Below the pieces are notes generated by a model, which made no database searches, was not told the DNA's origin, and saw only the letters and a program-made list of their open reading frames with translations. 63,868 nucleotides of DNA from Falsigemmobacter intermedius (lineage in GTDB: Bacteria > Pseudomonadota > Alphaproteobacteria > Rhodobacterales > Rhodobacteraceae), in the NCBI RefSeq assembly GCF_004054105.1, contig NZ_SBLC01000019.1:1-63868 (forward strand). The letters are read 5' to 3'. Position numbers and translations under genes: made by a program. Position 1 is the stretch's first letter. Every line of letters begins with the position of its first letter. Below, in pieces: positions 1 to 63,868 of the stretch.

Positions 1-450
1 TTTATATAGGAAATATAATGGTCAGGACAGCGAAATCAGCGCCTTACTTGGGAAATGTGGGATAAAGCAAATTTGATAGCACCATGGCGCAATGGAAACA
101 GTAATCGGTCAGACAGGCACACAGACTCAACCCTGAGTTGTCTTAGGACGTCGCCCGCCCGGAAAGGCATCCCGCCGAAACCGTGCCAGCAATATGGAAA
201 GTATAAAGAAAAAGCGTTATCTGATCAAATGTTTAAAAATTTAAATTTTTGTTTCAGGATCAGGCAGGGCGAAAAGAATCGCCCGCAGACAGGCCAGGGA
301 CCGCGATCTCCCGCAGAGTTTCTGTGCAGGGGGCGGAGCAAAGTGCTTTTTTACCGGGCAAGGACTTTAACCTTTGCCTCCGTGCGCGTAAGGCAGGGCC
401 CGAAAGACGCAACCCGCTGCCTGTAGCCTCTTTGGTTGAAAGTGACTGCC
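1..450. other. Upstream region of the first ABC operon, no gene seen
   Basis: I see no convincing gene here. Part of it is much more AT-rich than the rest of the window (about 181-260) and includes a perfect 16-bp A/T palindrome at 235-250. Further down, 356-379 and 391-422 can each form a small stem-loop (GGCAAGG with CCTTTGCC, AGGCAG with CTGCCT) just ahead of the substrate-binding protein gene. This is most simply the promoter and 5' leader of the ABC operon. I could not match the leader to a riboswitch class; it lacks the thiamin-box core. Confidence 0.5.
235..250. repeat. Perfect AT palindrome in the ABC operon promoter region
   Basis: The 16 bases are self-complementary and made only of A and T, which is exceptional in this GC-rich sequence. 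They lie about 200 bp before the first gene. They may be a promoter element, a regulator site or a DNA-bending site; which one cannot be told from sequence. Confidence 0.4.
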
Positions 451-1428
451 ATGTCGACGAAAGCTCCGCTGAAATCCCTGCTTCTGACCGCTGCCTTCTG
501 CCTCGCGGCAGCCCCCGCAGCCCTCGCTGACACGATCAAGATCGGCGTGCAGCCCTGGCTTGGCTATGGCCCGCTCTGGGTGGCGGCTGAAAAGGGCTTT
601 TTCAAAGAGGCAGGCGTTGATGTTGAGCTGGTCAACTTCAACTGGGATCAGGATCTGACCGCAGGTCTCGCCTCGGGCAATCTGCATCTGGTGGCCGCCG
701 CGACCAATACCACGCTGGTAAACATCAACCAGAACATCCCCGTCGTGGGCATCCTGGTGATGGACGAAGCCTCGACCGCCGATGCGGTCATCGCGGGCGA
801 TGCGATCAAAACCATCGCCGATCTGAAAGGCAAATCCGTCGCTTATGAGCGCGGCGCCACTTCGGATCTGCTGCTGAATTATGCGCTGAAGGCCAATGGC
901 ATGTCGCTGGCTGATGTCACCCCGGTGCCGATGGGCGCATCCGAGGCGGGTCTCGCGCTGATCGCGGGCCGCGTCGATGCGGCCGTGACCTATGAGCCCT
1001 ATATCTCCACCGCGCTGCGTCAGGACGATAAGGCCTCGGTCATCTATACCGCCGCCGAAAAGCCCGGCCTGATCTCGGATCTGCTGGTCGGCAACCCGGA
1101 CTGGGTGAAAGCCAACCAGAAAGACCTCGAAGCCGTGATCCGCGGCTGGGATATGGCGGTGAACTTCGTGCGCGAAAACCCGGCCGAGGGTGGCCAGATG
1201 ATCGCCGATGCCGTGGGCGCACCGATGGAAGAGTTTGAACCGGCCTTCAAAGGCGTGCATCTCTTCACCTCTAAAGAGAACGCCGAAATCCTGAAAGGTC
1301 AGTATCAGGACACCGTGGCCGCCATCGGCGGCATCATGATCGAGACCAACCCGGAAGACATCACCCGCATCGTGCCGGCGGAAGAGCTTCTGAACACCGA
1401 CGCCGTTCTGGCCGTCGCCGCTCAGTAA
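451..1428 (+). CDS. ABC transporter substrate-binding protein, NMT1/SsuA/TauA-like
   Basis: A 325-residue periplasmic binding protein that captures a small ligand for the permease and ATPase encoded next. Residues 1-26 form a classical signal peptide ending in AALA, so the mature protein starts at about Asp27. The body has the NMT1/THI5-like fold pattern: a GVQPWLGYGPLWVA start, ADLKGKSVAYERG near the middle, and AAVTYEP in the second lobe. The frame is open upstream to a TTG at 436, but ATG451 gives the better signal peptide. The gene lies 9 bp from the permease. The family handles nitrate, taurine, sulfonates or pyrimidine precursors; the actual ligand is unknown. Confidence 0.88.
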   Translation: MSTKAPLKSLLLTAAFCLAAAPAALADTIKIGVQPWLGYGPLWVAAEKGFFKEAGVDVELVNFNWDQDLTAGLASGNLHLVAAATNTTLVNINQNIPVVGILVMDEASTADAVIAGDAIKTIADLKGKSVAYERGATSDLLLNYALKANGMSLADVTPVPMGASEAGLALIAGRVDAAVTYEPYISTALRQDDKASVIYTAAEKPGLISDLLVGNPDWVKANQKDLEAVIRGWDMAVNFVRENPAEGGQMIADAVGAPMEEFEPAFKGVHLFTSKENAEILKGQYQDTVAAIGGIMIETNPEDITRIVPAEELLNTDAVLAVAAQ

Positions 1429-1437
1429 GGCCAGCTC

Positions 1438-2250
1438 ATGCCGGGACATCCCTTCCGTCTGCGCGAGCTGTTCCGGCTGCGCAAAGAGATCCCGAAGCCG
1501 GTTTACACGGCTTCGGGTTTCGTGCTGCCTGCGGTGCTGATCCTTTTGTGGTGGGCCGTGGTTCAGGCGGGCCTCATCCGCCCGCTGTTCCTGCCCGGCC
1601 CGGGCGCTGTTCTCTCTGAGGGCTGGCGGCAGCTGGAAAAGGGCATTCTGCTCTCAGATGCTGCCGTTTCCATCTACCGCATCGTCGCGGGCTGGCTGGC
1701 CGCTACCATTATCGCGGTGCCGGTTGGCATTCTGATGGGGAATTTCCGGATCTTTGAGGGGCTTTTGTCGCCCCTCGTCTCGACGCTGCGCTATGTGCCG
1801 GTGGTGGCGCTGATCCCGCTGACCATCCTCTGGGCGGGCATCGGGGACGGTCAGAAGATCCTGATCCTCTTTATCGGCACCTTCTTCAGCCAGGTTCTGA
1901 TGATCATGGACAACGTCAAAAACATCGACGTCAGCCTGATCCGCGCGGGCCAGACGCTGGGCTTCTCCAATGCCGAGATCCTGCGCCGCATCATCCTGCC
2001 TGCTGCCGCACCGGCGATTTGGGACACCTTCCGCATCACCATCGGCTGGACCTGGACCTATCTGGTGGTGGCCGAACTCGTGGCCGCAAGCGACGGCCTT
2101 GGCCGCCGCATCATGGATGCGCAGCGCTATATGGCCACGCAGACGATCCTCTTTGGCACGCTGTTCATCGGGCTTCTGGGGCTGATCACCGACTGGCTCT
2201 TTAAGAAAATCGGCCAGCGGCTTTTCCGCTGGAATGAGGGGCGGCGCTGA
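1438..2250 (+). CDS. ABC transporter permease, SsuC/TauC family
   Basis: A 270-residue inner-membrane permease with about six hydrophobic segments, beginning with a strong one at residues 25-48. The cytoplasmic EAA loop that docks the ATPase is recognisable at about residues 169-195 (AGQTLGFSNAEILRRIILPAA). Its stop codon overlaps the start of the ATPase gene (ATGA-type overlap at 2250), so the two are translationally coupled. Length and topology fit the SsuC/TauC/NrtB family. Substrate is not identified. Confidence 0.9.
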   Translation: MPGHPFRLRELFRLRKEIPKPVYTASGFVLPAVLILLWWAVVQAGLIRPLFLPGPGAVLSEGWRQLEKGILLSDAAVSIYRIVAGWLAATIIAVPVGILMGNFRIFEGLLSPLVSTLRYVPVVALIPLTILWAGIGDGQKILILFIGTFFSQVLMIMDNVKNIDVSLIRAGQTLGFSNAEILRRIILPAAAPAIWDTFRITIGWTWTYLVVAELVAASDGLGRRIMDAQRYMATQTILFGTLFIGLLGLITDWLFKKIGQRLFRWNEGRR

Positions 2251-3038
2251 TGACTGAGAAAATCCGCATTGAGCGCGTTGGCAAAGACTTTGACGTCGAC
2301 GGACGCGCCATGGTGGCGATTTCTGAGATCGACCTCAGCATCGCTGAAAATCAGTTCGTCTCGATCGTTGGCACCTCGGGCTGCGGGAAATCCACGCTCC
2401 TGAATATGGTCGGCGGTCTCGATGAGCCGACGCGGGGCCGCATCCTGATCGACGGTCAGGACGTGCGCGGGCCGGGCCGCGACCGGGGCTTCGTCTTTCA
2501 GTCCTACACGCTGTTTGAGTGGATGACGGTGGAAGAAAACATCCGCTACGCGCTGGAGAAATCCGCGCTCTCGAAAGCGGAAAAGTCCGATATGGTTGCC
2601 CATTTCATTGAGGCCGTGGGTCTTGCGGGCTTTGAGAAGGCCTGGCCGAAGCAACTCTCCGGCGGCATGAAGCAGCGCGTGGCGATCGCCCGGGCGCTGG
2701 TTTACAAGCCTTCGATCCTGCTTATGGATGAGCCTTTTGGCGCACTCGATGCCCAGACCCGTGGCATGATGCAGGAACTGCTGCTGCAGATCTGGACCGA
2801 CCACCGCGTCACCTGCCTTTTCGTCACCCATGACGTCGACGAGGCGATCTTCCTTGCCGACCGCGTGGTCGTGCTCGGCTCACGCCCGGGCCATGTGAAG
2901 CGCGATCTGGTGGTGGATCTGCCGCGCCCGCGTGCCTTTGATCTGGTCACCGCGCCGGAATTCATGGAGACCAAGCGGCTGATCCTGAACGACATCCGCG
3001 AAGAAACCCTGAAGCTGATGGCCGCAGGGGCGCATTGA
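2250..3038 (+). CDS. ABC transporter ATPase, SsuB/TauB family
   Basis: A 262-residue ATP-binding subunit that powers the importer. All motifs are present: Walker A GTSGCGKST (41-49), Q-loop FVFQS (82-86), signature LSGGM (136-140), Walker B ILLMDEP (156-162) and the switch His194 in FVTHD. The start overlaps the permease stop. It is the third gene of an SBP-permease-ATPase operon and is followed 51 bp later by a hydrolase gene in the same direction. Confidence 0.92.
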   Translation: MTEKIRIERVGKDFDVDGRAMVAISEIDLSIAENQFVSIVGTSGCGKSTLLNMVGGLDEPTRGRILIDGQDVRGPGRDRGFVFQSYTLFEWMTVEENIRYALEKSALSKAEKSDMVAHFIEAVGLAGFEKAWPKQLSGGMKQRVAIARALVYKPSILLMDEPFGALDAQTRGMMQELLLQIWTDHRVTCLFVTHDVDEAIFLADRVVVLGSRPGHVKRDLVVDLPRPRAFDLVTAPEFMETKRLILNDIREETLKLMAAGAH

Positions 3039-3051
3039 CACGGCACCTCTC

Positions 3052-3085
3052 CCCCCGCAGTCTCGCGCAAAAGCGAGGGCGGGGG
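3052..3085 (+). promoter_or_regulatory. Stem-loop covering the ribosome-binding site of the hydrolase gene
   Basis: The intergenic segment can fold with an outer stem CCCCCGC (3052-3058) with GCGGGGG (3079-3085) and an inner stem CTCGC (3062-3066) with GCGAG (3073-3077). The 3' arm contains the purine-rich GGGCGGGGG that is the only plausible Shine-Dalgarno for ATG3090. No T-run follows, so it is not a typical terminator. It may lower hydrolase translation or protect the upstream mRNA. Confidence 0.45.
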
Positions 3086-3089
3086 AAAC

Positions 3090-4037
3090 ATGGCACTGCA
3101 TCCTTATTTTCAAAACCTTGTTGAACAGACGAAGGGGCAGCCGCCGCGTTCCGCCGGCAGCCCCGGGACGGCGCGGGCTCTGACGGCGGCGGGTTGTCAG
3201 CGTCTGGGGCCGGGGCCTGCCATGGCAGAAAAGCGCGATCTGACCCTGCCGGGGCGGGGCGGTCGGATCCCGGCGCGGCTCTTTATCCCCCACGGGGCCG
3301 AGGATGCCCTTATCGTCTTCTACCACGGCGGCGGCTGGGTGCTGGGCACCCCGGAGGATTACGACAGCCAGGTCTCGGCGCTGGCAGAGGCCGCGCGGAT
3401 CCCCGTTCTCTTCGTGGACTACCGCCTGGCCCCAGAACATCCCTTCCCCGCCGCCGCAGATGATGCCGAAGATGCCATGGCGGCGGTTCTCTCCGGCGGC
3501 CTTCCGGGCCTGCCCGAAGGCCCGGTCATCGTCATGGGCGACAGCGCAGGCGGCAATCTGACGGCGGTGGTCTGCAATGCTCTCCCCGAGAAGGGCCGGG
3601 TGGCTTTACAGGTGCTTTATTACCCGGTCACGGACAGCGACTTCACCCGCGCCTCCTACAGCGCCTATGGCACAGATCATCTGCTGACCGCTGCCGATAT
3701 GCGCTGGTTCTTTGACCACTATGTCCCGGATCCCGCGCAGCGCAGCGATCCCAGGGTTGCCCCGCTCCGTCATCCCCGTCCGGGCGGTCCGGCTGTGCCC
3801 GCGCTGATTGTCACGGCGGAATGTGACGTGCTGCGCGACGAAGGTACGGCCTATGCCGAAGCTTTGCGCAGCGCCGGATGCCCCGTCACGCTGCGGGAGG
3901 TGCCCGGCATGGCGCATGTCTTTTTGCGTCACCACGCCCAGGTGCCCGAGGCCGCCGCAGATCTCGCCGAAACGGCGGCGCAGATCCGGCAGGCAGCAGG
4001 TCTGCCGCCCCTTACAGCGCCGCCTGCCAGGTCCTGA
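3090..4037 (+). CDS. Alpha/beta hydrolase, hormone-sensitive lipase (HSL) family
   Basis: A 315-residue cytoplasmic esterase-like protein. The HSL oxyanion motif HGGGW is at 79-83, the nucleophile elbow GDSAGG at 150-155 (Ser152), and the remaining triad residues are probably Asp246 (ECDVLRD) and His276 (GMAHVF). It lies 51 bp behind the ABC ATPase on the same strand, so it may act on an ester or amide taken up by that importer. Its last 26 bp overlap the convergent DUF2585 gene. Substrate is unknown; assignment to the fold is firm. Confidence 0.85.
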   Translation: MALHPYFQNLVEQTKGQPPRSAGSPGTARALTAAGCQRLGPGPAMAEKRDLTLPGRGGRIPARLFIPHGAEDALIVFYHGGGWVLGTPEDYDSQVSALAEAARIPVLFVDYRLAPEHPFPAAADDAEDAMAAVLSGGLPGLPEGPVIVMGDSAGGNLTAVVCNALPEKGRVALQVLYYPVTDSDFTRASYSAYGTDHLLTAADMRWFFDHYVPDPAQRSDPRVAPLRHPRPGGPAVPALIVTAECDVLRDEGTAYAEALRSAGCPVTLREVPGMAHVFLRHHAQVPEAAADLAETAAQIRQAAGLPPLTAPPARS

Positions 4038-4599
4038 TCGCCTCAATCGGCCAGATCAGCATCACCACGTTAAGGGTCAGGTTGTCGCGGATCACCAGCG
4101 CGACACCCACCTCAAAGATCACCGCCACAACCACCGTCAGCCAGACCGGTGCCAGCGCAGCAAAGCCAAAGCCAAGCGCCATAAACACACTGTCCATGAC
4201 AGAGTTCAGGATGCTGTCCCCGGTATAGCCCACGGCCATGGTGGCTGTGCGGTAATGCTCAATGACCATGGGGGTGTTTTCCAGCACCTCCCAGGCCACC
4301 TCAACCAGCATGGCCAGGGCAAAGCGGAAGGCAAGGCTTCGGTGCCGGAAAGCCAGATGCGCCAGCCAATAGAACAAAAAGCCATGCAGGATGTGGCTCG
4401 GCGTGTACCAGTCGGCCAGATGCTGCGAATTGCCGGAGGTATTCACGCCGGGCTCAAAGAGCCGGATATAACCGCAGTCGCAGATCCAGATCCGGCCCAT
4501 GGCCCAGAGCACCAGGACCTGAGCCACCACAAGCGCCGCCGCCACGCCATACCAGAAGCGGGGATCAGAAGTCCGGTCATGAGGAGAGGCGGTCAGCAT
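4012..4599 (-). CDS. DUF2585 (UPF0314) membrane protein
   Basis: A 195-residue integral membrane protein with several hydrophobic segments. The stretch with RIWICDCGY, NSSGNS-like NTSGNSQHLADWYTPSH and HGFLFYWL is the characteristic block of the DUF2585/UPF0314 family of alphaproteobacteria. Function is not known. I start it at ATG4599 (MLTASPHDR); the frame is open further upstream but that part looks non-coding and holds an operator. The gene diverges from the flavin monooxygenase and its 3' end overlaps the hydrolase. Confidence 0.8.
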   Translation of the reverse strand: MLTASPHDRTSDPRFWYGVAAALVVAQVLVLWAMGRIWICDCGYIRLFEPGVNTSGNSQHLADWYTPSHILHGFLFYWLAHLAFRHRSLAFRFALAMLVEVAWEVLENTPMVIEHYRTATMAVGYTGDSILNSVMDSVFMALGFGFAALAPVWLTVVVAVIFEVGVALVIRDNLTLNVVMLIWPIEAIRTWQAAL

Positions 4600-4691
4600 A
4601 GCGGGCCTTTCAGGCTTGGGAGGACAGCCGGATGCTTTCTGAAAGCCCCTCGCTTTGCAAGGGCCACTGGCTGCGGCTGCCAGAGCAAAAT

Positions 4692-4709
4692 TGAGACAGA
4701 TATGTCTCA
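4692..4709. promoter_or_regulatory. Inverted-repeat operator, probable TetR site 1
   Basis: A perfect inverted repeat, TGAGACA-GATA-TGTCTCA, lies between the divergent DUF2585 and monooxygenase genes. The 21 bases from 4692 match those from 9790 at 15 positions, with the shared core GACAGnnATGTCnCATTT. The second copy sits in front of the amino-acid ABC operon whose last gene is a TetR regulator, so the two are likely targets of that protein. Binding itself is inferred. Confidence 0.6.
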
Positions 4710-4787
4710 TTTTGATCCACAGGCCCTTGAAGGCGCTGCCCTGCCCGCTTTATCCCTCAGCCGGAACAACCGGTCAGGACGACGCCC

Positions 4788-6107
4788 ATGCCAGCCTCTC
4801 AGATGAGCCTTCTGCTCTTTCTTTCGCCCGTGGGCTATCAGACCTCTGCCTGGCGGCACCCGGACAGCCGCTCGGAAGAGCTTTATGGGCTGGATCTTCC
4901 GGCAGATATTGCCCGGCGGGCCGAGGCTGCAAAGCTTCACGCGCTCTTTCTGGCGGACTGGCTGTCTTTTGAGGAAACCGGGCGCAACCCGGACCTCAAC
5001 GGCTATGAGCCTTTCACCACCATCGCAGCCCTTTCGGCAGTGACAAAACACATCGGCCTGATCGGCACCGCCGCGACCAGCTTCTGGCCGCCCTATCTGC
5101 TGGCACGCCAGCTTTCGCAGATCGACTGGCTGTCAAAGGGCCGCGCGGGCTGGAATATCGTCACCGCCACCACAGGCCAGGAGAACTTCAACTGCGACCT
5201 GCCGCCCCGGAATGAGCGCTACGCCCGGGCCTATGATTATATGGCGGCCATGACGGGCCTTTGGGACGGCTGGCAGGATGATGCGGTTCTCAATGACCGC
5301 GCGGGCGGCGTCTGGGCGGATAACGCCCGCATCCGCGCCACCCACCACCAAAGCGCGCATCTGAAGATCGAAGGCCCGCTGATGTTGCCGCGCTCACCCC
5401 AGGGCTGGCCGGTGCTGGCCCAGGCCGGGGCTTCTGAGGCCGGGCGGGACTTTGCCGCGCACTACGGCGAGGTCGTCTTTACGGTCGCCCCGCGCCTCGG
5501 GATCGCCCAGGAGTTCTACGGCGACCTGAAATCGCGGGTGGAAAAGGCGGGCCGCCCGCGCAGCGCCCTCCGCGTCCATCCCGGCCTGATGCCGATCGTC
5601 GGCGATGATGCGAAAGATGCCGCCCGCATTCAGAATGAGCTTCTGGATTACACCGATGAGCAGACCGGCCTCGCCCGTCTGAGCCACGGCCTGGAAGGTG
5701 CGGATCTCTCCGGTCTGGACTGGAACGACACCATCCCGCCCGAGCGTCTGAAAGATCCGGCCCTTGCCGTCATGAGCCAGGAAGCCACGACGCGCTATCC
5801 CTATTACCATCACCTGGCGGTGGAGCAGAAATATACCCTGCGCCAGATGATGCGCGAAGTGATGCGCGCCGCCGGGCATGCCGTCATTGCAGGCTCGGCT
5901 GAAGAGATCGCCGATCACATGCAGCACTGGTTTGAGAACGGCGCGGCGGACGGCTTTGCCCTGCTGCCGCCGACCTGCGGTGAGGCACTGGACCGTATTC
6001 TGACTGAGGTGGTGCCGATCCTGCAGGAGCGCGGCCTGTTCCGGCGCGACTACGCCGAAGGGACTTTGCGCGACAATCTTGGCCTGCCGCGCCCCCCGGC
6101 CCGCTGA
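4788..6107 (+). CDS. Flavin-dependent monooxygenase, NtaA/SnaA/DszA family
   Basis: A 439-residue luciferase-like, FMN-dependent enzyme. Family hallmarks are the N-terminal FLSPVGYQTSAWR block, the LFLADW strand, AATSFWPPYLLAR, and GRAGWNIVTA near residue 120. NtaA, SnaA and DszA use FMNH2 and oxygen to break C-N or C-S bonds; a partner flavin reductase is usually needed and none is seen nearby. ATG4788 has AGGA about 10 bases upstream; ATG4803 is an alternative. The gene diverges from DUF2585 over a palindromic operator and meets the TetR gene tail to tail. Substrate is unknown. Confidence 0.87.
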   Translation: MPASQMSLLLFLSPVGYQTSAWRHPDSRSEELYGLDLPADIARRAEAAKLHALFLADWLSFEETGRNPDLNGYEPFTTIAALSAVTKHIGLIGTAATSFWPPYLLARQLSQIDWLSKGRAGWNIVTATTGQENFNCDLPPRNERYARAYDYMAAMTGLWDGWQDDAVLNDRAGGVWADNARIRATHHQSAHLKIEGPLMLPRSPQGWPVLAQAGASEAGRDFAAHYGEVVFTVAPRLGIAQEFYGDLKSRVEKAGRPRSALRVHPGLMPIVGDDAKDAARIQNELLDYTDEQTGLARLSHGLEGADLSGLDWNDTIPPERLKDPALAVMSQEATTRYPYYHHLAVEQKYTLRQMMREVMRAAGHAVIAGSAEEIADHMQHWFENGAADGFALLPPTCGEALDRILTEVVPILQERGLFRRDYAEGTLRDNLGLPRPPAR

Positions 6108-6120
6108 AGCCCGCAGCCGC

Positions 6121-6708
6121 TCAGTCCGCCCCCGCCTCCGGATCGGCGGAGAAAATCCCCGCCGTCAGCGTGGCCATCATCGCCTCCAGCGCCTGATGGC
6201 GGGGCGTGCCCTCTGCCACCAGTTCGGCCGCCAGCCGCAGCAGCGTCCAGTAACTGCGCAGCCCCCAATCGGGCGGATCGCTGCGCCCGGGGCGCAGAGC
6301 CCGCGCCACGGCTGCGCGGACAATCTCATCCGCATCGGTCAGCCCGGCGAAAATCTCAGGCTTCAGCAGGTAAAGCCGCTCATGGTAGATGAAATCCAGC
6401 GCCAGCCCAAGGTCGATCTGTTCATCCGCCAGCCGCCTGAGCGCCGCCAGCGGCGGGCCGCTTTCCGGGGCAGCCCGCAGAATGGCGGCATTGCTTAGCT
6501 CGTAGATATGCCGCGCCATGGCCTGAATCAGTGCCGGGCGGTCGTCAAAATAGCGGTGGAGCGTGCTGCGCCCGACGCCTGCGGCATCGGCAATGTCGTG
6601 GATCGTGGCCGAAGGGTTTTTCGGCAGCACCCGCATGGCCGCATCCAGAATGGCCAGCCGCGTGCGGGCCCGCACGCCGCTCAGGCTCTGCCGCTCATCC
6701 GCACCCAC
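6121..6708 (-). CDS. TetR/AcrR family transcriptional regulator
   Basis: A 195-residue regulator. Residues 34-55 (SATIHDIADAAGVGRSTLHRYF) form the TetR helix-turn-helix; the rest is a helical ligand-binding domain without a recognisable ligand. It starts only 50 bp after the amino-acid ABC ATPase gene and reads in the same direction, so it is probably the last gene of that operon and autoregulated through the inverted repeat at 9792-9805. A similar repeat at 4692-4709 suggests it also controls the monooxygenase divergon. Confidence 0.87.
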   Translation of the reverse strand: MGADERQSLSGVRARTRLAILDAAMRVLPKNPSATIHDIADAAGVGRSTLHRYFDDRPALIQAMARHIYELSNAAILRAAPESGPPLAALRRLADEQIDLGLALDFIYHERLYLLKPEIFAGLTDADEIVRAAVARALRPGRSDPPDWGLRSYWTLLRLAAELVAEGTPRHQALEAMMATLTAGIFSADPEAGAD

Positions 6709-6758
6709 CCTGTCGCCCCCTCAGCCCCTTGCCGTTCTGACAGGCAAAGTGCCAGCCC

Positions 6759-7535
6759 TTACTTCAGGTTGCCACTCAAAAATGCCTGCAGGCGCGGCGT
6801 TTGCGGGAAATTCAGGATCTCAGCAGGGGCACCCTCTTCCTCGATGCGGCCCTGGTGCAGAAACTGCACATGGCTTGAGACATTGCGCGCAAAGCCCATC
6901 TCATGGGTGACGACCACCATGGTGCGGCCCTCTTCGGCCAGGCTCTGCATCACCTTCAGAACCCCTCCCACCAGTTCCGGATCAAGCGCCGAAGTCGGCT
7001 CATCAAAGAGCAGGATCTCAGGCTCCATGGCCAGCGCCCGAGCAATCGCCACGCGCTGCTGCTGACCGCCCGACATATGGCCCGGATAGCTTTGCGCAAG
7101 CTTCGGGTCCAGCCCCACACGGTCGAGATAGTGATCCGCCCGCTCCTGCGCCTCAGCCCGCGACAGACCCAGCACATTGAGGGGCGCGAAGGTCACATTC
7201 TGCCGCGCGGTCATATGCGACCAGAGGTTAAAATGCTGAAACACCATGGCAAGGCGCACCCGCAAAGCCCGCAGCCCCGCCTCATCCGCCACCACCAGAC
7301 GACCATCTGCACCTTTGCGGGTGGCCACCTCACGTCCGTCGAGGATCAGACGGCCGCTGTCGGGGTTTTCGAGAAAATTGATGCAGCGCAGAAAGGTGCT
7401 TTTGCCCGAACCGCTCGAGCCGATCAGGCTGACCACATCGCCCCGCTTTGCGCGCAGGCTCACGCCCTTCAGCACCTGGGTGGTGCCGTAGCTTTTCGTG
7501 ACATCAAGGGCTTCGAGTTTCATCGGCTCTGACAT
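6759..7535 (-). CDS. Polar amino-acid ABC transporter ATPase (HisP/GlnQ type)
   Basis: A 258-residue ATPase. Walker [10 protein letters not shown] is at 39-47, signature MSGGQQQ at 154-160, Walker B ILLFDEP at 174-180, with the SALD D-loop after it. The insertion around residues 68-90 ([19 protein letters not shown]) is typical of HisP-like ATPases of basic amino-acid importers. I chose ATG7535, one base after the stop of the upstream permease and preceded by GAAAGG; the frame extends further to 7565. Confidence 0.92.
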
Positions 7536-7536
7536 T

Positions 7537-8250
7537 TCAAGCCTTTCTCGGGCTGGCATAGGCAAGGAAGTGGCGCTCGATCTGACGGAAAAGACCCAGA
7601 AGCAGCATGGCGGTGCCGAGGTAAATCATCGCCGCGATGCCATAAGCCTCAAAGGGCATATAGGTCTCGGCATTCACATCGCCCGCGACCTTCATCAGAT
7701 CGGGCACGGTGGCGGTGAAGGCGATGGCCGTGGCATGCAGCATGAAGATCACCTCATTGCTGTATGAGGGCAGCGCGCGGCGCAGCGCGGCCGGGATCAG
7801 AAGCTTCGTCCAGAGCGCCACCCGCCCGAGGCCGTAAGCGCGCGCCGCCTCCACCTCTCCGGCGGGGATGGCGCGGAAAGCTCCGGCCAGAAACTCGGTG
7901 GTATAGGCCGAGGTGTTCAGCACCAGCGCCAGCACCACACAGTTGAAGCCCGAGCGGAAGAACCCCGCCACGAAGGGCGTCTCCCGAATGATTTCAAGCT
8001 GATACATGCCGGTATAGATGATCAGCAGCTGCACATAGAGCGGCGTGCCGCGAAAGACGAAGGTGAACACCTGCACCGGCCAGGACAGCGCCCGCCTGGA
8101 ACTGACCCGCGCAATCGCCAGCGGCAGCGAGACGCAAAGCCCCAGCACCAGCGAAATCGCCAGCAGCATCAGCGTGACCGCAAGGCCCGACCACTGAATG
8201 CCGTCATGCCAGAAATAGGCGCGGCCATAGGTGAGGAAGGTCTCAATCAC
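7537..8250 (-). CDS. Polar amino-acid ABC transporter permease (HisM type)
   Basis: A 237-residue inner-membrane protein with about five transmembrane segments and the amino-acid permease signature [11 protein letters not shown] in the first third, then the EAA loop [28 protein letters not shown] split over two stretches. It overlaps the upstream permease by an ATGA junction and pairs with it as the transmembrane heterodimer of a histidine/lysine/arginine/ornithine-type importer. Confidence 0.9.
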
Positions 8251-8942
8251 AGCGCCACCTCGCGCACACCCACGGAGTAGCGCCGGTTCAGCCAGGCGAT
8301 CAGCAGCGTCGAAAGCGCGGTGACGATCAGATAAAAGCCCGCGCAGATCAGCAGGTAAAACATCACCTGACCTGAGCCTTTACCGGCATTGATCGCCGCG
8401 CGGGTGATATCGGGCAACCCCACCAGCGAAACCACCGCCGTGGCTTTCACCATGACCAGCCAGTTGTTCGCCATGCCCGGCAGCGCAAAGCGCATCATCT
8501 GGGGGAAAAGGATGTGCCGGAAACAGGCCGCCCGCGTCAGACCATAGGCGAGACCCGCCTCAATCTGACCCTTTGGCACGGCCATGAAGGCGCCGCGAAA
8601 GGTCTCGCTGAAATAGGCCCCATAGATCACGCCCAGAACGATGGCCCCGGCGCCGAAGGGGCTGATCTCAATCTGCCCGATCCCAAGCGCATCCGTCGCC
8701 ATATTCAGCCAGATCTGCAGGCTGAAATAGAGCAGCAGCATCATGGCAATGTCGGGCGTGCCGCGCATCACCGTGGCATAGGTCCCCGCCAGCGTCCTTG
8801 CAATGTGCCCGCCCGACTGGCGGGCCAGGGCCACCAGCAGCCCCAGACACAGCGCCAGCGCCAGGGCACTGAGCGCAAGCGTCAGCGTGGTGAACATGCC
8901 GCTGAGCAGCATGTCCCGATAGCCGGCGGGGATCGCCATCAC
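8247..8942 (-). CDS. Polar amino-acid ABC transporter permease (HisQ type)
   Basis: A 231-residue membrane permease. It carries the family signature MRGTPDIAMMLLLYF and the EAA loop GQIEAGLAYGLTRAACFRHILFPQM in two adjacent stretches. It begins directly after the stop of the binding-protein gene and overlaps the next permease by four bases, so the whole set is one operon. Role: half of the translocation pore of the amino-acid importer. Confidence 0.9.
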   Translation of the reverse strand: MMAIPAGYRDMLLSGMFTTLTLALSALALALCLGLLVALARQSGGHIARTLAGTYATVMRGTPDIAMMLLLYFSLQIWLNMATDALGIGQIEISPFGAGAIVLGVIYGAYFSETFRGAFMAVPKGQIEAGLAYGLTRAACFRHILFPQMMRFALPGMANNWLVMVKATAVVSLVGLPDITRAAINAGKGSGQVMFYLLICAGFYLIVTALSTLLIAWLNRRYSVGVREVAL

Positions 8943-9734
8943 TTACTTCGCGTTCAGATCAACGCTCGGCGGGAAGTATTTCGCCGCCAGCTGATCGAAG
9001 GTGCCATTGGCTTTGATGGCCGCCAGACCACGGTTCAGTTCTTCGACGAGGGCGGTGTTGCCTTTGGTCACGGCGATGGCCGCACCATCGGTTTCCGCGC
9101 CTTCCAGCGGGCCGCCGACAAAGTCAAAGTCCTGGCCACGCTCTTCCGCAAGGAAGCCAACGGCAACCTGCAGACCGGTGGCCGAGAAGGCATCGATGCG
9201 GCCCGCGATCAGATCGGCCAGCGCGAGGTCCTGATCGGCGTAGGCCACGATCTCAACACCCTGGGGTGCCCAGAATTTCTTGGCGTGACGGTCATTGGTC
9301 GAGCCCTGCTCAACGCCGATGCGCTTGGTTTTCAGCACGTCTATGTCGAGGGTCATGCCGCTGTCTTTGCGCGCAATCAGGCGGCTGTCGCTGCCGTAAA
9401 CCACATCGGTGAAATCAACCTGTTTGCGGCGCTCATCGGTGATGGCGATCGAGGCGTGAACGGCGTCAAACTTGCGCGCCTTCAGCGCCGGGATGATCGC
9501 TGCGAAGTCGATGTTTTCCCAGGTGCAGGTCTTGTTCAGATAGGCGCAGATGGCATTGCCGACATCAATGTCGAAGCCCGCGATCTCGCCTTTGTCGTCG
9601 ATATATTCAAAGGGCGGATAGCCGACCGAAGTGCCCAGGCGCAGCGTTTCCTGAGCCATCAGCGCGGGGGCGCTGCTCAGAACTCCGGCGCTGAGGGCGC
9701 AGGCTGCGAGAAAGGTTTTGGCCAGGGTCTTCAT
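8943..9734 (-). CDS. Lysine/arginine/ornithine/histidine-type substrate-binding protein
   Basis: A 263-residue periplasmic binding protein of the ArgT/HisJ family. Residues 1-27 are a signal peptide ending in ALMA. Conserved ligand-pocket blocks follow: GTSVGYPPFEY, GFDIDVGNAIC, the Cys pair around KTCTW, SIAITDERRKQVDFTD and YGSDSRLIARK. ATG9734 is supported by GGAGAAGAAG immediately upstream; the frame upstream lacks signal-peptide character. First gene of the operon, with an inverted-repeat operator 58 bp upstream. A basic amino acid or a related opine-like ligand is likely but not proven. Confidence 0.9.
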   Translation of the reverse strand: MKTLAKTFLAACALSAGVLSSAPALMAQETLRLGTSVGYPPFEYIDDKGEIAGFDIDVGNAICAYLNKTCTWENIDFAAIIPALKARKFDAVHASIAITDERRKQVDFTDVVYGSDSRLIARKDSGMTLDIDVLKTKRIGVEQGSTNDRHAKKFWAPQGVEIVAYADQDLALADLIAGRIDAFSATGLQVAVGFLAEERGQDFDFVGGPLEGAETDGAAIAVTKGNTALVEELNRGLAAIKANGTFDQLAAKYFPPSVDLNAK

Positions 9735-10255
9735 CTTCTTCTCCCGATCGGCAGGCCCCTGAGGGCGGTTTGGGACATGGTGGTCATATACGGACAGGAA
9801 TGTCCCATTTCGGGCGGACATAGCCCGGGCAGTGCCGGAAATGTCAATCTGCATTCCAACAGGTCCGCGTCGCGCCCGAAGGCTGCAGATAGCGGCGCAG
9901 GCGCGGGCTGTTCAAGCGCAGCCGATGCAAAAGCAGGCAGGCGCATGGGAAAGGTCAGGGGGCCACAGCCGGCGGGATGCCCGGATTTCATATGCATTTA
10001 TTTGTTTTAATTATGGAATTCCGCGTCACATCGAATCTTGCCCCTGCCGCTGAAGGCAGAGAGACAGATCGTCGCGCCTCTCCTCTTCAGGAGTTGAGAG
10101 CCTGGGTTGCAGGCTGCACGATCCCCCGACTCACCGCAGAAACGGGAACGCCAGGGGCAATCGGCAGGCGAGACCCTTGTGCAGAGCGCGGTAAGGGCAC
10201 TGCACATCAAAAGGCGCGGACTGTGCAGCGTCTCTCAGCAGACGACGGGTTTGTT
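9735..10255. other. Intergenic region with promoter and operator of the amino-acid ABC operon
   Basis: No gene is supported in this 521-bp gap. It holds the operator at 9792-9805, extra GGACA half-sites at 9773-9777 and 9816-9820, and a short AT-rich patch around 9988-10022 that stands out from the GC-rich surroundings. A 6-bp stem (AGCCTG 10099-10104 with CAGGCT 10110-10115) is too weak to call a terminator for the convergently placed enoyl-CoA hydratase operon. Confidence 0.5.
9792..9805. promoter_or_regulatory. Inverted-repeat operator, probable TetR site 2
   Basis: GGACA-GGAA-TGTCC is a perfect 5-bp inverted repeat with a 4-bp spacer. Its geometry and flanks match the repeat at 4692-4709 (shared core GACAGnnATGTCnCATTT). 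It lies 58 bp upstream of the binding-protein start, where a repressor would block the operon that ends in the TetR gene. Two further GGACA half-sites flank it. Confidence 0.55.
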
Positions 10256-11098
10256 TCACCCCCCGGTGCGCCACCAGCCGTCCATGAACGCCATCTCCGC
10301 AGCCCCCGTGTGGAAGTGCGGCGCACGCCGCTCGCGGAAGGCTGCGACCCCTTCCGCAGCATCCGGCCCCGTAAGACAGGCCATCAGCCCGCGGCTTTCA
10401 TAGCGATGCGCCACCTCCGGTCCCGAGGCACCGGCCATCTGCCACAAAAGCCTGCGGTTCAGCGCCACCGAGAGCGGGGCGGTCCTGGTGGCGATCTCGC
10501 CGGCCCAGGCAAGTGCGCGCTCGAGCACGGCCTCGGGCGCGGTGATCTCGTGAACAAGGCCCCGCGCCAGGGCCTCTTCGGACAGGAAGGTTCTGCCGCT
10601 CAACATCCAGTCCTGCGCCGTCTGCATGCCCACGAGGCGGGGCAAAAACCAGCTGCAACAGGATTCCGCACAGATCCCGCGCTGCGCAAAGGGGAAGGCA
10701 AGCTTCGCCCCCGCAGCCGCAAAGCGTATATCCATGGCCAGGGTGAAGGTCAGCCCGAAGCCCACCGCGGCGCCATTGATCGCGGCTGCCACGGGCTTGC
10801 GCATCTCAAAAAGCCGCAGGACGGTGGTGCCGCCGATATCGGGGGGAACCCCCTCTCCGGTGGCAGGATCGCCCCCCATGGGCAGATCAAACCCCTGCGA
10901 CAGATCCGTTCCGGCGCAAAAGGCCCGCCCCTGCCCGCTGACCACCACCGCACGCACCCCGTCATCGCGGTCCGCCAGATCCAGCGCGGTCTTTAACTCT
11001 TCATGGGTCTGCATCCGCGCCGCATTCAGCACCTCGGGGCGGTTGAAGCGCACCAGCGCGATACGGTCCTGCACATCATAAGAAATATCTTCAAACAT
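10256..11098 (-). CDS. Enoyl-CoA hydratase/isomerase family protein
   Basis: A 280-residue crotonase-fold protein. The oxyanion-hole segments RAFCAGTDLSQG and AAINGAAVGFGLTFTLAMD are clear. Crotonases hydrate, isomerise or hydrolyse acyl-CoA esters; the exact reaction cannot be read from sequence. It is the last gene of a four-gene minus-strand operon (hydratase, phosphotransferase, acyl-CoA dehydrogenase, this gene), 84 bp after the dehydrogenase, and probably acts in the same CoA-linked catabolic route. Confidence 0.85.
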   Translation of the reverse strand: MFEDISYDVQDRIALVRFNRPEVLNAARMQTHEELKTALDLADRDDGVRAVVVSGQGRAFCAGTDLSQGFDLPMGGDPATGEGVPPDIGGTTVLRLFEMRKPVAAAINGAAVGFGLTFTLAMDIRFAAAGAKLAFPFAQRGICAESCCSWFLPRLVGMQTAQDWMLSGRTFLSEEALARGLVHEITAPEAVLERALAWAGEIATRTAPLSVALNRRLLWQMAGASGPEVAHRYESRGLMACLTGPDAAEGVAAFRERRAPHFHTGAAEMAFMDGWWRTGG

Positions 11099-11182
11099 TC
11101 CGGGGCATCCTGACTGAGGCCTGCTTGGGAAGCGCCGGGGGAGAGATCACCCGGCGCTCAGGATATGAAGGGCCGCGCAGGC

Positions 11183-12403
11183 TCAGGCGAGGCGCGCCTT
11201 CGCCTTCTTAAGCTCCGCCCGGGCAATGCCGCGCAGATGCACCTCATCCGGGCCGTCGATGAACCGCAGCGCCCGCCCCCAGGTCCAGAGATAAGACAAA
11301 GGCGTATCCGGCGTCAGACCTTTGGCCCCGAAGACCTGCATGGCGCGGTCCAGCACCTCCGTCTGCAGCCTGGCCGCCGCCACCTTGATTTCCGAGACCA
11401 GTACCTGCGCCGCCTTATTGCCCTGCTGGTCCATAAGCCAGCTGGCATAGAGGTTCAGCAGCCGCGCCTGGTCGATGCCGATCCGGCTTTCGGCAATCCA
11501 GTCCTGGATATTGGCGTTCTCTGACAGGGCCTTCCCAAAAGTGCTGCGCGAGAGGGCGCGTTCGCACATCAGCTCCAGCGCATATTCGCATTGTCCGATG
11601 GTGCGCATGCAGTGATGGATCCGCCCCGGACCCAGCCGCGCCTGGGCAATGGCAAAGCCCGCCCCCTCCTCGCCGAGAAGGTTCTCAACCGGCACCCGGA
11701 CATCGTTAAATTCTACCTCACAATGCCCTTCGGGGGAATGGTGGTGCATGATGGGCACGTCGCGGACCACGCGAAAACCGGGGGTATCGGCGGGCACGAT
11801 GACAAAGCTGTGGCGGGCATGGCGCGGGGCCTCGGGCGAGGGGTCTGAGATGCCCATGACCAGGGTGAAAGCGAACTTCGGATGCAGTGCTCCGGAGGTG
11901 AACCACTTGCGCCCGTTGATCACATAGTGTTCCCCCTCACGCCGGATCGAGGTTTGCAGATTGGTCGGATCAGAGGAGGCCTGGTCCGGTTCCGTGATTG
12001 AGACCGCCGAGCGGATGGTGCCTTCCAGAAGCGGGTTCAGCCAGCGGCTGCGCTGCCCGGGCGTGGCGAAGAGATGCAGGATCTCCATATTTCCGGTGTC
12101 GGGCGGATTGCAGTTAAAGACCTCAGAGGCCCAGGGAAGCCGCCCCATGATCTCTGCCAGCGGCGCATATTCGGTATTGCTGAGCCGGGTGCCCGGCTCA
12201 TCCTCTCTCAGGGCGGGCAGAAAGAGGTTCCAAAGGCCAGCCGCCTTTGCCTTTTCCTTCAGACCATCCAGAAGGGCCTCAGGAAAGATCCCCTCGCTGA
12301 CCAATCGTTCATATTCGGCCGCCGCCGGATAGACATGCGCCTCCATAAAGGTGGTGAGGCGGGCCTGCAGGTCCCGGACTTTCGGAGTATAGGCGAAATC
12401 CAT
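11183..12403 (-). CDS. Acyl-CoA dehydrogenase
   Basis: A 406-residue FAD-dependent dehydrogenase. Visible family blocks are SITEPDQASSDPTN (FAD/substrate contact), YVINGRKWFTSGA, and the C-terminal segment around YLWTWGRALRFIDGPDEVHLRGIAR in two parts. The combination of this subfamily with a neighbouring APH-type phosphotransferase is common in bacteria. It should introduce a 2,3 double bond into an acyl-CoA and pass electrons to ETF. Third gene of the minus-strand operon. Confidence 0.87.
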   Translation of the reverse strand: MDFAYTPKVRDLQARLTTFMEAHVYPAAAEYERLVSEGIFPEALLDGLKEKAKAAGLWNLFLPALREDEPGTRLSNTEYAPLAEIMGRLPWASEVFNCNPPDTGNMEILHLFATPGQRSRWLNPLLEGTIRSAVSITEPDQASSDPTNLQTSIRREGEHYVINGRKWFTSGALHPKFAFTLVMGISDPSPEAPRHARHSFVIVPADTPGFRVVRDVPIMHHHSPEGHCEVEFNDVRVPVENLLGEEGAGFAIAQARLGPGRIHHCMRTIGQCEYALELMCERALSRSTFGKALSENANIQDWIAESRIGIDQARLLNLYASWLMDQQGNKAAQVLVSEIKVAAARLQTEVLDRAMQVFGAKGLTPDTPLSYLWTWGRALRFIDGPDEVHLRGIARAELKKAKARLA

Positions 12404-12413
12404 TCAATCCTCC

Positions 12414-13436
12414 TTAAGGGCAGATGTCCTCAGTCAGCGCCGCGCCCAGACGCGCAAGCACGGGGGCCAGACGGCCCACTTCTGCGGCATTGGCGGCGGA
12501 GGCATTGCCCTGGCGCGCGCGCTCTGCGATGCCTTCAAAAATCACCGCATTGCGAAACAGCGCGAGGGCGAGCCAGAAGGTGCTCAACTCCGCCCCGCCA
12601 CCGGCAGCGGCAAAATAACGGGCGGTAAACTCCTCCATCCGCGGCAGATCAAGCGCTGCCGGATCAAGACCGCGCAGACCGCGGCCATAGTCCTGCGGCC
12701 CCATAAACCAGGTATAGACGCAGCTATGCGCCAGATCGGCGAGCGGATGGCCCAGGGTCGACAACTCCCAGTCCAGTACGGCGACGATGCGCGGCTCTGA
12801 AGGATGCAGCATCACATTGCCGAGGCGGAAATCGCCATGCACGAGGGTGGTGCAGTCCTCTGCGGGGATATGCGCGCCAAGCCAGGCCTTCAGCCGGTCG
12901 ATGTCAGGATTGGGCCTTGGGTTCGACAGATCCCACTGGCGGCTCCAGCGGGCGATCTGGCGCGCCGCAAAGCCCCCCCGGCGGCCAAAATCCTGCAGCC
13001 CTGCGGCGTCGATATCGACCCGGTGAACGGCCGCAAGCGTGCGGGCCAGATCGTCAAAAACCATCCGCCGCTCCGGCGCGGGCAGTTCGCTCAGGCGGTT
13101 GTCGTGCAGAACACGACCCTCCACCCGCTCCATAACGTAGAACTCCGTCCCCGTGATCGAGCGGTCATCGCAGTAAAGCAGCACCTCGGGCACCGGAACG
13201 CCCTGCCCGGCAAGGGCTTTTTGCACACGAAATTCGCGGTCGACCGCATGGGCAGAGGGTAAAAGTACCCCCTGCGGACGGCCCCGCAGCACCAGGTGCC
13301 GGGTGCCGCTGTCCAGAAAAGCTGTGGGGTTCGACTGCCCGCCGCTGATCGGCCTGAGCGTCAGATCCGGCCCCATGCCGTCGAGCCGCGCGCCCAGCCA
13401 CTGCGCCAGCTTCTGCCGGTCCTGCGGCGCAATCAT
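12414..13436 (-). CDS. Phosphotransferase family protein (APH-like, ACAD-associated)
   Basis: A 340-residue aminoglycoside-phosphotransferase-like kinase. The catalytic loop is LVHGDFRLGNVMLHP and the metal-binding Asp is in VAVLDWELSTLGHP. It has the YVMERVEGRVL hinge typical of the ACAD10/11-like branch. Its start overlaps the preceding hydratase stop by four bases and its stop lies 10 bp before the dehydrogenase. In this context it is likely to phosphorylate a hydroxyacyl-CoA or related intermediate rather than an antibiotic; that is inference from ACAD10/11-like systems. Confidence 0.85.
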   Translation of the reverse strand: MIAPQDRQKLAQWLGARLDGMGPDLTLRPISGGQSNPTAFLDSGTRHLVLRGRPQGVLLPSAHAVDREFRVQKALAGQGVPVPEVLLYCDDRSITGTEFYVMERVEGRVLHDNRLSELPAPERRMVFDDLARTLAAVHRVDIDAAGLQDFGRRGGFAARQIARWSRQWDLSNPRPNPDIDRLKAWLGAHIPAEDCTTLVHGDFRLGNVMLHPSEPRIVAVLDWELSTLGHPLADLAHSCVYTWFMGPQDYGRGLRGLDPAALDLPRMEEFTARYFAAAGGGAELSTFWLALALFRNAVIFEGIAERARQGNASAANAAEVGRLAPVLARLGAALTEDICP

Positions 13437-14224
13437 AAGCTGCCCTGCCCGGTGAACTGCGGCTTACGACGCTGCAAAAAGGCCGAAACGCCTTCGGCAA
13501 AATCAGCCTCTGCGGCAAGGCGCACAAAGGCGGCGCGCTCGGCCTCCAGCATTTGCGGCAGATCAGCCCCCAATGCCTGGCGCAGCAGCTTTTTGGCAGA
13601 ACCCTGGGCCGCGCGCGGCCCCGCGCCCAGGGTTTCCGCCAGCGACAGGGTCACCTCAAGAAGCTGATCGGGCGGGACGATGCTGTTGATCAGCCCCGCC
13701 CCAAGCGCCTCCTGCGCGGATATGGGGGCGTTCAGAAGCACCATTTCCATCGCCCGCTTCAGCCCCAGAGCCCGGGGCAGCGCCCAGGTCGCCCCGCAGT
13801 CCGGCCCGCCCGCAATACGGGTGTAAGCCATTGTAAAGCTGGCTCCCTCTGCCGCGATCACCAGATCCGACATGGCAGCGATGGAGACCCCGGCCCCCGC
13901 TGTGGGCCCCTGAACGGCGGCAAGGGTGATGAGATCAGACTGCGCCAGCTGCAGAAGCGCCTCATGCATCAGATCGATGGTCTGTGCGATGAAGGCGGGC
14001 TTGTCGTCGGCCTCTGCAAAACCGTTCAGATCGCCCCCGGCCATGAAATTTCGCCCCGCCCCTGAGAGCACCAAAGCGCCGATATCCCGACGGGCGAGGA
14101 CCTCTTTCACCGCTCTGTTGAAAGCCTCTGCCATGGCCAGCGACAGGACATTCATCCGCTCGGGGCAGGTCAGCCGCAGATGGGCATAGCCCGCCCCATA
14201 ACTGAGATCGATCAGGCTGGTCAT
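13433..14224 (-). CDS. Enoyl-CoA hydratase/isomerase family protein
   Basis: A 263-residue crotonase-fold protein and the first gene of the minus-strand operon. Oxyanion-hole blocks are RNFMAGGDLNGFAE and VQGPTAGAGVSIAAMSDL. I start at ATG14224 (MTSLIDLSYG); the frame continues to 14242 without extra support. A copy of the TTGTC-N-GACAA-type palindrome lies 96 bp upstream (14320-14330), so the operon should respond to the neighbouring FadR-type regulator. Confidence 0.85.
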   Translation of the reverse strand: MTSLIDLSYGAGYAHLRLTCPERMNVLSLAMAEAFNRAVKEVLARRDIGALVLSGAGRNFMAGGDLNGFAEADDKPAFIAQTIDLMHEALLQLAQSDLITLAAVQGPTAGAGVSIAAMSDLVIAAEGASFTMAYTRIAGGPDCGATWALPRALGLKRAMEMVLLNAPISAQEALGAGLINSIVPPDQLLEVTLSLAETLGAGPRAAQGSAKKLLRQALGADLPQMLEAERAAFVRLAAEADFAEGVSAFLQRRKPQFTGQGSL

Positions 14225-14319
14225 CGCGGCCCTCCCCTGCACGCATGCCCGCTCTCACGCCCGGGGCGCAGAGCCTTTGACCGAAACTTAAGCCGGAGTT
14301 TTGCCACCAGTCAACCGGA

Positions 14320-14330
14320 CTGTCGGACAA
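14320..14330. promoter_or_regulatory. FadR/GntR-type operator, copy 1
   Basis: CTGTCGGACAA matches the palindrome TTGTC-N-GACAA at 10 of 11 positions. It sits 96 bp upstream of the hydratase that opens the minus-strand operon. This spacing and symmetry are typical of FadR-subfamily GntR sites, and two more copies surround the regulator gene. Confidence 0.65.
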
Positions 14331-14390
14331 ATAAGGCGCCCCGTTGCGCGATTTTCGGGCAGCAGAAGGGCGGCCCGAGAGTTTTCAGCC

Positions 14391-14403
14391 TTGTAATTTA
14401 CAA
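14391..14403. repeat. TTGTAA-T-TTACAA palindrome in the divergent promoter region
   Basis: A perfect 13-bp palindrome lies between the two operator copies. It shares the TTGT/ACAA ends with them but has a different half-site spacing, so it may be a promoter element or a second regulator's site. Confidence 0.4.
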
Positions 14404-14436
14404 ACTTCATCTGGAATCAGCCTCACCTTTGCCGCA

Positions 14437-14447
14437 TAGTCCGACAA
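14437..14447. promoter_or_regulatory. FadR/GntR-type operator, copy 2 (autoregulation)
   Basis: TAGTCCGACAA matches TTGTC-N-GACAA at 10 of 11 positions and lies 13 bp before the regulator's start codon, where bound protein would stop its own transcription. Its centre is 117 bp from copy 1, about eleven helical turns. Confidence 0.65.
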
Positions 14448-14460
14448 ACCGGCGGATGCG

Positions 14461-15198
14461 ATGGGCCCCATGATCGAAATTAGCAAAGTAAACGTCATTC
14501 CCGCCTATCAGATGGTCTCGATGGAGCTGCAACGGCTGATCCTTGAGGGCACGATCCGGCCGGGCGAGGCGCTGCCCAGTGAAACCGATCTGGCGGGTCG
14601 CTTCGGGGTCAACCGCTCCACCGTGCGCGAGGGGATCCGCCAGCTGGAAAGCGAAGGGCTGGTCCGGCGCGCGGGCCGCAAGAAGCTGCTGATCACCATT
14701 CCCGGTCAGGCGGATATCAGCCCCAGGGTCGAGCGCGCCCTTCTGCTGCATGAGGTGACTTTCGGAGAGCTCTGGGAGATGGCCCTTGCGCTGGAACCCT
14801 TGACGGCCGCGCGGGCCGCCGAACGCGCAACAGAGACGCAGATTCAGGCACTTAAGGACAATGTCGATCTGCTTGAAGCCGCCGTTACGCGGGGTGAACC
14901 TTCAGACGTCATCGACACGGAATTTCACACTCTGCTGGCAGAATGCACCGGTAACCGCGCCCTTCTTCTGTCGCGTGAGCCAATCGGGCAGCTGCTGTTC
15001 CGGCCCTATGTCGAACTCTCACCTCATGTTCCCCAGGCGCCGGCGCGGAACCTACGCGCCCATAAAGAGATCCTCGCCGCCCTCATCGCCCGCGACAGCG
15101 ATCAGGCGCGACACTGGATGGAGCGCCATATCCGCGACCTGCGCACCGGATGGGAGATGGCCGGGCGGACCATGGCGGACCCCATCGGCGCAAACTGA
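14461..15198 (+). CDS. FadR-subfamily GntR transcriptional regulator (FCD domain)
   Basis: A 245-residue regulator. The GntR winged helix-turn-helix spans about 15-75 (PSETDLAGRFGVNRSTVREG), followed by an FCD ligand domain with the metal-binding pattern DTEFH, AHKEIL and HWMERH. FCD regulators usually sense a carboxylate or acyl-CoA bound through a metal ion. ATG14461 has GGCGGA just upstream; ATG14470 is possible. It stands between the two divergent CoA-pathway operons and three palindromes that fit its family. Confidence 0.9.
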   Translation: MGPMIEISKVNVIPAYQMVSMELQRLILEGTIRPGEALPSETDLAGRFGVNRSTVREGIRQLESEGLVRRAGRKKLLITIPGQADISPRVERALLLHEVTFGELWEMALALEPLTAARAAERATETQIQALKDNVDLLEAAVTRGEPSDVIDTEFHTLLAECTGNRALLLSREPIGQLLFRPYVELSPHVPQAPARNLRAHKEILAALIARDSDQARHWMERHIRDLRTGWEMAGRTMADPIGAN

Positions 15199-15217
15199 CG
15201 CCACCAGGATCGCCCAA

Positions 15218-15228
15218 TTGTCCGACAA
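15218..15228. promoter_or_regulatory. FadR/GntR-type operator, copy 3, at the TRAP operon promoter
   Basis: TTGTCCGACAA is a perfect odd-centred palindrome. It ends five bases before a consensus-like -35 hexamer TTGACA at 15234-15239, upstream of the TRAP binding-protein gene. A repressor bound here would block the plus-strand operon. Confidence 0.7.
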
Positions 15229-15336
15229 ATATATTGACAGCCTGGTGCACTGAGGCTTCACTGATCGGACGCGGCAGGAGACTGCGTAACAGGCGGGCGG
15301 GGAAGAGGAGCCCCTCCCTCCGACAGGGAGGACTAT

Positions 15337-16431
15337 ATGAAACGTCACTTCTTTGCACTGGCGGCTTCTGCCGCGCTGACCGGGCTGACGGCGCTGCCGT
15401 CCATGGCACAGAATTTCATCATCTCATCGTCGCTGCCCCAGGCCCATCTCTGGACCGGTGGTCACATGGAGGATTTCATGAAAATCCTCGGTGAAAGCTC
15501 TCAGGGCGCGATTACCTTCACCCCCTTCATCGCGGGCGAACTGACCGGCGTGGGGCGTGAGCTTGACGCGCTGCAGGGCGGCTCGGTGCAGATCGCGGCG
15601 CCGCTGCTCGCGCCCTATCACGAAGGCGCCTTCCCGCTTTCAGATGTGACGCAGCTGCCGACCTATGGCACCGACAGCCCCATGGTCACCCGCGCCTTCC
15701 AGAAACTGCTGGATTCAGACGAAGTCGTGAAGGACGGCAAGACCTTCTATCAATATGAAATTGAGCCCAAAGGCATCCGCGCCTGGGCGATCGGCGCGAC
15801 TTCGGCCTATTCGCTTTCGACCGCCGGCAAGCCGCTGCGCGAGCCTGCGGATTTCCAGGGCATGCCGCTGCGCGCAGGCTCGGCCATCCACACCCTCTTC
15901 CTCAATGAGACGAAATCGACGCCGGTGACCATGCCCGCCTCCAACGTCTATGAGGCGCTGTCGCGCGGCACCGTGAACGGGCTGGTGCTGGCGGTCTCGG
16001 ACTGGCCCGCCTATTCGCTGGAGCCGCTGATCAAAGACACCATCACCGATGTCGCCATCGGCCACTGGCAGAGCTATCTGGCAATCAGCAATGACGCATG
16101 GAGCCAGCTGGATGAAGCCGGACAAAAGGCTTTTGACGCTGCGGCCCGGGAAGCCGCCGCCAATAACGCCAAAGTCTGGGATGGCCGCCTTGAGACGGTG
16201 CAGAAGGACTCGGTGGAAAAGCACGGCGGGAAATTCACCCCCGTCGGCGAACTGAGCGCCGAGATGCAGAAGTTTATCGCCGATTCCGGTGCCAATACCT
16301 GGAAAGTCTGGATCGAAAAGCTGGAAGGTCAGGGCCATCCGGCCAAAGCGACCGCGACGCTCTACGCCAAAATCATCCAAAGCGAAGGTGGCCGCCTGCC
16401 CGAGGGCGTTGCCGAATACCTCGGCCTCTGA
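15337..16431 (+). CDS. TRAP transporter solute-binding protein, DctP family
   Basis: A 364-residue periplasmic protein with a signal peptide (1-24, ending SMA). DctP-family features include the ELTGVGRELDALQGGSVQIAAP block and the region AGSAIHTLFLNETKSTPVTMPASNVYEAL, given here in parts, which normally contributes the carboxylate-binding arginine. It delivers an organic acid to the DctQM membrane subunits. First gene of a seven-gene plus-strand operon; a consensus operator lies 109 bp upstream. The neighbouring acyl-CoA ligase suggests the ligand is an organic acid that is then CoA-activated. Confidence 0.88.
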   Translation: MKRHFFALAASAALTGLTALPSMAQNFIISSSLPQAHLWTGGHMEDFMKILGESSQGAITFTPFIAGELTGVGRELDALQGGSVQIAAPLLAPYHEGAFPLSDVTQLPTYGTDSPMVTRAFQKLLDSDEVVKDGKTFYQYEIEPKGIRAWAIGATSAYSLSTAGKPLREPADFQGMPLRAGSAIHTLFLNETKSTPVTMPASNVYEALSRGTVNGLVLAVSDWPAYSLEPLIKDTITDVAIGHWQSYLAISNDAWSQLDEAGQKAFDAAAREAAANNAKVWDGRLETVQKDSVEKHGGKFTPVGELSAEMQKFIADSGANTWKVWIEKLEGQGHPAKATATLYAKIIQSEGGRLPEGVAEYLGL

Positions 16432-16448
16432 GCCTCCCATGATACCCG

Positions 16449-16470
16449 CCGGGCCTTACCAAAGGCCCGG
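16449..16470 (+). promoter_or_regulatory. Intercistronic stem-loop between TRAP binding protein and permease genes
   Basis: A perfect 9-bp stem, CCGGGCCTT with AAGGCCCGG around a 4-base loop, follows the binding-protein stop by 18 bp. No T-run follows. It probably protects the upstream message or causes partial termination, giving more binding protein than permease. Confidence 0.55.
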
Positions 16471-16500
16471 CCGTCCTGAGGTTTCAGTCGGGATCACCTG

Positions 16501-17811
16501 ATGGATCACAGTCTGATTTTCACCTTCGTGATCTTATGGGTTACGATCTTTCTGCTCCTGGGCCAGGCGGTGGCCACGGTCATGCTGGGCGCGGGCTTTG
16601 TGGGGCTGGCGCTCTGGATGGGGCCGAATGCGCTGATGGGCATCATTGGCCAGGACGTCTATTTTTCGGTCTCAAGCTATCCTTTGTCGATCATCCCGCT
16701 CTATCTGCTGATGGCGCAGATGCTGGTGCGGGGCCGGATTGTGGGGGATCTTTTCCGCGTTGGTCACCGCCTGGCGGGCTATCGCCGCTTTCCGCTGGGG
16801 GTGGCGACGATCCTCACGGGGGGAATGCTGGGCGCGGTCTCGGGCTCAGGCTCGGCCTCTGCGGCGGCGCTTGCGCGGCTGGCGGGGCCGGAACTCGAGC
16901 GGGTGGGCTATACCCGCAACTTCTCAGCCGGGCTTGCCGCCATTGCCGGGTCGCTCTCCGCGATCATTCCGCCGAGCATCCTTCTGATGATTTATGGCTC
17001 GATCACCCTGGTGCCGATCGGGCATCTCTTTATCGGCTCCATCGGTCCGGCAGTCCTGTGCATTCTCGTCTATATCCTCTGCCTGCGTTTTATGGGAGAA
17101 ACCATCCCCGGCATGCCCGACCGCGTGGCCCCGCTGGAGGAGGAAGACCCCGAGGCCCTGCGCCGCTCTTACATCGCCATCGGCTTTATCGTGGTGCTGA
17201 TGAGCGTTGTCTTCGGCGGGATTTACGGCGGCATTTTCACCGTGGGCGAGGCCGGGGGCCTTGGGGCCTTCACCTCCCTCGTGGGTGTGGCGCTGATGGG
17301 GCGCGTCAGCTTTAAAGATGTGGCCCACGGGCTGATCGATGCGGCCAAAATCTCGGCCATGCTGTTGATGATCATCATGGCCGCCCAGGTCTTTGGCCGC
17401 TTCATGTCGATCAGCCGGGTGCCACGCCTTCTTGTCGAATTTACCGAGCCTTTGCAGGCCTATCCGGTGATCCTTTTGATCGTTCTGATGGTGGTGCTCT
17501 TCCTTGCGGGCATGGCGCTGGAAGAAGTGACCTGCATCATCCTCATCATCCCGCTGATCGAGCCGATGCTGAAAGCCGCCGGGATCGACATGATCTGGTT
17601 CGGCGTCATGGCCTGCTTTGTGATCTCGCTGGGGCTTCTGACACCGCCTGTGGGGCTGGTGGCCTTTTCCGCCGCGGTGGCTGCCAATGTGCCGCCCGGA
17701 GCGGTCTTCCGGCCCGCGCTGAAATTCTCGGCGGTGGCAGCCCTGGTGGTGGTGCTGGCGATGATCTTCGTACCGGGGATCGTCACATGGCTGCCTGCGC
17801 AGCTGAATTGA
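16501..17811 (+). CDS. TRAP transporter large permease, DctM family
   Basis: A 436-residue membrane protein with about 12 hydrophobic segments. Family blocks include LYLLMAQMLVRG, GGMLGAVSGSGSASAAAL, SLSAIIPPSILLMIYG and GLLTPPVGLVAF. It forms the ion-driven translocation channel. It comes before the small subunit gene, whereas the usual TRAP order is binding protein, small subunit, large subunit. It starts 69 bp after the binding-protein gene behind a hairpin. Confidence 0.9.
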   Translation: MDHSLIFTFVILWVTIFLLLGQAVATVMLGAGFVGLALWMGPNALMGIIGQDVYFSVSSYPLSIIPLYLLMAQMLVRGRIVGDLFRVGHRLAGYRRFPLGVATILTGGMLGAVSGSGSASAAALARLAGPELERVGYTRNFSAGLAAIAGSLSAIIPPSILLMIYGSITLVPIGHLFIGSIGPAVLCILVYILCLRFMGETIPGMPDRVAPLEEEDPEALRRSYIAIGFIVVLMSVVFGGIYGGIFTVGEAGGLGAFTSLVGVALMGRVSFKDVAHGLIDAAKISAMLLMIIMAAQVFGRFMSISRVPRLLVEFTEPLQAYPVILLIVLMVVLFLAGMALEEVTCIILIIPLIEPMLKAAGIDMIWFGVMACFVISLGLLTPPVGLVAFSAAVAANVPPGAVFRPALKFSAVAALVVVLAMIFVPGIVTWLPAQLN

Positions 17812-17821
17812 GGAGCCTTTC

Positions 17822-18388
17822 ATGTCGAAAACTCCCTCCTCTTTCTGGCGTGTGATCTGGGGCGCGGAATACGGCCTTGTCGCCATCGGCTCAGGGCTGT
17901 CGCTGCTGGCGATCATGCTGGTCACCGTGCTCAGCGTGGCGGGGCGCTATCTCTTTCACACCGATCTGATCCCGGGCGCCTATAACCTGATTGAGCGGGT
18001 GCTCTTTCCGCTGATGGTGTTCTGGGCGCTGCCGGTGGCGCATCGGGACGGGATGTTTCCAAAGCTTGAACTGGTGATGGGCGCAAGCCTGAGCCACCGG
18101 GCCCGCGCCGTGGTCGCGCTCTTTGTCGGGCTGGTGGAGCTGATGGTTTATGGCGTGCTGATCTATTTCATCTGGATCTTTGTTGAGCGGGCGATGATCG
18201 CAAACCGCACGGTCATGATCGGCGTGGAGACCTGGCCGATGTGGCCCATCGCCATCATGATGCCCCTCGCCTTCGGGCTGATGATGCTGGAGATGGTCCG
18301 CCTGATCTGGCGCGATGTGCAGATCATCCGCACCGGCCGCCCTGTGCAGGATGACACCGATTTCGGCCCGCCTGCCGAGACGCTTTAA
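17822..18388 (+). CDS. TRAP transporter small permease, DctQ family
   Basis: A 188-residue protein with four hydrophobic segments, the size and topology of DctQ. It starts 10 bp after the large permease gene with GGAG upstream, and is followed 17 bp later by an enoyl-CoA hydratase gene. It pairs with the large subunit; its position after it is unusual. Confidence 0.85.
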   Translation: MSKTPSSFWRVIWGAEYGLVAIGSGLSLLAIMLVTVLSVAGRYLFHTDLIPGAYNLIERVLFPLMVFWALPVAHRDGMFPKLELVMGASLSHRARAVVALFVGLVELMVYGVLIYFIWIFVERAMIANRTVMIGVETWPMWPIAIMMPLAFGLMMLEMVRLIWRDVQIIRTGRPVQDDTDFGPPAETL

Positions 18389-18405
18389 GCCGCAGAAAGC
18401 CTGAT

Positions 18406-19194
18406 ATGACTGAGCCTGAGATCTCTCAACAGACCGTGCTGTCGCGCCGCGAAGGCGCGGTGTGCATATTGACGCTGAACCGCCCCGACCAGCGCAACAG
18501 CATCACCCCCGCGCTGACCCGCGAGCTTCGCGCCGCCGTCAAAGCCTTTGAGGCCGATGACAGCCTGCGCGTGGCGGTTCTGCATGGCGCGGGCCGGGTG
18601 TTCTGCGCGGGCATGGATCTGAAGGCGGTCTCGGATCCGGCCTCGCATGAGGTGATTTTCGGCGAAGGCCGCTTTGCCGGTTTCGTCGATCTGCCGCGCC
18701 GCAAGCCCGTGATCGCCGCCGTTCACGGCGCGGCCATGGGCGGCGGGCTGGAGGTGATGCTGGCCTGCGACATGGCGGTGGCCGAGCGCGGCACCCGCTT
18801 TGCGCTGCCCGAACCCAAGGTCGGCCTTGTGGCGGCAGCGGGCGGCATCATCCGTCTTGCCGCCCGGCTTCCGGCCGCAAAGGCGCGTGAGCTTGTGCTG
18901 ACGGGGCGGCTCTTTGAGGCTGAGGAGGCCGAGCGGCTTGGCCTTGTGAGCCGGGTGACCGAACCGGGCGGCGCTCTGGCCGAGGCGTTGCGAATTGCGG
19001 CAGAAATCGCAGGCAATGCGCCCCTCTCGGTTACCGCCTCGCTGCAGCTTCTGCGTGCGGCCGAAGCTGCGGCAGAGGCTGCGCAATGGCCTGAGAATGA
19101 AGCCGTGCTGCGCGGGCTTCTCGCCTCTGATGACGCCCGAGAAGGCTCCCTGGCCTTTGCCGAGAAACGCGAACCGCGCTGGAGCGGTCGCTGA
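18406..19194 (+). CDS. Enoyl-CoA hydratase/isomerase family protein
   Basis: A 262-residue crotonase. Clear blocks are GRVFCAGMDLKAV and VHGAAMGGGLEVMLACDMA, the two halves of the oxyanion hole, and LPEPKVGLVAAAGG, which contains the Glu region used for hydration. It lies in the TRAP operon and is the third crotonase within 9 kb, so the pathway may need separate hydration, isomerisation or hydrolysis steps. Exact activity is unknown. Confidence 0.87.
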   Translation: MTEPEISQQTVLSRREGAVCILTLNRPDQRNSITPALTRELRAAVKAFEADDSLRVAVLHGAGRVFCAGMDLKAVSDPASHEVIFGEGRFAGFVDLPRRKPVIAAVHGAAMGGGLEVMLACDMAVAERGTRFALPEPKVGLVAAAGGIIRLAARLPAAKARELVLTGRLFEAEEAERLGLVSRVTEPGGALAEALRIAAEIAGNAPLSVTASLQLLRAAEAAAEAAQWPENEAVLRGLLASDDAREGSLAFAEKREPRWSGR

Positions 19195-19216
19195 AAACCT
19201 GCCGGAGACAGCACCT

Positions 19217-20212
19217 GTGAACATCCTTCTGAGCGAAGCCCCCGGTGGCCCGGAGAGCCTGATCCTGACCACCGTGGCAAAGCCCGAACCCGGCCCCGGA
19301 GAGGTCCGCATCCGCGTGCGCATGGTGGGGATCAATTATCCCGACACCCTGGTGATTGAGGACCGCTATCAGATCCGCCCCCCGCGCCCCTTCGCGCCGG
19401 GGGGTGAATTTGTGGGTGAAATCGACGCGCTCGGCGCGGGTGTTGAGGGGCTGGCGGTTGGTCAGCGGGTCATGGCGCTGCCGCTCTGGGGGGCGATGGC
19501 GGAATGGGTCTGTGTGGCGGCTGACAAATGCCATTCCGTGCCCGAAGGCGTCAGCGATGAGGCGGCCGCCGCGCTGCAGATGACCTATGGCACCTCGCTT
19601 TATGCGCTCGAAGAGCGCGGCGGGCTGAAGGCCGGAGAAACCGTGGTCGTGCTGGGCGCAGCGGGCGGCATTGGTCTTGCCAGCGTGGAGCTGGCAAAGC
19701 ATCTGGGCGCGAAAGTCATCGCCTGCGTCAGCAGCGAAGAGAAAGCGCAGACCGCGCGGGATCACGGCGCCAATGAGGTGCTGATCTATCCGGCAGGCCC
19801 CCTCGATCGTGACGCCGCCAAAGAGTTCAGCAACGGATTAAAAGCGCTGACCGGGACGCGGGGTGCCGATATCGTCGTTGACGCCGTCGGCGGCAGCTAT
19901 TCCGAACCCGCTTTGCGCTGCATGGCCTGGGGCGGCCGCTTTCTGATCGTGGGCTTTCCCGCCGGTATCGCACAGATCCCCGCGAACCTGCCGCTGCTGA
20001 AATCCTGCGACATCCGCGGCATCTTCTGGGGCGCTGCTGTCGAGCGCGACCCGGAAGCCAACCGCAAAGCCATGCAGCGCCTGCTGGCGCTCTGTCAGGC
20101 AGGCCATATCCGCCCGCGTATCGACCGGGTCTATCCGCTCAGCGAAGGCGGCGCGGCTATTGCATCGCTTTCCGCGCGGGGCGTTCGGGGGAAAGTCCTT
20201 GTCGCCCTCTGA
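19217..20212 (+). CDS. Zinc-independent MDR oxidoreductase, quinone oxidoreductase-like
   Basis: A 331-residue medium-chain dehydrogenase/reductase. The GroES-like half has FAPGGEFVGEIDALG; the Rossmann half has VVVLGAAGGIGLASVELAKHLG as NAD(P)H-binding glycine motif. No structural-zinc Cys cluster is seen, which places it with NADPH:quinone oxidoreductase or enoyl-CoA reductase-like members. The start is GTG19217, with GGAGA 10 bases upstream and 22 bp after the hydratase; the much longer open frame upstream overlaps that gene. In an operon of acyl-CoA enzymes, an enoyl-CoA reductase role is possible. Confidence 0.82.
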   Translation: MNILLSEAPGGPESLILTTVAKPEPGPGEVRIRVRMVGINYPDTLVIEDRYQIRPPRPFAPGGEFVGEIDALGAGVEGLAVGQRVMALPLWGAMAEWVCVAADKCHSVPEGVSDEAAAALQMTYGTSLYALEERGGLKAGETVVVLGAAGGIGLASVELAKHLGAKVIACVSSEEKAQTARDHGANEVLIYPAGPLDRDAAKEFSNGLKALTGTRGADIVVDAVGGSYSEPALRCMAWGGRFLIVGFPAGIAQIPANLPLLKSCDIRGIFWGAAVERDPEANRKAMQRLLALCQAGHIRPRIDRVYPLSEGGAAIASLSARGVRGKVLVAL

Positions 20213-20216
20213 TCCC

Positions 20217-21092
20217 ATGCCAAACCGCGCCACGCGCTTTGACGCGCTGATGGCGCTGGAGATCCCCGGGATTGAGCACCGCTATACCCACCGCGATGTC
20301 ATTCTCTATGCGCTTGGCTGCGGGGCGGGACCGGATGAGCCGGACCTCGTCAATGAGCGGGCGGGCCTGCGGGTCCTGCCCTCCATGGCCACGGTGCTTG
20401 CCTATCCCGGCGACTGGTACCGCAATCTGGCCACCGGGCTGAATGCCGATCAGATCGTTCATGCCTCTGAGCGGGTGGAGCTTTTTACCGATCTGCCAAC
20501 CCGGGGACATCTGCGCGCAAAGCCCCGTATCACCGCCATCCAAGACAAGGGCGAGGGGCGAGGGGCCATCATCGTGAGCGAGCGGGAGATCCGCGACGCC
20601 GTAACCGGCCAGCCGCTGGCCCGCGTCACCCAACGGGCCTTTTGCCGCGGCGACGGCGGGCTTGGCGGGCCGATGGTCCCGCTCGCGCCGCCCCCCGCTC
20701 TGCCCGATCGGGCCGCCGATCAGGTCCTCAGCCTGCGCACCTCTGAGCGCGCGGCAGCGATCTACCGGCTAATGGGGGACGACAACCCCCTGCACATCGA
20801 CCCGGACACCGCCCGCACCGCCGGATTTGCGCGTCCGATCCTGCACGGGCTTTCGGGCTATGGCCATATCTGCCGCGCACTGACGGCGCGTCTGACGCCT
20901 GATCTGCGCGTCACGGAATTTGAGTGCCGCTTCACCGCCCCCGTCCTGCCGGGCGAAGATATCGCCCTCGAGATCTGGGATCTTCCGGGCGGCATGCGGT
21001 TTCGCGGTCACTGCCGGGGCCGCATCGCCTTTGATCACGGAATTCTGCGCTTTGCCCCCCGCGCGGGCGCGGCCGCCGGACCTTCATCCTGA
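20217..21092 (+). CDS. MaoC-type (double hot-dog) acyl-CoA hydratase
   Basis: A 291-residue protein with an N-terminal hot-dog domain and a C-terminal MaoC domain. The catalytic R-hydratase block is MGDDNPLHIDPDTAR followed by PILHGLSGYG. Such proteins hydrate enoyl-CoA to (R)-hydroxyacyl-CoA, as in PHA, bile-acid side chain and 2-enoyl-CoA metabolism. ATG20217 lies four bases after the oxidoreductase stop; there is no strong ribosome-binding site, which suggests translational coupling. Confidence 0.85.
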   Translation: MPNRATRFDALMALEIPGIEHRYTHRDVILYALGCGAGPDEPDLVNERAGLRVLPSMATVLAYPGDWYRNLATGLNADQIVHASERVELFTDLPTRGHLRAKPRITAIQDKGEGRGAIIVSEREIRDAVTGQPLARVTQRAFCRGDGGLGGPMVPLAPPPALPDRAADQVLSLRTSERAAAIYRLMGDDNPLHIDPDTARTAGFARPILHGLSGYGHICRALTARLTPDLRVTEFECRFTAPVLPGEDIALEIWDLPGGMRFRGHCRGRIAFDHGILRFAPRAGAAAGPSS

Positions 21093-21102
21093 GGAGACAG
21101 CC

Positions 21103-22701
21103 ATGAGAACACCGCCGGTCATGCGCTATGAGACCCATTACGGCCAGAGGCTGATCCGCTGCTATGCAGACCGCCCGCAGTCCCTCGATGCGATGTTCCG
21201 CGAGGTGGTGGCCCGCACCCCCGGGGCCATCGCGCTCGTCGATGAGGACCGCCGCATCAGCTATGAGGCGCTCGACGCCATGGTAGAGGCCCAGGCCGCC
21301 GGGCTGCTGGCACGTGGCTGCCGCCCTGGTGAGCGCATCGCGCTGCTGCTTGGCAATTGCGCCGAATTTGTCAGCCTGTTCCTTGCGGCCGCGCGGATCG
21401 GCATGATCAGCCTTCCGATGAGCACCCGCCAGGCGCTGCCCGAAATCCGCTACGTTCTGAACCAGAGCGGCACTTCGGTGCTGATCGCGGATGCCGCCTC
21501 AGCCGCCAATATCCCGCCCCGGGCAGAGGTGGAAAGCCTGCGCCACATCTTTCTGCTGGGCACGCCGCAAAGCCCGCATGCAGAGGCTGAACCTTTTGAC
21601 GCCCTGCCCTGCCCGCCCGATCCGGATCGCGCCCCCTATGAGGCCGCTGAAGAAGATACGCTCTGCCTTCTTTATACCTCCGGCACGACGGGAAATCCCA
21701 AAGGCGCGATGATCACGCATCTCTCGGCGGTGCATTCCATCCTGAATTTTGAATGGGCGCTCGGGCTGAAACAGGGCGATGTGGCCTTCCTGTCGGTGCC
21801 GGCGAGCCATGTGACCGGTCTGGTGGCCATTATCCTTCCGGCTCTGCGTGTGGGCGGCACCACGGTCATTCTGCGCGAGTTTAAGGCACGGAAATTTCTC
21901 GAACGCGCAGAGGCAGAGCGGATCAGTTATTCGCTGATGGTCCCGGCGATGTATAACCTGTGCCTTCTCGATAAAGACTTCGAGACATTTGACCTTTCCT
22001 CCTGGCGGGTCGCAGGTTTCGGCGGCGCCCCGATGCCCGAAGCCACCATTGAAGCCCTTGCGAAAGCGCTGCCGGGGCTGGTGTTGCAAAACGTCTATGG
22101 CGCGACCGAGACCACCTCTCCGGCAACGGTTCTGCCGCCCGGAGAAATCAGCGCACATCGCGACACCGTGGGCCTGCCGCTGCCGGTGGCCGACATCATC
22201 GTCGTCGATGACAACGGCGTTGAGGTGCCGCGCGGCACAACGGGCGAACTCATGATCGGCGGGCCCATGGTGGTGCCGGGCTATTGGGAGAACCCAGAGG
22301 GCAATGCGAAAGGCTTTGTCTCAGGCTACTGGCGCTCCGGTGATCTGGGCAGCATGGATGCTGAGGGCTTTGTGCGGGTGCTCGACCGCAAAAAAGACAT
22401 GATCAACCGGGGCGGCTTTAAGATCTATTCGATCGAGGTGGAAAACACCCTCGCCGCTCATCCGGCCGTGGTCGAGGCTGCGGTGATCGGACAGCCCGAT
22501 CCGGTCTTAGGCGAAAGGGTGCAGGCCTTCCTGTGGCTGGGCGAGGGCCAGACGGATGCCGAAGCCATCCGCGCCCATTGTGCGGCACGGCTGTCTGACT
22601 ACAAAGTGCCTGAAAAGATTGTCTTTCTGAACGGCCCTCTGCCGCGAAATGCCAATGGCAAGGTGCAAAAGACGGAACTGCGCAAGCTGACCCCTGCCTG
22701 A
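21103..22701 (+). CDS. Acyl-CoA synthetase (class I adenylate-forming enzyme)
   Basis: A 532-residue ligase. The P-loop is LLYTSGTTGNPKGAMI, the adenylation motif is VYGATETTSPAT, and the hinge/catalytic end contains YWRSGDLG, DRKKDMINRGG and the C-terminal catalytic Lys in NGKVQK. It activates a carboxylic acid with ATP and CoA, probably the solute brought in by the TRAP importer encoded in the same operon. GAGGAGA lies just before ATG21103. Last gene before a strong terminator. Substrate class cannot be fixed from sequence. Confidence 0.87.
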   Translation: MRTPPVMRYETHYGQRLIRCYADRPQSLDAMFREVVARTPGAIALVDEDRRISYEALDAMVEAQAAGLLARGCRPGERIALLLGNCAEFVSLFLAAARIGMISLPMSTRQALPEIRYVLNQSGTSVLIADAASAANIPPRAEVESLRHIFLLGTPQSPHAEAEPFDALPCPPDPDRAPYEAAEEDTLCLLYTSGTTGNPKGAMITHLSAVHSILNFEWALGLKQGDVAFLSVPASHVTGLVAIILPALRVGGTTVILREFKARKFLERAEAERISYSLMVPAMYNLCLLDKDFETFDLSSWRVAGFGGAPMPEATIEALAKALPGLVLQNVYGATETTSPATVLPPGEISAHRDTVGLPLPVADIIVVDDNGVEVPRGTTGELMIGGPMVVPGYWENPEGNAKGFVSGYWRSGDLGSMDAEGFVRVLDRKKDMINRGGFKIYSIEVENTLAAHPAVVEAAVIGQPDPVLGERVQAFLWLGEGQTDAEAIRAHCAARLSDYKVPEKIVFLNGPLPRNANGKVQKTELRKLTPA

Positions 22702-22723
22702 GGACAGCGCGCTGAAACGGAAT

Positions 22724-22752
22724 AAGGCCCCCGCAGGGACGGGGGCCTTTTC
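22724..22752 (+). terminator. Intrinsic terminator of the TRAP/CoA operon
   Basis: AAGGCCCCC and GGGGGCCTT form a perfect stem around a short loop and run into TTTTCT on the plus strand, with A-rich sequence on the other side. It lies between the convergent ligase and tungstate-binding protein genes and could work in both directions. Confidence 0.85.
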
Positions 22753-22795
22753 TCCTCAGACCGCAAAGGGCCCCCGGTATCAGGGGCCGAACTGC

Positions 22796-23605
22796 TTACT
22801 TCCCGGCCGAGGGGAAGAACAGCTGCTGGCCGTTGATTTTATACTCCGCAATCGCCGCCTGACCCTCAGCCGAGATCAGCCAGTCCACAAAGGCCTGACC
22901 CTCTTCGACTTTGACATGGGGGTGCTTGTCTTTGTTCACCAGGATCACGCCATAGGGGTTAAAGAGCACCTCATCACCCTCAAAGGTGATCTCCAGCGGG
23001 CCGCGGTTCTCAAAGGACAGCCAGGTGCCGCGATCCGCCAGCGCATAGGCAGGAACCTGAGCGGCGGTGTTCAGCGTCGCCCCCATGCCCGAGCCGGTCG
23101 AAAGATACCAGGGCTGGCCCTCTGCGGTGACGCCCGCGCTTTCCCACAGCTTCTTCTCAGCCACATGGGTGCCGCTGTCATCGCCGCGCGAGGCAAATTT
23201 CGCGCCCGAAGCCGCGATGGCCTTGAAAGCCTCTGCCGCTGAGGCCGCCGCATTGGTCTTGGCCGGATCATCTGAGGGGCCGACAACGATGAAATCGTTA
23301 TACATCACGTCAAAGCGCTGAACGCCCCAGCCCTCTGCGACGAATTTCTCTTCCTGGGCGCGGGCATGGACCAGCACCACATCCGCATCCCCGCGCCGCG
23401 CGGTTTCCAGCGCCTGGCCGGTGCCCTGGGCGATCACCCGCACCTCGATGCCGGTTTTATCCTTAAAAATCGGCAGGATATGGCCAAAGAGACCCGAGTT
23501 CTCGGTCGAGGTGGTCGAGGCCACGGTGATAAAGGTCTCAGCACTTGCGGGAAGGGCCGCAAGGCCCAGAACGAAGCTCACAGTCAGTCTGCGCAGAAGG
23601 GTCAT
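22796..23605 (-). CDS. tupA: Tungstate ABC transporter substrate-binding protein
   Basis: A 269-residue periplasmic protein with a signal peptide (about 1-22, ending ASA). The N-terminal VASTTSTENSGL block is the TupA oxyanion-binding signature; further conserved parts are GTGQALETARRGDADVVLVH and RGDDSGTH. TupA binds tungstate far more tightly than molybdate in characterised members. Start ATG23605 follows from the signal peptide. It is the last gene of a TupB-TupC-TupA order and ends at the bidirectional terminator. Confidence 0.9.
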   Translation of the reverse strand: MTLLRRLTVSFVLGLAALPASAETFITVASTTSTENSGLFGHILPIFKDKTGIEVRVIAQGTGQALETARRGDADVVLVHARAQEEKFVAEGWGVQRFDVMYNDFIVVGPSDDPAKTNAAASAAEAFKAIAASGAKFASRGDDSGTHVAEKKLWESAGVTAEGQPWYLSTGSGMGATLNTAAQVPAYALADRGTWLSFENRGPLEITFEGDEVLFNPYGVILVNKDKHPHVKVEEGQAFVDWLISAEGQAAIAEYKINGQQLFFPSAGK

Positions 23606-23630
23606 CGTGTCAGGCCTCTCATTGTGATGG

Positions 23631-24362
23631 TTACCATAAAAGTTCTCCCGACAGATAAGCGCGGGCTTCGCGGCTGGCGGGTTTTGTGAAGAAGTCGGGC
23701 GCGGGCGTGACCTCAAGGATCCGTCCGCGGTCAAGAAAGAGCACCTCCTCAGCGAGGCGACGGGCCTGGCCGAGGTCATGGGTGGTCATCACAATGGCCA
23801 TGCCCTCGGCGCTGAACTGCAACAGGCTCTCTTCGATCAGACGAGTCGAGGCCGGATCAAGCGCCGAGGTCGGCTCATCGAGGATCAGAAGGCCCGGCTG
23901 AATGGCCCAGGCCCGGGCGAGCGCCAGACGCTGCTGCTCTCCGCCCGACAAAAGCCGCGCGCCGCGATCGGCAAGCGCGCTCAGGCCAAAGCGGTCCAGG
24001 GCCGCCTGACAGCGGCTTTCCCGCTCAGATCGCGCCAGCCCCTGCAGCGCCAGCGCATGATCGAGGTTGGCCCGAACCGAGCGGCGCAGCATCACCGGTC
24101 GCTGAAAAACCATGGCCTGGCGCACCGGGCGCAGGTCTGCACCCTCGCGGATCACGCGGCCCTGCGACGGCGCAACGAGGCCGTGACAGATGCGCAGAAG
24201 AAGGCTCTTGCCCGCACCATTGGGCCCCAGAATGACCAGCCGCCGCCCGACCATCACCTCAAAGCTGATCTCTTTCAGCAGCGCCGTGCCAGCGGCCTCA
24301 AAGCCAAGAGACTCAACGCGTAAAACCAGATCGCGGCTCACCCCATCCGCCTCCGCGACCAT
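23631..24362 (-). CDS. tupC: Tungstate ABC transporter ATPase
   Basis: A 243-residue ATPase with Walker A GPNGAGKSL, signature LLSGGEQQRLALARA and Walker [13 protein letters not shown]. It overlaps the permease gene by 25 bp and lies 25 bp before the binding-protein gene. The TupA neighbour defines its function. It energises tungstate uptake for molybdopterin enzymes such as the formate dehydrogenase encoded downstream. Confidence 0.88.
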   Translation of the reverse strand: MVAEADGVSRDLVLRVESLGFEAAGTALLKEISFEVMVGRRLVILGPNGAGKSLLLRICHGLVAPSQGRVIREGADLRPVRQAMVFQRPVMLRRSVRANLDHALALQGLARSERESRCQAALDRFGLSALADRGARLLSGGEQQRLALARAWAIQPGLLILDEPTSALDPASTRLIEESLLQFSAEGMAIVMTTHDLGQARRLAEEVLFLDRGRILEVTPAPDFFTKPASREARAYLSGELLW

Positions 24363-25036
24363 TGCGTCAGCCCAAAGGCCAGGGCATTCAGCCCCAGAAC
24401 AATGGCCAGAAGGATGATGCCAAGCGCCACCGCCATGGCCAGATTGCCCCGGTTGGTCTCCAGGGTGATCGCGGTCGTCATGGTGCGGGTATGGCCCGCG
24501 ATATTGCCGCCCACGATCAGCACCGCCCCCACCTCAGCACTCGCGCGGCCAAAGCCCGCGAGGATCCCCGTCAGAAGACCAACGCGCCCGTCCCAGAGCA
24601 GGGTCGGCACCGCCCGCAGCCGCCCTGAGCCAAGCGAACGCAGCTGCTCCTCATATTCGCCCCACAGCTCTTCGACCATCGAGCGTGTGAGCGACAAAAT
24701 GATCGGCACCACAAGCACCGTCTGCGCCGCGATCATCGCCGTGGGGGTGAACAAAAGCTCCAGCCCCCCGAAGGGGCCCGAGCGCGACAGAAGCAGATAG
24801 ATCAAAAGCCCCGCCACCACCGGCGGCAGACCCATCATCGCATTGCACAGCACGATCACCCCGCCGCGCCCGGGAAACCGCGCCAGCGCCAGGGCCGCAC
24901 CAAGCGGCAAAGCAATCACACAGGCGAGAGCAATCGCGCTGAGCGAGACGCGCAGCGACAGGCCGATGATTTGCAAAAGGGCCGGATCGGCTTCAGCGAT
25001 CAGGCTGAAGGCCGTGATGATTGCCGTGTCGGACAT
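24338..25036 (-). CDS. tupB: Tungstate ABC transporter permease
   Basis: A 232-residue membrane protein with about five transmembrane segments. Typical TupB/WtpB-like blocks are MMGLPPVVAGLLIYLLL and GFGRASAEVGAVLIVGGN. I start at ATG25036 (MSDTAIITAF); ATG25066 is a longer option. It is the first gene of the operon and diverges from the HTH regulator across inverted repeats. Confidence 0.88.
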   Translation of the reverse strand: MSDTAIITAFSLIAEADPALLQIIGLSLRVSLSAIALACVIALPLGAALALARFPGRGGVIVLCNAMMGLPPVVAGLLIYLLLSRSGPFGGLELLFTPTAMIAAQTVLVVPIILSLTRSMVEELWGEYEEQLRSLGSGRLRAVPTLLWDGRVGLLTGILAGFGRASAEVGAVLIVGGNIAGHTRTMTTAITLETNRGNLAMAVALGIILLAIVLGLNALAFGLTQWSRRRMG

Positions 25037-25072
25037 AAGCGCAGTCTGTTCCCTCGTTCTGCGCATTATGCA

Positions 25073-25104
25073 ATTTACTTCATACTTGTGGCAAATATGT
25101 AAAT
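25073..25104. promoter_or_regulatory. Inverted repeat in the tup-regulator divergent promoter
   Basis: ATTTAC (25073-25078) and GTAAAT (25099-25104) are inverted across an AT-rich spacer in the gap before tupB. The setting fits a promoter with an oxyanion-sensing repressor site; the arms are short. Confidence 0.4.
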
Positions 25105-25114
25105 CATGCAAAGT

Positions 25115-25153
25115 AATCCGGCTTATGTAGAAAATTCATCAGAATGCCGGATT
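25115..25153. promoter_or_regulatory. Inverted repeat over the leader of the tungstate regulator gene
   Basis: AATCCGGC (25115-25122) and GCCGGATT (25146-25153) are perfect 8-bp arms separated by 23 bp. The second arm ends seven bases before ATG25161, where a ribosome-binding site would be expected but none is visible. This suggests autoregulation and possibly a leaderless or weakly initiated message. Confidence 0.5.
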
Positions 25154-25160
25154 TTGCAGT

Positions 25161-26045
25161 ATGACTGACAGCGCCGCTCCCGTCCTTATGACGACCTCTG
25201 AGGTCGCGAGCTATCTGCGGATCAAAGAGCGGACGATCTACGACATGGTGGCGCGCAGCCAGATCCCTTTCTCGCGGGTCTCGGGGAAGCTGCTCTTTCC
25301 GCGCCGTCTGGTCGATGCCTGGATTGAGGGGCAGACCGAACTGCCCGACAGCAGGCTCGCGCCTGCGCCGCTGATCTGCTCGGGCTCGTCAGAGCCGCTG
25401 CTGGAATGGGCGCTGCGTCAGTCCGGCGCGGGGCTTGCCATCCTGACCAGCGGCTCACGCCAGGGGCTGGAGGCGCTGGCCGCAGGGCGCGCCATGCTGG
25501 CCGGGACCCATCTGATCGAGCCGGAAACCGGGCGTTATAATGTCGATGCCGTGCGCAGTCTGTTGCCCTACCCCGACATCGTGATGATCCATTGGGCGCG
25601 GCGGGTGCAGGGGCTTTTGCTGGCGCGGGGCAATCCGGCCAATATCACCTCGCTGCGCGACGTGGTTGAGCGCGGGTTGCGCGTGGTCCTTCGCAGTGAA
25701 GGGGCGGGCTCGCAGATCCTTCTGGATCTTCTGCTGTCGCGCGAGGGGCTGTCGCCCTCTGATCTCAACGCGGCACCCCGGGTGGCGGAAAGTCATGGCG
25801 ATATGGCCTCGATGATTGAGATGGGAGAGGCCGATTGCGGCCTGGGGCTGGCCTCGGCCTCGCTCGGCTTTCTGCCGCTCTGGCCGGAAGAGGAATTTGA
25901 TCTGGTCATGCGGCGGCGCGATTTCTTTGAGCCGCCGGTGCAAAAGCTGCTCGCCTTTGCGCGGGGCGAAGCCTGCCGCCGGCGGGCGGAGTTCCTGGGC
26001 GGCTATGACCTGACGCGGCTGGGTGAGGTGCGCCTCAATGCCTGA
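25161..26045 (+). CDS. HTH (excisionase-like) regulator with periplasmic-binding-type ligand domain
   Basis: A 294-residue one-component regulator. Residues 10-55 form an excisionase/MerR-like HTH (TTSEVASYLRIKERTIYDMV); residues 70-290 form a PBP-like domain related to molybdate/tungstate-binding domains (GSRQGLEALAAGRAML, GTHLIEPETGRYN, LRSEGAGSQILLDLLL). It diverges from tupBCA and precedes two MoeA-type genes, so it probably senses W or Mo and controls uptake. No clear Shine-Dalgarno is present before ATG25161. The same ligand domain is fused to MoeA two genes downstream. Confidence 0.85.
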   Translation: MTDSAAPVLMTTSEVASYLRIKERTIYDMVARSQIPFSRVSGKLLFPRRLVDAWIEGQTELPDSRLAPAPLICSGSSEPLLEWALRQSGAGLAILTSGSRQGLEALAAGRAMLAGTHLIEPETGRYNVDAVRSLLPYPDIVMIHWARRVQGLLLARGNPANITSLRDVVERGLRVVLRSEGAGSQILLDLLLSREGLSPSDLNAAPRVAESHGDMASMIEMGEADCGLGLASASLGFLPLWPEEEFDLVMRRRDFFEPPVQKLLAFARGEACRRRAEFLGGYDLTRLGEVRLNA

Positions 26046-26090
26046 CGGGCGATTGAAAACCCCGCGCCAATCAGCGAGATTGCGCGGGTG

Positions 26091-27122
26091 ATGCAAAGCC
26101 CCTTTTCTCCCTCCCGTCTGATATCCTGCGATGACCTGCTGGCGCGGCTGCTGGCTGGGCTGGCGCCGGTGGCGCCCTGCCTGGTGCCGCTGGCGCAGCT
26201 GCGCCCCGGCACCATCGCCGCGGCCCTGCCCGGCCCGCAGGCGGGGCTGCCCTCTGCGCCGCTTGCCCTGCGGCGCGGCTATGCGCTGCGCTCGGATGAG
26301 CTGATCGGCGCGGGGCCGCTCTCGCCGGTGATGCGGCTGACCGAGCCGCCGCTCATCGAAGCCGGAGAGCCGCTGCCGGAGGGGGCCGATGCCATTCTCG
26401 ATCCCGCCGCCCTGCGCCGCAGCGGTGCTTTTTATGAGATCAGCGCTGAGACCTTTCCCGGCGACGGCGTCCTGCCTGCCGCCCATCACCTGCCGCCCCA
26501 TGAGCCTTTGCTGGAGGAGGGTGAGGAGATCGGCCCGGCCGGGCTGCTCCTGCTGGCCATGGCCGGCACCACAGAGGTGCCCTGCCGCATCCCCCGGCTT
26601 GCGATCACCGGTGGCGATGCCCCGGCCCGGCAGTCTCTCTGCACGCTTGCGCAAAGTTTTGGCGCGACCCTGACCGATGGCCCCGCCGATATCCATCTGC
26701 AGCTTGCGGAAACCGCGCCCTCCGGCGGGGGCTGGCTCTGCCAGGGTCTTGCGCTGAACGGGGTACAGGAGATTGCGGTTGCGCAGAGCGACACCTGCGT
26801 GACGATCCGTTTCGCGCCCCGGCCTGAACTGCTGATGCTGGTGGCTGTCGGGGTCTTGCTGCCGCTGCTGGATCACCTGAGCTGCCGTCGGGCGCTCAAG
26901 GGTCCGGCCCTGCCGCTTTCACGCAAGATCAGCTCTCCGGTGGGCATGAGTGAGATTGTCCTGCTGCGCCGCGAGGCGCAGACATGGGCGCCGCTGCCCT
27001 CGGGGGAACTCAGCCTCGCAGGGCTGAGCCGCGCTGAAGCGCTGCTGCGCCTCCCTGCGGGCGAAGAGGGCTGGCCCGCAGGCCGCACCCTTGCACCGGA
27101 CCTTTTCGGGCGGAGGCTTTGA
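26091..27122 (+). CDS. Degenerate MoeA-like protein
   Basis: A 343-residue protein that follows the MoeA pattern in its first 110 residues (RRGYALR at 61-67 where MoeA has VDGYA; AGEPLPEGAD at 91-100 where MoeA has TGAPLPEGAD) but lacks the usual catalytic Asp of the VDGYA motif and the Thr before GxPLPEG. The PGFP and DxN blocks of domain III are also missing. It overlaps the intact MoeA-PBP gene by one base of an ATGA-like junction. It may be a regulatory or scaffolding partner of MoeA rather than an enzyme. A GTG at 26088 is an alternative start. Confidence 0.7.
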   Translation: MQSPFSPSRLISCDDLLARLLAGLAPVAPCLVPLAQLRPGTIAAALPGPQAGLPSAPLALRRGYALRSDELIGAGPLSPVMRLTEPPLIEAGEPLPEGADAILDPAALRRSGAFYEISAETFPGDGVLPAAHHLPPHEPLLEEGEEIGPAGLLLLAMAGTTEVPCRIPRLAITGGDAPARQSLCTLAQSFGATLTDGPADIHLQLAETAPSGGGWLCQGLALNGVQEIAVAQSDTCVTIRFAPRPELLMLVAVGVLLPLLDHLSCRRALKGPALPLSRKISSPVGMSEIVLLRREAQTWAPLPSGELSLAGLSRAEALLRLPAGEEGWPAGRTLAPDLFGRRL

Positions 27123-29044
27123 TGACGCCGCATCTTCAGGATCAGTTTCTCTCGGTCGTCAGCCGGGAGGAGGCCATCGCAAAATTCGATGCGGCGCTTG
27201 GGGCTCTCAGCCCGCGGCAGGAGCTGCTGCCGCTTGCGGAAAGCGCAGGCCGGGTGCTGGCCCGCGATCTCAGCGCGCCTGCCGACGTGCCGCCCTTTGA
27301 CCGCTCCGGCGTGGACGGCTTTGCGCTGCGGGCCGCCGATCTGACAGGGGCCTCTGCCGCGAACCCCGTCATTCTGCGGCTGACCGGCGAAGAGATCGCC
27401 TGCGGCACCGCCCCGCGGCTCAGTATCGGCCCCGGAGAGGCGAGCCTGATTGCCACCGGCGGCCCGCTGCCGCGCGGGGCCGATGCGGTTGTTATGGTGG
27501 AGCATACCGACCCGCTGCCCGATGGCCGCATCGAAGTCCGCCGCGCCGCCCTGCCCGGGCAGTTCATCGGCCGCGCCGGCAGTGATCTGGCGCGAGGGGA
27601 AGTTCTGTTGCGCCGCGCGACACTGATCGGCGCGCGGGAAATCGGCATGATTGCCGCCGCAGGCATCGGCGAAGTGCCGGTCTTTGCACGCCCCAGAGTG
27701 GCGGTGCTGTCGACCGGGGATGAACTGGTTGCCCCCGGTCAGGCACTGGCCCCCGCGCAGATCCATGATGCCAATGGCCCGATGATCGCCGCCGCCTGCG
27801 CGGAAAACGGGGCAGAGGCCCGCTTCCTCGGGGCCTTCCCCGATCAGGCCGCACCGCTGGAAGCGGCGATGCGCGCGGCGCTGCAGGGTGCGGATATGCT
27901 GATCCTCTCGGGCGGGACCTCAAAGGGCGCGGGCGATCTGACCCACCGCCTGGTTGCAGGGCTTGGCGCACCGGGCATTGTGGTCCATGGCGTGGCGCTG
28001 AAGCCGGGAAAGCCCCTGTGTCTGGCGGTTTGTAACGGCAAGCCCGTGGTGGTTCTTCCGGGCTTTCCCACTTCGGCCATGTTCACCTTCCACGACATTG
28101 TTGCCCCGGTCCTGCGCCGCATGGCGGGCCTGCCTGCGCGGGGCGTGCATGAGGTGACGGCCACCCTGCCCCTGCGCCTGCCCTCTGAGACGGGGCGCAC
28201 CGAATTTGCCATGGTCGCGCTGAGCGAGGGGCCGGAGGGGCGGGTTGCCTTTGCCACCGGCAAAGGCTCAGGGGCGGTGACCTCATTCGCCCAGGCCGAT
28301 GGCTTTGTGCAGATCGGCGCGCTGGAGGATCATCTGCCCGAAGGCTCGAAGGTGCAGGTGCAGCTTTTTACGCCCGCGCTCAGGATGCCCGATCTGGTGA
28401 TCGCGGGCAGCCATTGCACCGGCCTTGATCTGGTGCTGGGGCCACTTGCGGGCGCAGGGCTGCAGATCCGCAGTCTGGCGATCGGCAGCCTTGGCGGGCT
28501 GCAGGCGGCTTTGCGCGGCGAATGCGATCTCGCACCGATCCACCTTCTCGACCCCGCAAGCGGCAGCTTCAACACCCCCTTCCTGACCGAGACGCTGGAA
28601 CTGCTGCCGGGCTGGCAGCGGATGCAGGGGCTGGTCTTTCGCAAGGGCGATCCGCGCTTTGCGGGGGATGACCCGCAGGCCGCGCTGGCGCGGGCGCTGG
28701 CCGATCCGGACTGCCTGATGGTCAGCCGCAATCAGGGCGCGGGCACCCGCATTCTGATCGATCAGCTTCTGAAAGGCGCGAAGCCGCAGGGCTGGCTGAA
28801 CCAGCCGCGCTCTCACACCGCCGTGGCAGCAGCGGTGGTGCAGGAGCGGGCAGACTGGGGCGTGACCATCGCCCCCGTAGCGCAGGACGCAGGACTTGGC
28901 TTTCTGCCACTTGCGCCTGAGCATTATGATTTCGCCCTCGTGCGCAGCCGGATGGAGCGCCCTGCCGTCAAAGCCTTCCGCGAGACACTCGCTCTGCCGG
29001 AAACCCGACAGGCGCTGGAACGCGCGGGCTTTACACCGGCATGA
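27122..29044 (+). CDS. moeA: Molybdopterin molybdenumtransferase fused to a PBP-like ligand domain
   Basis: A 640-residue fusion. Residues 1-410 are MoeA with intact motifs: VDGFALR (64-70), IATGGPLPRGAD (110-121), STGDEL (197-202), DAN (216-218), LSGGTSKGAGD (262-272) and LPGFPTSAM (312-320). Residues about 420-640 are a PBP-like domain (AGSHCTGLDLVLG, MVSRNQGAGTRILIDQLL) homologous to that of the regulator two genes upstream. MoeA inserts Mo or W into adenylylated molybdopterin; the extra domain may sense or hand over the oxyanion. CGGAGG precedes ATG27122. It ends at a strong terminator. Confidence 0.88.
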   Translation: MTPHLQDQFLSVVSREEAIAKFDAALGALSPRQELLPLAESAGRVLARDLSAPADVPPFDRSGVDGFALRAADLTGASAANPVILRLTGEEIACGTAPRLSIGPGEASLIATGGPLPRGADAVVMVEHTDPLPDGRIEVRRAALPGQFIGRAGSDLARGEVLLRRATLIGAREIGMIAAAGIGEVPVFARPRVAVLSTGDELVAPGQALAPAQIHDANGPMIAAACAENGAEARFLGAFPDQAAPLEAAMRAALQGADMLILSGGTSKGAGDLTHRLVAGLGAPGIVVHGVALKPGKPLCLAVCNGKPVVVLPGFPTSAMFTFHDIVAPVLRRMAGLPARGVHEVTATLPLRLPSETGRTEFAMVALSEGPEGRVAFATGKGSGAVTSFAQADGFVQIGALEDHLPEGSKVQVQLFTPALRMPDLVIAGSHCTGLDLVLGPLAGAGLQIRSLAIGSLGGLQAALRGECDLAPIHLLDPASGSFNTPFLTETLELLPGWQRMQGLVFRKGDPRFAGDDPQAALARALADPDCLMVSRNQGAGTRILIDQLLKGAKPQGWLNQPRSHTAVAAAVVQERADWGVTIAPVAQDAGLGFLPLAPEHYDFALVRSRMERPAVKAFRETLALPETRQALERAGFTPA

Positions 29045-29074
29045 AAAAAGGGCGGCCCCGGGGCCGCCCTTTTT
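29045..29074. terminator. Bidirectional intrinsic terminator
   Basis: A perfect 30-bp palindrome, AAAAAGGGCGGCCCC with its complement, starts directly after the MoeA-PBP stop codon and lies two bases before the end of the convergent TRAP permease gene. A-runs and T-runs on both sides allow termination in both directions. Confidence 0.85.
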
Positions 29075-29076
29075 CT

Positions 29077-31140
29077 TTACTCAGCAGGGGCCGGGTTGCC
29101 GCGATCGCGCAGCGGCCATTGCCGGATCGTCACCGCCAGCAGGATTGCCGCCCCGCAAAGCGAGGAGGTCAACTCCGGCGCGATCAGCAGCAGAGCCCCG
29201 ATCACCAGCGCCACCCGCTCAATCTTCCACAGGGGCGCCATCAGCCAGTTGGTGATCGCCGCCGAAAGCGACAGGATGCCAAGCGTCGCGCCGAGGAAGG
29301 CGAGCAGGAAGTCCTGGATCGTAAAGGCCTCAGTCACGATCAGCAGCGAGGGCGAAAAGACAAAGACGAAGGGCACCATGGCCTTACCCATCGACAGCCG
29401 GAACGCGGTATTCCCGGCCTGGAAGCCATTGGCCCCGGCAATGCCCGCCGCCGCATAGGCCGCAAGCGCGACCGGCGGCGTCACATCCGCCAGCACCCCG
29501 AAGTAGAAGACGAAGAAGTGGGCCACGATGGGTTCCACATTCATCATCCCCAGAACCGGGGCGGCAACGGCGATCATGATGATATAATTCGCCGTCGTCG
29601 GTACGCCGCAGCCCATCAGCACGCAGACCACGGCCGTCAGCATCAGCGTGAAGAGGAGCGACAGGGTGCCGATGGTGAAGATCTCAAAGGGCAGAACACC
29701 GAGGGCGCTGTGAACCGACATCGCCCAGCCCTGCGCCACCGAGGTCACCATGAAGGCGATCTTGAAGCCCACGCCGGTCAGAGTGACGACCCCGATCACC
29801 ACACCCACCAGCGCCGAAGCGGCGGTGACCGAAAGCGATTGCCGCGCACCGGAGATGAAGCCCTCCACCACACCTTCCGCCGCATCGCGCAGCCCCTTCA
29901 CGCCACCGGCCGCCTGAACGCGCTGGATGATGAAGACAACGATACAGGCCGTAATCGCCCAGAACGCCGACAGGAAGGGCGTGCGGCCCGACATCAGCAT
30001 CCAGACCAGAAGGATCAGCGGGAAGACCGACATCCAGCCCTCACGCAACACCTTCCAGGCCTTGGGGAGCTCTTCTTCCCGCAGACCGCGGATGCCAAGG
30101 CGCTTGGCTTCCAGGTGAACCTGCACCAGGACGCCGAAGAAATGCATGAAGGCCGGGACAATGGCCGCGATCAGAATGGTGCGCAGGGGGATGCCCAAGT
30201 ATTCCACCATCAGGAAGGCGACCGCCCCCATGACCGGCGGCGTGATCTGCCCGCCGGTCGAAGAGGCGGCCTCAACGGCGGCCGCAAAGTGCTTTTTAAA
30301 ACCGATGCGGATCATCGCCGGAATGGTCAGTGCGCCGGTCGTCACCGTATTGGCGATGGACGAGCCCGAAATCGTGCCCAGCATCGCCGATGAGATCACC
30401 GAGACCTTCGCCGGACCACCCGCAAAGCGCCCGGTCAGCGCGGTCGCGAGATCAATGAAGAGCTGCCCCAGACCGATCTTCTGCGCCATGACGCCAAAGA
30501 GCACGAAGTGGAACACATAAGTCGCAATCACCCCGAGCGCGGTGCCATAGATGCCCTGCGACGAGAGGTAGAGGTGGTTGATGATATTGCCCCAGTCCGC
30601 GCCCGGATGCACCAGAATCCCCGGCATGGAGCGGCCGAAATAGGCATAGGCTATGAAGAGACAGGCAATGAGCGGCAGCGGCCAGCCCATGGAGCGGCGC
30701 ACCGACTCCAGCAGCGTGATCAGCAGAATGGTTCCCATGACGATATCGAGCGTCGAGGGGTTGCCGATGCGGAAGGCAAGCTGGTCGTAAATCCACGGCA
30801 CGTAAAGCGAGGTCACAAGACCCGCGATGGCCAGCGCCCAGTCGTAAAAGGGAATGCCAAGCACTCCGGGTTCATCGGTGTGGTGACGGTTGCGCGCCAG
30901 AGCCGCGAAACTGAGGAACACCACGAAGAGCGAGATCCCCATATGCACGCCGCGATGGGTCGTGGCGCGGGGAATACCGAATCCTGCCGTATAAAAATGA
31001 TAAAGCGACAGCAGAAGCAACAGCACGCCGCTGAGGATCAGAACCGGCTTTGTGACCGTTCGGAACCGCGATTCCGGATCGAATTCTTCTTCGAGCCTGC
31101 GGATTTCCTCGTCCGTCAGAACGCGGGTGCTCTCACTCAT
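29077..31140 (-). CDS. TRAP transporter fused permease (4TM/12TM, TAXI type)
   Basis: A 687-residue membrane protein that joins a DctQ-like N-terminal part and a DctM-like C-terminal part. Typical blocks are GSSIANTVTTGALTIPAM, AVEAASSTGGQITPPVMGAVAF and MGCGVPTTANYIIM. It serves the TAXI binding protein encoded directly upstream and imports an unknown solute, in characterised cases glutamate or other carboxylates. A GNRA-capped hairpin lies in the 82-bp gap between the two genes. Confidence 0.9.
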   Translation of the reverse strand: MSESTRVLTDEEIRRLEEEFDPESRFRTVTKPVLILSGVLLLLLSLYHFYTAGFGIPRATTHRGVHMGISLFVVFLSFAALARNRHHTDEPGVLGIPFYDWALAIAGLVTSLYVPWIYDQLAFRIGNPSTLDIVMGTILLITLLESVRRSMGWPLPLIACLFIAYAYFGRSMPGILVHPGADWGNIINHLYLSSQGIYGTALGVIATYVFHFVLFGVMAQKIGLGQLFIDLATALTGRFAGGPAKVSVISSAMLGTISGSSIANTVTTGALTIPAMIRIGFKKHFAAAVEAASSTGGQITPPVMGAVAFLMVEYLGIPLRTILIAAIVPAFMHFFGVLVQVHLEAKRLGIRGLREEELPKAWKVLREGWMSVFPLILLVWMLMSGRTPFLSAFWAITACIVVFIIQRVQAAGGVKGLRDAAEGVVEGFISGARQSLSVTAASALVGVVIGVVTLTGVGFKIAFMVTSVAQGWAMSVHSALGVLPFEIFTIGTLSLLFTLMLTAVVCVLMGCGVPTTANYIIMIAVAAPVLGMMNVEPIVAHFFVFYFGVLADVTPPVALAAYAAAGIAGANGFQAGNTAFRLSMGKAMVPFVFVFSPSLLIVTEAFTIQDFLLAFLGATLGILSLSAAITNWLMAPLWKIERVALVIGALLLIAPELTSSLCGAAILLAVTIRQWPLRDRGNPAPAE

Positions 31141-31172
31141 GGCCTGCCTCTTGATCTGGTCTTAAGGGATAA

Positions 31173-31200
31173 AGCGCGGCAGGGGAAACCCTGCCGCGCT
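31173..31200 (-). promoter_or_regulatory. Intercistronic stem-loop between TAXI binding protein and permease genes
   Basis: AGCGCGGCAGGG and CCCTGCCGCGCT form a perfect 12-bp stem around a four-base loop (GAAA as written on the plus strand). In the transcribed direction no T-run follows, so it is probably an mRNA-protecting or partial-termination element that favours binding protein over permease. Confidence 0.6.
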
Positions 31201-31222
31201 CTCCGGTCAGCTGTCGGGCAGC

Positions 31223-32233
31223 TTACTGAAGCTTGCCGGCTTCTTTGTAGAACTTCTCCGCACCCGGGTGGAACGGGATGCCCGCGCCCTGGGTGGCGTT
31301 ATCGAGGGTGATCTGTTTGCCTTTGGCGTGGCCGGCGGCAAAGAGTTTCTGGGTGGTCTCGTTGTAGAGCGCCTGGGTGATCCCATAGACCAGCTCTTCG
31401 CTGACATCCGCGCTGGTCACCAGCTGTGCGCCGACCGAAATGGTCGCCACATCGCCGTCCTGGCCCTTATAGGTGCCGCCCGGAACGGTATCGGTCGCAA
31501 AGAAGGTATAGGTCTCGCGCAGTTTATCGACCTCCGGGCCGGTGATCGGCACCAGAGTGATGTCATGCTGCGAGGCAAGCTCTGCAATCGCGCCGGCCGG
31601 GAAGCCGCCCACGAAGAAGAAAGCATCCATCGCGCCGTCGCGCATCCGATCAGCCGCCTGATCGGGCTTGAGGTATTCCGCCGTCACATCCGCCTCGGTC
31701 ATGCCGAATGCCTCAAGGATGATTTTCGCGTCCACAAGCGTGCCCGAGCCCGGCTCATCGAGCGAGACTTTCTTGCCCTTCAGATCCGCAACCCCGTTGA
31801 TGCCCGCATCTTTGCGCGCCACCAGGTGGATCGATTCCGGGTAAAGGTTGGCGATCAGGCGCAGTTTCTCAACGGCGGGTTTGCCTTCCCAAAGACCGGT
31901 GCCGGTCTGCGCCCAATAGGCCACGTCCGACTGGCTGAAGCCCGCTTCCAGCGCGCCGCCGGCGATGGAGTTCACGTTGCCCACCGAGCCGTTCGAGGCC
32001 ACGGCCGTGGCGATCAGCCCCGGCACGCCGCAGGAGCCGCCCGCGTCGCAGGCGCGCGAGCCGGGCGGGTTCGAGATCGCATTGGCGATCAGACCGCCGA
32101 TCGGATAATAGGTCCCCGCCGTGCCACCGGTGCCGATGCGGAAGAACTGCATATCCTGAGCCGCAGCCCCCTGCGTCAGGCCTGCCACCAGCATCGCAGC
32201 ACCGAACAAGGCCTTCGCCGAATTCATAAACAT
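31223..32233 (-). CDS. TAXI family TRAP solute-binding protein
   Basis: A 336-residue periplasmic protein with a signal peptide (about 1-25, ending AAA-Q). The TAXI-defining block RIGTGGTAGTYYPIGGLIA is at the start of the mature protein, with a Cys pair (CDAGGSC) shortly after that may form a disulfide. GGGGAG upstream supports ATG32233; an in-frame ATG lies two codons later. It feeds the fused permease downstream. Ligand unknown. Confidence 0.9.
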   Translation of the reverse strand: MFMNSAKALFGAAMLVAGLTQGAAAQDMQFFRIGTGGTAGTYYPIGGLIANAISNPPGSRACDAGGSCGVPGLIATAVASNGSVGNVNSIAGGALEAGFSQSDVAYWAQTGTGLWEGKPAVEKLRLIANLYPESIHLVARKDAGINGVADLKGKKVSLDEPGSGTLVDAKIILEAFGMTEADVTAEYLKPDQAADRMRDGAMDAFFFVGGFPAGAIAELASQHDITLVPITGPEVDKLRETYTFFATDTVPGGTYKGQDGDVATISVGAQLVTSADVSEELVYGITQALYNETTQKLFAAGHAKGKQITLDNATQGAGIPFHPGAEKFYKEAGKLQ

Positions 32234-32313
32234 CGCTCGCTCCCCGAGAATTCAATTCCGCAGGAGTATGTGAGAGATATCGGACTGCGTCAATGTTACG
32301 CAAACCCCGCCCC

Positions 32314-33084
32314 TCAGTCCGCCTCAGCGGGCAGCAGCTGAAAGCCGTGGTTTTGAAAAATCCCCGCCGCCGCCTCAGCGCTGAGGTGGTCATAAAAGGT
32401 GCGTGCCGAGGGCTTCTCCGCGCTCAGAAGCGCCACCGGATAGCGGATCGGCGGATGCAGCGCTTCGGCGAAAAACCCAAGCGTCTGAACCCCCGGCTCT
32501 GCCCGCGCATCGGTCTCATAGACGATCCCGAGCGGCAGTTCTGCGCGGGCGACCAGAGTAAGCGCAGCGCGGACATTGTCTGACTGCGCCACCTGGTCTT
32601 TCACATGCTCCCAGAACCCAAGACTTTCCAGCGCGGCACGACCATATTGCCCGGCAGGCACAGCCTCAACCAGGGCCATCGAAAGCCGCGCCCCGCCAAG
32701 CCGTTCCATCAAAGGAAACTCCGGCCCGATCTCTCCGCCCGCCCTACCGTCTGCCATACCGGGCGCCCCTGCCGGAGCAACCAGGACCAGACGATTGCCC
32801 AGGAGATCCCTGCGCGCGGCCACACCCGCCTGTTCTTCCAGCAGATCCATCCAGTTTTCCGCCGCCGAAACGTAAAGATCCGCCGGAGCCCCCTCAAGGA
32901 TCTGCCGCGCCAGGGTGTTGGAGCCGGCATAACTGATGACCACGGTCTCTCCGGTAGCGGCCTGGAACTGCTGCGCCACCTCATCCAGCGCCGTCTTCAG
33001 AGAGGCCGCGGCAAAGACCACCACATCTGCCGCAGCAGGCGTGGCCGTCAGGGTCATCAGGAGGGGCAGAACAAGGCGCAGCAT
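32314..33084 (-). CDS. modA: Molybdate ABC transporter substrate-binding protein, orphan
   Basis: A 256-residue periplasmic protein with a signal peptide (about 1-19, ending AAA). ModA blocks are VVFAAASLKTALDEV, ISYAGSNTLARQI, GAPADLYVSA and the oxyanion pocket around VALVEAVPAGQYGRAAL. No modB or modC lies beside it in this window. It may use a permease encoded elsewhere or share TupBC. Start ATG33084 is set by the signal peptide; the ribosome-binding site is weak. Confidence 0.85.
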   Translation of the reverse strand: MLRLVLPLLMTLTATPAAADVVVFAAASLKTALDEVAQQFQAATGETVVISYAGSNTLARQILEGAPADLYVSAAENWMDLLEEQAGVAARRDLLGNRLVLVAPAGAPGMADGRAGGEIGPEFPLMERLGGARLSMALVEAVPAGQYGRAALESLGFWEHVKDQVAQSDNVRAALTLVARAELPLGIVYETDARAEPGVQTLGFFAEALHPPIRYPVALLSAEKPSARTFYDHLSAEAAAGIFQNHGFQLLPAEAD

Positions 33085-33258
33085 CACGGGATCCGGGCAG
33101 TTGAAAATGTGAAGCCTCTGCCCCGCAACGGGCTCTGTCAATCACCACCCTTGCCGCAGCACCCTGCCGCCCGATCCGCCGGGCCGGGCACCGGGCCCAC
33201 CCTCGACACCCCGCGCCACGGGCAGTAGTCTGTGCGCCCGAAGATCAGGCAGGCGGAT

Positions 33259-34236
33259 ATGGCAGATATTTTCATCGGAACCCTTGGCGGCACCATCGCA
33301 ATGACCAGGGCTGCGGGGGAAGGCGGGGTCACGCCAAAGCTGACCGCTGCGGATCTGCTGGCTGCTGTGCCGGGGCTGGACCCGGCGCTGAGCGTGCAAA
33401 GCGAAAGCGTGCTGCAGGTGGCCTCCGCCTCGATCTCGCTGCGCGATATGGGGCGGGTGCTCGACTGGGCCAACCGCGCGGCCAGTCAGGGCGCGCGGGC
33501 GGTGATCCTGACCCAGGGCACGGATTCCATGGAGGAAACGGCCTGGTTTCTCGATCTTTTCTGGGCGCATGACTGCCCCTTGATTGTGACCGGGGCGATG
33601 CGGGCGGCGGACGGTGCGGGCCCGGACGGCCCGGCAAACTTGGCTGCTGCTTTGCGCGTGGCTCAGGCTGAAAGCGCCCGCGGGCGCGGCGTGATGGTGG
33701 TGATGAATGAAGTCATCCACTCGGCCAAACGTCTGCGCAAAACCGACAGCCTGTCGACCGACACCTTCTCCAGCGGCACCACCGGACCACTGGGCCGGGT
33801 GATCGAAGGCGCGCCGGTCTGGTTCCGCCCGGCTGCCCCCAGCGATCCCCTGCCTGCGCCGCAAAGCTTCGATCATGACGTGGCAATCCTCAGCTTCGGC
33901 ATCGGCCAGAGCGCCGCGCTGCTGCGCCATGCCCTCAGCGCGCCGGAATTCTCGGCGGTGGTTCTGGCGGGCTTTGGCTCGGGCCATCTTCCCGCCGATC
34001 TGATGGCCCATATCGACACCTCCACCCGTCCGGTGATCTATTGCAGCCGTTGCAGCGATGGTCCGGCCACCCGCGCCACCTATGGCTATCCGGGCTCAGA
34101 AGTTGATCTTCAGGCCCGGGGCGTCTGGCCGGGCGACTGGCTCGGGCCGCTGAAAGCCCGCATCCTGATCTGGGCGATAGAGGCCGCTGGCCTCGCCGAT
34201 CCGCGTGCCGCCTTTGAAGCCCGCGCCGGTGTATAA
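33259..34236 (+). CDS. L-asparaginase family protein
   Basis: A 325-residue amidohydrolase of the bacterial asparaginase type. The first catalytic Thr is in GTLGGTIAM, the second in ILTQGTDSMEET, and the GAMRAADGAGPDGPANL block follows. AGGCGG lies just before ATG33259; no signal peptide, so cytoplasmic. It is the first of a run of plus-strand genes leading into fdhD, with only four bases between them, an odd pairing with cofactor genes. Asparagine, glutamine or another amide may be the substrate. Confidence 0.85.
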   Translation: MADIFIGTLGGTIAMTRAAGEGGVTPKLTAADLLAAVPGLDPALSVQSESVLQVASASISLRDMGRVLDWANRAASQGARAVILTQGTDSMEETAWFLDLFWAHDCPLIVTGAMRAADGAGPDGPANLAAALRVAQAESARGRGVMVVMNEVIHSAKRLRKTDSLSTDTFSSGTTGPLGRVIEGAPVWFRPAAPSDPLPAPQSFDHDVAILSFGIGQSAALLRHALSAPEFSAVVLAGFGSGHLPADLMAHIDTSTRPVIYCSRCSDGPATRATYGYPGSEVDLQARGVWPGDWLGPLKARILIWAIEAAGLADPRAAFEARAGV

Positions 34237-34240
34237 TCCC

Positions 34241-35110
34241 ATGAAAGCCCCGCTGATTGCCCCCGACCTCAGCCGCGAAGACCTGGCCCGCCCGATCAAA
34301 GGCTTTGATCAGACCGGAGCAGAGGTCGAAATCCGGGTGGTCGAAGAACGCCCGCTCTCAATCTGGCTGAACTCGCGTGAGATCGTCACCGCCATGACCA
34401 TCGGGGATTACCCCGAATATCTGGCACTTGGCTTTCTGCGCAACCAGGGGATGCTGCCCGAGGGGGTTGAGGTCACGGGCGTCGATTACGATGACTTCTC
34501 AGAAGCCGTGGTCGTCCGCACCCGCGAAGCCACGGACTTTGAGGAAAAGCTCAAGCGCCGCACCCGCACCTCCGGCTGCGCCATGGGGACGGTCTTCGGC
34601 GATATGATGGAGGGGCTGGAGGGGTTGAAGATGCCGCCCGCAGAGCTGCGCACCTCCTGGCTCTATGCGCTCTCCCATCAGATCAACCGCATGCCGAGCC
34701 TTTATCTGGAGGCGGGCGCGATCCACGGCACGGTGCTCTGCCAGAAGGATCATCCGCTGGTCTATATGGAGGATGTCGGCCGCCACAATGCCGTCGATAA
34801 AGTCGCGGGCTGGATGTACCGCGAAGGGGTCAGCGGGGCGGATAAAATCCTTTATACCACCGGGCGGCTGACCTCTGAGATGGTGATCAAATGCGCCCAT
34901 ATGGGTATCCCGGTGCTGGCCTCCCGCTCAGGCTTTACCGCCTGGGGGGCCAGCCTTGCGCAAAGCCTTGGGATGACGCTGATCGGGCGGCTGCGCGGGC
35001 AGCGCTTTGTCTGCCTGTCCGGCGAAGAGCGGCTGATCCGTGATGCTGATCTCTCTTCCGTCAGCGCTGAAGAGAGCCGCAGCCGCAGGAAGGGGGCGCA
35101 GGATGAGTAA
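34241..35110 (+). CDS. fdhD: Formate dehydrogenase accessory sulfurtransferase FdhD
   Basis: A 289-residue FdhD. In E. coli it carries sulfur from IscS to the bis-MGD cofactor through two cysteines in a CxxC loop. Here the loop reads TSGCAMGT with one cysteine, Cys113. Other family blocks are ALGFLRNQG, VYMEDVGRHNAVDKV, YTTGRLTSEM and SRSGFTAWG. It starts four bases after the asparaginase stop and overlaps mobA by 8 bp, so fdhD, mobA and the MobB-MoeA fusion are probably cotranscribed for cofactor finishing. Confidence 0.9.
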   Translation: MKAPLIAPDLSREDLARPIKGFDQTGAEVEIRVVEERPLSIWLNSREIVTAMTIGDYPEYLALGFLRNQGMLPEGVEVTGVDYDDFSEAVVVRTREATDFEEKLKRRTRTSGCAMGTVFGDMMEGLEGLKMPPAELRTSWLYALSHQINRMPSLYLEAGAIHGTVLCQKDHPLVYMEDVGRHNAVDKVAGWMYREGVSGADKILYTTGRLTSEMVIKCAHMGIPVLASRSGFTAWGASLAQSLGMTLIGRLRGQRFVCLSGEERLIRDADLSSVSAEESRSRRKGAQDE

Positions 35111-35726
35111 GCCGCTTGGTGTGATCCTGGCAGGGGGCCTTGCGCGGCGGATGGGCGGCGGAGACAAAGGGCTGCTGGATCTGGGCGGACAGAGCCTTTT
35201 GGGCGAAGTGATCGCCCGTATGGCTCCGCAATGCGCGGGACTGGTGCTGAACGCCAATGGCGATGCGGCACGGTTTGCGGGGTTTGGCCTGCCGGTCATC
35301 CCCGATGGCATCGACGGCTTCCCCGGCCCGCTGGCGGGCGTTCTGGCGGGAATGGAGCGCGCGGCCGAATTGGGGCAAAGCCACATCCTGACCGCCGCCG
35401 CCGATACCCCCTTCCTGCCCCGCGATCTCGGGCCCCGGCTGCGCGACGCGCTGCGCCCGGACCGCCCCATCGCCCTTGCGGCCACCCGGGAAGAGGGGCG
35501 GGTGATCCGCCAGCCGGTCTTTGGCCTCTGGCCGGTGGCGCTGCGCTATGATCTGCGCGCCGCGATCGAAGGGGGGCTTTCAAAAATCGTCCTCTGGACC
35601 GACCGCCACGGCACCGCGCTTGCCGAGTTCGACACCGGCCCGCCGCACCCCTTCTTCAACGTCAATACGCCCGAAGATCTGGCCGAGGCCCGCGCGATCT
35701 GGCACAAAGGACGCACAGAACTCTGA
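35103..35726 (+). CDS. mobA: Molybdenum cofactor guanylyltransferase MobA
   Basis: A 207-residue nucleotidyltransferase that links GMP to molybdopterin to make MGD. The nucleotide-binding signature LAGGLARRMGGGDKGLL starts at residue 9, followed by PDGIDGFPGPLAG and the metal-binding AAADTPFLP. It overlaps fdhD by 8 bp and is followed 10 bp later by the MobB-MoeA fusion. Confidence 0.92.
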   Translation: MSKPLGVILAGGLARRMGGGDKGLLDLGGQSLLGEVIARMAPQCAGLVLNANGDAARFAGFGLPVIPDGIDGFPGPLAGVLAGMERAAELGQSHILTAAADTPFLPRDLGPRLRDALRPDRPIALAATREEGRVIRQPVFGLWPVALRYDLRAAIEGGLSKIVLWTDRHGTALAEFDTGPPHPFFNVNTPEDLAEARAIWHKGRTEL

Positions 35727-35736
35727 GAGGGCGGTC

Positions 35737-37482
35737 ATGCGGGTATTCGGGATTACGGGGCGCAAAAACGCCGGGAAAACAACGCTGACCGAGAAGCTGG
35801 TCGCGGAGTTCACCGCCCGTGGCTACCGCGTCTCGACCGTCAAACACGCCCATCACGCCACCGATGTGGACCAGCCGGGCCGTGACAGCCACCGCCACCG
35901 CGAGGCGGGCGCGGTGGAGGTGGTGCTGGCCTCCTCCAGCCGCTGGGCATTGATGCACGAGCTGCGCGGGGACACCCCGCCGGAACTCAGCGATCATCTG
36001 CAGGTGATGTCGCGGGTCGATCTGGTTCTGGTTGAGGGCTATAAGCTTGCCCCGCATCCGAAGCTCGAAATCTGGCGGGCGGCTAATGGTGCGGATCTGC
36101 TGGCCCCCGATCACCCCACGATTGAGCTTCTGGCCTCAGATCAGGGGGATGGCGGCACGGGGCTTCCGGTTCTTGATCCCAATGATATCAAAGGGATCGC
36201 CGATTATATTGAGCGCCGGACCGGCCTCACGGATCTGAAAAAGCGCGGCTCGTCGATGCCCGAAGGGGTGCGCTGGACCCCGGTTGATGAGGTCTTTGAA
36301 GCGCTGAAATCCGCGATCCGCCCTATTGAGGGCGCTGAGCGGCTGCCGCTGAGCGAAGCCCCTGGCCGGGTTCTGGCGGAAGATGCCATAGCGCGGCGCA
36401 GCCATCCCCCTGCGGCCAATTCCGCCGTCGACGGCTATGGCTATGCCTTTGAGACGGTGGATTTTTCCAAAGGCCCCTTGCCGCTGGCAGAGGGCCGCGC
36501 GGCGGCGGGTGAGCCCTACCCCGGCGAGGTGCCCCCCGGCCATCTGCTGCGCATACTGACCGGGGCGCATCTGCCCAAAGGCGTCGATACCGTGGTGCTG
36601 CAGGAGCATGTCACCCTGACGGAGGCGGGTCTGAGCGTCAGCAAACCGCAGCGTAAAAAGGGCGCCAACTGCCGCCGCGCCGGTGAGGATATGTCCGCCG
36701 GCGATCTGGCTTTGAAAGCCGGATCGGTGCTGCGCGCGCCCGACCTTGGCCTCGCCGCAGCCCTTGGGATTGCCCATGTGATGGTGCGCCCGCGCCTGCG
36801 GGTCGGGGTGCTCTCGACGGGCTCAGAGATCATTGCCCACGATCTGGCGGCAGATTTCCCGCTGCAAACCCCCGATGCCAACCGCCCGATGCTTTTGGCG
36901 GAACTGCAGCGGCTGGGGTTTGAAGCCGTCGATCTTGGCATTGTCGGCGACGACCGCGCCGCGATCCGCGCGGCCCTGACGGCGGCCACAGAGCGTTGCG
37001 ATGCAGTGCTGACCTCAGGCGGTGCCTCTCAGGGGGATGAGGATCACACCGCCGCCCTGCTGCGCGAGGAAGCGGACCTTCAGGTCTGGCGCGTGGCGGT
37101 CAAACCGGGACGTCCGCTGGCGCTGGCGCATTGGCAGGGCATGCCGGTCTTTGGACTTCCGGGAAACCCGGTCGCAGCCCTTGTCACCGCGCTGATCTTC
37201 GCGGTGCCCGCCCTTTATCAGCGGGCGGGTGCGGGCTGGCGCAGACCGCAGGGCTTCCTGGTCCCGGCAGGCTTTGCCCGCGTGAAACAGGCCGGTCGGC
37301 GCGAGTATCTGCGTGCGCGGCTGACTGAGGAGGGGGTGGCGGAAGCCTTCGTCTCGGAAGGCTCCGGCCGGGTTTCGGGGCTCTCATGGGCGGAGGGGCT
37401 GATTGAGCTGCCCGATGCCTTCTGCGACATCCGCCCCGGTGATCCGGTGCGCTTCCTGCCCTGGCAGGGCTTTGGCCCTTAA
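35737..37482 (+). CDS. MobB-MoeA fusion protein
   Basis: A 581-residue fusion. Residues 1-165 are MobB, a GTP-binding partner of MobA, with P-loop GRKNAGKTT (8-16) and the KHAHH segment; residues about 180-581 are MoeA with SAVDGYGYAF, LTGAHLPKGVDTVV, VLSTGSE, TPDANRP, TSGGASQGDED and LPGNPVAALV. The catalytic STGDE motif reads STGSE. Joining metal insertion to guanylylation may channel the cofactor into bis-MGD. It is the third MoeA-type gene in the window. It ends four bases from a small convergent gene. Confidence 0.9.
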   Translation: MRVFGITGRKNAGKTTLTEKLVAEFTARGYRVSTVKHAHHATDVDQPGRDSHRHREAGAVEVVLASSSRWALMHELRGDTPPELSDHLQVMSRVDLVLVEGYKLAPHPKLEIWRAANGADLLAPDHPTIELLASDQGDGGTGLPVLDPNDIKGIADYIERRTGLTDLKKRGSSMPEGVRWTPVDEVFEALKSAIRPIEGAERLPLSEAPGRVLAEDAIARRSHPPAANSAVDGYGYAFETVDFSKGPLPLAEGRAAAGEPYPGEVPPGHLLRILTGAHLPKGVDTVVLQEHVTLTEAGLSVSKPQRKKGANCRRAGEDMSAGDLALKAGSVLRAPDLGLAAALGIAHVMVRPRLRVGVLSTGSEIIAHDLAADFPLQTPDANRPMLLAELQRLGFEAVDLGIVGDDRAAIRAALTAATERCDAVLTSGGASQGDEDHTAALLREEADLQVWRVAVKPGRPLALAHWQGMPVFGLPGNPVAALVTALIFAVPALYQRAGAGWRRPQGFLVPAGFARVKQAGRREYLRARLTEEGVAEAFVSEGSGRVSGLSWAEGLIELPDAFCDIRPGDPVRFLPWQGFGP

Positions 37483-37485
37483 GCC

Positions 37486-37623
37486 TTACTTTGCGGGCGG
37501 CGTGACGCGGGCGCCTTCCGTCGCATGGGCCTCATGCGCGGGGATCTGAAACGCCTGACTGATCTGCCAGGTCGCGCCCGCCAGAACGGCGGCGGCGATT
37601 GCGCCAAAAACGATTGCCTTCAC
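37486..37623 (-). CDS. Small membrane peptide at the end of the formate dehydrogenase operon
   Basis: A 45-residue reading frame with a GTG start and a strong ribosome-binding site (GGAGAGAAG, four bases upstream). Residues 2-24 form one hydrophobic segment (AIVFGAIAAAVLAGATW), and the tail is polar with two His and ends in PPAK. It lies 29 bp after the Mrp gene in the same direction and four bases from the convergent MobB-MoeA stop. It may be a small accessory or assembly subunit of the membrane formate dehydrogenase; that role is inferred from position alone. Confidence 0.6.
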   Translation of the reverse strand: MKAIVFGAIAAAVLAGATWQISQAFQIPAHEAHATEGARVTPPAK

Positions 37624-37652
37624 GTCTTCTCTCCGGGGTAAACTGAAGGCCC

Positions 37653-38756
37653 TCAGATAAGGCCTTTGTCCCTGAGCGCAAGCCGCAGTTCCCCGGCGAT
37701 CGCGATAAGTGATTGACCGACCTGGCTTTCCGGCTCAGTTGCGACAATTGGTCGCCCCAGATCCGCCCCACGGCGCAGCGCCATGGTCAGAGGAACCTCA
37801 CCCAGGAAGGGCACACCGATGCGGCGGGCCTCTTCCCGCGCGCCGCCGTGGCCGAAGATCTCATGCCGTCCGCCGCAGTCCGGGCAGATGAACTGCGACA
37901 TATTTTCGATGACACCGAGCACCGGCACCTCAAGCTTGCGGAACATCGCAATGCCGCGCCGCGCATCGATCAGCGCCAGATCCTGGGGCGTTGAGACGAT
38001 CACCGCGCCCGTGAGCGGACTTTGCTGCACCACGGCCAGCTGCGCATCCCCGGTCCCGGGCGGCATGTCGATCAGCAGCACATCAAGCCGCCCCCAGTCG
38101 ACCTCTGCGATCAGCTGTGTGATGGCCGATTGAATCATCGGCCCGCGCCAGATCATCGCCGTATCGGGATCGACCAGATTGCCCACCGAAAGCGCCTGAA
38201 GGCCCCAGGCCTCCAGCGGCCTCAGGCGGCGCCCGTCCGCCGCCAGCTGCGGCTTTGCCGTCAGACCGAGCAGGGTCGGCACCGATGGGCCATAGATATC
38301 AGCATCGAGCACGCCTACCTTCAGCCCCAGATGGCGCAGCGCCAGAGCCAGCGAGATGGTCGTCGTGCTTTTGCCCACACCGCCCTTGCCGGAGGCCACG
38401 GCGATCACGGCTTTCACGCCTTCAAGCACCTTTGCAGGGGCTTTGGCGGGCTTCAGTTGCGGCGGCGCAGCGGCAGGCTTCGGAGCCTCAGTCCGCTCAG
38501 CGGTCAGCATGACGAGAGCCTTTTGCACCCCCGGAAGACGCTCAGCCGCTTTTTCCGCCGCAAGCCGGACCGGCTCAAAGGCTTCGGCCTCTTCTGCTGT
38601 GACACGGATCGAAAAACTTACCCGGCCCGGCGCGGGTTCGGTCATTGCGCCAAGGCGGCTACTGTCAGCAAGGCTGCGGCCATCCGGGAGCCTTACAGAA
38701 GCCAAAACGGCGCGCAAAGCTGCGCGCCGCCGGTTGAGGTCCATGGGATCGCTCAT
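37653..38756 (-). CDS. Mrp/ApbC family Fe-S carrier P-loop ATPase
   Basis: A 367-residue protein. Residues 1-90 form a MIP18/DUF59-like domain; the deviant Walker A GKGGVGKST is at 123-131, and the dimer-bridging CxxC of Fe-S carriers is in ICPDCGGRHEIFG near residue 290. It overlaps the gamma-subunit gene by four bases, which ties it tightly to the dehydrogenase. It probably delivers 4Fe-4S clusters to the beta or alpha subunit, as Ind1/NUBPL does for complex I. Confidence 0.9.
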   Translation of the reverse strand: MSDPMDLNRRRAALRAVLASVRLPDGRSLADSSRLGAMTEPAPGRVSFSIRVTAEEAEAFEPVRLAAEKAAERLPGVQKALVMLTAERTEAPKPAAAPPQLKPAKAPAKVLEGVKAVIAVASGKGGVGKSTTTISLALALRHLGLKVGVLDADIYGPSVPTLLGLTAKPQLAADGRRLRPLEAWGLQALSVGNLVDPDTAMIWRGPMIQSAITQLIAEVDWGRLDVLLIDMPPGTGDAQLAVVQQSPLTGAVIVSTPQDLALIDARRGIAMFRKLEVPVLGVIENMSQFICPDCGGRHEIFGHGGAREEARRIGVPFLGEVPLTMALRRGADLGRPIVATEPESQVGQSLIAIAGELRLALRDKGLI

Positions 38757-39757
38757 TCTGCCGGGGTCACCTCACCACCGGGGCCACGGCGCTGCACGGC
38801 ACCTTTGGCAAGCTCTTCCTCAAGCCAGAGCGAGTGGTGCTGCTCAGCCCAGTTCACATCGACCTGACCGGTGGTCATGGCGTCAAGCGCCCCTTCGGTG
38901 CCCACGGTGCCGATGTAGATATGACCAAGGATCATCGCCATCATGCCCGAAGCAATCAGAGCATGGGCAATCTGTGCCAGCTGCCAGTCAGTCGCGCTGT
39001 CCAGGAAATAGGGGAACATCAGCAGCAGACCCGAAGCCGCCACCAGGCTGCCGCCCACGACCACACCCCAGAAGACGATCTTCTGACCGGCGTTGAATTT
39101 CTTTGCCGGCGGGTGCTTGCCCTTAACGAGCAGGCCGCCACCCTCTTTCAGCCAGCGCAGGTCCAGCTTGTTGGGGATGTTGTGGCGGACCCACATCAGG
39201 AAGGTGATGACCACACAGACCATGAAGGGCCAGGCGAGGTAATGGTGCGCCAGCTTGCCCAGATAGGTGAGCGAGCCAAAGGCCTCATAGCCAAGCCAGG
39301 GCAGCACGATATAGCGCCCCACGGCCACATTGATGCCCGAGAGGGCCAGAGCGATGAAGCTGATCGCCATGGTCCAGTGCACGGTGCGCTCAAACACGTT
39401 GAAGCGCGTGATGGTGCGGCCGGCACGGCCTGCCTCAATCTTCAGACGGCCTTTGACCACGAAGAAGACCAGCAGCGCCAGCAGCGTGCCGACCAGCGCC
39501 ACGCCCATCACCCGGTCCGAAACCTTCAGGTTAAAGCCCATCCAGTCTTTGTTGGACGGCTTTTGCAGATCCGCCGCATTGTCATCGGGGATCGAGATCC
39601 GGCCCGAGATGGTCTCACCCGGCTTCAGGGCGTCAAGAAGCTGTTGCTCCTGCACCGAAGACGCGGTGGGGTTCACCGGCTGTTGCGCCATAACCGGCGC
39701 GGAAAACCCGAGAGTCGCACCAAGGACCAGGGCTGCAAGTTTAAAACGAAGCGTCAT
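38753..39757 (-). CDS. Formate dehydrogenase gamma subunit (cytochrome b)
   Basis: A 334-residue membrane protein. Residues 1-25 are a signal peptide, then a periplasmic stretch and about four to five transmembrane helices with His residues for two b hemes (FERTVHWTMAISF, LAHHYLAWPF, ALIASGMMAMILGHIYIG). It takes electrons from the Fe-S subunit into the quinone pool. The N-terminal periplasmic domain makes it longer than E. coli FdoI, as in Wolinella and other proteobacterial forms. It overlaps the Mrp gene. Confidence 0.9.
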   Translation of the reverse strand: MTLRFKLAALVLGATLGFSAPVMAQQPVNPTASSVQEQQLLDALKPGETISGRISIPDDNAADLQKPSNKDWMGFNLKVSDRVMGVALVGTLLALLVFFVVKGRLKIEAGRAGRTITRFNVFERTVHWTMAISFIALALSGINVAVGRYIVLPWLGYEAFGSLTYLGKLAHHYLAWPFMVCVVITFLMWVRHNIPNKLDLRWLKEGGGLLVKGKHPPAKKFNAGQKIVFWGVVVGGSLVAASGLLLMFPYFLDSATDWQLAQIAHALIASGMMAMILGHIYIGTVGTEGALDAMTTGQVDVNWAEQHHSLWLEEELAKGAVQRRGPGGEVTPAE

Positions 39758-39769
39758 CCCTTGCCCCCC

Positions 39770-40372
39770 TCAAGCCGATACGTTGACGGTTTCGCCATAG
39801 GCGGTTTTCCAGCCCCAGGCGCCCGAGCCATAGCCACGGGTCACCACGCGCTCACGGTAGATCTCGGCGATGATATCGCCGTCGCCTGCCAGCAGAGATT
39901 TGGTCGAGCACATCTCGGCGCAGAGCGGCAGTTTGCCCTCGGCCAGACGGTTCGCGCCGTATTTCTCATATTCGGCGATCGAGAGATCTTCTTCCGGGCC
40001 GCCCGAGCAATAGGTGCATTTGTCCATCTTGCCGCGCGAACCGAAGTTCGAGGCCTGCGGATACTGCGGCGCACCGAAGGGGCAGGCATAGAAGCAGTAG
40101 CCGCAGCCGATGCAGGTGTCTTTGTTGTGCAGAACCACACCGTCGTTGGTGGTGTAGAAGCAGTTCACCGGGCAGACCTGCGCGCAGGGCGCATCGGTGC
40201 AGTGCATGCAGGCCATCGAGACCGAACGCTCACCCGGCAGACCATCATTGATGGTCACCACGCGGCGGCGGTTGATGCCCCACGGCACTTCATGCTCGTT
40301 TTTGCAGGCGGTGACGCAGGCGTTGCACTCGATGCAGCGGTCCGCGTCGCAGAGAAATTTCATACGTGCCAT
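39770..40372 (-). CDS. fdhB: Formate dehydrogenase beta subunit (4Fe-4S)
   Basis: A 200-residue protein with four cluster-binding groups: CIECNACVTAC, CMHCTDAPCAQVCPVNC, CIGCGYCFYACPFG and a split set CTYC plus CAEMC. It transfers electrons from the molybdopterin subunit to the cytochrome b. No transmembrane anchor or Tat signal is seen, so it should ride with the alpha subunit. It sits between alpha (10 bp) and gamma (12 bp). Confidence 0.92.
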   Translation of the reverse strand: MARMKFLCDADRCIECNACVTACKNEHEVPWGINRRRVVTINDGLPGERSVSMACMHCTDAPCAQVCPVNCFYTTNDGVVLHNKDTCIGCGYCFYACPFGAPQYPQASNFGSRGKMDKCTYCSGGPEEDLSIAEYEKYGANRLAEGKLPLCAEMCSTKSLLAGDGDIIAEIYRERVVTRGYGSGAWGWKTAYGETVNVSA

Positions 40373-40382
40373 GTCGCGCCCC

Positions 40383-43355
40383 TTATGCTGCCGCTTCGAT
40401 CCGGCAAAGCGTCGCCTTGCCTTCGTGCATGCCCGTCACCGGATCGTAACCATAGGTGGTCACGGCGTTGACGGATTCCCCCAGCACGATCGGATCGGTG
40501 CCCTGAGGATATTTGCCGCGCTGATCTTCGCCCATGAACCAGCCCGCAAAGTGGAAGGGCATGAAGGCCACGCCCGGTGCCACACGGTCGGTTACCAGCG
40601 CTTTCACGCGGACTTTCGCGTTGTCCTCCGGGCCGTAGACCCAGATCCAGGAGCCGTCTTTGATGCCCTTGGCCGCCGCATCCTGGGTGTTCACTTCGCA
40701 GAACATGTCCTGCTGCAGCTCTGCAAGCCAGGGGTTCGAGCGGGTCTCTTCACCACCCCCCTCGAATTCAACGAGGCGGCCCGAGGTGAGAACCGTCGGG
40801 AACTGTTCAAAGAGCTTCTGCTCAACCGCGCGGGCCTGAACGGTGTGACCAATGTTGGGCATACGCAGCTGGCGGCCGTCTTCGCGGGTCGGATAATCCG
40901 CCACCAGATCGGGACGGGGGGTATAGATCGGCTCGCGGTGGACCGGCACCGGGTCGGGCAGGTTCCAGGCGACCACACGCGCCTTGCCGTTGCCGAAGGG
41001 CACACAGCCATGCTTGATCGCCACGCGCTGAATGCCGCCCGACAGATCGAGGGTCCAGGACACTTTGGCGATGGCCTCAGGATTGTTATTGCCGATCTTT
41101 TCAATTACGGCCCGCTCTTCAGCGGTCAGCTCGGAATCCCAGCCCAGCTTCTGCAGCAGGGCCATGGTGAATTCCGGGTAACCATCCTCAATGTCCGAGC
41201 CAACCGGCCAGCTGTCTTCCGCCAGCAGCGACACGCCCTCACGCTCAAGCCCGAAGCGCGGACGGAAGGCACCGCCACCCTCTGCGACCGGGATATTGGT
41301 GTTGTAAAGCACATGGGTGCCCGGGTGCCGCATCTCCGGCGTGCCCCAGCAGGGCCAGGGCAGACCGTAGTAATCACCACCGACCTCCGGGTCGTCCTTG
41401 GGGGCGCGCAGGGTGATGATGTCAAACTTATGCTGATTGCGCATATGCGCTTTCAGACGCTCCGGCGACTGACCGGTGTAGCCGGTCGACCAGCCACCGC
41501 GGTTAATCTCGCGCAGGATCGATTCTGCCGTCGGCTCTTTCGAGAATTTGCCGTCGACCATTTCGAAAGTTTTGAACATCTCATCCGCAAAGCCGAGACG
41601 CTGCGACAGACGGTAGATCACCGCATAGTCGTTGTCGGATTCAAAGATCGGCTCAACGACCTTCTCGCCCCATTGGATCGAGCGGTTCGACGCGGTCCGG
41701 GTGCCTGCCACCTCAAAGTTGGTGCAGATCGGCAGCAGATAGGTGTTGTCGGTGCGGGTGTGCAGCGCGGCAAAAGTGGTCGGATGCGGGTCGGCAACGA
41801 CCAGCAGATCCAGAGCGTTCATGCCGTTCTGTGCCGCTTTCATCCGCGGGATGGTGTTGGCGCCGTGACCGAAAACGATCATCGCCTTCACGCCGTCCTG
41901 CTGATCGACATCCTCGGAATCGAGCATGGTGGCGTCGAACCAGCGGGTCGAGGGGATCCCTGAGACTTCCATGTTCTGCGCCCGGGTCCGCGCTTCGCGG
42001 CCCTGTTTCGCAGGCACTTCGTCGAAACGGCTCTCGATATAGCTGAAGGGCACGTCCCAGACCCGGCACCAATGCGCCCAGGCCGCCGGAGCGAGGCCGT
42101 AGTAGCAGGGCAGGTTGCCCACATCGAGACCCATATCCGTCGCGCCCTGCACGTTGGTGTGGCCGCGGAAGATATTGGCGCCCATGCCGATGTCACCGAC
42201 GTTGCCGGTGGCCAGCAGCAGGGTGCAGTAAGCGCGCACGTTGGCGGTGCCAACGGTGTGCTGCGTACCGCCCATACACCAGATGAAGGTCGCAGGCTTC
42301 ACCGTGGCGAAGGTCTCTGCCACGCGCTTCACAACCTCTTCTTTAAGGCCGGTCACGCGCTCCACTTCCGCCGGGTTCCACTTCATGATTTCGGCTTTCG
42401 CCTCATCAAAACCGTAGACGCGCTTGCGGATGAACTCTTTGTCTTCCCAGCCGTTCTGGAAGATGTGCCAGAGCATGCCCCAGATCACCGCGATATCGGT
42501 ACCCGGACGGATGCGCACAAATTCGGTGGCATGGGCCGCGGTGCGGGTCATGCGCGGATCGAGCACAAAGACATTCGCCCGCTGGGTTTCTTTGCCCGAC
42601 AGGATGTGCTGCATCGCCACAGGGTGCGCCTCAGCCGCGTTCGACCCCATGAAGATGATGGTCTTGGCGTTGCGGATGTCGTTGTAGCTGTTGGTCTGCG
42701 CGCCATAGCCCCAGGTGTTCGCCACACCGGCCACGGTGGTCGAGTGGCAGATCCGGGCCTGGTGGTCGACGTTGTTGGTGCCCCAGAAGGCAGCAAACTT
42801 ACGGAAGAGGTAAGAGGCCTCGTTGGTAAATTTCGCCGAGCCCAGCATGTAAACCGAGTCTGCGCCCGATTTCTCGCGGATCTCCAGCATCTTCGCGCCG
42901 ATTTCGTCCAGCGCCTGGTCCCAGGTGATGCGCACCCAGTCACCGCCGACTTTCTTCATCGGATATTTCAGACGGCGGTCGCCATGCACGACTTCCCGCG
43001 ACGATGCGCCCTTGGCGCAATGCGAGCCGCGGTTGATCGGGCTTTCAAAAGCCGGCTCCTGACCGACCCAGACGCCGTTTTGAACTTCGGCGATCACCGA
43101 GCAGCCCACCGAGCAGTGGGTGCACATGTTCTTGCGCCGCTCTGCCGGGGCCGCGTGATCGTGGGGCGTCGCCGCCTCTGCACGCTCAAAGAGACCGCCC
43201 GAGAGCGAGGACACGGCTGCAAGGCCGCCCACAGCCACGCCCGAACGGCGCAGGAAGCTGCGGCGGTCGAGCTTGCGCTGACCCATGCCGAGGAAGCTTT
43301 GCGCCAGCGCGCCGCCGGTGCCGGAGGCATGAATATTTTTACGTTTGATCAGCAT
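40383..43355 (-). CDS. fdhA: Formate dehydrogenase alpha subunit, bis-MGD, Tat-exported, Cys form
   Basis: A 990-residue catalytic subunit that oxidises formate to CO2 at the periplasmic side. RRSFLRR at 31-37 is a Tat signal, set about 30 residues inside the protein. The first 4Fe-4S cluster uses Cys78, Cys81, Cys85 and Cys113. The metal ligand is Cys203 followed by His204 (ARICHSTT); it is a plain TGC codon, not a selenocysteine UGA. Neighbouring tungstate import genes make a W-containing enzyme plausible, but Mo cannot be excluded. It begins one base after the stop of a small Tat protein gene. Confidence 0.92.
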   Translation of the reverse strand: MLIKRKNIHASGTGGALAQSFLGMGQRKLDRRSFLRRSGVAVGGLAAVSSLSGGLFERAEAATPHDHAAPAERRKNMCTHCSVGCSVIAEVQNGVWVGQEPAFESPINRGSHCAKGASSREVVHGDRRLKYPMKKVGGDWVRITWDQALDEIGAKMLEIREKSGADSVYMLGSAKFTNEASYLFRKFAAFWGTNNVDHQARICHSTTVAGVANTWGYGAQTNSYNDIRNAKTIIFMGSNAAEAHPVAMQHILSGKETQRANVFVLDPRMTRTAAHATEFVRIRPGTDIAVIWGMLWHIFQNGWEDKEFIRKRVYGFDEAKAEIMKWNPAEVERVTGLKEEVVKRVAETFATVKPATFIWCMGGTQHTVGTANVRAYCTLLLATGNVGDIGMGANIFRGHTNVQGATDMGLDVGNLPCYYGLAPAAWAHWCRVWDVPFSYIESRFDEVPAKQGREARTRAQNMEVSGIPSTRWFDATMLDSEDVDQQDGVKAMIVFGHGANTIPRMKAAQNGMNALDLLVVADPHPTTFAALHTRTDNTYLLPICTNFEVAGTRTASNRSIQWGEKVVEPIFESDNDYAVIYRLSQRLGFADEMFKTFEMVDGKFSKEPTAESILREINRGGWSTGYTGQSPERLKAHMRNQHKFDIITLRAPKDDPEVGGDYYGLPWPCWGTPEMRHPGTHVLYNTNIPVAEGGGAFRPRFGLEREGVSLLAEDSWPVGSDIEDGYPEFTMALLQKLGWDSELTAEERAVIEKIGNNNPEAIAKVSWTLDLSGGIQRVAIKHGCVPFGNGKARVVAWNLPDPVPVHREPIYTPRPDLVADYPTREDGRQLRMPNIGHTVQARAVEQKLFEQFPTVLTSGRLVEFEGGGEETRSNPWLAELQQDMFCEVNTQDAAAKGIKDGSWIWVYGPEDNAKVRVKALVTDRVAPGVAFMPFHFAGWFMGEDQRGKYPQGTDPIVLGESVNAVTTYGYDPVTGMHEGKATLCRIEAAA

Positions 43356-43356
43356 C

Positions 43357-43575
43357 TTACTTCTTCTCCGGCCAGACGAAGCGATTGACGTGATAGAAGC
43401 TCTTCACATGCTCACTGTCAGGCTGATAGCGCGCCTTGGTGCGTGCATCGCCGGTTTCCTTGCCAAAAGCCGGAAGCGCGCCGCCCCCGGCGAGCCCCAT
43501 AGCTGCGAGCCCGAGTGAGGCGCCGAAAAAGCCGCGCCGTCCGACTTTCGGGCCAGTCCTTTTGCTGTCTGACAT
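43357..43575 (-). CDS. Small Tat-signal protein of formate dehydrogenase clusters
   Basis: A 72-residue protein with a Tat signal (GRRGFFGASLGLAAMGL) and a short polar tail ending FVWPEKK. Small proteins of this kind regularly lie directly in front of fdhA in proteobacteria (formate dehydrogenase region Tat target family). No enzyme domain is present. I start at ATG43575 (MSDSKRTG). It may be exported with, or help to assemble, the dehydrogenase. Confidence 0.85.
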   Translation of the reverse strand: MSDSKRTGPKVGRRGFFGASLGLAAMGLAGGGALPAFGKETGDARTKARYQPDSEHVKSFYHVNRFVWPEKK

Positions 43576-43589
43576 TCTCTCCACTCCCC

Positions 43590-44213
43590 TCAGGCCGCCT
43601 CAGTGGCATCTGCGTCCAGCGCAAAGCCCTGAGCTTCGATTTCCATAAACAAACGCCCCACACGGCCCACTGCGGCATAGAATTTTGCCGCCGGTGCCTT
43701 TTCGAGATCGTCAAAGAACATCCCCGCCCAGGGGGCGAGGTGGCGATTAAAGAAGAGGGCCTCACCCGGACCCGCCTCTCCCGCCGTCAGGCTGCCGACT
43801 GCAAAAGCCGCCATGACCCCGCAGAGCAGCGCAATCCGGTCTTCCGGGTCATGATCCCCCGCCCGCCGCGCAACCCCGAGCGCCGCGAGATCGCCGCGCA
43901 GAACGGCCAGCGGGCGCTCATTGAGAAAGCCGGTCATATAGAAGGAGGCATAGGGCAGAAGCTCGCCCCGACCCACGCCGATAAAGAGGTCGAAAAACTC
44001 GCGCTCCGCCGCCTCAGGGGTGGTGCCCGCCGCAGCTTTCGCCAGATCGGCCCAGGCAGCACCCAGCACGGACCCCTCATCAGGCGTCAGATCGGACAGC
44101 GCCCGAAGCACATCGGCCGGGGGAGCGGCACTGAGCAGCAGGGCGAGAACCTCATAGGTCTCTGCCCGGCTTTCATCAGTCTCATCCCGGGGCTGGGAAG
44201 CGAAACGGGTCAA
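43590..44213 (-). CDS. TorD/DmsD-like molecular chaperone
   Basis: A 207-residue all-helical protein of the TorD family, recognised by the YEVLALLLSAAPPADVLRAL start, the EFFDLFIGVGRGELLPYASFY block and DPEDRIALLCGVMA. Members bind Tat signals or apo-molybdoenzymes until the cofactor is inserted. Its position just ahead of the Tat protein and fdhA points to the alpha subunit as client. Its upstream gap holds a 22-bp imperfect palindrome likely to regulate the operon. Confidence 0.87.
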   Translation of the reverse strand: MTRFASQPRDETDESRAETYEVLALLLSAAPPADVLRALSDLTPDEGSVLGAAWADLAKAAAGTTPEAAEREFFDLFIGVGRGELLPYASFYMTGFLNERPLAVLRGDLAALGVARRAGDHDPEDRIALLCGVMAAFAVGSLTAGEAGPGEALFFNRHLAPWAGMFFDDLEKAPAAKFYAAVGRVGRLFMEIEAQGFALDADATEAA

Positions 44214-44247
44214 ATCTTACCTCTTACCTGGCAAAACGCTGGGTACA

Positions 44248-44269
44248 CTGACAACCGATTGGCGGTCAG
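44248..44269. promoter_or_regulatory. Imperfect palindrome upstream of the formate dehydrogenase operon
   Basis: CTGACAACC (44248-44256) and GGCGGTCAG (44261-44269) are inverted with 7 of 9 paired positions and a GATT spacer. They lie about 35-56 bp upstream of the TorD-like gene, in an 86-bp gap. The dyad size suits a LysR- or similar dimeric regulator; the protein is unknown. Confidence 0.45.
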
Positions 44270-44299
44270 CGTAAAAAACTACACTCTTTACAGGTTTAT

Positions 44300-44857
44300 T
44301 CAACCAGGAAGCGCGCCACCATGCCGCAGTGAGAGCCTGAGGGCCGGTATCTCTGCGACATTTTGTCCCTCACCCGTCTCGGGGGGCAGGTCTTCGGGCG
44401 TTTCCGGGGGAATTTCCGCCTCGGGCTCGGGCGGCTGAGGCGGCTCCGCGCGCTTCAGAAGGTCCAGACTTTTCTGCACGATGTCTTCGCCAAGCGAGGC
44501 CGAATAGCCCACCGGACCGGTGCCGGTATTGAAGTCCCAGGCATAGTCGCGCGCCACATCAAGATGGGTCGAAATGACAGGATCGGCCGCCCAGGCCCGG
44601 CGCAGCGCGGCATTCTTCAAAGCCTTGGGGACAAAGCTTTGCAGGAAGGGCCGGATATCTGTGGAGGCGGTGATCGTCTCAAGCGGGGGCAGCTCCGCCA
44701 GCAGCCGCTCCAGCTCGGCGCCCTCCGGCGCGGGTGCTGCCGCGGGTTCCGGCAGCGATTCGGGCGGCGAATCTGGCGGGGATCCGGTCTCCGGTGCAGG
44801 CTCTGCGCGGCGGTTTTCCCGCGCCCGCGCCGACCAGCGCTCAAAGAAGCTGCTCAT
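44300..44857 (-). CDS. DUF3306 domain protein
   Basis: A 185-residue protein. The N-terminus is FFERWSARARENRR, then a Pro/Glu/Ala-rich linker, and a conserved C-terminal part with FLQSFVPKALKNAALRRAW and DYAWDFNTG. This matches DUF3306, which accompanies formate dehydrogenase genes. No transmembrane segment or metal motif is evident; function is unknown. It overlaps the DUF3305 gene by four bases, so the two are coupled. The tail is again acidic and proline-rich. Confidence 0.82.
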   Translation of the reverse strand: MSSFFERWSARARENRRAEPAPETGSPPDSPPESLPEPAAAPAPEGAELERLLAELPPLETITASTDIRPFLQSFVPKALKNAALRRAWAADPVISTHLDVARDYAWDFNTGTGPVGYSASLGEDIVQKSLDLLKRAEPPQPPEPEAEIPPETPEDLPPETGEGQNVAEIPALRLSLRHGGALPG

Positions 44858-45447
44858 CGCTGCACCCTCTGGCTGCGCGGCAGACCCGCCGGGGTCAGTT
44901 TTGCCACCTCCGCCTCCGTCCGGCGCTGGCCGGGGCGATGGCCGCCCGGCAGAATGCGCGGCGCGCTGAGGCTTGGATCTTCCGCTTCAATGCCCGAGCG
45001 GCGCTTTTTGAGAAACCGCTCTTCCTCCGGGAAAAGCGCTGCAAATTCAGCGATATGGGCGATCAAAACCTCAGGCATCGGCAGACGTTCAACGCGAAGG
45101 CCGGGGTCGGTGGCCATGGCCTCGCCCTCAAAGGGATCGGCGGTGACCAGATGCAGCTCCGCCTTTTCGGGATCCTCCGCATGCGACAGCGAGACCCAGA
45201 GTGAGGGCGGCGACATCGCCAGATTGGCCCGCAGATTGGCAGCATCCCCGGGATGCAGCTGCAACTGATGCACCCCCATGAACCAGGTCTCAACCCCGCT
45301 CTCGCTGCGGCTCATCAGACTGCGCGGCGGCAGCGGCGGTGCGGGCATCATCAGCAGCGCCGGTTGCAAAACCCGCGCGCCCCATTTCGTCGCCGGGGGC
45401 CAGGAGCGGGCGATAACCGCGACAGGAATGGGGGGATGCGCGCTCAT
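44854..45447 (-). CDS. DUF3305 domain protein
   Basis: A 197-residue protein. The core IPVAVIARSWPPATKWGARVLQPA and the WVSLSHAEDPEKAELHLVTADPFEGEA region (given in parts) fit DUF3305, found next to DUF3306 in formate dehydrogenase clusters. It resembles a soluble adaptor; there are no cofactor motifs. Overlaps by four bases on both sides link it to DUF3306 and the next gene. Confidence 0.82.
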   Translation of the reverse strand: MSAHPPIPVAVIARSWPPATKWGARVLQPALLMMPAPPLPPRSLMSRSESGVETWFMGVHQLQLHPGDAANLRANLAMSPPSLWVSLSHAEDPEKAELHLVTADPFEGEAMATDPGLRVERLPMPEVLIAHIAEFAALFPEEERFLKKRRSGIEAEDPSLSAPRILPGGHRPGQRRTEAEVAKLTPAGLPRSQRVQR

Positions 45448-46442
45448 GCGGCCTCTCCTTTGGTGGCGACCAGTGGCAGCCCGTCAACCAGGTTCTGCGG
45501 CTTGAACTGCACGACCAGCTCTTTTCCGGTGGCCAGCATCGCCCAGGTCGGGCGGTTTTCAAGCCCCGCGCGCAGCGGGCTTCCTGGCGCAAAATCAATG
45601 GTGAAAAGCCCCACAAGCTGCACCGCCGGCGTCTTTCCCTGCCAGAGTGCATTGCCATACTCCGTCCCCTCACGGGTCAGGCCCACAAACCAGGCAAGAT
45701 CGGCTTTTTCTTCGCGGGTCACCGGCAGAACCGTGACTTCCACCCGGTGCAGATGGCGGATGAAGGCGCGGATCGCCTCTGCCAGTCCCATGCGGGAGGC
45801 CGGGTTGCCGCCGAAATTCTGCACCATGGTATGGGCATCAGAGCGGCTCCACCAGGTCCAGGCATTGTGATCGCCCAGAACGTCCAGCCCCTCAACGCCC
45901 CCCTCCATCAGAGCGGCGAGCGGATTGGAATGGACCTTCGCTTCCATTTCCTGCTGCAGTTCCAGATCCACCAGATGCAGATGGCCGTCCTTCAGCCAGC
46001 CATATTGCGGGCGGAAGAACATCTCGGCGGCGCGCAGCACATGGACATCTTCACAGCCATCAAGCGCATTGCGCAGGATCAGCTGCACCAGTTGCTGCAG
46101 AAGCACCGGCGCGGTCGGCACCCGGTTCCGGATCAGCGCCAGATAGCCGCCCTCAACCGTACCGGCTGAGATCAGCGTGTCGCGCAGCGCCAGCACCAGT
46201 TCCCAGTTCTCGCGCCCGTCCGGATCAGCCAGCGCCGCTACTTCCGCCGCAGTGACCTTCGCCAGAGGATCAGCCAGGAGCCGAGCATGAAGGGCGCGTT
46301 CAGCCTCACAGGCCTCCTCCGGCGGGGCCAGTTCCGGCCGCGCCAGCCAGGCCAGCAGCAATTCCGGCGTGACCTCCAGCCAGCCGTCGCTGCGGCGGCG
46401 CGTCAGATGGTGGCCCGAGGCAACCCAGAACTCTCTCATCAC
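45444..46442 (-). CDS. Uncharacterised protein of the formate dehydrogenase cluster (DUF6352-like)
   Basis: A 332-residue protein of no known fold. Visible features are a conserved start REFWVASGHHLTRR, a helical first half, and the block WTWWSRSDAHTMVQNFGGNP with His and Asn that could form a metal or catalytic site. I associate it from memory with the family called DUF6352. Overlaps with genes on both sides place it inside one translational unit with DUF3305, DUF3306, the next protein and the ligase-like gene. Confidence 0.75.
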   Translation of the reverse strand: MMREFWVASGHHLTRRRSDGWLEVTPELLLAWLARPELAPPEEACEAERALHARLLADPLAKVTAAEVAALADPDGRENWELVLALRDTLISAGTVEGGYLALIRNRVPTAPVLLQQLVQLILRNALDGCEDVHVLRAAEMFFRPQYGWLKDGHLHLVDLELQQEMEAKVHSNPLAALMEGGVEGLDVLGDHNAWTWWSRSDAHTMVQNFGGNPASRMGLAEAIRAFIRHLHRVEVTVLPVTREEKADLAWFVGLTREGTEYGNALWQGKTPAVQLVGLFTIDFAPGSPLRAGLENRPTWAMLATGKELVVQFKPQNLVDGLPLVATKGEAA

Positions 46443-47005
46443 GTCTCTCCCGAACGAAGGCCGGCGAAAAGATCGATCCCCTCGCCCTGTTCGTCTTCGT
46501 CACTTTGCACAAAATGAAACGGCCTCTCGTGGCCACTGAGGCCAGGAGCCCCATAGGCCGTCTCCTCACGCGGGCGCAGCGAGCGGAACCGCTCACGAAG
46601 CTCACCCGCCTCATCTTCTTCGCGGTGAAGCGCAATGATGCGCCCCTCGTCGTGGCCGCGGCAGAGCTCTTCGGCGAAGGCAATCTCTTCCTCTGCGGCC
46701 CCTCTCGCGGTCTGCAGATCCGGCGCGCCGAGATGGGCCACAAAGCTTTGCGCCAGTGCCTCAACCGCCGCCACCCGCTCAGAAAAGCTCACCCGCGTGA
46801 CCACGGCCAGCGTTGAAAAGCCAAAGGACTGCACGCCCAGAAAAGCCGAGCGAAAGGCCACCCGCTCTTTGCGGCTCAGCCCCTCAAAGGGGCGGCCATG
46901 CCACAAAAAGCCCCCCGGCACCGCCCATTCCCCCGGCTCGGCGGCGGGCGAGAACAAAATGCCGTCAGAGGCATCAAGCCTGATGGTGCGCAGCAGGCTT
47001 ACCAC
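46439..47005 (-). CDS. Uncharacterised protein of the formate dehydrogenase cluster (DUF6505-like)
   Basis: A 188-residue soluble protein. The N-terminus LLRTIRLDASDGILFSPAAEPGEWAVPGGFLW (seen in two parts) is followed by a segment FLGVQSFGFSTLAVVTRVS and an acidic tail. No catalytic motif stands out. I place it tentatively in DUF6505. It overlaps the ligase-like gene by seven bases and the next gene by four. Confidence 0.7.
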   Translation of the reverse strand: MVSLLRTIRLDASDGILFSPAAEPGEWAVPGGFLWHGRPFEGLSRKERVAFRSAFLGVQSFGFSTLAVVTRVSFSERVAAVEALAQSFVAHLGAPDLQTARGAAEEEIAFAEELCRGHDEGRIIALHREEDEAGELRERFRSLRPREETAYGAPGLSGHERPFHFVQSDEDEQGEGIDLFAGLRSGET

Positions 47006-47697
47006 TTCGGCCCCCCGCGCTCTGCATCGCGCCAGCGCTCTTCATTCAGCACAGTGGCCAGCGGCGGCAGTTGCAGACGCCCGTCCACAATCTCAGCCCC
47101 CTTCAGCGCTTCATGCCCCTCAACCCGGTCGAGAAGGCGGCGCAGAAGCGCATCCACGCCGTCATGCTGCCAGCGATCCACGATCAGCTTCAGCCAGGAG
47201 GCAAAGCTTTCGATCATCGCCGAACTCGCGCCGAATTCCTCTTCCTCAAGCGAGGTGGTGAAGGGGTAAAGACCGGGCTCTTCAAGACCCGGGCGCTCAG
47301 ACAGAATTTCGGCGGCAAAGATCACCCATTCGGGCAAGCCGTCTTCGCCCTGCGGGCCGGCCTGCCAGCGAGCCCCGGCGATGAGGGCGCTGTCATAAAG
47401 GATCCGGTCCGGAAATTCGACGCGGACCTGACGCTCTGGCAGACCATGCTGCACCAGGGTCTCACACAGCGCCGCGAGCGCCGCGACATAGCCCAGTTCA
47501 GCCTCACGCGCGGTGGAAACCAGCGGCGGCCCCGGCTCCATCACAACGGCAATCGCAAGGATGCCGCCGCTTTCGCGCCACAGAAGGGTGCCCGCCCCCT
47601 CATGGGCCTCCGCCGCCGCCAGTGCCAGCAGATCCCCCTCCGGGGCCTCAATGGCCCGGAAAGGGGGCGGCAACAGCAGGCGCGGCAGGTCAGACAT
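46999..47697 (-). CDS. Biotin/lipoate A/B ligase-like protein, catalytic motifs altered
   Basis: A 232-residue protein related to BirA/LplA ligases. The glycine-rich nucleotide loop GRGRxG is replaced by EGAGTLLW, and the WPND-IL...K motif reads FPDRILYD...IAGAR, so the usual catalytic lysine is absent. It may bind an acyl-adenylate or protein partner without ligating it. It is the first gene of the five-gene minus-strand set and diverges from the ferredoxin gene. ATG47697 fits the family start better than the longer frame. Confidence 0.75.
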   Translation of the reverse strand: MSDLPRLLLPPPFRAIEAPEGDLLALAAAEAHEGAGTLLWRESGGILAIAVVMEPGPPLVSTAREAELGYVAALAALCETLVQHGLPERQVRVEFPDRILYDSALIAGARWQAGPQGEDGLPEWVIFAAEILSERPGLEEPGLYPFTTSLEEEEFGASSAMIESFASWLKLIVDRWQHDGVDALLRRLLDRVEGHEALKGAEIVDGRLQLPPLATVLNEERWRDAERGGPKW

Positions 47698-47785
47698 AGA
47701 GGGTCTCCGAAAACAGGGCCGACAGGGTGACAAACCGGCCACAATCGCCTAGATCAGCACAGGGCCTGCCGGACAAAATAACACT

Positions 47786-47805
47786 TTCTGCAGGATTTAG
47801 CAGAA
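47786..47805. promoter_or_regulatory. Inverted repeat in the divergent ligase-like/ferredoxin promoter
   Basis: TTCTGC (47786-47791) and GCAGAA (47800-47805) are a perfect inverted repeat with an 8-bp spacer in the 150-bp gap between the divergent genes. It could coordinate both arms of the maturation cluster. Confidence 0.45.
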
Positions 47806-47847
47806 CCCTTGCCCCCGTGCACCCCCCCCTGAGACAGAAGGACAGCC

Positions 47848-49818
47848 ATGACCCGCCACTCCGCCTGCAGCCTGACCTGCAACTGCCTCGGCTCTCTGAT
47901 GCCTGATGCGGCGGCTCTCAGCCGTGCCGGTTTTGCGCCCATGGGGGGCGTGGCAACCGAGCTTTGCGGTGAAGATCTCAACCTTGTCAGCGATGCGGTC
48001 GGCGCTGCCCTGCAGGAGGGGCGGGAACTGGTCATCGGCTGCCGTCGTAAGGAAAGCTTCTTCCGCGATCTGCTGGCGGGTTCTGAGATTGATCTGAACC
48101 CCGGCTTTGTCGATGTGCATGCCCATGCCCTCTGGTCTGATGAGGCCGCAGAGGCGGGGCCGAAGCTCGCCGCTCTGCACGCCAAAGCCGCCATCGAGCT
48201 GCCCCCCGTCACCACGGTGAGCTACACATCGCAGGGGGTGACGCTGATCCTCGGCCGCGACGACCGCGCTCTGGAGCTGGCACGGGCGCTGCAGGGACAA
48301 CTTGATGTGACCGTGCTGCTGCAGCCTGGCGCAGAGGCACTGCCGCGCAGCACCGATGCTTTCCCGGTGGCTCAGGGCCTGGTGAAAAAGGCCGAGGGCT
48401 GGCTTGGCGGCTTTAAGCTGGTGATCGACGCCTATTCGCTGGCCCACCCTGCCCCGCGCAGCGGCTATGGCTTTGGCGAGGGGCGCGACGGCGCGGTCTC
48501 AAACTGCGATCTGGTCATTGATCTGACGGGGGCGGCGCCCCTCTTCAGCGCCCATGATCTGCGCCCGGGCTATCTGCGCGATGACCCCGCACGCCCCGGC
48601 GTGGTGGCGGAGCTTGCCCTGAAGGCCGCAGGCCATATCGGAACCTTTGACAAAGAGCGCTTTGTCAGCCTGAACCCCGGTCTTTGCGCCCATTCGCGCA
48701 ACCGCATCTCAGGCTGCAGCAACTGCGTTGATCTTTGCCCCACCGGGGCGATCACCCCGGGCGGTGATGTGGTCTCGATCGATCCGATGATCTGCGCGGG
48801 CTGCGGGCAATGCGTCGCCGCCTGCCCGGGCGGCGCGATCAGCTATGACCTGCCCCCCGTCGGCACCCTGGCCGAGCAGCTTCGCGCCATGCTGACCGCC
48901 TATGAGACTGCGGGCGGCACGGCGCAGCCGGTGATCCTTTTTGCTGACAGCAAACACGGCATGGCACTGATTGAGCTTTCGGCCCGCCTTGGGCGCGGTC
49001 TTCCGGCCCACGTGCTGCCCTTTGAGGTCAATGAGCTGACCCGTCTTGGGCCCGACACCCTCGCCGCGACCCTGGCCTGGGGGGCTGACGTGGTGCTCTT
49101 GGCCCCGGAGCGTCCCGGACATCCGCTCGACGGGCTGCAGGCGACGCTGCGGCTGATCGGTGATCTGACCGGGCCGATGGGCTATGGCGCTGAGCGGCTG
49201 GTGCTTTTGCAGACCGACGATCCGGAGGTGCTGGAGAGCCACCTGCGCCAGCCGCGCGGCAGCGCGCGTCCTGCCGCCTCGCGCTTCCTGCCGCCCTCAG
49301 ACAAGCGCGGCCTGATGACCACCGCGCTGACCGAACTCAACCGTCTGGCCCCCGCAAGCCGGAGCCTGGTGCCGCTTGCCAAGGGCGCGCCCTTTGGCGC
49401 GGTGGTGCTGGATACTTCGGCCTGCACGCTCTGCATGGCCTGCGCCGGGGCCTGCCCGGCCGGTGCGCTGATCGACAACCCCGAAACTCCGATGCTGCGC
49501 TTCACGGAGAGCGCCTGCCTGCAATGCGGCATCTGCGAAGCCACCTGCCCGGAGAAGGCCATCACGTTGACCCCGCAGGCCGATTTCACCGCCTGGGATC
49601 AGCCCAAACGCGTGCTTCACGAGGAAGAGCCCTTCTGCTGCACCGGCTGCGGCAAGGGCTTTGGCACCCGCTCAGGCATTGAGCGGATCATGGCAAAGCT
49701 TGAGGGGCACTGGATGTTCACCGGCGCGCGCGGCAATACCGGCATCTCGATGCTGACGCTTTGCGAAGACTGCCGCGTCAAACGCGCGGCCGAGGCCGGA
49801 TTTGAGGCGCATCACTGA
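47848..49818 (+). CDS. Multi-cluster 4Fe-4S protein with hydrogenase-FeS-like domain
   Basis: A 656-residue soluble iron-sulfur protein. An N-terminal segment has a CSLTCNC motif; residues 280-330 form a two-cluster ferredoxin (CSNCVDLCP, CAGCGQCVAACP); about 350-490 resembles an MvhD-like FeS/flavin-associated domain; 520-575 is a second two-cluster ferredoxin (CTLCMACAGACP, CLQCGICEATCP); the tail has CCTGCGKGF and CEDC. It may be an electron donor or carrier for dehydrogenase maturation or linked metabolism. It diverges from the ligase-like gene and precedes DUF2478. Confidence 0.8.
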   Translation: MTRHSACSLTCNCLGSLMPDAAALSRAGFAPMGGVATELCGEDLNLVSDAVGAALQEGRELVIGCRRKESFFRDLLAGSEIDLNPGFVDVHAHALWSDEAAEAGPKLAALHAKAAIELPPVTTVSYTSQGVTLILGRDDRALELARALQGQLDVTVLLQPGAEALPRSTDAFPVAQGLVKKAEGWLGGFKLVIDAYSLAHPAPRSGYGFGEGRDGAVSNCDLVIDLTGAAPLFSAHDLRPGYLRDDPARPGVVAELALKAAGHIGTFDKERFVSLNPGLCAHSRNRISGCSNCVDLCPTGAITPGGDVVSIDPMICAGCGQCVAACPGGAISYDLPPVGTLAEQLRAMLTAYETAGGTAQPVILFADSKHGMALIELSARLGRGLPAHVLPFEVNELTRLGPDTLAATLAWGADVVLLAPERPGHPLDGLQATLRLIGDLTGPMGYGAERLVLLQTDDPEVLESHLRQPRGSARPAASRFLPPSDKRGLMTTALTELNRLAPASRSLVPLAKGAPFGAVVLDTSACTLCMACAGACPAGALIDNPETPMLRFTESACLQCGICEATCPEKAITLTPQADFTAWDQPKRVLHEEEPFCCTGCGKGFGTRSGIERIMAKLEGHWMFTGARGNTGISMLTLCEDCRVKRAAEAGFEAHH

Positions 49819-49819
49819 A

Positions 49820-50344
49820 ATGACCCGCCCGCTCCTGGCCGCCCTTCTCTTTGATGACGGCGCCGCCCCCGATCCGATGATCGCGGCGGTGCTGGAATGC
49901 CATCCGGGTCTGCGGGTCGCGGGCCTTTTGCAGTCCCCCGTCCGCGAGGGGGATTGCGACTGCCGCGATCTGACGGTGCGCAATCTGCAGACCGGAGAGG
50001 TCCATGCCATCACCCAGAACCTTGGCACTCAGTCGCGGGGCTGCCGCCTTGATGGCGGCGCGCTGGCAGAACTTGCGGGCGGTCTGTTGCAGGCGCTGGA
50101 CGAGGGGCCGGATCTGCTGATCCTCAACCGCTTCGGCAAATCCGAGGCGGAGGGCGGCGGCCTGCGTCAGGTGCTGGAGGCGGCACTCCTGCGCGGCATA
50201 CCCACCCTCGCTCCGGTCAACCCGCGCCACATCGGTCTCTGGCGCGACTACGCCGGTGATCTGGCAGAAGAGGTGCCCTGTCAGCCGCAGGCTCTGGAGA
50301 ACTGGATTTCCCGTGCACTGGAGCCGGGCGAAATCTTCCTTTGA
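49820..50344 (+). CDS. DUF2478 protein (predicted nucleotide-binding, molybdenum-associated)
   Basis: A 174-residue protein. It begins with LLAALLFDDGAAPD, contains CDCRDL and GTQSRGCRLDGGALAEL, and the strand LLILNRFGKSEAEGGGLR. These are marks of DUF2478, often encoded near molybdenum transport and molybdoenzyme genes. The GRFGK-like part recalls P-loop relatives but a Walker A is not intact. It starts one base after the stop of the ferredoxin gene. Function is unknown. Confidence 0.78.
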   Translation: MTRPLLAALLFDDGAAPDPMIAAVLECHPGLRVAGLLQSPVREGDCDCRDLTVRNLQTGEVHAITQNLGTQSRGCRLDGGALAELAGGLLQALDEGPDLLILNRFGKSEAEGGGLRQVLEAALLRGIPTLAPVNPRHIGLWRDYAGDLAEEVPCQPQALENWISRALEPGEIFL

Positions 50345-50418
50345 GGCTTTGACAAGGCGCTGCCGGCTTTGCACCATGCCCGCTGCATCCGCGAAAGGAT
50401 GCCGCAGGGATGATAAAA

Positions 50419-51633
50419 ATGACGACGCCGACTGACCCTTTCTCGACACTCGCACTCCATGGGGCCGAAGAAGCCCGCAGCGCCGCAGCGCCGGTCTCGC
50501 CCTCCCCCGTGACCGCGACCAGCTTTTTCGCAGACCCCTCTGCCATCGGCTTTTCCGCCAATGACATGGCGAGCAAAGCCCCGCCCTTCTACACCCGCTG
50601 GGGCAATCCCACCGTCTCGCTGCTGGAAGAGCGCCTGACCCTGCTGGAGGGCGGTGAAGGCGCGGTCTGCTATGCCTCGGGCATGGGGGCTGTGGCGGGG
50701 CTTTTCGCGGCGCGGCTGAAGGCGGGCGATCACCTGGTGCTGTCAGACGTCTGCTACGCAGGCGTGGCGGAACTCGTCAATGACTGGCTGCCGCGCCAGG
50801 GCATTGAGGTGAGCTTTACTGACACCTCAGACCCGGCCGCCGTTGCCGCCGTTCTGCGCCCCGGTCAGACCCGGCTGATCCATATTGAAACTCCCGCCAA
50901 CCCGATCCTGAAACTCACCGATATCGCCGCCATGGCCACGCTCGCCCATGACATCGGGGCCGAGCTGTCCGTGGACAGCACCATCGCCACCCCGATCGCC
51001 ACCCAGCCGCTGAAGCTCGGGGCGGATTTTGTGGTGCATTCGCTGACGAAATATATCTGCGGCCATGGCGATGCGCTTGGCGGAGCGGTCATCGTGAAAG
51101 AACCCGCGCATCTGGCGGCTTTGCGCGCGGGTGTGCTGGTCCATATGGGCGCGCCGCTGGCGCCGCTTTCGGCCTGGCTGATCCTGCGCGGGCTTGAAAC
51201 CCTGCCGCTTCGAATGGAAAAGCATGAGGCCAATGCCCGCATTCTGGCGGAATTTCTGCAAAACCACAGCGCCGTGCGCTCGGTTCTCTGGCCGGGGCTT
51301 GCCGGGGCCCCGCAGGCGGACCTGGCGCAGCGCCAGATGCAGAATTTCTCGGGCCTGCTGAGTTTTTCGCTGCACAAAGACAGCGCCGCCACTGCGCAGC
51401 GCATGTTTGAGGAATTCCGCACCATTTCCTATGCGGTCTCGCTGGGCAAAACCAAAAGCCTGATGTTCCACATCGGCACCGAAGATATCCTGCGGTCCTC
51501 CTTCCGCCTGAGCGCGGCCAGCGAAGCGGCCTATCGTGACGCCGCCGGAGAAGGCGTCTTCCGCTTCTCTGTGGGCCTCGAGAACCCCGCGGATCTGATC
51601 GCCGATCTGGAGCACGTCCTCGGGCACGGCTGA
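50419..51633 (+). CDS. metC: Cystathionine beta-lyase / trans-sulfuration PLP enzyme
   Basis: A 404-residue Cys/Met metabolism PLP enzyme. The cofactor Lys is in HSLTKYICGHGD; other blocks are YTRWGNPTVSLLEERL, YASGMGAVAGL, IETPANPILKLTDI and the C-terminal RFSVGLENPADL. It should cleave cystathionine or a related thioether to pyruvate, ammonia and homocysteine. AGGG nine bases before ATG50419 favours that start over ATG50410. It is not tied to the cofactor genes. MetB-type activity cannot be excluded. Confidence 0.88.
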   Translation: MTTPTDPFSTLALHGAEEARSAAAPVSPSPVTATSFFADPSAIGFSANDMASKAPPFYTRWGNPTVSLLEERLTLLEGGEGAVCYASGMGAVAGLFAARLKAGDHLVLSDVCYAGVAELVNDWLPRQGIEVSFTDTSDPAAVAAVLRPGQTRLIHIETPANPILKLTDIAAMATLAHDIGAELSVDSTIATPIATQPLKLGADFVVHSLTKYICGHGDALGGAVIVKEPAHLAALRAGVLVHMGAPLAPLSAWLILRGLETLPLRMEKHEANARILAEFLQNHSAVRSVLWPGLAGAPQADLAQRQMQNFSGLLSFSLHKDSAATAQRMFEEFRTISYAVSLGKTKSLMFHIGTEDILRSSFRLSAASEAAYRDAAGEGVFRFSVGLENPADLIADLEHVLGHG

Positions 51634-51648
51634 GACGCGCCTTCTCTG

Positions 51649-51693
51649 ATCCGCGCCGGGCCGGAGCCGCTTCCCCTGGCCCGCTGCGCGGAT
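51649..51693. repeat. Inverted repeat upstream of the IclR regulator
   Basis: ATCCGCGC (51649-51656) and GCGCGGAT (51686-51693) are perfect arms with a 29-bp spacer between the lyase and the IclR gene. It could be a regulator site or weak terminator; nothing decides between them. Confidence 0.35.
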
Positions 51694-51732
51694 TAGAACA
51701 CGCCCAGGGACGGAGACAGAAAGTTTAAGCAT

Positions 51733-52560
51733 ATGAAGAAACGCAGCGAACTTCCGCAGATTGCGGAGGCCGGAGACGGCAGGGCGCCGCTGGACGGCGA
51801 CCGGCAGTTTGTTGCAGCGCTCTGGCGCGGAATGGAAGTTCTGCGGGTCTTTGGCCCGCGCGACGACGGATTGAGCAACCAGGAGATTGCCGCACGCACG
51901 GGCTTCAGCCCCTCAACGGTGTCGCGGCTGACCTATACGCTGAGTGTCATGGGCCACCTTCGCTATGTGGCGCGGGACGGGCGCTACCGGCTGGGCATGC
52001 CGGTGCTGGGTCTGGGGCTGGCCTGCCTTGCGGGCCTCGCCATCCGGCAGATCGCGCATCCTTTGATGCAGGAGCTGGCGGATTTTGCAGGCCCCGGCAA
52101 CCTCGTGTCGCTTTCGATGCGCGAGGGGCTGTCTATGACCTATATTCATTCGGTGCGGGCAGAAACGCAGATGTCGCTCTCGCTGGATCTGGGCACAAGG
52201 ATCAACCTCGCCCGCAGCTCGGCAGGACGGGTCTGGCTGGCCGCCTGCCCGGACGACGAGCGCGAAGCGGTGCTTGCACGCATCGCCACTGAGGAAGCGG
52301 GCGGGCCCGCCCTTGTGCGCAGCCTGCGCGAGGGGATAGAGTCCGTGCGGACCAAAGGCTATGCGCTGAATATCGGCGGTTGGCGTCCGGGGGTGAACGT
52401 GGTGGCTGTGCCGATCGCGCCCCAGGGGTCAGATCAGACGGTTTATGCGCTTGGCTGCGGCGGCCCGTCTTACCGGCTGACGCCGGAGTATCTGGAAGGG
52501 GAAATCGCGCCGCGCCTTCTGGATATCACCCGCCGGATCGCCGCAAGCCGGCCCGGCTGA
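51733..52560 (+). CDS. IclR family transcriptional regulator
   Basis: A 275-residue regulator. The winged HTH is at about 47-70 (SNQEIAARTGFSPSTVSRLTY), followed by the IclR effector domain with MSLSLDLGTRINLARSSAGRVWLA. Effectors are usually small aromatic or aliphatic acids. It ends at a terminator, and the tandem acyl-CoA dehydrogenase genes meet it from the other side. Their promoter has paired palindromes suited to an IclR dimer, so those genes are its likely targets. Confidence 0.88.
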   Translation: MKKRSELPQIAEAGDGRAPLDGDRQFVAALWRGMEVLRVFGPRDDGLSNQEIAARTGFSPSTVSRLTYTLSVMGHLRYVARDGRYRLGMPVLGLGLACLAGLAIRQIAHPLMQELADFAGPGNLVSLSMREGLSMTYIHSVRAETQMSLSLDLGTRINLARSSAGRVWLAACPDDEREAVLARIATEEAGGPALVRSLREGIESVRTKGYALNIGGWRPGVNVVAVPIAPQGSDQTVYALGCGGPSYRLTPEYLEGEIAPRLLDITRRIAASRPG

Positions 52561-52563
52561 CGA

Positions 52564-52595
52564 AAAAGGCCCGCCCGGATCCGGGCGGGCCTTTT
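52564..52595. terminator. Bidirectional intrinsic terminator
   Basis: GGCCCGCCCGG and CCGGGCGGGCC pair perfectly around a two-base loop, flanked by AAAA and TTTT on the two sides. It separates the convergent IclR and acyl-CoA dehydrogenase genes and can stop transcription from both. Confidence 0.85.
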
Positions 52596-52615
52596 CTTTA
52601 TCGAGAGAGACCGGC

Positions 52616-53707
52616 TTATTCGCCAAGGCCCCCCAGGGCCGACAGACGGTCCATATGGAAATCGAAGTCCCCGAAAAGCATCTCGACCATCGTCAGACGC
52701 TTGAAGTAATGGCCAGCGGCCAGCTCCATCGTCATGGCGATACCGCCGTGCAGCTGCACCGCTTTCTGACCCACTTCGCGGGCCGAGCGGTTGATCTGCA
52801 CCTTGGCCGCCGAAAGCCTGCGGGCACGGGCTTCTGCATCCGCTTCAGAGACGCTCATCGAGGCGAAGTAAGACATCGACCGCGCGAGTTCCGTCGCGAT
52901 CATCATCTCAGCCGCCTGATGCTGCACCGCCTGGAAAGACCCGAGCGTGACGTTGAACTGCACGCGCGTCTTCAGATAGTCCACCGTCTGATCGAGCAGC
53001 GCCTGCATTGCGCCCACGGCTTCGGCACAGGCCGCAGCCAGCAGACGGGCCTCGGTCTCAGCGATCAGGGCAGCAGCGTCGCCCGCGATCTGCACCGCCG
53101 GGGTGGCGGCGAAGACCACCTCCGCGCCGCGCTGGCCGTCCTGGGTGGGATAGCCGGTGCGGGTCAGACCCGCCGCATCCGATTTCACCAGGAACAGCGC
53201 CGGAGCGCCATTCAGCTCGGCAGAGACGATCAGCAGATCTGCTTCCGCCCCATAGCGCACCAGAGATTTTTTACCCGAAAGCACAAAGCCTTCGCCCGCA
53301 GCTTCCGCCGTGACCTTCTGACCAGTGGCATCTTTCGCCGCATAGGCCACGGTAACCGCGCCGTCGATGATCTCTTCGATCAGCGACAGCACCGCATCCG
53401 AGCCGTCCTGCGACAGCAGCGCCGGGGCGGCGACAAAGGTGTCAAGCACCGGGCCGGTCAGCAGCGCACGGCCTGCACGCTCCATCACCAGCATGGTGTC
53501 GGCAGCCGTGCCGCCCAGACCACCGGCCTCTTCGCTGAAAGGCAGCGCGAAAAGACCCATTTCCGCCATGGCCTCCCACAGCGCCGGATCAAAGCCGGGG
53601 GCTGCGCGGGTGAATTTCTGGCGGGTTTCAAAGTCGCATTTGTCGGCCAGCAGCCGGGCAAATGCATCATCCAGCATCCGCTGTTCGTCGGTCAGATCGA
53701 AGTTCAT
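52616..53707 (-). CDS. Acyl-CoA dehydrogenase, second subunit-like
   Basis: A 363-residue acyl-CoA dehydrogenase. It has the N-terminal MNFDLTDEQRMLDDAFARLL and the late block VQLHGGIAMTMELAAGHYFKR, but lacks the C-terminal YGGxNE-type segment seen in its neighbour. In known heteromeric acyl-CoA dehydrogenases (for example those of steroid side chains) one such subunit is paired with a canonical one. It lies seven bases from the other dehydrogenase gene, in the same direction. Confidence 0.87.
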   Translation of the reverse strand: MNFDLTDEQRMLDDAFARLLADKCDFETRQKFTRAAPGFDPALWEAMAEMGLFALPFSEEAGGLGGTAADTMLVMERAGRALLTGPVLDTFVAAPALLSQDGSDAVLSLIEEIIDGAVTVAYAAKDATGQKVTAEAAGEGFVLSGKKSLVRYGAEADLLIVSAELNGAPALFLVKSDAAGLTRTGYPTQDGQRGAEVVFAATPAVQIAGDAAALIAETEARLLAAACAEAVGAMQALLDQTVDYLKTRVQFNVTLGSFQAVQHQAAEMMIATELARSMSYFASMSVSEADAEARARRLSAAKVQINRSAREVGQKAVQLHGGIAMTMELAAGHYFKRLTMVEMLFGDFDFHMDRLSALGGLGE

Positions 53708-53714
53708 GCGCGCC

Positions 53715-54914
53715 TCACAGCCCCAGGATCATCTTGGCGATGATGTTTTTCTGCACTTCATTGGCCCCGCCATAGATCGAGACCTTGCGCATATTGAAAT
53801 AAAGCGCCGCAGCGGTGTCGGCGAACTCCGGCCCCGGCGTCTGCTGGCGCAGCTCCACTTCAAGATGCGGGAAGGGCCAGCTGTCTTCGCCGATCACATC
53901 GAGGAGAAGCTCGGTCGATTTCTGCTGCGTCTCCGAGCCGCGGATCTTCAGCACCGATGAGGCCGGATCGGGCTTGCCGGTATTGCCGCGCGAGGCTTCG
54001 GCCGAGAGAACACGCAGGGCGGTCATCTCAAGGGCTTTCAGCTCAATCTCGGTCTGAATGAAGCGGTCGCGGAAGCGCGGATGCTCCATCACCGGTTTGC
54101 CGTCGCGCAGGGTCTTTTCGGCCAGCTCTTTCACCAGGCGCATGCGGCCCTTGGAAATGCCGATCCGCGCGATACCCACGCGCTCGTTGCCAAGCAGGAA
54201 TTTCGCGTAATCCCAGCCTTTGTTCTCTTCACCAACCAGGCCATCGAGCGGGATGCGCACATCGTCGAAGAAGACCTCGTTGACTTCCACACCGCCGTCG
54301 ATGGTCTGGATCGGACGCACGGTGACGCCCGGAAGCGTCATATCCACCAGGAAGAACGAGATCCCGGCCTGTTTCTTCGCCTCCGGATTGGTGCGGGCCA
54401 GAACGAAGATCATATTGCCGTATTGGCCATAGGTGGTCCAGGTCTTCTGCCCGTTGATCACCCATTCATCGCCATCGCGCACCGCGCGGGTTTTCAGCGA
54501 GGCAAGGTCAGAGCCTGCCGAGGGTTCGGAGAAACCCTGGCTCCACCAGTCGTCCATATTGGCGATGCGCGGCAGATATTTCTTCTTCTGCTCTTCTGAG
54601 CCGAAGGTATAGATCACCGGGCCGACCATGTTCACGCCGAAGGACAACAGGTCCGGCGAGGGCGCAGCCTGGCATTCTTCGATGAAGATATATTGCTGCA
54701 CTGCCGTCCAGCCCGGACCGCCGTATTCCACCGGCCAGCGCGGCGTCGACCAGCCCTTTTTGTGCAGAATGCGGGCCCATTCCACGATCATATCGCGGGT
54801 GGCCACGCGGAACTGCTCCATGTGGCGGCGGGTCGCCTCGGGCAGGTTCTCGCGGATGAAGGCGCGGACTTCCCTACGGAAGGCCTCTTCTTCGGCAGTG
54901 AAATTCAGATCCAT
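53715..54914 (-). CDS. Acyl-CoA dehydrogenase
   Basis: A 399-residue FAD enzyme. Blocks include GFSEPSAGSDLASL, EWVINGQKTWTTYGQ, and the C-terminal RKVSIYGGANEVQKNI that contacts FAD. ATG54914 is the family-like start (MDLNFTAEEEAF); the frame continues upstream without support. It is the first gene after a double palindromic operator and should form a pair with the next gene product, delivering electrons to ETF. Substrate unknown. Confidence 0.88.
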   Translation of the reverse strand: MDLNFTAEEEAFRREVRAFIRENLPEATRRHMEQFRVATRDMIVEWARILHKKGWSTPRWPVEYGGPGWTAVQQYIFIEECQAAPSPDLLSFGVNMVGPVIYTFGSEEQKKKYLPRIANMDDWWSQGFSEPSAGSDLASLKTRAVRDGDEWVINGQKTWTTYGQYGNMIFVLARTNPEAKKQAGISFFLVDMTLPGVTVRPIQTIDGGVEVNEVFFDDVRIPLDGLVGEENKGWDYAKFLLGNERVGIARIGISKGRMRLVKELAEKTLRDGKPVMEHPRFRDRFIQTEIELKALEMTALRVLSAEASRGNTGKPDPASSVLKIRGSETQQKSTELLLDVIGEDSWPFPHLEVELRQQTPGPEFADTAAALYFNMRKVSIYGGANEVQKNIIAKMILGL

Positions 54915-55004
54915 CTGGCTCTCCGTCAGATCCGGGTTCACCCGCCCCCGCCCGGGGGAGCGGGCAGAGGCAGGTATCGGCTGGCCCCGCGGTCTTACGG
55001 GGTA

Positions 55005-55021
55005 ATTCCGCAATGCGGAAT
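55005..55021. promoter_or_regulatory. Operator palindrome 1 upstream of the acyl-CoA dehydrogenase pair
   Basis: ATTCCGCAATGCGGAAT is a perfect 17-bp palindrome about 90 bp upstream of the dehydrogenase start. A related palindrome follows with its centre 21 bp away, two helical turns. The tandem arrangement suits binding by two dimers of the nearby IclR protein. Confidence 0.65.
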
Positions 55022-55027
55022 GTATTT

Positions 55028-55040
55028 CCGCAATTTGCGG
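55028..55040. promoter_or_regulatory. Operator palindrome 2 upstream of the acyl-CoA dehydrogenase pair
   Basis: CCGCAATTTGCGG is a perfect 13-bp palindrome sharing TTCCGCAA with the first copy. The centre-to-centre distance of 21 bp puts both on the same face of the helix. Confidence 0.6.
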
Positions 55041-55103
55041 CCCTTCCTAGCCGTCACCTCCGGTTCTGTCAATTCGTCGCAGCGCCGACTCCGCGTGAAA
55101 CGC

Positions 55104-55138
55104 AAAACCCCCGCTCCGGCCAGCGGAGCGGGGGTTTT
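55104..55138. terminator. Intrinsic terminator after the glycine-zipper lipoprotein gene
   Basis: AAAACCCCCGCTCCG and its perfect complement form a 15-bp stem around a five-base loop, with T- and A-runs at the ends. It follows the minus-strand lipoprotein gene and may work both ways. Confidence 0.85.
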
Positions 55139-55157
55139 GACGATCGGGATCGGCAGA

Positions 55158-55433
55158 TCAGCAGGCCGCGATCCAGGTGCGACCGGTGCGGGTGTCGCGG
55201 TAGCGGCAGCGCCCGTCATTGGTCTGCCCGAGGTTCGAGGCAACCGCCCCGGCGAGGCCGCCGATGATGGCCCCTTCAACCGGCTTGTCGTCCACGACCT
55301 GACCCAGAACGGCCCCGGCGACCGCACCGGTCGCCACCGCACCGGCGGTGTTTTGATTGTAATTTCCCTGCTGCACGCAGCCTGCAAGCCCGAGAAGCCC
55401 ACACAGGCTCAGCACTCCGAGTTGTTTGCGCAT
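55158..55433 (-). CDS. Glycine-zipper 2TM lipoprotein
   Basis: A 91-residue protein. The signal peptide ends in the lipobox LAGC (Cys19), then come alternating Ala/Gly zipper stretches (GAVATGAVAGAVLGQVV and GAIIGGLAGAVASNLG) and a Cys-containing tail ending WIAAC. It resembles the Rickettsia 17 kDa antigen/SlyB family of outer-membrane lipoproteins. GGAGG seven bases before ATG55433 fixes the start. Single gene closed by a strong terminator. Confidence 0.85.
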   Translation of the reverse strand: MRKQLGVLSLCGLLGLAGCVQQGNYNQNTAGAVATGAVAGAVLGQVVDDKPVEGAIIGGLAGAVASNLGQTNDGRCRYRDTRTGRTWIAAC

Positions 55434-55958
55434 GACCATCCTCCAACGCTTGAACAATGCGTGCGAGGTGCACGCCATGACGGGGAAACCCCTTCGGGAG
55501 GGAAATGTTCCATCGCAAAACACCGGCCGGAGCCGATGCGGCGGGCGTCAGCCGGAGACCGGCCCCGTAGTGGCGGGTGTAGGGGCGGGTGGGCTGCCCG
55601 CTGTCGAGGGGCGGCGGAGGCGGCAGAGGCAAGAATGAGTATTTAAGAAAAGCCAAAGGGCTGCCCTGGCTCTCCATTCAGGCGGCGCTTTTGGCGAAGC
55701 GGGGGCGGCGCGGACCGGGGGGTGTAAGGCAGGGGTTGTAACGAGGGGTTGGAGCGCTCAGCGGTTTGGGGTCACAGGAAGGTGAAGGGGACGGCCGCGA
55801 TTTCATGCTAAGCTTAAATCGTCGCCGGGCCACATGCGGTTGCCTCTGACAGTTGTCTTGTCCCTGATCTGCAAATGCGCACGGCGACGACATCCCCCCT
55901 TGAAGCTGTCTGCAGCCTTTGATCTCTGGCTCTGACGGCGCAGGCTTTGGGGATCTTC
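55434..55958. other. 525-bp gene-poor gap with a possible structured leader
   Basis: No reading frame here has coding character. The part from 55440 to 55800 is ordinary GC-rich spacer, with a short AT-richer patch at about 55635-55655. From 55819 on, distant inverted repeats suggest a folded leader of the cobW gene. Confidence 0.45.
55819..55890 (+). promoter_or_regulatory. Possible structured 5' leader upstream of the CobW gene
   Basis: TCGTCGCCG (55819-55827) and CGGCGACGA (55882-55890) are perfect 9-bp arms that close a 54-base interval; a small AGCTG/CAGC-type stem follows at about 55903-55915. Leaders of metal chaperone genes can carry riboswitches or repressor sites. I could not match it to the cobalamin box or a Zur site. 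Confidence 0.35.
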
Positions 55959-56855
55959 ATGACACCGGTGGTTTTGATAACGGGCTTTCTTGGCGCGGGG
56001 AAAACCACGCTGATCAACCAGTTGCTGCGCGGCGATCACGGGCTGCGGATCGCGGCCATCGTCAATGACTTTGGTGCGATCAATATCGATGCGGCGCTGC
56101 TGGCGGATGCGGCAGACAGCGTGATCGGGCTGGAAAACGGCTGCATCTGCTGCGCGCTGCAGGGTGATCTGTTGCGCAGCCTGCGGCTTGTGCTGGAGCG
56201 CAGCCCCGATCTGATCGTGATTGAGGCCTCGGGCGGCTCGGATCCGCGGGGGATCCTTGAGGTGCTTTCAGATCCGATCCTGACCGGTTTACTCCGCACC
56301 GATGCCGTGGCCGCGCTGGTCGATGCCGAAGATCTGGCCGCGGCGCCGCAGCGGCTGCGCGATCCGCTCTGGCAGGCGCAGGTCCGGGCGGCGGATTTCG
56401 CGCTGATCAGCAAAGGCAGCCTCAGCCCGGGGCTTCAGGCGCAGCTGGCAATGTTTCGCAAGCCGTTGATTTCCCTGCAGGACCAGGGGATCCCCCTCGC
56501 GCTTTTGCTGGGCGAGAGCGGGGCTTTGCGCAAAGCCCCCGAGCCGGGGCGCGTGACGGCGGATCACCTGGCGAGCCTTGAGTGGGAAAGCCCCCTGCCC
56601 CTTGACCCTGAGGGCTTCACCGCAGCGCTGCAGGAGATTGCGCCGCAGCTTCTGCGCGCCAAGGGCTGGCTGCGCTTTGCCCCTGCGCCCGGGGATCTGC
56701 ATCTTCTGCAGCTTGCAGGGCAACGCGCGAGCCTCAGCCCCGCGCCGCCGCGCAGCGATGTGACTGGCGCAAAGCTGGTGCTGATCGGCCTGCGGGAGAG
56801 CTTTGAGCCTGAGGAGTTAGCCCGGGCTCTCGATCAAAGCCGCCGGATCGGCTGA
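55959..56855 (+). CDS. CobW/COG0523 family GTP-binding metal chaperone
   Basis: A 298-residue G3E GTPase. Walker A GFLGAGKTT is at 9-17, VNDFG at 35-39, and the metal-binding CxCC motif CICC at 62-65. The usual guanine-specificity motif NKxD reads SKGS, so nucleotide choice may differ. Such proteins hand Zn, Co or other metals to enzymes. ATG55959 starts at the P-loop strand; the frame extends a few codons upstream. Its 3' end overlaps the convergent amidohydrolase by 22 bp. Confidence 0.85.
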   Translation: MTPVVLITGFLGAGKTTLINQLLRGDHGLRIAAIVNDFGAINIDAALLADAADSVIGLENGCICCALQGDLLRSLRLVLERSPDLIVIEASGGSDPRGILEVLSDPILTGLLRTDAVAALVDAEDLAAAPQRLRDPLWQAQVRAADFALISKGSLSPGLQAQLAMFRKPLISLQDQGIPLALLLGESGALRKAPEPGRVTADHLASLEWESPLPLDPEGFTAALQEIAPQLLRAKGWLRFAPAPGDLHLLQLAGQRASLSPAPPRSDVTGAKLVLIGLRESFEPEELARALDQSRRIG

Positions 56856-58330
56856 CCCGGGCGCAGATCGGGCTGCAGCTCCCCCGAAAGGATCACCGGC
56901 ACCCCATTGACCAGAAGATGCCTCACCCCCTGGCTGCGGGCATTCATCTGCAGAAAATCGGCCTTTTCGCCAAAGGTTTGCGGATCAAAGACCAGAATAT
57001 CCCCGTCACATCCGACCTGCATCCGCCCCTTCTTCGCCATATCCGGCACCGCGCCCTGCAGGATCTGCGCCGGGATCAGGGTGCATTTCGAAATCCCCTC
57101 CATCAAAGGCAGCAGCGCACGCTCGCGGATGTAGTGGCGGAAGAACCGCGCGAAAGTCCCTGAGGAGCGCGGATGCGAGAAGAGCCGCTCGGGCAAAGGC
57201 CAGTCGGCGCCCTCATAGGTTTCGCCCTCCGCATCGATCCAGGGCATGGCATCTGAGGCGATGGCCCCGCCGGGGAAGGTGATCGCGGCATCGAGTTCGG
57301 CCAGATGCGGCTCGCCCGGACCGGCCTGAAGAAAATGCGTCAGCACAAGGGCCGAAGGGTCACGTTCGGCATGCGCGAGCACATCCGCGCGGTCTTTCAT
57401 CCGATAGCCGGTCGCCACAAGCTGCAGACTGTCATAGCGCCGCCCGGTTTTTTCAGGAAACTTCGGATCCGCATAGAAAGAGGCGCCGATGACGGTGGAC
57501 CCCGTGCCCCAGGGATAGGCCTCAACGGTGATTGGCAGGCCCTGGTCCCGGGCCTTACGGATCAGTCGCGCCGCGCCCTGAATATCGGTCCCGGAGGTGG
57601 AATTGAGGTGACAGATATGCATATGCGCGCCCGTGGCCCCGGCATAGCCGATCAGCCGGATATAGGCCTCTGTGGCGGATTTCGGGTCGATATTGGCGTC
57701 ATAGGCGACATGGGTATAGGTCGCCACGCCCCGATCGGCGGCGAGCTGACAGACCGCCGTCATCTCTTTGACGCCCGAGCCGCTGGCATAGGCATTGGGA
57801 ATGCCGATCCCGATCGCCCCCTCGTCCAGCCCCTGCGCGATGAGGGCGACGATTGCCTCCACCTCGCGGCTGTCTGCGATGTCATCGCTCCAGCGGCGAT
57901 CCTTTGCGGCGGCCCCCATCTGGCGCAAAGGCGCGCCCGGAACGAGAGGGACATCGCTCATCACCGCGCGCCGCGCCAGAATCCAGGCCGCCGCCGCACC
58001 ATAGTTGAGGGTCCGCCCGGTTTCGGCCTGGGCCGCATACCAGGCCCCCACCGGCAGGACCCCGGCCTCCATCTCGAGGGTGGTGGTCACGCCGTCAAAG
58101 GCCTGCATCCGGTCTGCGGGCAGCGACTGGCCATGGGCGTGCAGATCAATGAATCCCGGCACCACCAGATGCCCCTCTGCCTCCAGTTCAGCGAGGGCAG
58201 AGCCCGCTACCTTGCCGATGGCCACGATTTTTCCACCGCGCAGCGCCACATCTGCCAGGGCGTCAAAACCGGTCTCCGGGTCCATCACCCGTCCGCCCCG
58301 GATCACCAGATCGTAAGTCTCGCCGCTCAT
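56834..58330 (-). CDS. N-acyl-D-amino-acid deacylase-like amidohydrolase
   Basis: A 498-residue amidohydrolase-superfamily enzyme. The metal-binding HxH is in GFIDLHAHGQ; further His and Asp lie in ICHLNSTSG and SDAMPW. The N-terminal LVIRGGRVMDPETGFDALADVA is typical of the D-aminoacylase/dihydroorotase group. It probably hydrolyses an N-acyl amino acid or a related amide, perhaps with zinc. Its start overlaps the upstream gene by an ATGA junction (ATG58330), so the two proteins work together or are made in fixed ratio. Confidence 0.82.
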   Translation of the reverse strand: MSGETYDLVIRGGRVMDPETGFDALADVALRGGKIVAIGKVAGSALAELEAEGHLVVPGFIDLHAHGQSLPADRMQAFDGVTTTLEMEAGVLPVGAWYAAQAETGRTLNYGAAAAWILARRAVMSDVPLVPGAPLRQMGAAAKDRRWSDDIADSREVEAIVALIAQGLDEGAIGIGIPNAYASGSGVKEMTAVCQLAADRGVATYTHVAYDANIDPKSATEAYIRLIGYAGATGAHMHICHLNSTSGTDIQGAARLIRKARDQGLPITVEAYPWGTGSTVIGASFYADPKFPEKTGRRYDSLQLVATGYRMKDRADVLAHAERDPSALVLTHFLQAGPGEPHLAELDAAITFPGGAIASDAMPWIDAEGETYEGADWPLPERLFSHPRSSGTFARFFRHYIRERALLPLMEGISKCTLIPAQILQGAVPDMAKKGRMQVGCDGDILVFDPQTFGEKADFLQMNARSQGVRHLLVNGVPVILSGELQPDLRPGQPIRRL

Positions 58331-59250
58331 CACAGGCTCCGCTGCCAAAGAAACTGCCGTGCTGCGGGGGCGGTCAGCCAGCCCGCGTCAACATCGGCCC
58401 AAACCTCACTCACGGCCCGGCCAAGGCATCTGCCCCCCTGCCAGACCGGCGTTCCGCAATAAATCGCCGTAATGCCGGGGCGCCCGCGCTGAAAGGCGGG
58501 ATTGGCCGAGCGGATCGCCGTCACCATGCCTGCGGCATCGAGGTCAATGCGTTCCTCCGCTGCGAGCGTCACGCAAAGACGATCGGGCAAAGCGCCAAAG
58601 CCATAGCCCGCCTGTGGCCCGCCAAGCGCCTCAATGCCGATGGCCCCCAGGGCCTCTGCCAGGGCCGGGGCGGTCAGCGCCGGAGCGGCGATGGAGTTCA
58701 GAACCACCGCCACAGCCTGCTCTCCGCTTTGCCACAGAAAACTGCCGCAATCGCAGCGCGCCGCGACCCGTGGCGCATTGGCCAGCAGAACCGGCCCCCG
58801 GCGCGGCAGCACGATCAGCCCCGCATCGAGCCCCGGCTCTGCGGCGAGTGCGGCCTCAAGCCCGGGCTGGTCGATCTGCCCGCGCCGCATCAGATCAAAG
58901 ACATGGGTATTCAATGCCACCCCCGCCCGGGTCAGGCCGGAGGGCAGGCGGTGCCCCGTCACCAGCCCCTCCGGACCGCCGGGCAAGAACTGCTCCAGGG
59001 GGAGGGGGCGGTCGGGGCCGCTTGAGATCACCGCCGCCAGAGGCGCGCTCTCCCACCCTTCGGGCAGCGTCAGCCCCTGGCTGCCGCCCCGCTGGGTCAC
59101 AGAACTCAGCAGCCCCCCGCCCTCCTGCGACCATGCGCGAAAGACCGCGAAGCCTCCGATCTCACCAACCCCAAGCATTTCAATGGCCTGCAAGACCCGC
59201 AGCGCCGCAGCGCCCGCGCCCGGCCCCCGAATAGCGATCCCCGTTGTCAT
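58330..59250 (-). CDS. Uncharacterised protein coupled to the amidohydrolase (DUF6963-like)
   Basis: A 306-residue protein with no catalytic motif I recognise. It starts MTTGIAIRGPGAGAAAL and contains the Gly-rich GPEGLVTGHRLPSG, a Cys pair in ARCDCGSF, and YGFGALPDRLCV. I associate it tentatively with a family called DUF6963, reported next to D-aminoacylases. It is first in the two-gene minus-strand operon. ATG59250 is chosen because the upstream extension is proline-rich and unlike the body. Confidence 0.7.
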   Translation of the reverse strand: MTTGIAIRGPGAGAAALRVLQAIEMLGVGEIGGFAVFRAWSQEGGGLLSSVTQRGGSQGLTLPEGWESAPLAAVISSGPDRPLPLEQFLPGGPEGLVTGHRLPSGLTRAGVALNTHVFDLMRRGQIDQPGLEAALAAEPGLDAGLIVLPRRGPVLLANAPRVAARCDCGSFLWQSGEQAVAVVLNSIAAPALTAPALAEALGAIGIEALGGPQAGYGFGALPDRLCVTLAAEERIDLDAAGMVTAIRSANPAFQRGRPGITAIYCGTPVWQGGRCLGRAVSEVWADVDAGWLTAPAARQFLWQRSL

Positions 59251-59364
59251 AGAACTCTCCCCCGGCTGCGCGAAGGTGGCAGCGCCCCCGGGCGGCGTCA
59301 AGACGGCCCTGCAACCCTTTCGGCCCAGGCCGCGTTAGCCCTTCACACGAGAGGGGAGGGGCGC

Positions 59365-60924
59365 ATGAAAACCGCGATCATCGGCACCGGCCCGACGGGG
59401 CTTTATACCTTCCAGGCCTTGCTGCGGGCAGGCGGTCCGCACCATATCGTGCTTTTTGAAGCCGGCGCGCAGATCGGCATCGGCATGCCCTGGTCGGCAG
59501 AAACCACCAGCGCCAGCATGCTCGCCAATATCGCCAGCATCGAAATTCCCGATCTGCCGGAGCGCTATATCGACTGGCTGAAACGACAGCCTGAAACGGT
59601 TCTCCGCCCCTTCAGCGTTGATCCCGCCACGGTGGAGGAGCGCGACTTTACCCCCCGGCTGCTGATCGGACAGTATTTTGCCGATCAGATGCAACAGCTT
59701 ATAACCATCGCACAGGCCGCAGGGGTCACCGTCGACACCTTTGAGACCTGCCGCGTGACCGATATCACCCCGGCGGCTGAGGGATATACCCTCGAAACCG
59801 ACCGCGCCGGGACGCAGAGCGGCTTTCGCCATGTAGTCCTTGCCACCGGGCATAAATTTGAGCGCGATGACGATCTGACGGACCATTATTTCCCCAATCC
59901 CTGGTCCGGGCTGGTCACGGTGGCGGTTCCGGCGGGCCATATCGGCATCATGGGCACCTCGCTCAGCGCGATTGATGCGGCCATGGTGGTTGCAGGCCAG
60001 CACGGGCAGTTCACGCGCAACGACGGCCGGCTGATCTGGCAGCCGCGCGGGTCTGAGGCGCTGACCATCACCCTGATGTCCTGGAGCGGCGTTCTGCCTG
60101 AGGCGGATTTCTACTGCCCGATCCCCTGGGAGCCGCTGGAGATCATGACGGAGGAGGCAGTCCTTGAAGCCGCAGAGGGGCCAGAGCCTTTCGCGCGTAT
60201 CTGGGATCTGTTCAAAGCGCAGCTTCAGACCTCTGATCCGGCCTGGTCGGACCGCATTAATCTGGCCAGTCTCACCCCGGAGACCTTTTCGGAGGCCTAT
60301 TTCCGCCCGCGCGAAGAGGGCGACACCTTTGCCCATGCGCGGCGCAATCTGGCCGAGGCGGAACGCAACCGCGAGGCCCGCCATACCATCCCCTGGCGCT
60401 ATGCCATTCTGCGGATGCATGAGCAGGTCGAGAAGGCCGTCCCCGCCTTCTCAGAGGCGGAAACCAAACGCTTCAACGCCACGCTGAAATCCGTCTTCAC
60501 CGACAATTATGCCGCCGTCCCGCCGCTGTCGATTGAGCGGGTGCTGGCACTGCGCGACGCAGGCGTCCTTGAGATTCTTGCCCTCGGCGAGGATTATGAG
60601 CTGACCCACCACCGGGGTTACAGTGAGGTCATTGCCAGGGGCAAAACCTATCGCCTCGACACCTTTATCGACGCCCGTGGCCAGTGTCCGCAGACCAGCA
60701 AAGACCTGCCCTTCCCCAGCCTCTCCCGCGCGCTGCTGCAGGCCGGACAGGAAGAGCCGCAGCTTTCCGAGAGCTTTGCCTTGCAATCCCTGCCGGGTTA
60801 TGAGGGGCGACTTTACTTCGGGGCCCTGCCCTTTCTGATGGAAGATCAGCCCTTTGTGCAGGGGCTGACCTCCTGTGCGCGCAACGGCGCGACGATCGCC
60901 GAAGCCATCATCCGCGACGCCTGA
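59365..60924 (+). CDS. FAD/NAD(P)-binding oxidoreductase
   Basis: A 519-residue flavoprotein. The first Rossmann glycine motif IIGTGPTGLYTFQ is at residues 5-17, a second motif GIMGTSLSAIDAAM at about 195, and the family's FSVDPATVEERDFTPR and ATGHKFERDD blocks follow. It matches the single-domain FAD-NAD(P)-binding class (YdhS-like, Pyr_redox_9). The electron acceptor and substrate are unknown. It is convergent with the metallo-hydrolase gene, 24 bp apart. Confidence 0.8.
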   Translation: MKTAIIGTGPTGLYTFQALLRAGGPHHIVLFEAGAQIGIGMPWSAETTSASMLANIASIEIPDLPERYIDWLKRQPETVLRPFSVDPATVEERDFTPRLLIGQYFADQMQQLITIAQAAGVTVDTFETCRVTDITPAAEGYTLETDRAGTQSGFRHVVLATGHKFERDDDLTDHYFPNPWSGLVTVAVPAGHIGIMGTSLSAIDAAMVVAGQHGQFTRNDGRLIWQPRGSEALTITLMSWSGVLPEADFYCPIPWEPLEIMTEEAVLEAAEGPEPFARIWDLFKAQLQTSDPAWSDRINLASLTPETFSEAYFRPREEGDTFAHARRNLAEAERNREARHTIPWRYAILRMHEQVEKAVPAFSEAETKRFNATLKSVFTDNYAAVPPLSIERVLALRDAGVLEILALGEDYELTHHRGYSEVIARGKTYRLDTFIDARGQCPQTSKDLPFPSLSRALLQAGQEEPQLSESFALQSLPGYEGRLYFGALPFLMEDQPFVQGLTSCARNGATIAEAIIRDA

Positions 60925-60948
60925 CCCCATGGTTCAGCGGACCGGCCC

Positions 60949-61827
60949 TCACCCCCAGGGCGCGTGCAAAAGATCGAGCGGGATTTTCAGATAGCGCCGC
61001 CCGTTCTCCTCCGGCTCCGGCAGGCGGCCTGCATTGGTATTCACCTGCAGCGCATGAAGGATCAGTTTGGGCATCGGCAGCGTGGCATCCCGCGCCTCGC
61101 GCAGAGCGACAAAATCGTCTTCGGTCAGACACTGAGAGATGTGGCTGTTGGTGGCGCGCTGCTCCGCCACGGTGCTTTCATAGCGAAGCTCCCGCCCGCC
61201 GGGCTGGTAGTCGTGCCCGGTGAAAAGCCGTGTTTCCTCCGGCAGTGCCAGAATCCGCTGAATAGAGGCCCAGAGCGCCCGGGCCGAGCCGCCGGGAAAA
61301 TCCGCCCTGGCCGTGCCGCTGTCGGGCATGAAAAGCGTGTCGTGGATGAAGGCCGCATCCCCCGCCACATAGGTCACCGAGGCGAGGGTATGCCCCGGCG
61401 AGAGCATCACACGCACCGGAATTTCGCCGATGAAAAATTCGTCACCATCCGCAAAGAGACGATCCCACTGCCGCCCGTCCTCAGGCGCGTCGGTCAGATT
61501 GTAAAACCCGTTCCAGAGTTTTTGCACCTCACAGACCTTTTCGCCAATGCCGATCGGCGCACCGGTTTTCGCCCGGAGGTAAGAGGCGGCTGAGAAGTGA
61601 TCTGCATGGGGGTGGGTGTCGAGGATGCAGACCGGCGTCAGCCCCTCGGCCTCAAGGAATGCGAGAATGCGGTCTGCATTCTCTGTCGAGGTGGCGCCGG
61701 ATTTCTCGTCGAAATCCAGCACCGGATCGATGATGGCGCAAAGCCGCGTCGCCGGATCACTGACCACATATTGCACTGAGAAGCTGCGCTTGTCGTAAAA
61801 CGCTTTTACGTCAGGATGATGGCTCAT
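60949..61827 (-). CDS. MBL-fold metallo-hydrolase, ETHE1/Blh-like
   Basis: A 292-residue metallo-beta-lactamase-fold protein. The metal site is THPHADHFSAASYL, further ligands are in GHTLASVTY and FTGHDYQPGG. The FIHDTLFMPDSGTARADF block is characteristic of the persulfide dioxygenase/Blh group, which oxidises glutathione persulfide or related sulfur species with one Fe(II). GGAGAG before ATG61827 supports the start. No rhodanese domain is fused. Confidence 0.85.
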   Translation of the reverse strand: MSHHPDVKAFYDKRSFSVQYVVSDPATRLCAIIDPVLDFDEKSGATSTENADRILAFLEAEGLTPVCILDTHPHADHFSAASYLRAKTGAPIGIGEKVCEVQKLWNGFYNLTDAPEDGRQWDRLFADGDEFFIGEIPVRVMLSPGHTLASVTYVAGDAAFIHDTLFMPDSGTARADFPGGSARALWASIQRILALPEETRLFTGHDYQPGGRELRYESTVAEQRATNSHISQCLTEDDFVALREARDATLPMPKLILHALQVNTNAGRLPEPEENGRRYLKIPLDLLHAPWG

Positions 61828-61899
61828 GTCGCTCTCCGCAGGCTGCGCCCCGGGATCACAGCACGGAAGCGCGGCTTTGCGCAAGCAGGCAGCGCCGGA

Positions 61900-63189
61900 T
61901 CAATGGAACCTGCGCCGGATCCGCCGCAGCCCCAGCCAGACGAGGAAGACCACCGGCAGGACCAGAACCCCCGTCAAAAGCTCTTTGCCAAGCCCTGCGG
62001 GCTTCGCCAGCGGATAGAGCAGATAGGTGCAGAGGTTCACCGCGTAATAGCCGATCGCCACAACGGAAAGCCCCTCAACCGTGTGCTGAAGGCGCAGTTG
62101 CAGATCGGCGCGGCGATCCATGCTTTCCAAAAGCGCCTGGTTTTCCGCCGAGCGTTCCACCTCAACCCTGGTCCTCAGCAACTCCGCCGCCCGGGTTGCC
62201 CGCTCTGAGAGCGCGCGCAGACGGCTTTCGGCGGATTTTACCGTCCGCATCGCCGGATCAAACCGCCGCGTCATAAACTCGCCAAAGGTCTGACGCCCCG
62301 AGAGCCGCTCCTCTCCCATGATCGAGACGCGCTGGTGCAAAATCGCCTCATAGGCTGAGGTCGCGCCGAAGCGAAAGGCCCCGCCGACGGCCAGCCGCTC
62401 AAGCTCTGCGGTGATCGACAAAAGCGCATGCAGCGTCTCATCCGGGGACCGGCCGCCTGCCTCCCCCTCCAGCCCCTCAACCAGATCGGTCAGCCGCGGG
62501 TCGAGTTCATTCAGCGCCGCCGTCAGCATCCGCGCCTGATGCAGACCCAGCATCGACATCGTGCGATAGGTCTCAAGCTCGCAGAGTCTTTGCACAATCC
62601 GGCCAATCCGGCGCGGACCGGTGCCGCGCTTGACGAAAACCGCAAACCGCATGTGCCCGGCGGGATCGATGCGGAAATCCCCCGCGATCACGCCCGACCC
62701 TTCTGTGATGCGGCTGGCGGCCAGGCTCTCGGGGACAAACCAGTCCTCAAGCTTCGCCAGAAGTTCACTTTCATCCTCGGGCATCTCTTCGACGCGCAGC
62801 AAAAGCGAAATCAGCCTCAGCCCCGGCGCTTTCGCGCGCCAGTCTTTCGGGAAAACATCCGCCTCTGCCGGATCAAAAGGTCGGGGCGAGAGCCCGGGGG
62901 TGAAGGCCGAATAGCTCACAAATTCGGTGTGGCTTTCCCATTTCACCTCAGAGCGGCCAAGCGCGCCGGAGTAATGCGTGGCCCCCGGCTCAGGCAGAAC
63001 GCCGCCCGCGCGGGTGACCAGATCCGACAGATGCGCCAGATCTTCGCTGCGATCGCGCCCCGCCGGGTTGTCGGGTTGCATGAAGGCCACCAGCGCCACC
63101 GTTGAAGGCAGCGTCACGGTCGGAAACGGCCGCGCGTGCAATTCATTCACGGTGGCATAGCGAAGCGGGTGATCGGTGACAGGCGACAT
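61900..63189 (-). CDS. DUF3422 membrane protein
   Basis: A 429-residue protein. The start MSPVTDHPLRYATVNELHARPFP is diagnostic of DUF3422, then a mostly helical body with charged arginine-rich stretches (RRFDPAMRTVKSAESRLRALSERA), and two C-terminal transmembrane helices (VVAIGYYAVNLCTYLLYPLA and a second near the end). Function is unknown. It reads away from the right edge, where only spacer and a partial frame follow. Confidence 0.85.
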   Translation of the reverse strand: MSPVTDHPLRYATVNELHARPFPTVTLPSTVALVAFMQPDNPAGRDRSEDLAHLSDLVTRAGGVLPEPGATHYSGALGRSEVKWESHTEFVSYSAFTPGLSPRPFDPAEADVFPKDWRAKAPGLRLISLLLRVEEMPEDESELLAKLEDWFVPESLAASRITEGSGVIAGDFRIDPAGHMRFAVFVKRGTGPRRIGRIVQRLCELETYRTMSMLGLHQARMLTAALNELDPRLTDLVEGLEGEAGGRSPDETLHALLSITAELERLAVGGAFRFGATSAYEAILHQRVSIMGEERLSGRQTFGEFMTRRFDPAMRTVKSAESRLRALSERATRAAELLRTRVEVERSAENQALLESMDRRADLQLRLQHTVEGLSVVAIGYYAVNLCTYLLYPLAKPAGLGKELLTGVLVLPVVFLVWLGLRRIRRRFH

Positions 63190-63510
63190 GGCAACCCCGG
63201 TGCAGTTCGTGCTTTTGGCAAATCAAATGCGACCGCACTGCGCCAGTGAATTTCAAAACCCCCGGCGCAGATGCGACCATCTGGCACAGAACGCACTGCC
63301 CCGAAGGCCGATGCTTTGCCACAGCTGATCCTATGGCAAATCAGCAAACCCGCAGCGCAAAAGCAATCCCGCAGTCGCATCCCGGACAATGTTTCTTGCA
63401 GGATCAGGTGCCTGGCCCCCAAATCCGCCCGCGCGCGCAGCGGGCCAGCGCGCCCCTCAGCGCGGCGGTGGCTGTGGGCGGGGAACCCCCCGCCTGCAGC
63501 GCGCGTCCCG
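63190..63510. other. Intergenic spacer with short direct repeats
   Basis: No gene is supported in 321 bp. Two short direct repeats are present: TGGCAAATCA at 63216-63225 and 63334-63343, and ATGCGACC at 63227-63234 and 63271-63278. They may be part of the DUF3422 promoter; I see no strong hairpin. Confidence 0.45.
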
Positions 63511-63868
63511 TCAGAATGAAGAACGGTGCGAGGGTGCCGCCGGCCGGATCAGACCGGCAGTCCCGCCGACCGACGCTTCATTCTGCGACAGAAGACGATC
63601 GATCAGGCGGCGCTGCTCCCGGCTGACGGGCCCGCCGAGCCGCACGGTATCGGGCGGCGCAGTGCCGGCCCCGGCACCACCGCCGGTGGGGCCGATCAGA
63701 TCGAGAGCCGCCTGCCCCAGGATCTGGCCGCTGACGACGGGCGCGGGCGATGTGATGCCAGCCACGGGCGGCAGGGCGGCGACCGGCGGGTTCACGACGG
63801 AGGTGGAGGACTCTGATGTTGTAACCGCCCCCCGACGGCATCTTTGTGCCAAGGTGGGATCGTCACAA
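63511..63868 (-). CDS. Partial reading frame cut by the right window edge
   Basis: An open frame enters from beyond the right edge and ends at 63511. The visible 118 codons begin with CDDPTLAQRC and continue as a Pro/Ala/Val-rich, then Gly-rich low-complexity stretch with an RRLIDRLLSQNEAS segment near the end. No domain is recognisable. The composition suits a secreted or surface protein tail, but it may not be a gene at all. Confidence 0.35.
   Translation of the reverse strand, partial: CDDPTLAQRCRRGAVTTSESSTSVVNPPVAALPPVAGITSPAPVVSGQILGQAALDLIGPTGGGAGAGTAPPDTVRLGGPVSREQRRLIDRLLSQNEASVGGTAGLIRPAAPSHRSSF

Follow-up and report, generated by a model that had tools for sequence, protein, structure and literature searches.

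NapF-type ferredoxins and the NarJ/TorD chaperones (REMPs) are dedicated, non-exported partners of one exported molybdo- or tungstoenzyme, NapF serving an exported molybdoenzyme. The proteins described in this work would resemble them in this respect, and differ in that their 4Fe-4S member is far larger and of HdrA ancestry and in that proteins of further uncharacterised families are added. Among formate dehydrogenases, FDH1 of Methylorubrum is a soluble enzyme. It is the published tungsten client of M. extorquens AM1, is described as a heterodimer and requires MoeA1, MobB and FdhD, and the genes moeA1, mobB and tupBCA form a cluster (PMC13197769). As in this MoeA1-MobB-MobA-FdhD route, the locus analysed here has genes for tungstate uptake, MoeA/MobB, MobA and FdhD; it differs in that its formate dehydrogenase, of the FDH3 type, has an extra module, and a text search of PMC13197769 returned neither "DUF" nor "FDH3". 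Closest in gene content are the fdhGHI operons with torD or dmsD: 60% of those with dmsD were reported to have a DUF3305/DUF3306 pair upstream, and a figure legend also includes a gene for a 4Fe-4S protein and a protein with a Tat signal (Bay et al., 2015; PMC4464133). These are the same neighbours as those of our FDH3, although fdhGHI operons need not all be FDH3. For DUF3305/DUF3306, then, the suggestion of something undescribed, made by a sequence-only reading of our locus, is not supported. The relevant passages of the 2015 report call both putative membrane proteins, whereas we find no convincing span; they give no function and are silent on DUF6352, DUF6505, the ligase-like protein and tungsten. 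In Vibrio cholerae, VC1510 to VC1518 all rise together in two riboflavin mutants, according to the data given in PMC5816637.

The window, a stretch of 63,868 nucleotides from Falsigemmobacter intermedius (contig NZ_SBLC01000019.1), carries the genes listed in Table 1. Pfam profile searches and the list of open reading frames placed all seven genes of the proposed set where the sequence-only reading had put them, and its overlaps of 4 to 7 bases among the five minus-strand genes were recovered as 7 (biotin-ligase-like gene and DUF6505), 4, 4 and 4. For the biotin-ligase-like gene the listed GTG start probably lies 45 bases upstream of the real one: its relatives begin close to an in-frame ATG, and the true start is probably this ATG at 47697, which leaves the 7-base overlap unchanged. 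What did not hold was the division into two units separate from the fdh operon: after DUF3306 and 86 bases the minus-strand genes run on into torD-tat-fdhA-fdhB-fdhC-mrp, with inner gaps of at most 12 bases. On the plus strand, the 17-base overlap of the 4Fe-4S gene and DUF2478 exists only when DUF2478 is taken to start at its upstream TTG. The genes for FdhD, the MobA-like protein and the MobB-MoeA fusion lie on the other side of the fdh operon.

Table 1. Features of the FDH3 region in the window, with the match or motif behind each call.
Feature	Position	Strand	Evidence
TupABC-like tungstate ABC transporter	22796-25111	-	binding protein 22796-23779, ATPase 23631-24362, permease 24338-25111
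MoeA fused to periplasmic-binding-protein-like domain	27119-29044	+	NF011068 720 bits, cut-off 534
FdhD/NarQ-family sulfurtransferase	34205-35110	+	PF02634 240 bits; NCBIfam FdhD models below cut-offs
MobA-like NTP transferase	35040-35726	+	PF12804 112.4 bits
MobB-MoeA fusion	35737-37482 (start approximate, inside longer ORF)	+	NF011060 530.4 bits, cut-off 532 just missed
Mrp/NUBPL-like Fe-S carrier	37653-38756	-	PF10609 323 bits; 4-base overlap with gamma gene
Gamma subunit, cytochrome b	38753-39757	-	TIGR01583 147.8 bits, cut-off 115.85
FDH3 beta subunit	39770-40372	-	NCBIfam NF038355 341.5 bits, cut-off 240
FDH3-type formate dehydrogenase alpha subunit FdhA	40383-43355	-	Tat motif, Cys203-His204
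Small Tat-motif protein just upstream of fdhA	43357-43584	-	RRxFF motif
TorD/NarJ-family chaperone	43590-44213	-	PF02613 81 bits, cut-off 22.2
DUF3306 protein (core of set)	44300-44857	-	Pfam DUF3306 60.3 bits, cut-off 25
DUF3305 protein (core of set)	44854-45447	-	Pfam DUF3305 81.7 bits, cut-off 25
DUF6352 protein	45444-46442	-	Pfam DUF6352 142.8 bits, cut-off 25
DUF6505 protein	46439-47005	-	Pfam DUF6505 169.9 bits, cut-off 23.9
Biotin-ligase-like protein without ligase motifs (pseudo-ligase)	46999-47742	-	Pfam BPL_LplA_LipB_2 105.3 bits, cut-off 27
HdrA-derived multi-cluster 4Fe-4S protein (core of set)	47848-49818	+	several Pfam Fer4 families
DUF2478 protein	49802-50344	+	Pfam DUF2478 153.7 bits, cut-off 22.3

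The beta subunit exceeds the cut-off of the FDH3_beta equivalog (Table 1). FdhA carries its Tat motif (RR.FL) at residue 31 and a Cys203-His204 pair, which we take to be the active-site pair, invariant in all 11 sequences aligned; it falls outside the TIGR01591 Fdh-alpha equivalog (451.9 vs 666.25 bits). Genomes were counted as carrying FDH3 when an FdhA match reached 970 bits, the next match outside those genes being 242.7 bits. On this basis 24 of 179 Pseudomonadota genomes have FDH3 and 155 do not, the 24 spanning 16 of 108 genera and 10 families. DUF3305, DUF3306 and the 4Fe-4S protein, the latter sought with its own profile at E <= 1e-40, occur in exactly these 24 genomes (Fisher p = 2.7e-30 against FdhA, the same value for all three; related genomes are not independent), a link to FdhA far beyond chance. 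The trio, presumably VC1516 to VC1518 in V. cholerae, thus occurs only with its client enzyme, as expected of enzyme-specific maturation factors (24/24 vs 0/155, one sample). DUF6505 (16 genomes), the pseudo-ligase subfamily (15) and DUF6352 (11) are likewise confined to the 24. The sequence-only reading had tied the set to formate dehydrogenase, a tie that would dissolve were the families equally common without fdhA; in this one sample of 179 genomes it is borne out, none of the 155 FDH3-less genomes having DUF3305, DUF3306, the 4Fe-4S protein, DUF6505 or DUF6352.

Gene neighbourhoods were compared at named FDH3 loci, for which the best-scoring 80 of at least 596 stretches (589 confirmed) were taken, which weights the sample towards near relatives; incomplete flanks led to the exclusion of 24 of the 80, and over-long ORF starts blur some gene orders. 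Among the 56 complete loci from these best 80, DUF3305 and DUF3306 were each found at 49, the 4Fe-4S gene at 48, DUF6505 at 47, the pseudo-ligase at 46 and DUF6352 at 45. The small Tat protein, which has no Pfam or NCBIfam match, has a relative at 56 of the 56, and Mrp lies near FDH3 at 13. Seven of the 56 had neither DUF3305 nor DUF3306 within about 10 kb, three of these also lacking TorD; for one of the seven, from Azospirillum picis, the core was seen at a second FDH3 locus.

Tat motifs are present in FdhA and the small protein and absent from all six proteins retained in the set (DUF2478 is treated below). The mean Kyte-Doolittle value over 19 residues never exceeds 1.63 in the six, this maximum coinciding with one of the cluster-binding sites of the 4Fe-4S protein, and reaches 1.99 in TorD; none of the six has a convincing predicted membrane span. 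With neither Tat motif nor convincing span they should act before the Tat-bearing FdhA is exported, which makes assembly the better of the two roles, assembly or redox coupling, that the sequence-only reading had offered. Our favoured reading, taken with some confidence, is of a cytoplasmic module dedicated to the maturation of formate dehydrogenase of the FDH3 type, a cysteine-dependent enzyme exported by Tat that most probably contains tungsten. We infer the maturation role, the metal and every individual step set out below; we found no functional data on any of the six proteins.

Tungsten is suggested by a TupA-like protein, found in 24/24 FDH3 genomes against 5/155 others and, in a second, class-wide sample of 182 genomes that overlaps the first in five DUF3305 genomes and some others, in 28/29 DUF3305 genomes against 38/153 others. 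This TupA-FDH3 link is new here. DUF3305 genome G271 has no TupA at E <= 1e-20. In 21 of 48 DUF3305 genomes the TupA-like gene shares a contig with DUF3305 and is no more than 40 kb from it; such a gene lies within about 10 kb of FDH3 at only 7 of the 56 complete named loci (best 80 of at least 596). The window scores 224.5 bits with the TupA model, below the equivalog cut-off of 400, which no genome of either sample reached (0/179 and 0/182), and 160.1 bits with the TupB model, below 320. The window also encodes a MoeA-PBP fusion, and such proteins, in the published survey, co-occur with TupA and belong to a type linked to tungsten (PMC11733289). As TupA is present in genomes without FDH3 too, tungstate uptake must have other clients, and from this comes an alternative that disputes the metal only: the same module would mature a molybdenum enzyme, the TupA link stemming from other tungsten enzymes. 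Related formate dehydrogenases accept molybdenum or tungsten. The scarcity of TupA close to FDH3 at the named loci and the published tungsten client being FDH1 in Methylorubrum (PMC13197769) also speak for it, and we regard it as a real possibility, if not a likely one. Against it stand the near-universal presence of TupA in the FDH3 genomes of the first sample and the DUF3305 genomes of the second and its proximity to DUF3305 in 21 of 48, as well as the finding of a further, non-FDH3 FdhA-like match (E <= 1e-60) in only 5 of 24 genomes, a weak argument with four candidates scored per genome.

The 4Fe-4S protein begins with an N-terminal 4-Cys domain, followed by a Rossmann-like domain without FAD motif and two 4Fe-4S sites; then come a linker domain, two more 4Fe-4S sites and a C-terminal CxxC...CxxC. 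Its N-terminal and Rossmann-like domains align with HdrA (PDB 8rvu; 26.1 bits), as does its C-terminal ferredoxin domain (53.6 bits), and both the N-terminal 4-Cys and the C-terminal ferredoxin domains of HdrA are present. Compared with HdrA (8rvu, 5odc) it has an extra 2x4Fe-4S domain and the terminal CxxC...CxxC, and the FAD motif is lost: even a loose GxGxxG/A was seen in only 4/23 sequences, the window reading LILGRDDRALE. HdrA proper was therefore rejected, and the protein is best described, from its sequence, as an apparently flavin-less HdrA derivative. The identified genes of the window cluster include neither HdrB nor HdrC. Residues 514-603 of the 4Fe-4S protein match a NapF model at 42.9 bits, below its cut-off of 102.2.

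Such a protein might, with its companions, link FDH3 to a cytoplasmic pool by electron transfer, or by bifurcation, rather than build the enzyme. HdrA kinship suits this, as do four 4-Cys sites, invariant or nearly so, and a further, N-terminal one kept in 20/23 sequences (the other three being without that region); co-occurrence, with one 4Fe-4S match per FDH3 genome at E <= 1e-40, is also compatible with it. We nevertheless consider it unlikely: the Tat motif of FdhA has no counterpart in the 4Fe-4S protein, a cytochrome b gamma subunit is already there, bifurcation would need the FAD motif that has been lost, members from five genomes outside the class of the window are without the N-terminal cluster domain, and DUF3305 and DUF3306 would be left unexplained.

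The biotin-ligase-like protein matches PDB 3bfm, a biotin protein ligase-like structure with no assigned function (E 2.2e-76 with the profile of the window family), and BirA (E 2.4e-06). GRGRxGRxW is the Gly-rich adenylate loop of biotin/lipoate ligases and KWPND holds the catalytic lysine. By pattern, the loop was found in 0/40 pseudo-ligases, a control BirA-like gene being positive, and a lysine stands at the place of BirA Lys183 in 1/40; the BirA-like gene of genome G016 retains both motifs. With both lost from the FDH3-linked family, unlike in BirA, an active biotin/lipoate ligase was rejected. The PF16917 family as a whole is common (102/179 genomes at E <= 0.001). Genomes were counted as having the pseudo-ligase above 100 bits, a threshold set after the list was seen, which gave 15, the next match being the 95.9-bit one of G016 with intact motifs and the others at most 58.4 bits. 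HdrA-like proteins cooperate with lipoate-carrier ligases in the sHdr sulfur pathway. The ligase-like protein might modify a partner with a lipoyl- or biotin-like group, the partner then serving FDH3 as sulfur or electron carrier, and its 105-bit match to BPL_LplA_LipB_2 fits; the loss of both motifs and the absence of the subfamily from 9/24 FDH3 genomes make this very doubtful.

The fdh cluster seems to move horizontally. In a quick tree of 54 of 105 FdhA sequences the window FdhA groups inside Hyphomicrobiales-type sequences, whereas four other genomes of its family have a different FdhA clade and a different gene order. Such movement would suit passive passengers riding with fdh on mobile DNA with no shared function, a reading we consider highly improbable as co-occurrence persists across several gene orders and where the genes are dispersed: G016 keeps the 4Fe-4S gene, DUF6352 and DUF6505 although they are separated from fdh by about 30 to 380 kb, and DUF6352 is kept 2.8 Mb (G019) and about 180 kb (G175) away.

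Returning to a maturation module, the remaining families add some hints. DUF3305 weakly matches positions 221-367 of the 382 of an NCBIfam model that joins MobA to a DUF3305 domain, at 41.4 bits against a cut-off of 820, and no such fusion was seen among 89 DUF3305 ORFs in the loci examined. The AlphaFold model of DUF6352 is confident (mean pLDDT 94.7) and that of DUF3305 less complete (pLDDT 85.6, last 50 residues poorly predicted). Neither had a match at E <= 0.001 in the PDB, nor did DUF3305 among viral models, which need not mean that the predicted folds are new. Sequence searches of the PDB with DUF3305, DUF6352 and DUF6505 profiles gave nothing credible, and comparison of the DUF3305 and DUF6505 profiles showed no relation.

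We propose that DUF3305, DUF3306 and the HdrA-derived protein, present in every FDH3 genome of the sample, would form the core together with the TorD chaperone, and that the pseudo-ligase with DUF6505, plus DUF6352, would be a layer added mainly in the class of the window. Tungstate would be imported by TupABC, W-bis-MGD made by MoeA-type and MobB/MobA proteins and sulfurated by FdhD, and MobA/FdhD docked by DUF3305 (and DUF3306) onto TorD-held apo-FdhA. The HdrA-derived protein may serve insertion or reductive activation as a source of electrons or of Fe-S clusters, Mrp would be an Fe-S carrier, the pseudo-ligase, DUF6505 and DUF6352 may be binding or proofreading subunits, and export of FdhAB would come last. 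A bolder and decidedly speculative version is a loading machine unlike known ones, in which a pseudo-ligase/DUF6505/DUF6352 complex would bind the pterin dinucleotide in a reused adenylate pocket, DUF3305/DUF3306 would pass the pterin from MobA/FdhD to apo-FdhA, and the flavin-less HdrA derivative would give low-potential electrons for insertion or sulfuration under air. If true, this tungstopterin-loading machine would enable aerobic bacteria to make a tungsten formate dehydrogenase. Metal-dependent formate dehydrogenases are wanted for CO2 reduction and are hard to produce outside their hosts; the three-protein core and the tungstate importer are specific parts that could be missing from a production host. 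Several function-unknown families gain a testable role, and the set suggests that ordinary bacteria of soils and the sea use tungsten.

DUF2478, which the sequence-only reading had included, was removed from the set, as 10 of the 18 genomes that carry it are without FDH3. The other 8 of the 18 have FDH3, still a mild enrichment (p = 6e-4), and DUF2478 lies near FDH3 at 1 of the 56 complete named loci (best 80 of at least 596), in the window and in G016.

By its sequence, the formate dehydrogenase in the window is of the FDH3 type; the beta subunit FdhB, at 341.5 bits, clears the FDH3 model's cut-off of 240, and the alpha subunit FdhA, which has a Tat (export route) motif and an invariant Cys-His, falls short of the one set for the common Fdh-alpha equivalog. 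A single co-directional run begins with the genes for a pseudo-biotin-ligase (PF16917/BPL_LplA_LipB_2), DUF6505, DUF6352, DUF3305 and DUF3306, with successive overlaps of 7, 4, 4 and 4 bases, and goes on, 86 bases past DUF3306, into torD (a chaperone), a small Tat-motif protein, fdhA, fdhB, fdhC and mrp. The sequence-only reading had the overlaps of these five genes right (4-7 bases), but they are no separate unit since the run continues into torD/fdh. The divergent gene for a 4Fe-4S protein of 656 residues is followed by DUF2478, and the families named here passed their Pfam cut-offs. A CobW-family GTPase (PF02492, CobW_C) lies to the right of the accessory set.

Each family was searched in a fixed sample of 179 Pseudomonadota genomes (requested completeness of at least 90%), 24 of which carried FDH3 (FdhA match of at least 970 bits). 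The core trio of DUF3305, DUF3306 and the 4Fe-4S protein, the latter with its own profile at E <= 1e-40 and a single match per genome, occurred in the identical 24 genomes and in 0/155 others, which bears out the earlier proposal that the set is linked to fdhA. DUF6505 (16/179) and DUF6352 (11/179) were found exclusively in FDH3 genomes. The PF16917 family overall is widespread (102/179); the ligase-like form, above 100 bits, was present in 15 genomes only, all with DUF6505, the next match (95.9 bits, the best in genome G016), whose biotin-ligase motifs are intact, being left out. Fisher p values ranged across the gene families from 2.7e-30 to 2.3e-11; genome kinship makes them overstate the link, although 16 genera and 10 taxonomic families are covered. 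DUF2478 had also been counted as a member and drops out, as only eight of the 18 genomes carrying it have FDH3. The 4Fe-4S gene, DUF6352 and DUF6505 in G016, and DUF6352 in two further genomes (G019 and G175), are distant from fdh yet retained; such retention speaks for a shared function, and not just neighbourhood, behind the co-occurrence. The accessory genes of G016, scattered round the chromosome, constitute a natural unlinked module.

Gene neighbourhood was addressed by an FdhA-alignment scan of a genome collection (84,980 species per its description), from which the best-scoring 80 of at least 596 matching stretches were taken. By title these belong to Methylobacterium, Bradyrhizobium, Bosea, Roseomonas, Azospirillum, Sulfitobacter and further Alphaproteobacteria. 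Among the 56 of these 80 loci with full flanks (24 were excluded), DUF3305 and DUF3306 were each found in 49, the 4Fe-4S gene in 48, DUF6505 in 47, the ligase-like gene in 46, DUF6352 in 45, torD in 53, mrp in 13 and DUF2478 in one. DUF3305 and DUF3306 were absent from seven of the 56; in Azospirillum picis both are present at a second FDH3 locus. Six loci (L130, L141, L143, L145, L147 and L148) had FDH3 without any of the six accessory genes within ~10 kb, torD also being absent at L130, L143 and L147; L148 is not in the FdhA tree and the other five fall outside the window's 26-row clade. Annotated plasmids of Sinorhizobium meliloti LMB1 (pB) and Bradyrhizobium sp. 131 (p131_1) carry the six genes, torD and fdh ordered as in the window. 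A gene for a WD40 protein is present at 34 of the 56 loci, in 19 of them <1 kb from the 4Fe-4S gene. The protein is hydrophobic at its N-terminus, bears a c-type cytochrome motif (CxxCH) at its C-terminal end and could be a periplasmic electron acceptor; it has no relative among the window's 335 ORFs.

Coordinates of features in the window, at named FDH3 loci and in genome G016
Feature	Sequence	Position	Strand
Tungsten-type block (TupABC-like transporter, HTH-PBP regulator-like gene, MoeA_N protein, MoeA-PBP fusion)	window	22796-29044	
TupABC-like tungstate transporter	window	22.8-25.1 kb	
MoeA-PBP fusion	window	27.1-29.0 kb	
MobB-MoeA fusion	window	35737-37482	
Co-directional run	window	37.6-47.7 kb	minus
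4Fe-4S protein gene	window	start 47848	
CobW-family GTPase	window	55947-56855	
WD40-CxxCH protein	L163	5281-6576	
WD40-CxxCH protein	L164	5258-6547	
Scattered accessory genes	G016, C1	1236439, 1554561, 1652768	

PDB 3bfm, whose deposition calls it biotin protein ligase-like and of unknown function, falls in the family of the ligase-like protein (E 2.2e-76). The biotin/lipoate ligase-like protein of the sequence-only reading is unlikely to be a functioning ligase: the Gly-rich loop was found in 0/40 sequences, and the catalytic lysine is missing from 39/40. The 4Fe-4S protein aligns with HdrA, a heterodisulfide reductase subunit, over the N-terminal and Rossmann-like domains (26.1 bits) and in its C-terminal ferredoxin domain (53.6 bits), and the HdrA2 model matches residues 282-419; unlike HdrA it has lost the FAD motif, a loose version being seen in 4/23 sequences. 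Its N-terminal cysteine set is retained in 20/23 and its C-terminal CxxC...CxxC in 23/23, and in the four ferredoxin-type sites 15 of 16 cysteines are invariant (23/23), with C319 in 20/23. DUF3305 resembles the C-terminal portion of the NCBIfam MobA-with-DUF3305-domain model, at a score far under the cut-off. For DUF6352 and DUF3305, AlphaFold gave confident models (mean pLDDT 94.7 and 85.6, respectively), and a structure search with them found no PDB match at E <= 0.001. No Tat motif was found in the six accessory proteins, and a simple hydropathy scan of them gave no convincing membrane span (maximum 1.63, inside a 4Fe-4S site). They seem confined to the cytoplasm; DUF3305 and DUF3306 were labelled 'putative membrane proteins' in 2015, in the accessible text of PMC4464133.

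VC1516-VC1518 of V. cholerae are presumably the core trio. Tat export of FdhA should come only after its folding, loading and proofreading in the cytoplasm, as is established for this enzyme class. The accessible text of PMC4464133 describes the same cytoplasmic steps ahead of export. The accessory set is best explained as the loading and proofreading crew of FDH3, because its proteins are seemingly cytoplasmic, occur only with FDH3 and are always present with it. The core trio would be required by every FDH3, and the ligase-like/DUF6505 pair and DUF6352 by a subset only. DUF3305 and DUF3306 may serve in docking, the HdrA derivative as a source of electrons or clusters, and the pseudo-ligase in nucleotide binding. 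The joint expression rise of VC1510-VC1518 fits this loading and proofreading role; the available portion of PMC5816637 has all of these genes up in ribD and ribN mutants (log2 1.0 to 2.8), among them genes for subunits of formate dehydrogenase, a chaperone, an iron-sulfur protein and two hypothetical proteins.

In the FdhA tree (quick, SH-aLRT only) the window groups with Paracoccaceae MAGs, Pararhodobacter, Natronohydrobacter and one Phyllobacteriaceae MAG within a Hyphomicrobiales-type clade, apart from the four other same-family FDH3 genomes of the sample, where gene order differs too. The cluster was probably gained horizontally. The set had been called undescribed; DUF3305/DUF3306 beside fdh are already in print, without a function in the accessible text (PMC4464133). 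Among the papers listed by full-text searches of open-licence publications, no other appeared to treat DUF3305, DUF3306, DUF6352, DUF6505, DUF2478, PF16917/BPL_LplA_LipB_2, PF10649, 3bfm/TM1040_0394 or fdh3A/fdh3B as formate dehydrogenase factors. Enzyme-specific maturation is itself a known kind of system; new are the parts of this set and a probable link to tungsten.

A TupA-like gene (tungstate-binding protein; E <= 1e-20) was present in 29/179 genomes, namely 24/24 with FDH3 and 5/155 without. A second sample, class-wide and made up of 182 genomes, had it in 28/29 DUF3305 genomes against 38/153 others; 24 of the 29 were new, 23 of these with the TupA-like gene. No match in either sample reached the TupA equivalog cut-off, so that 'tungstate' depends on what the family is called. 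In 21/48 DUF3305 genomes the TupA-like gene shared a contig with DUF3305 and lay no more than 40 kb from it, and it was within ~10 kb of FDH3 at only seven of the 56 complete loci among the best 80. The near end of the window's tungsten-type block is ~9 kb from mrp. A MobB-MoeA fusion adjoins fdhD and mobA, and such fusions are tied to tungsten-biased systems in the published text available. MoeA-PBP occurs together with TupA (PMC11733289, accessible text). According to the available text of PMC13197769, Methylorubrum has a tungsten FDH1 that depends on a moeA1-mobB-tupBCA unit for service, and FDH1 may therefore be a further client of tungstate uptake.
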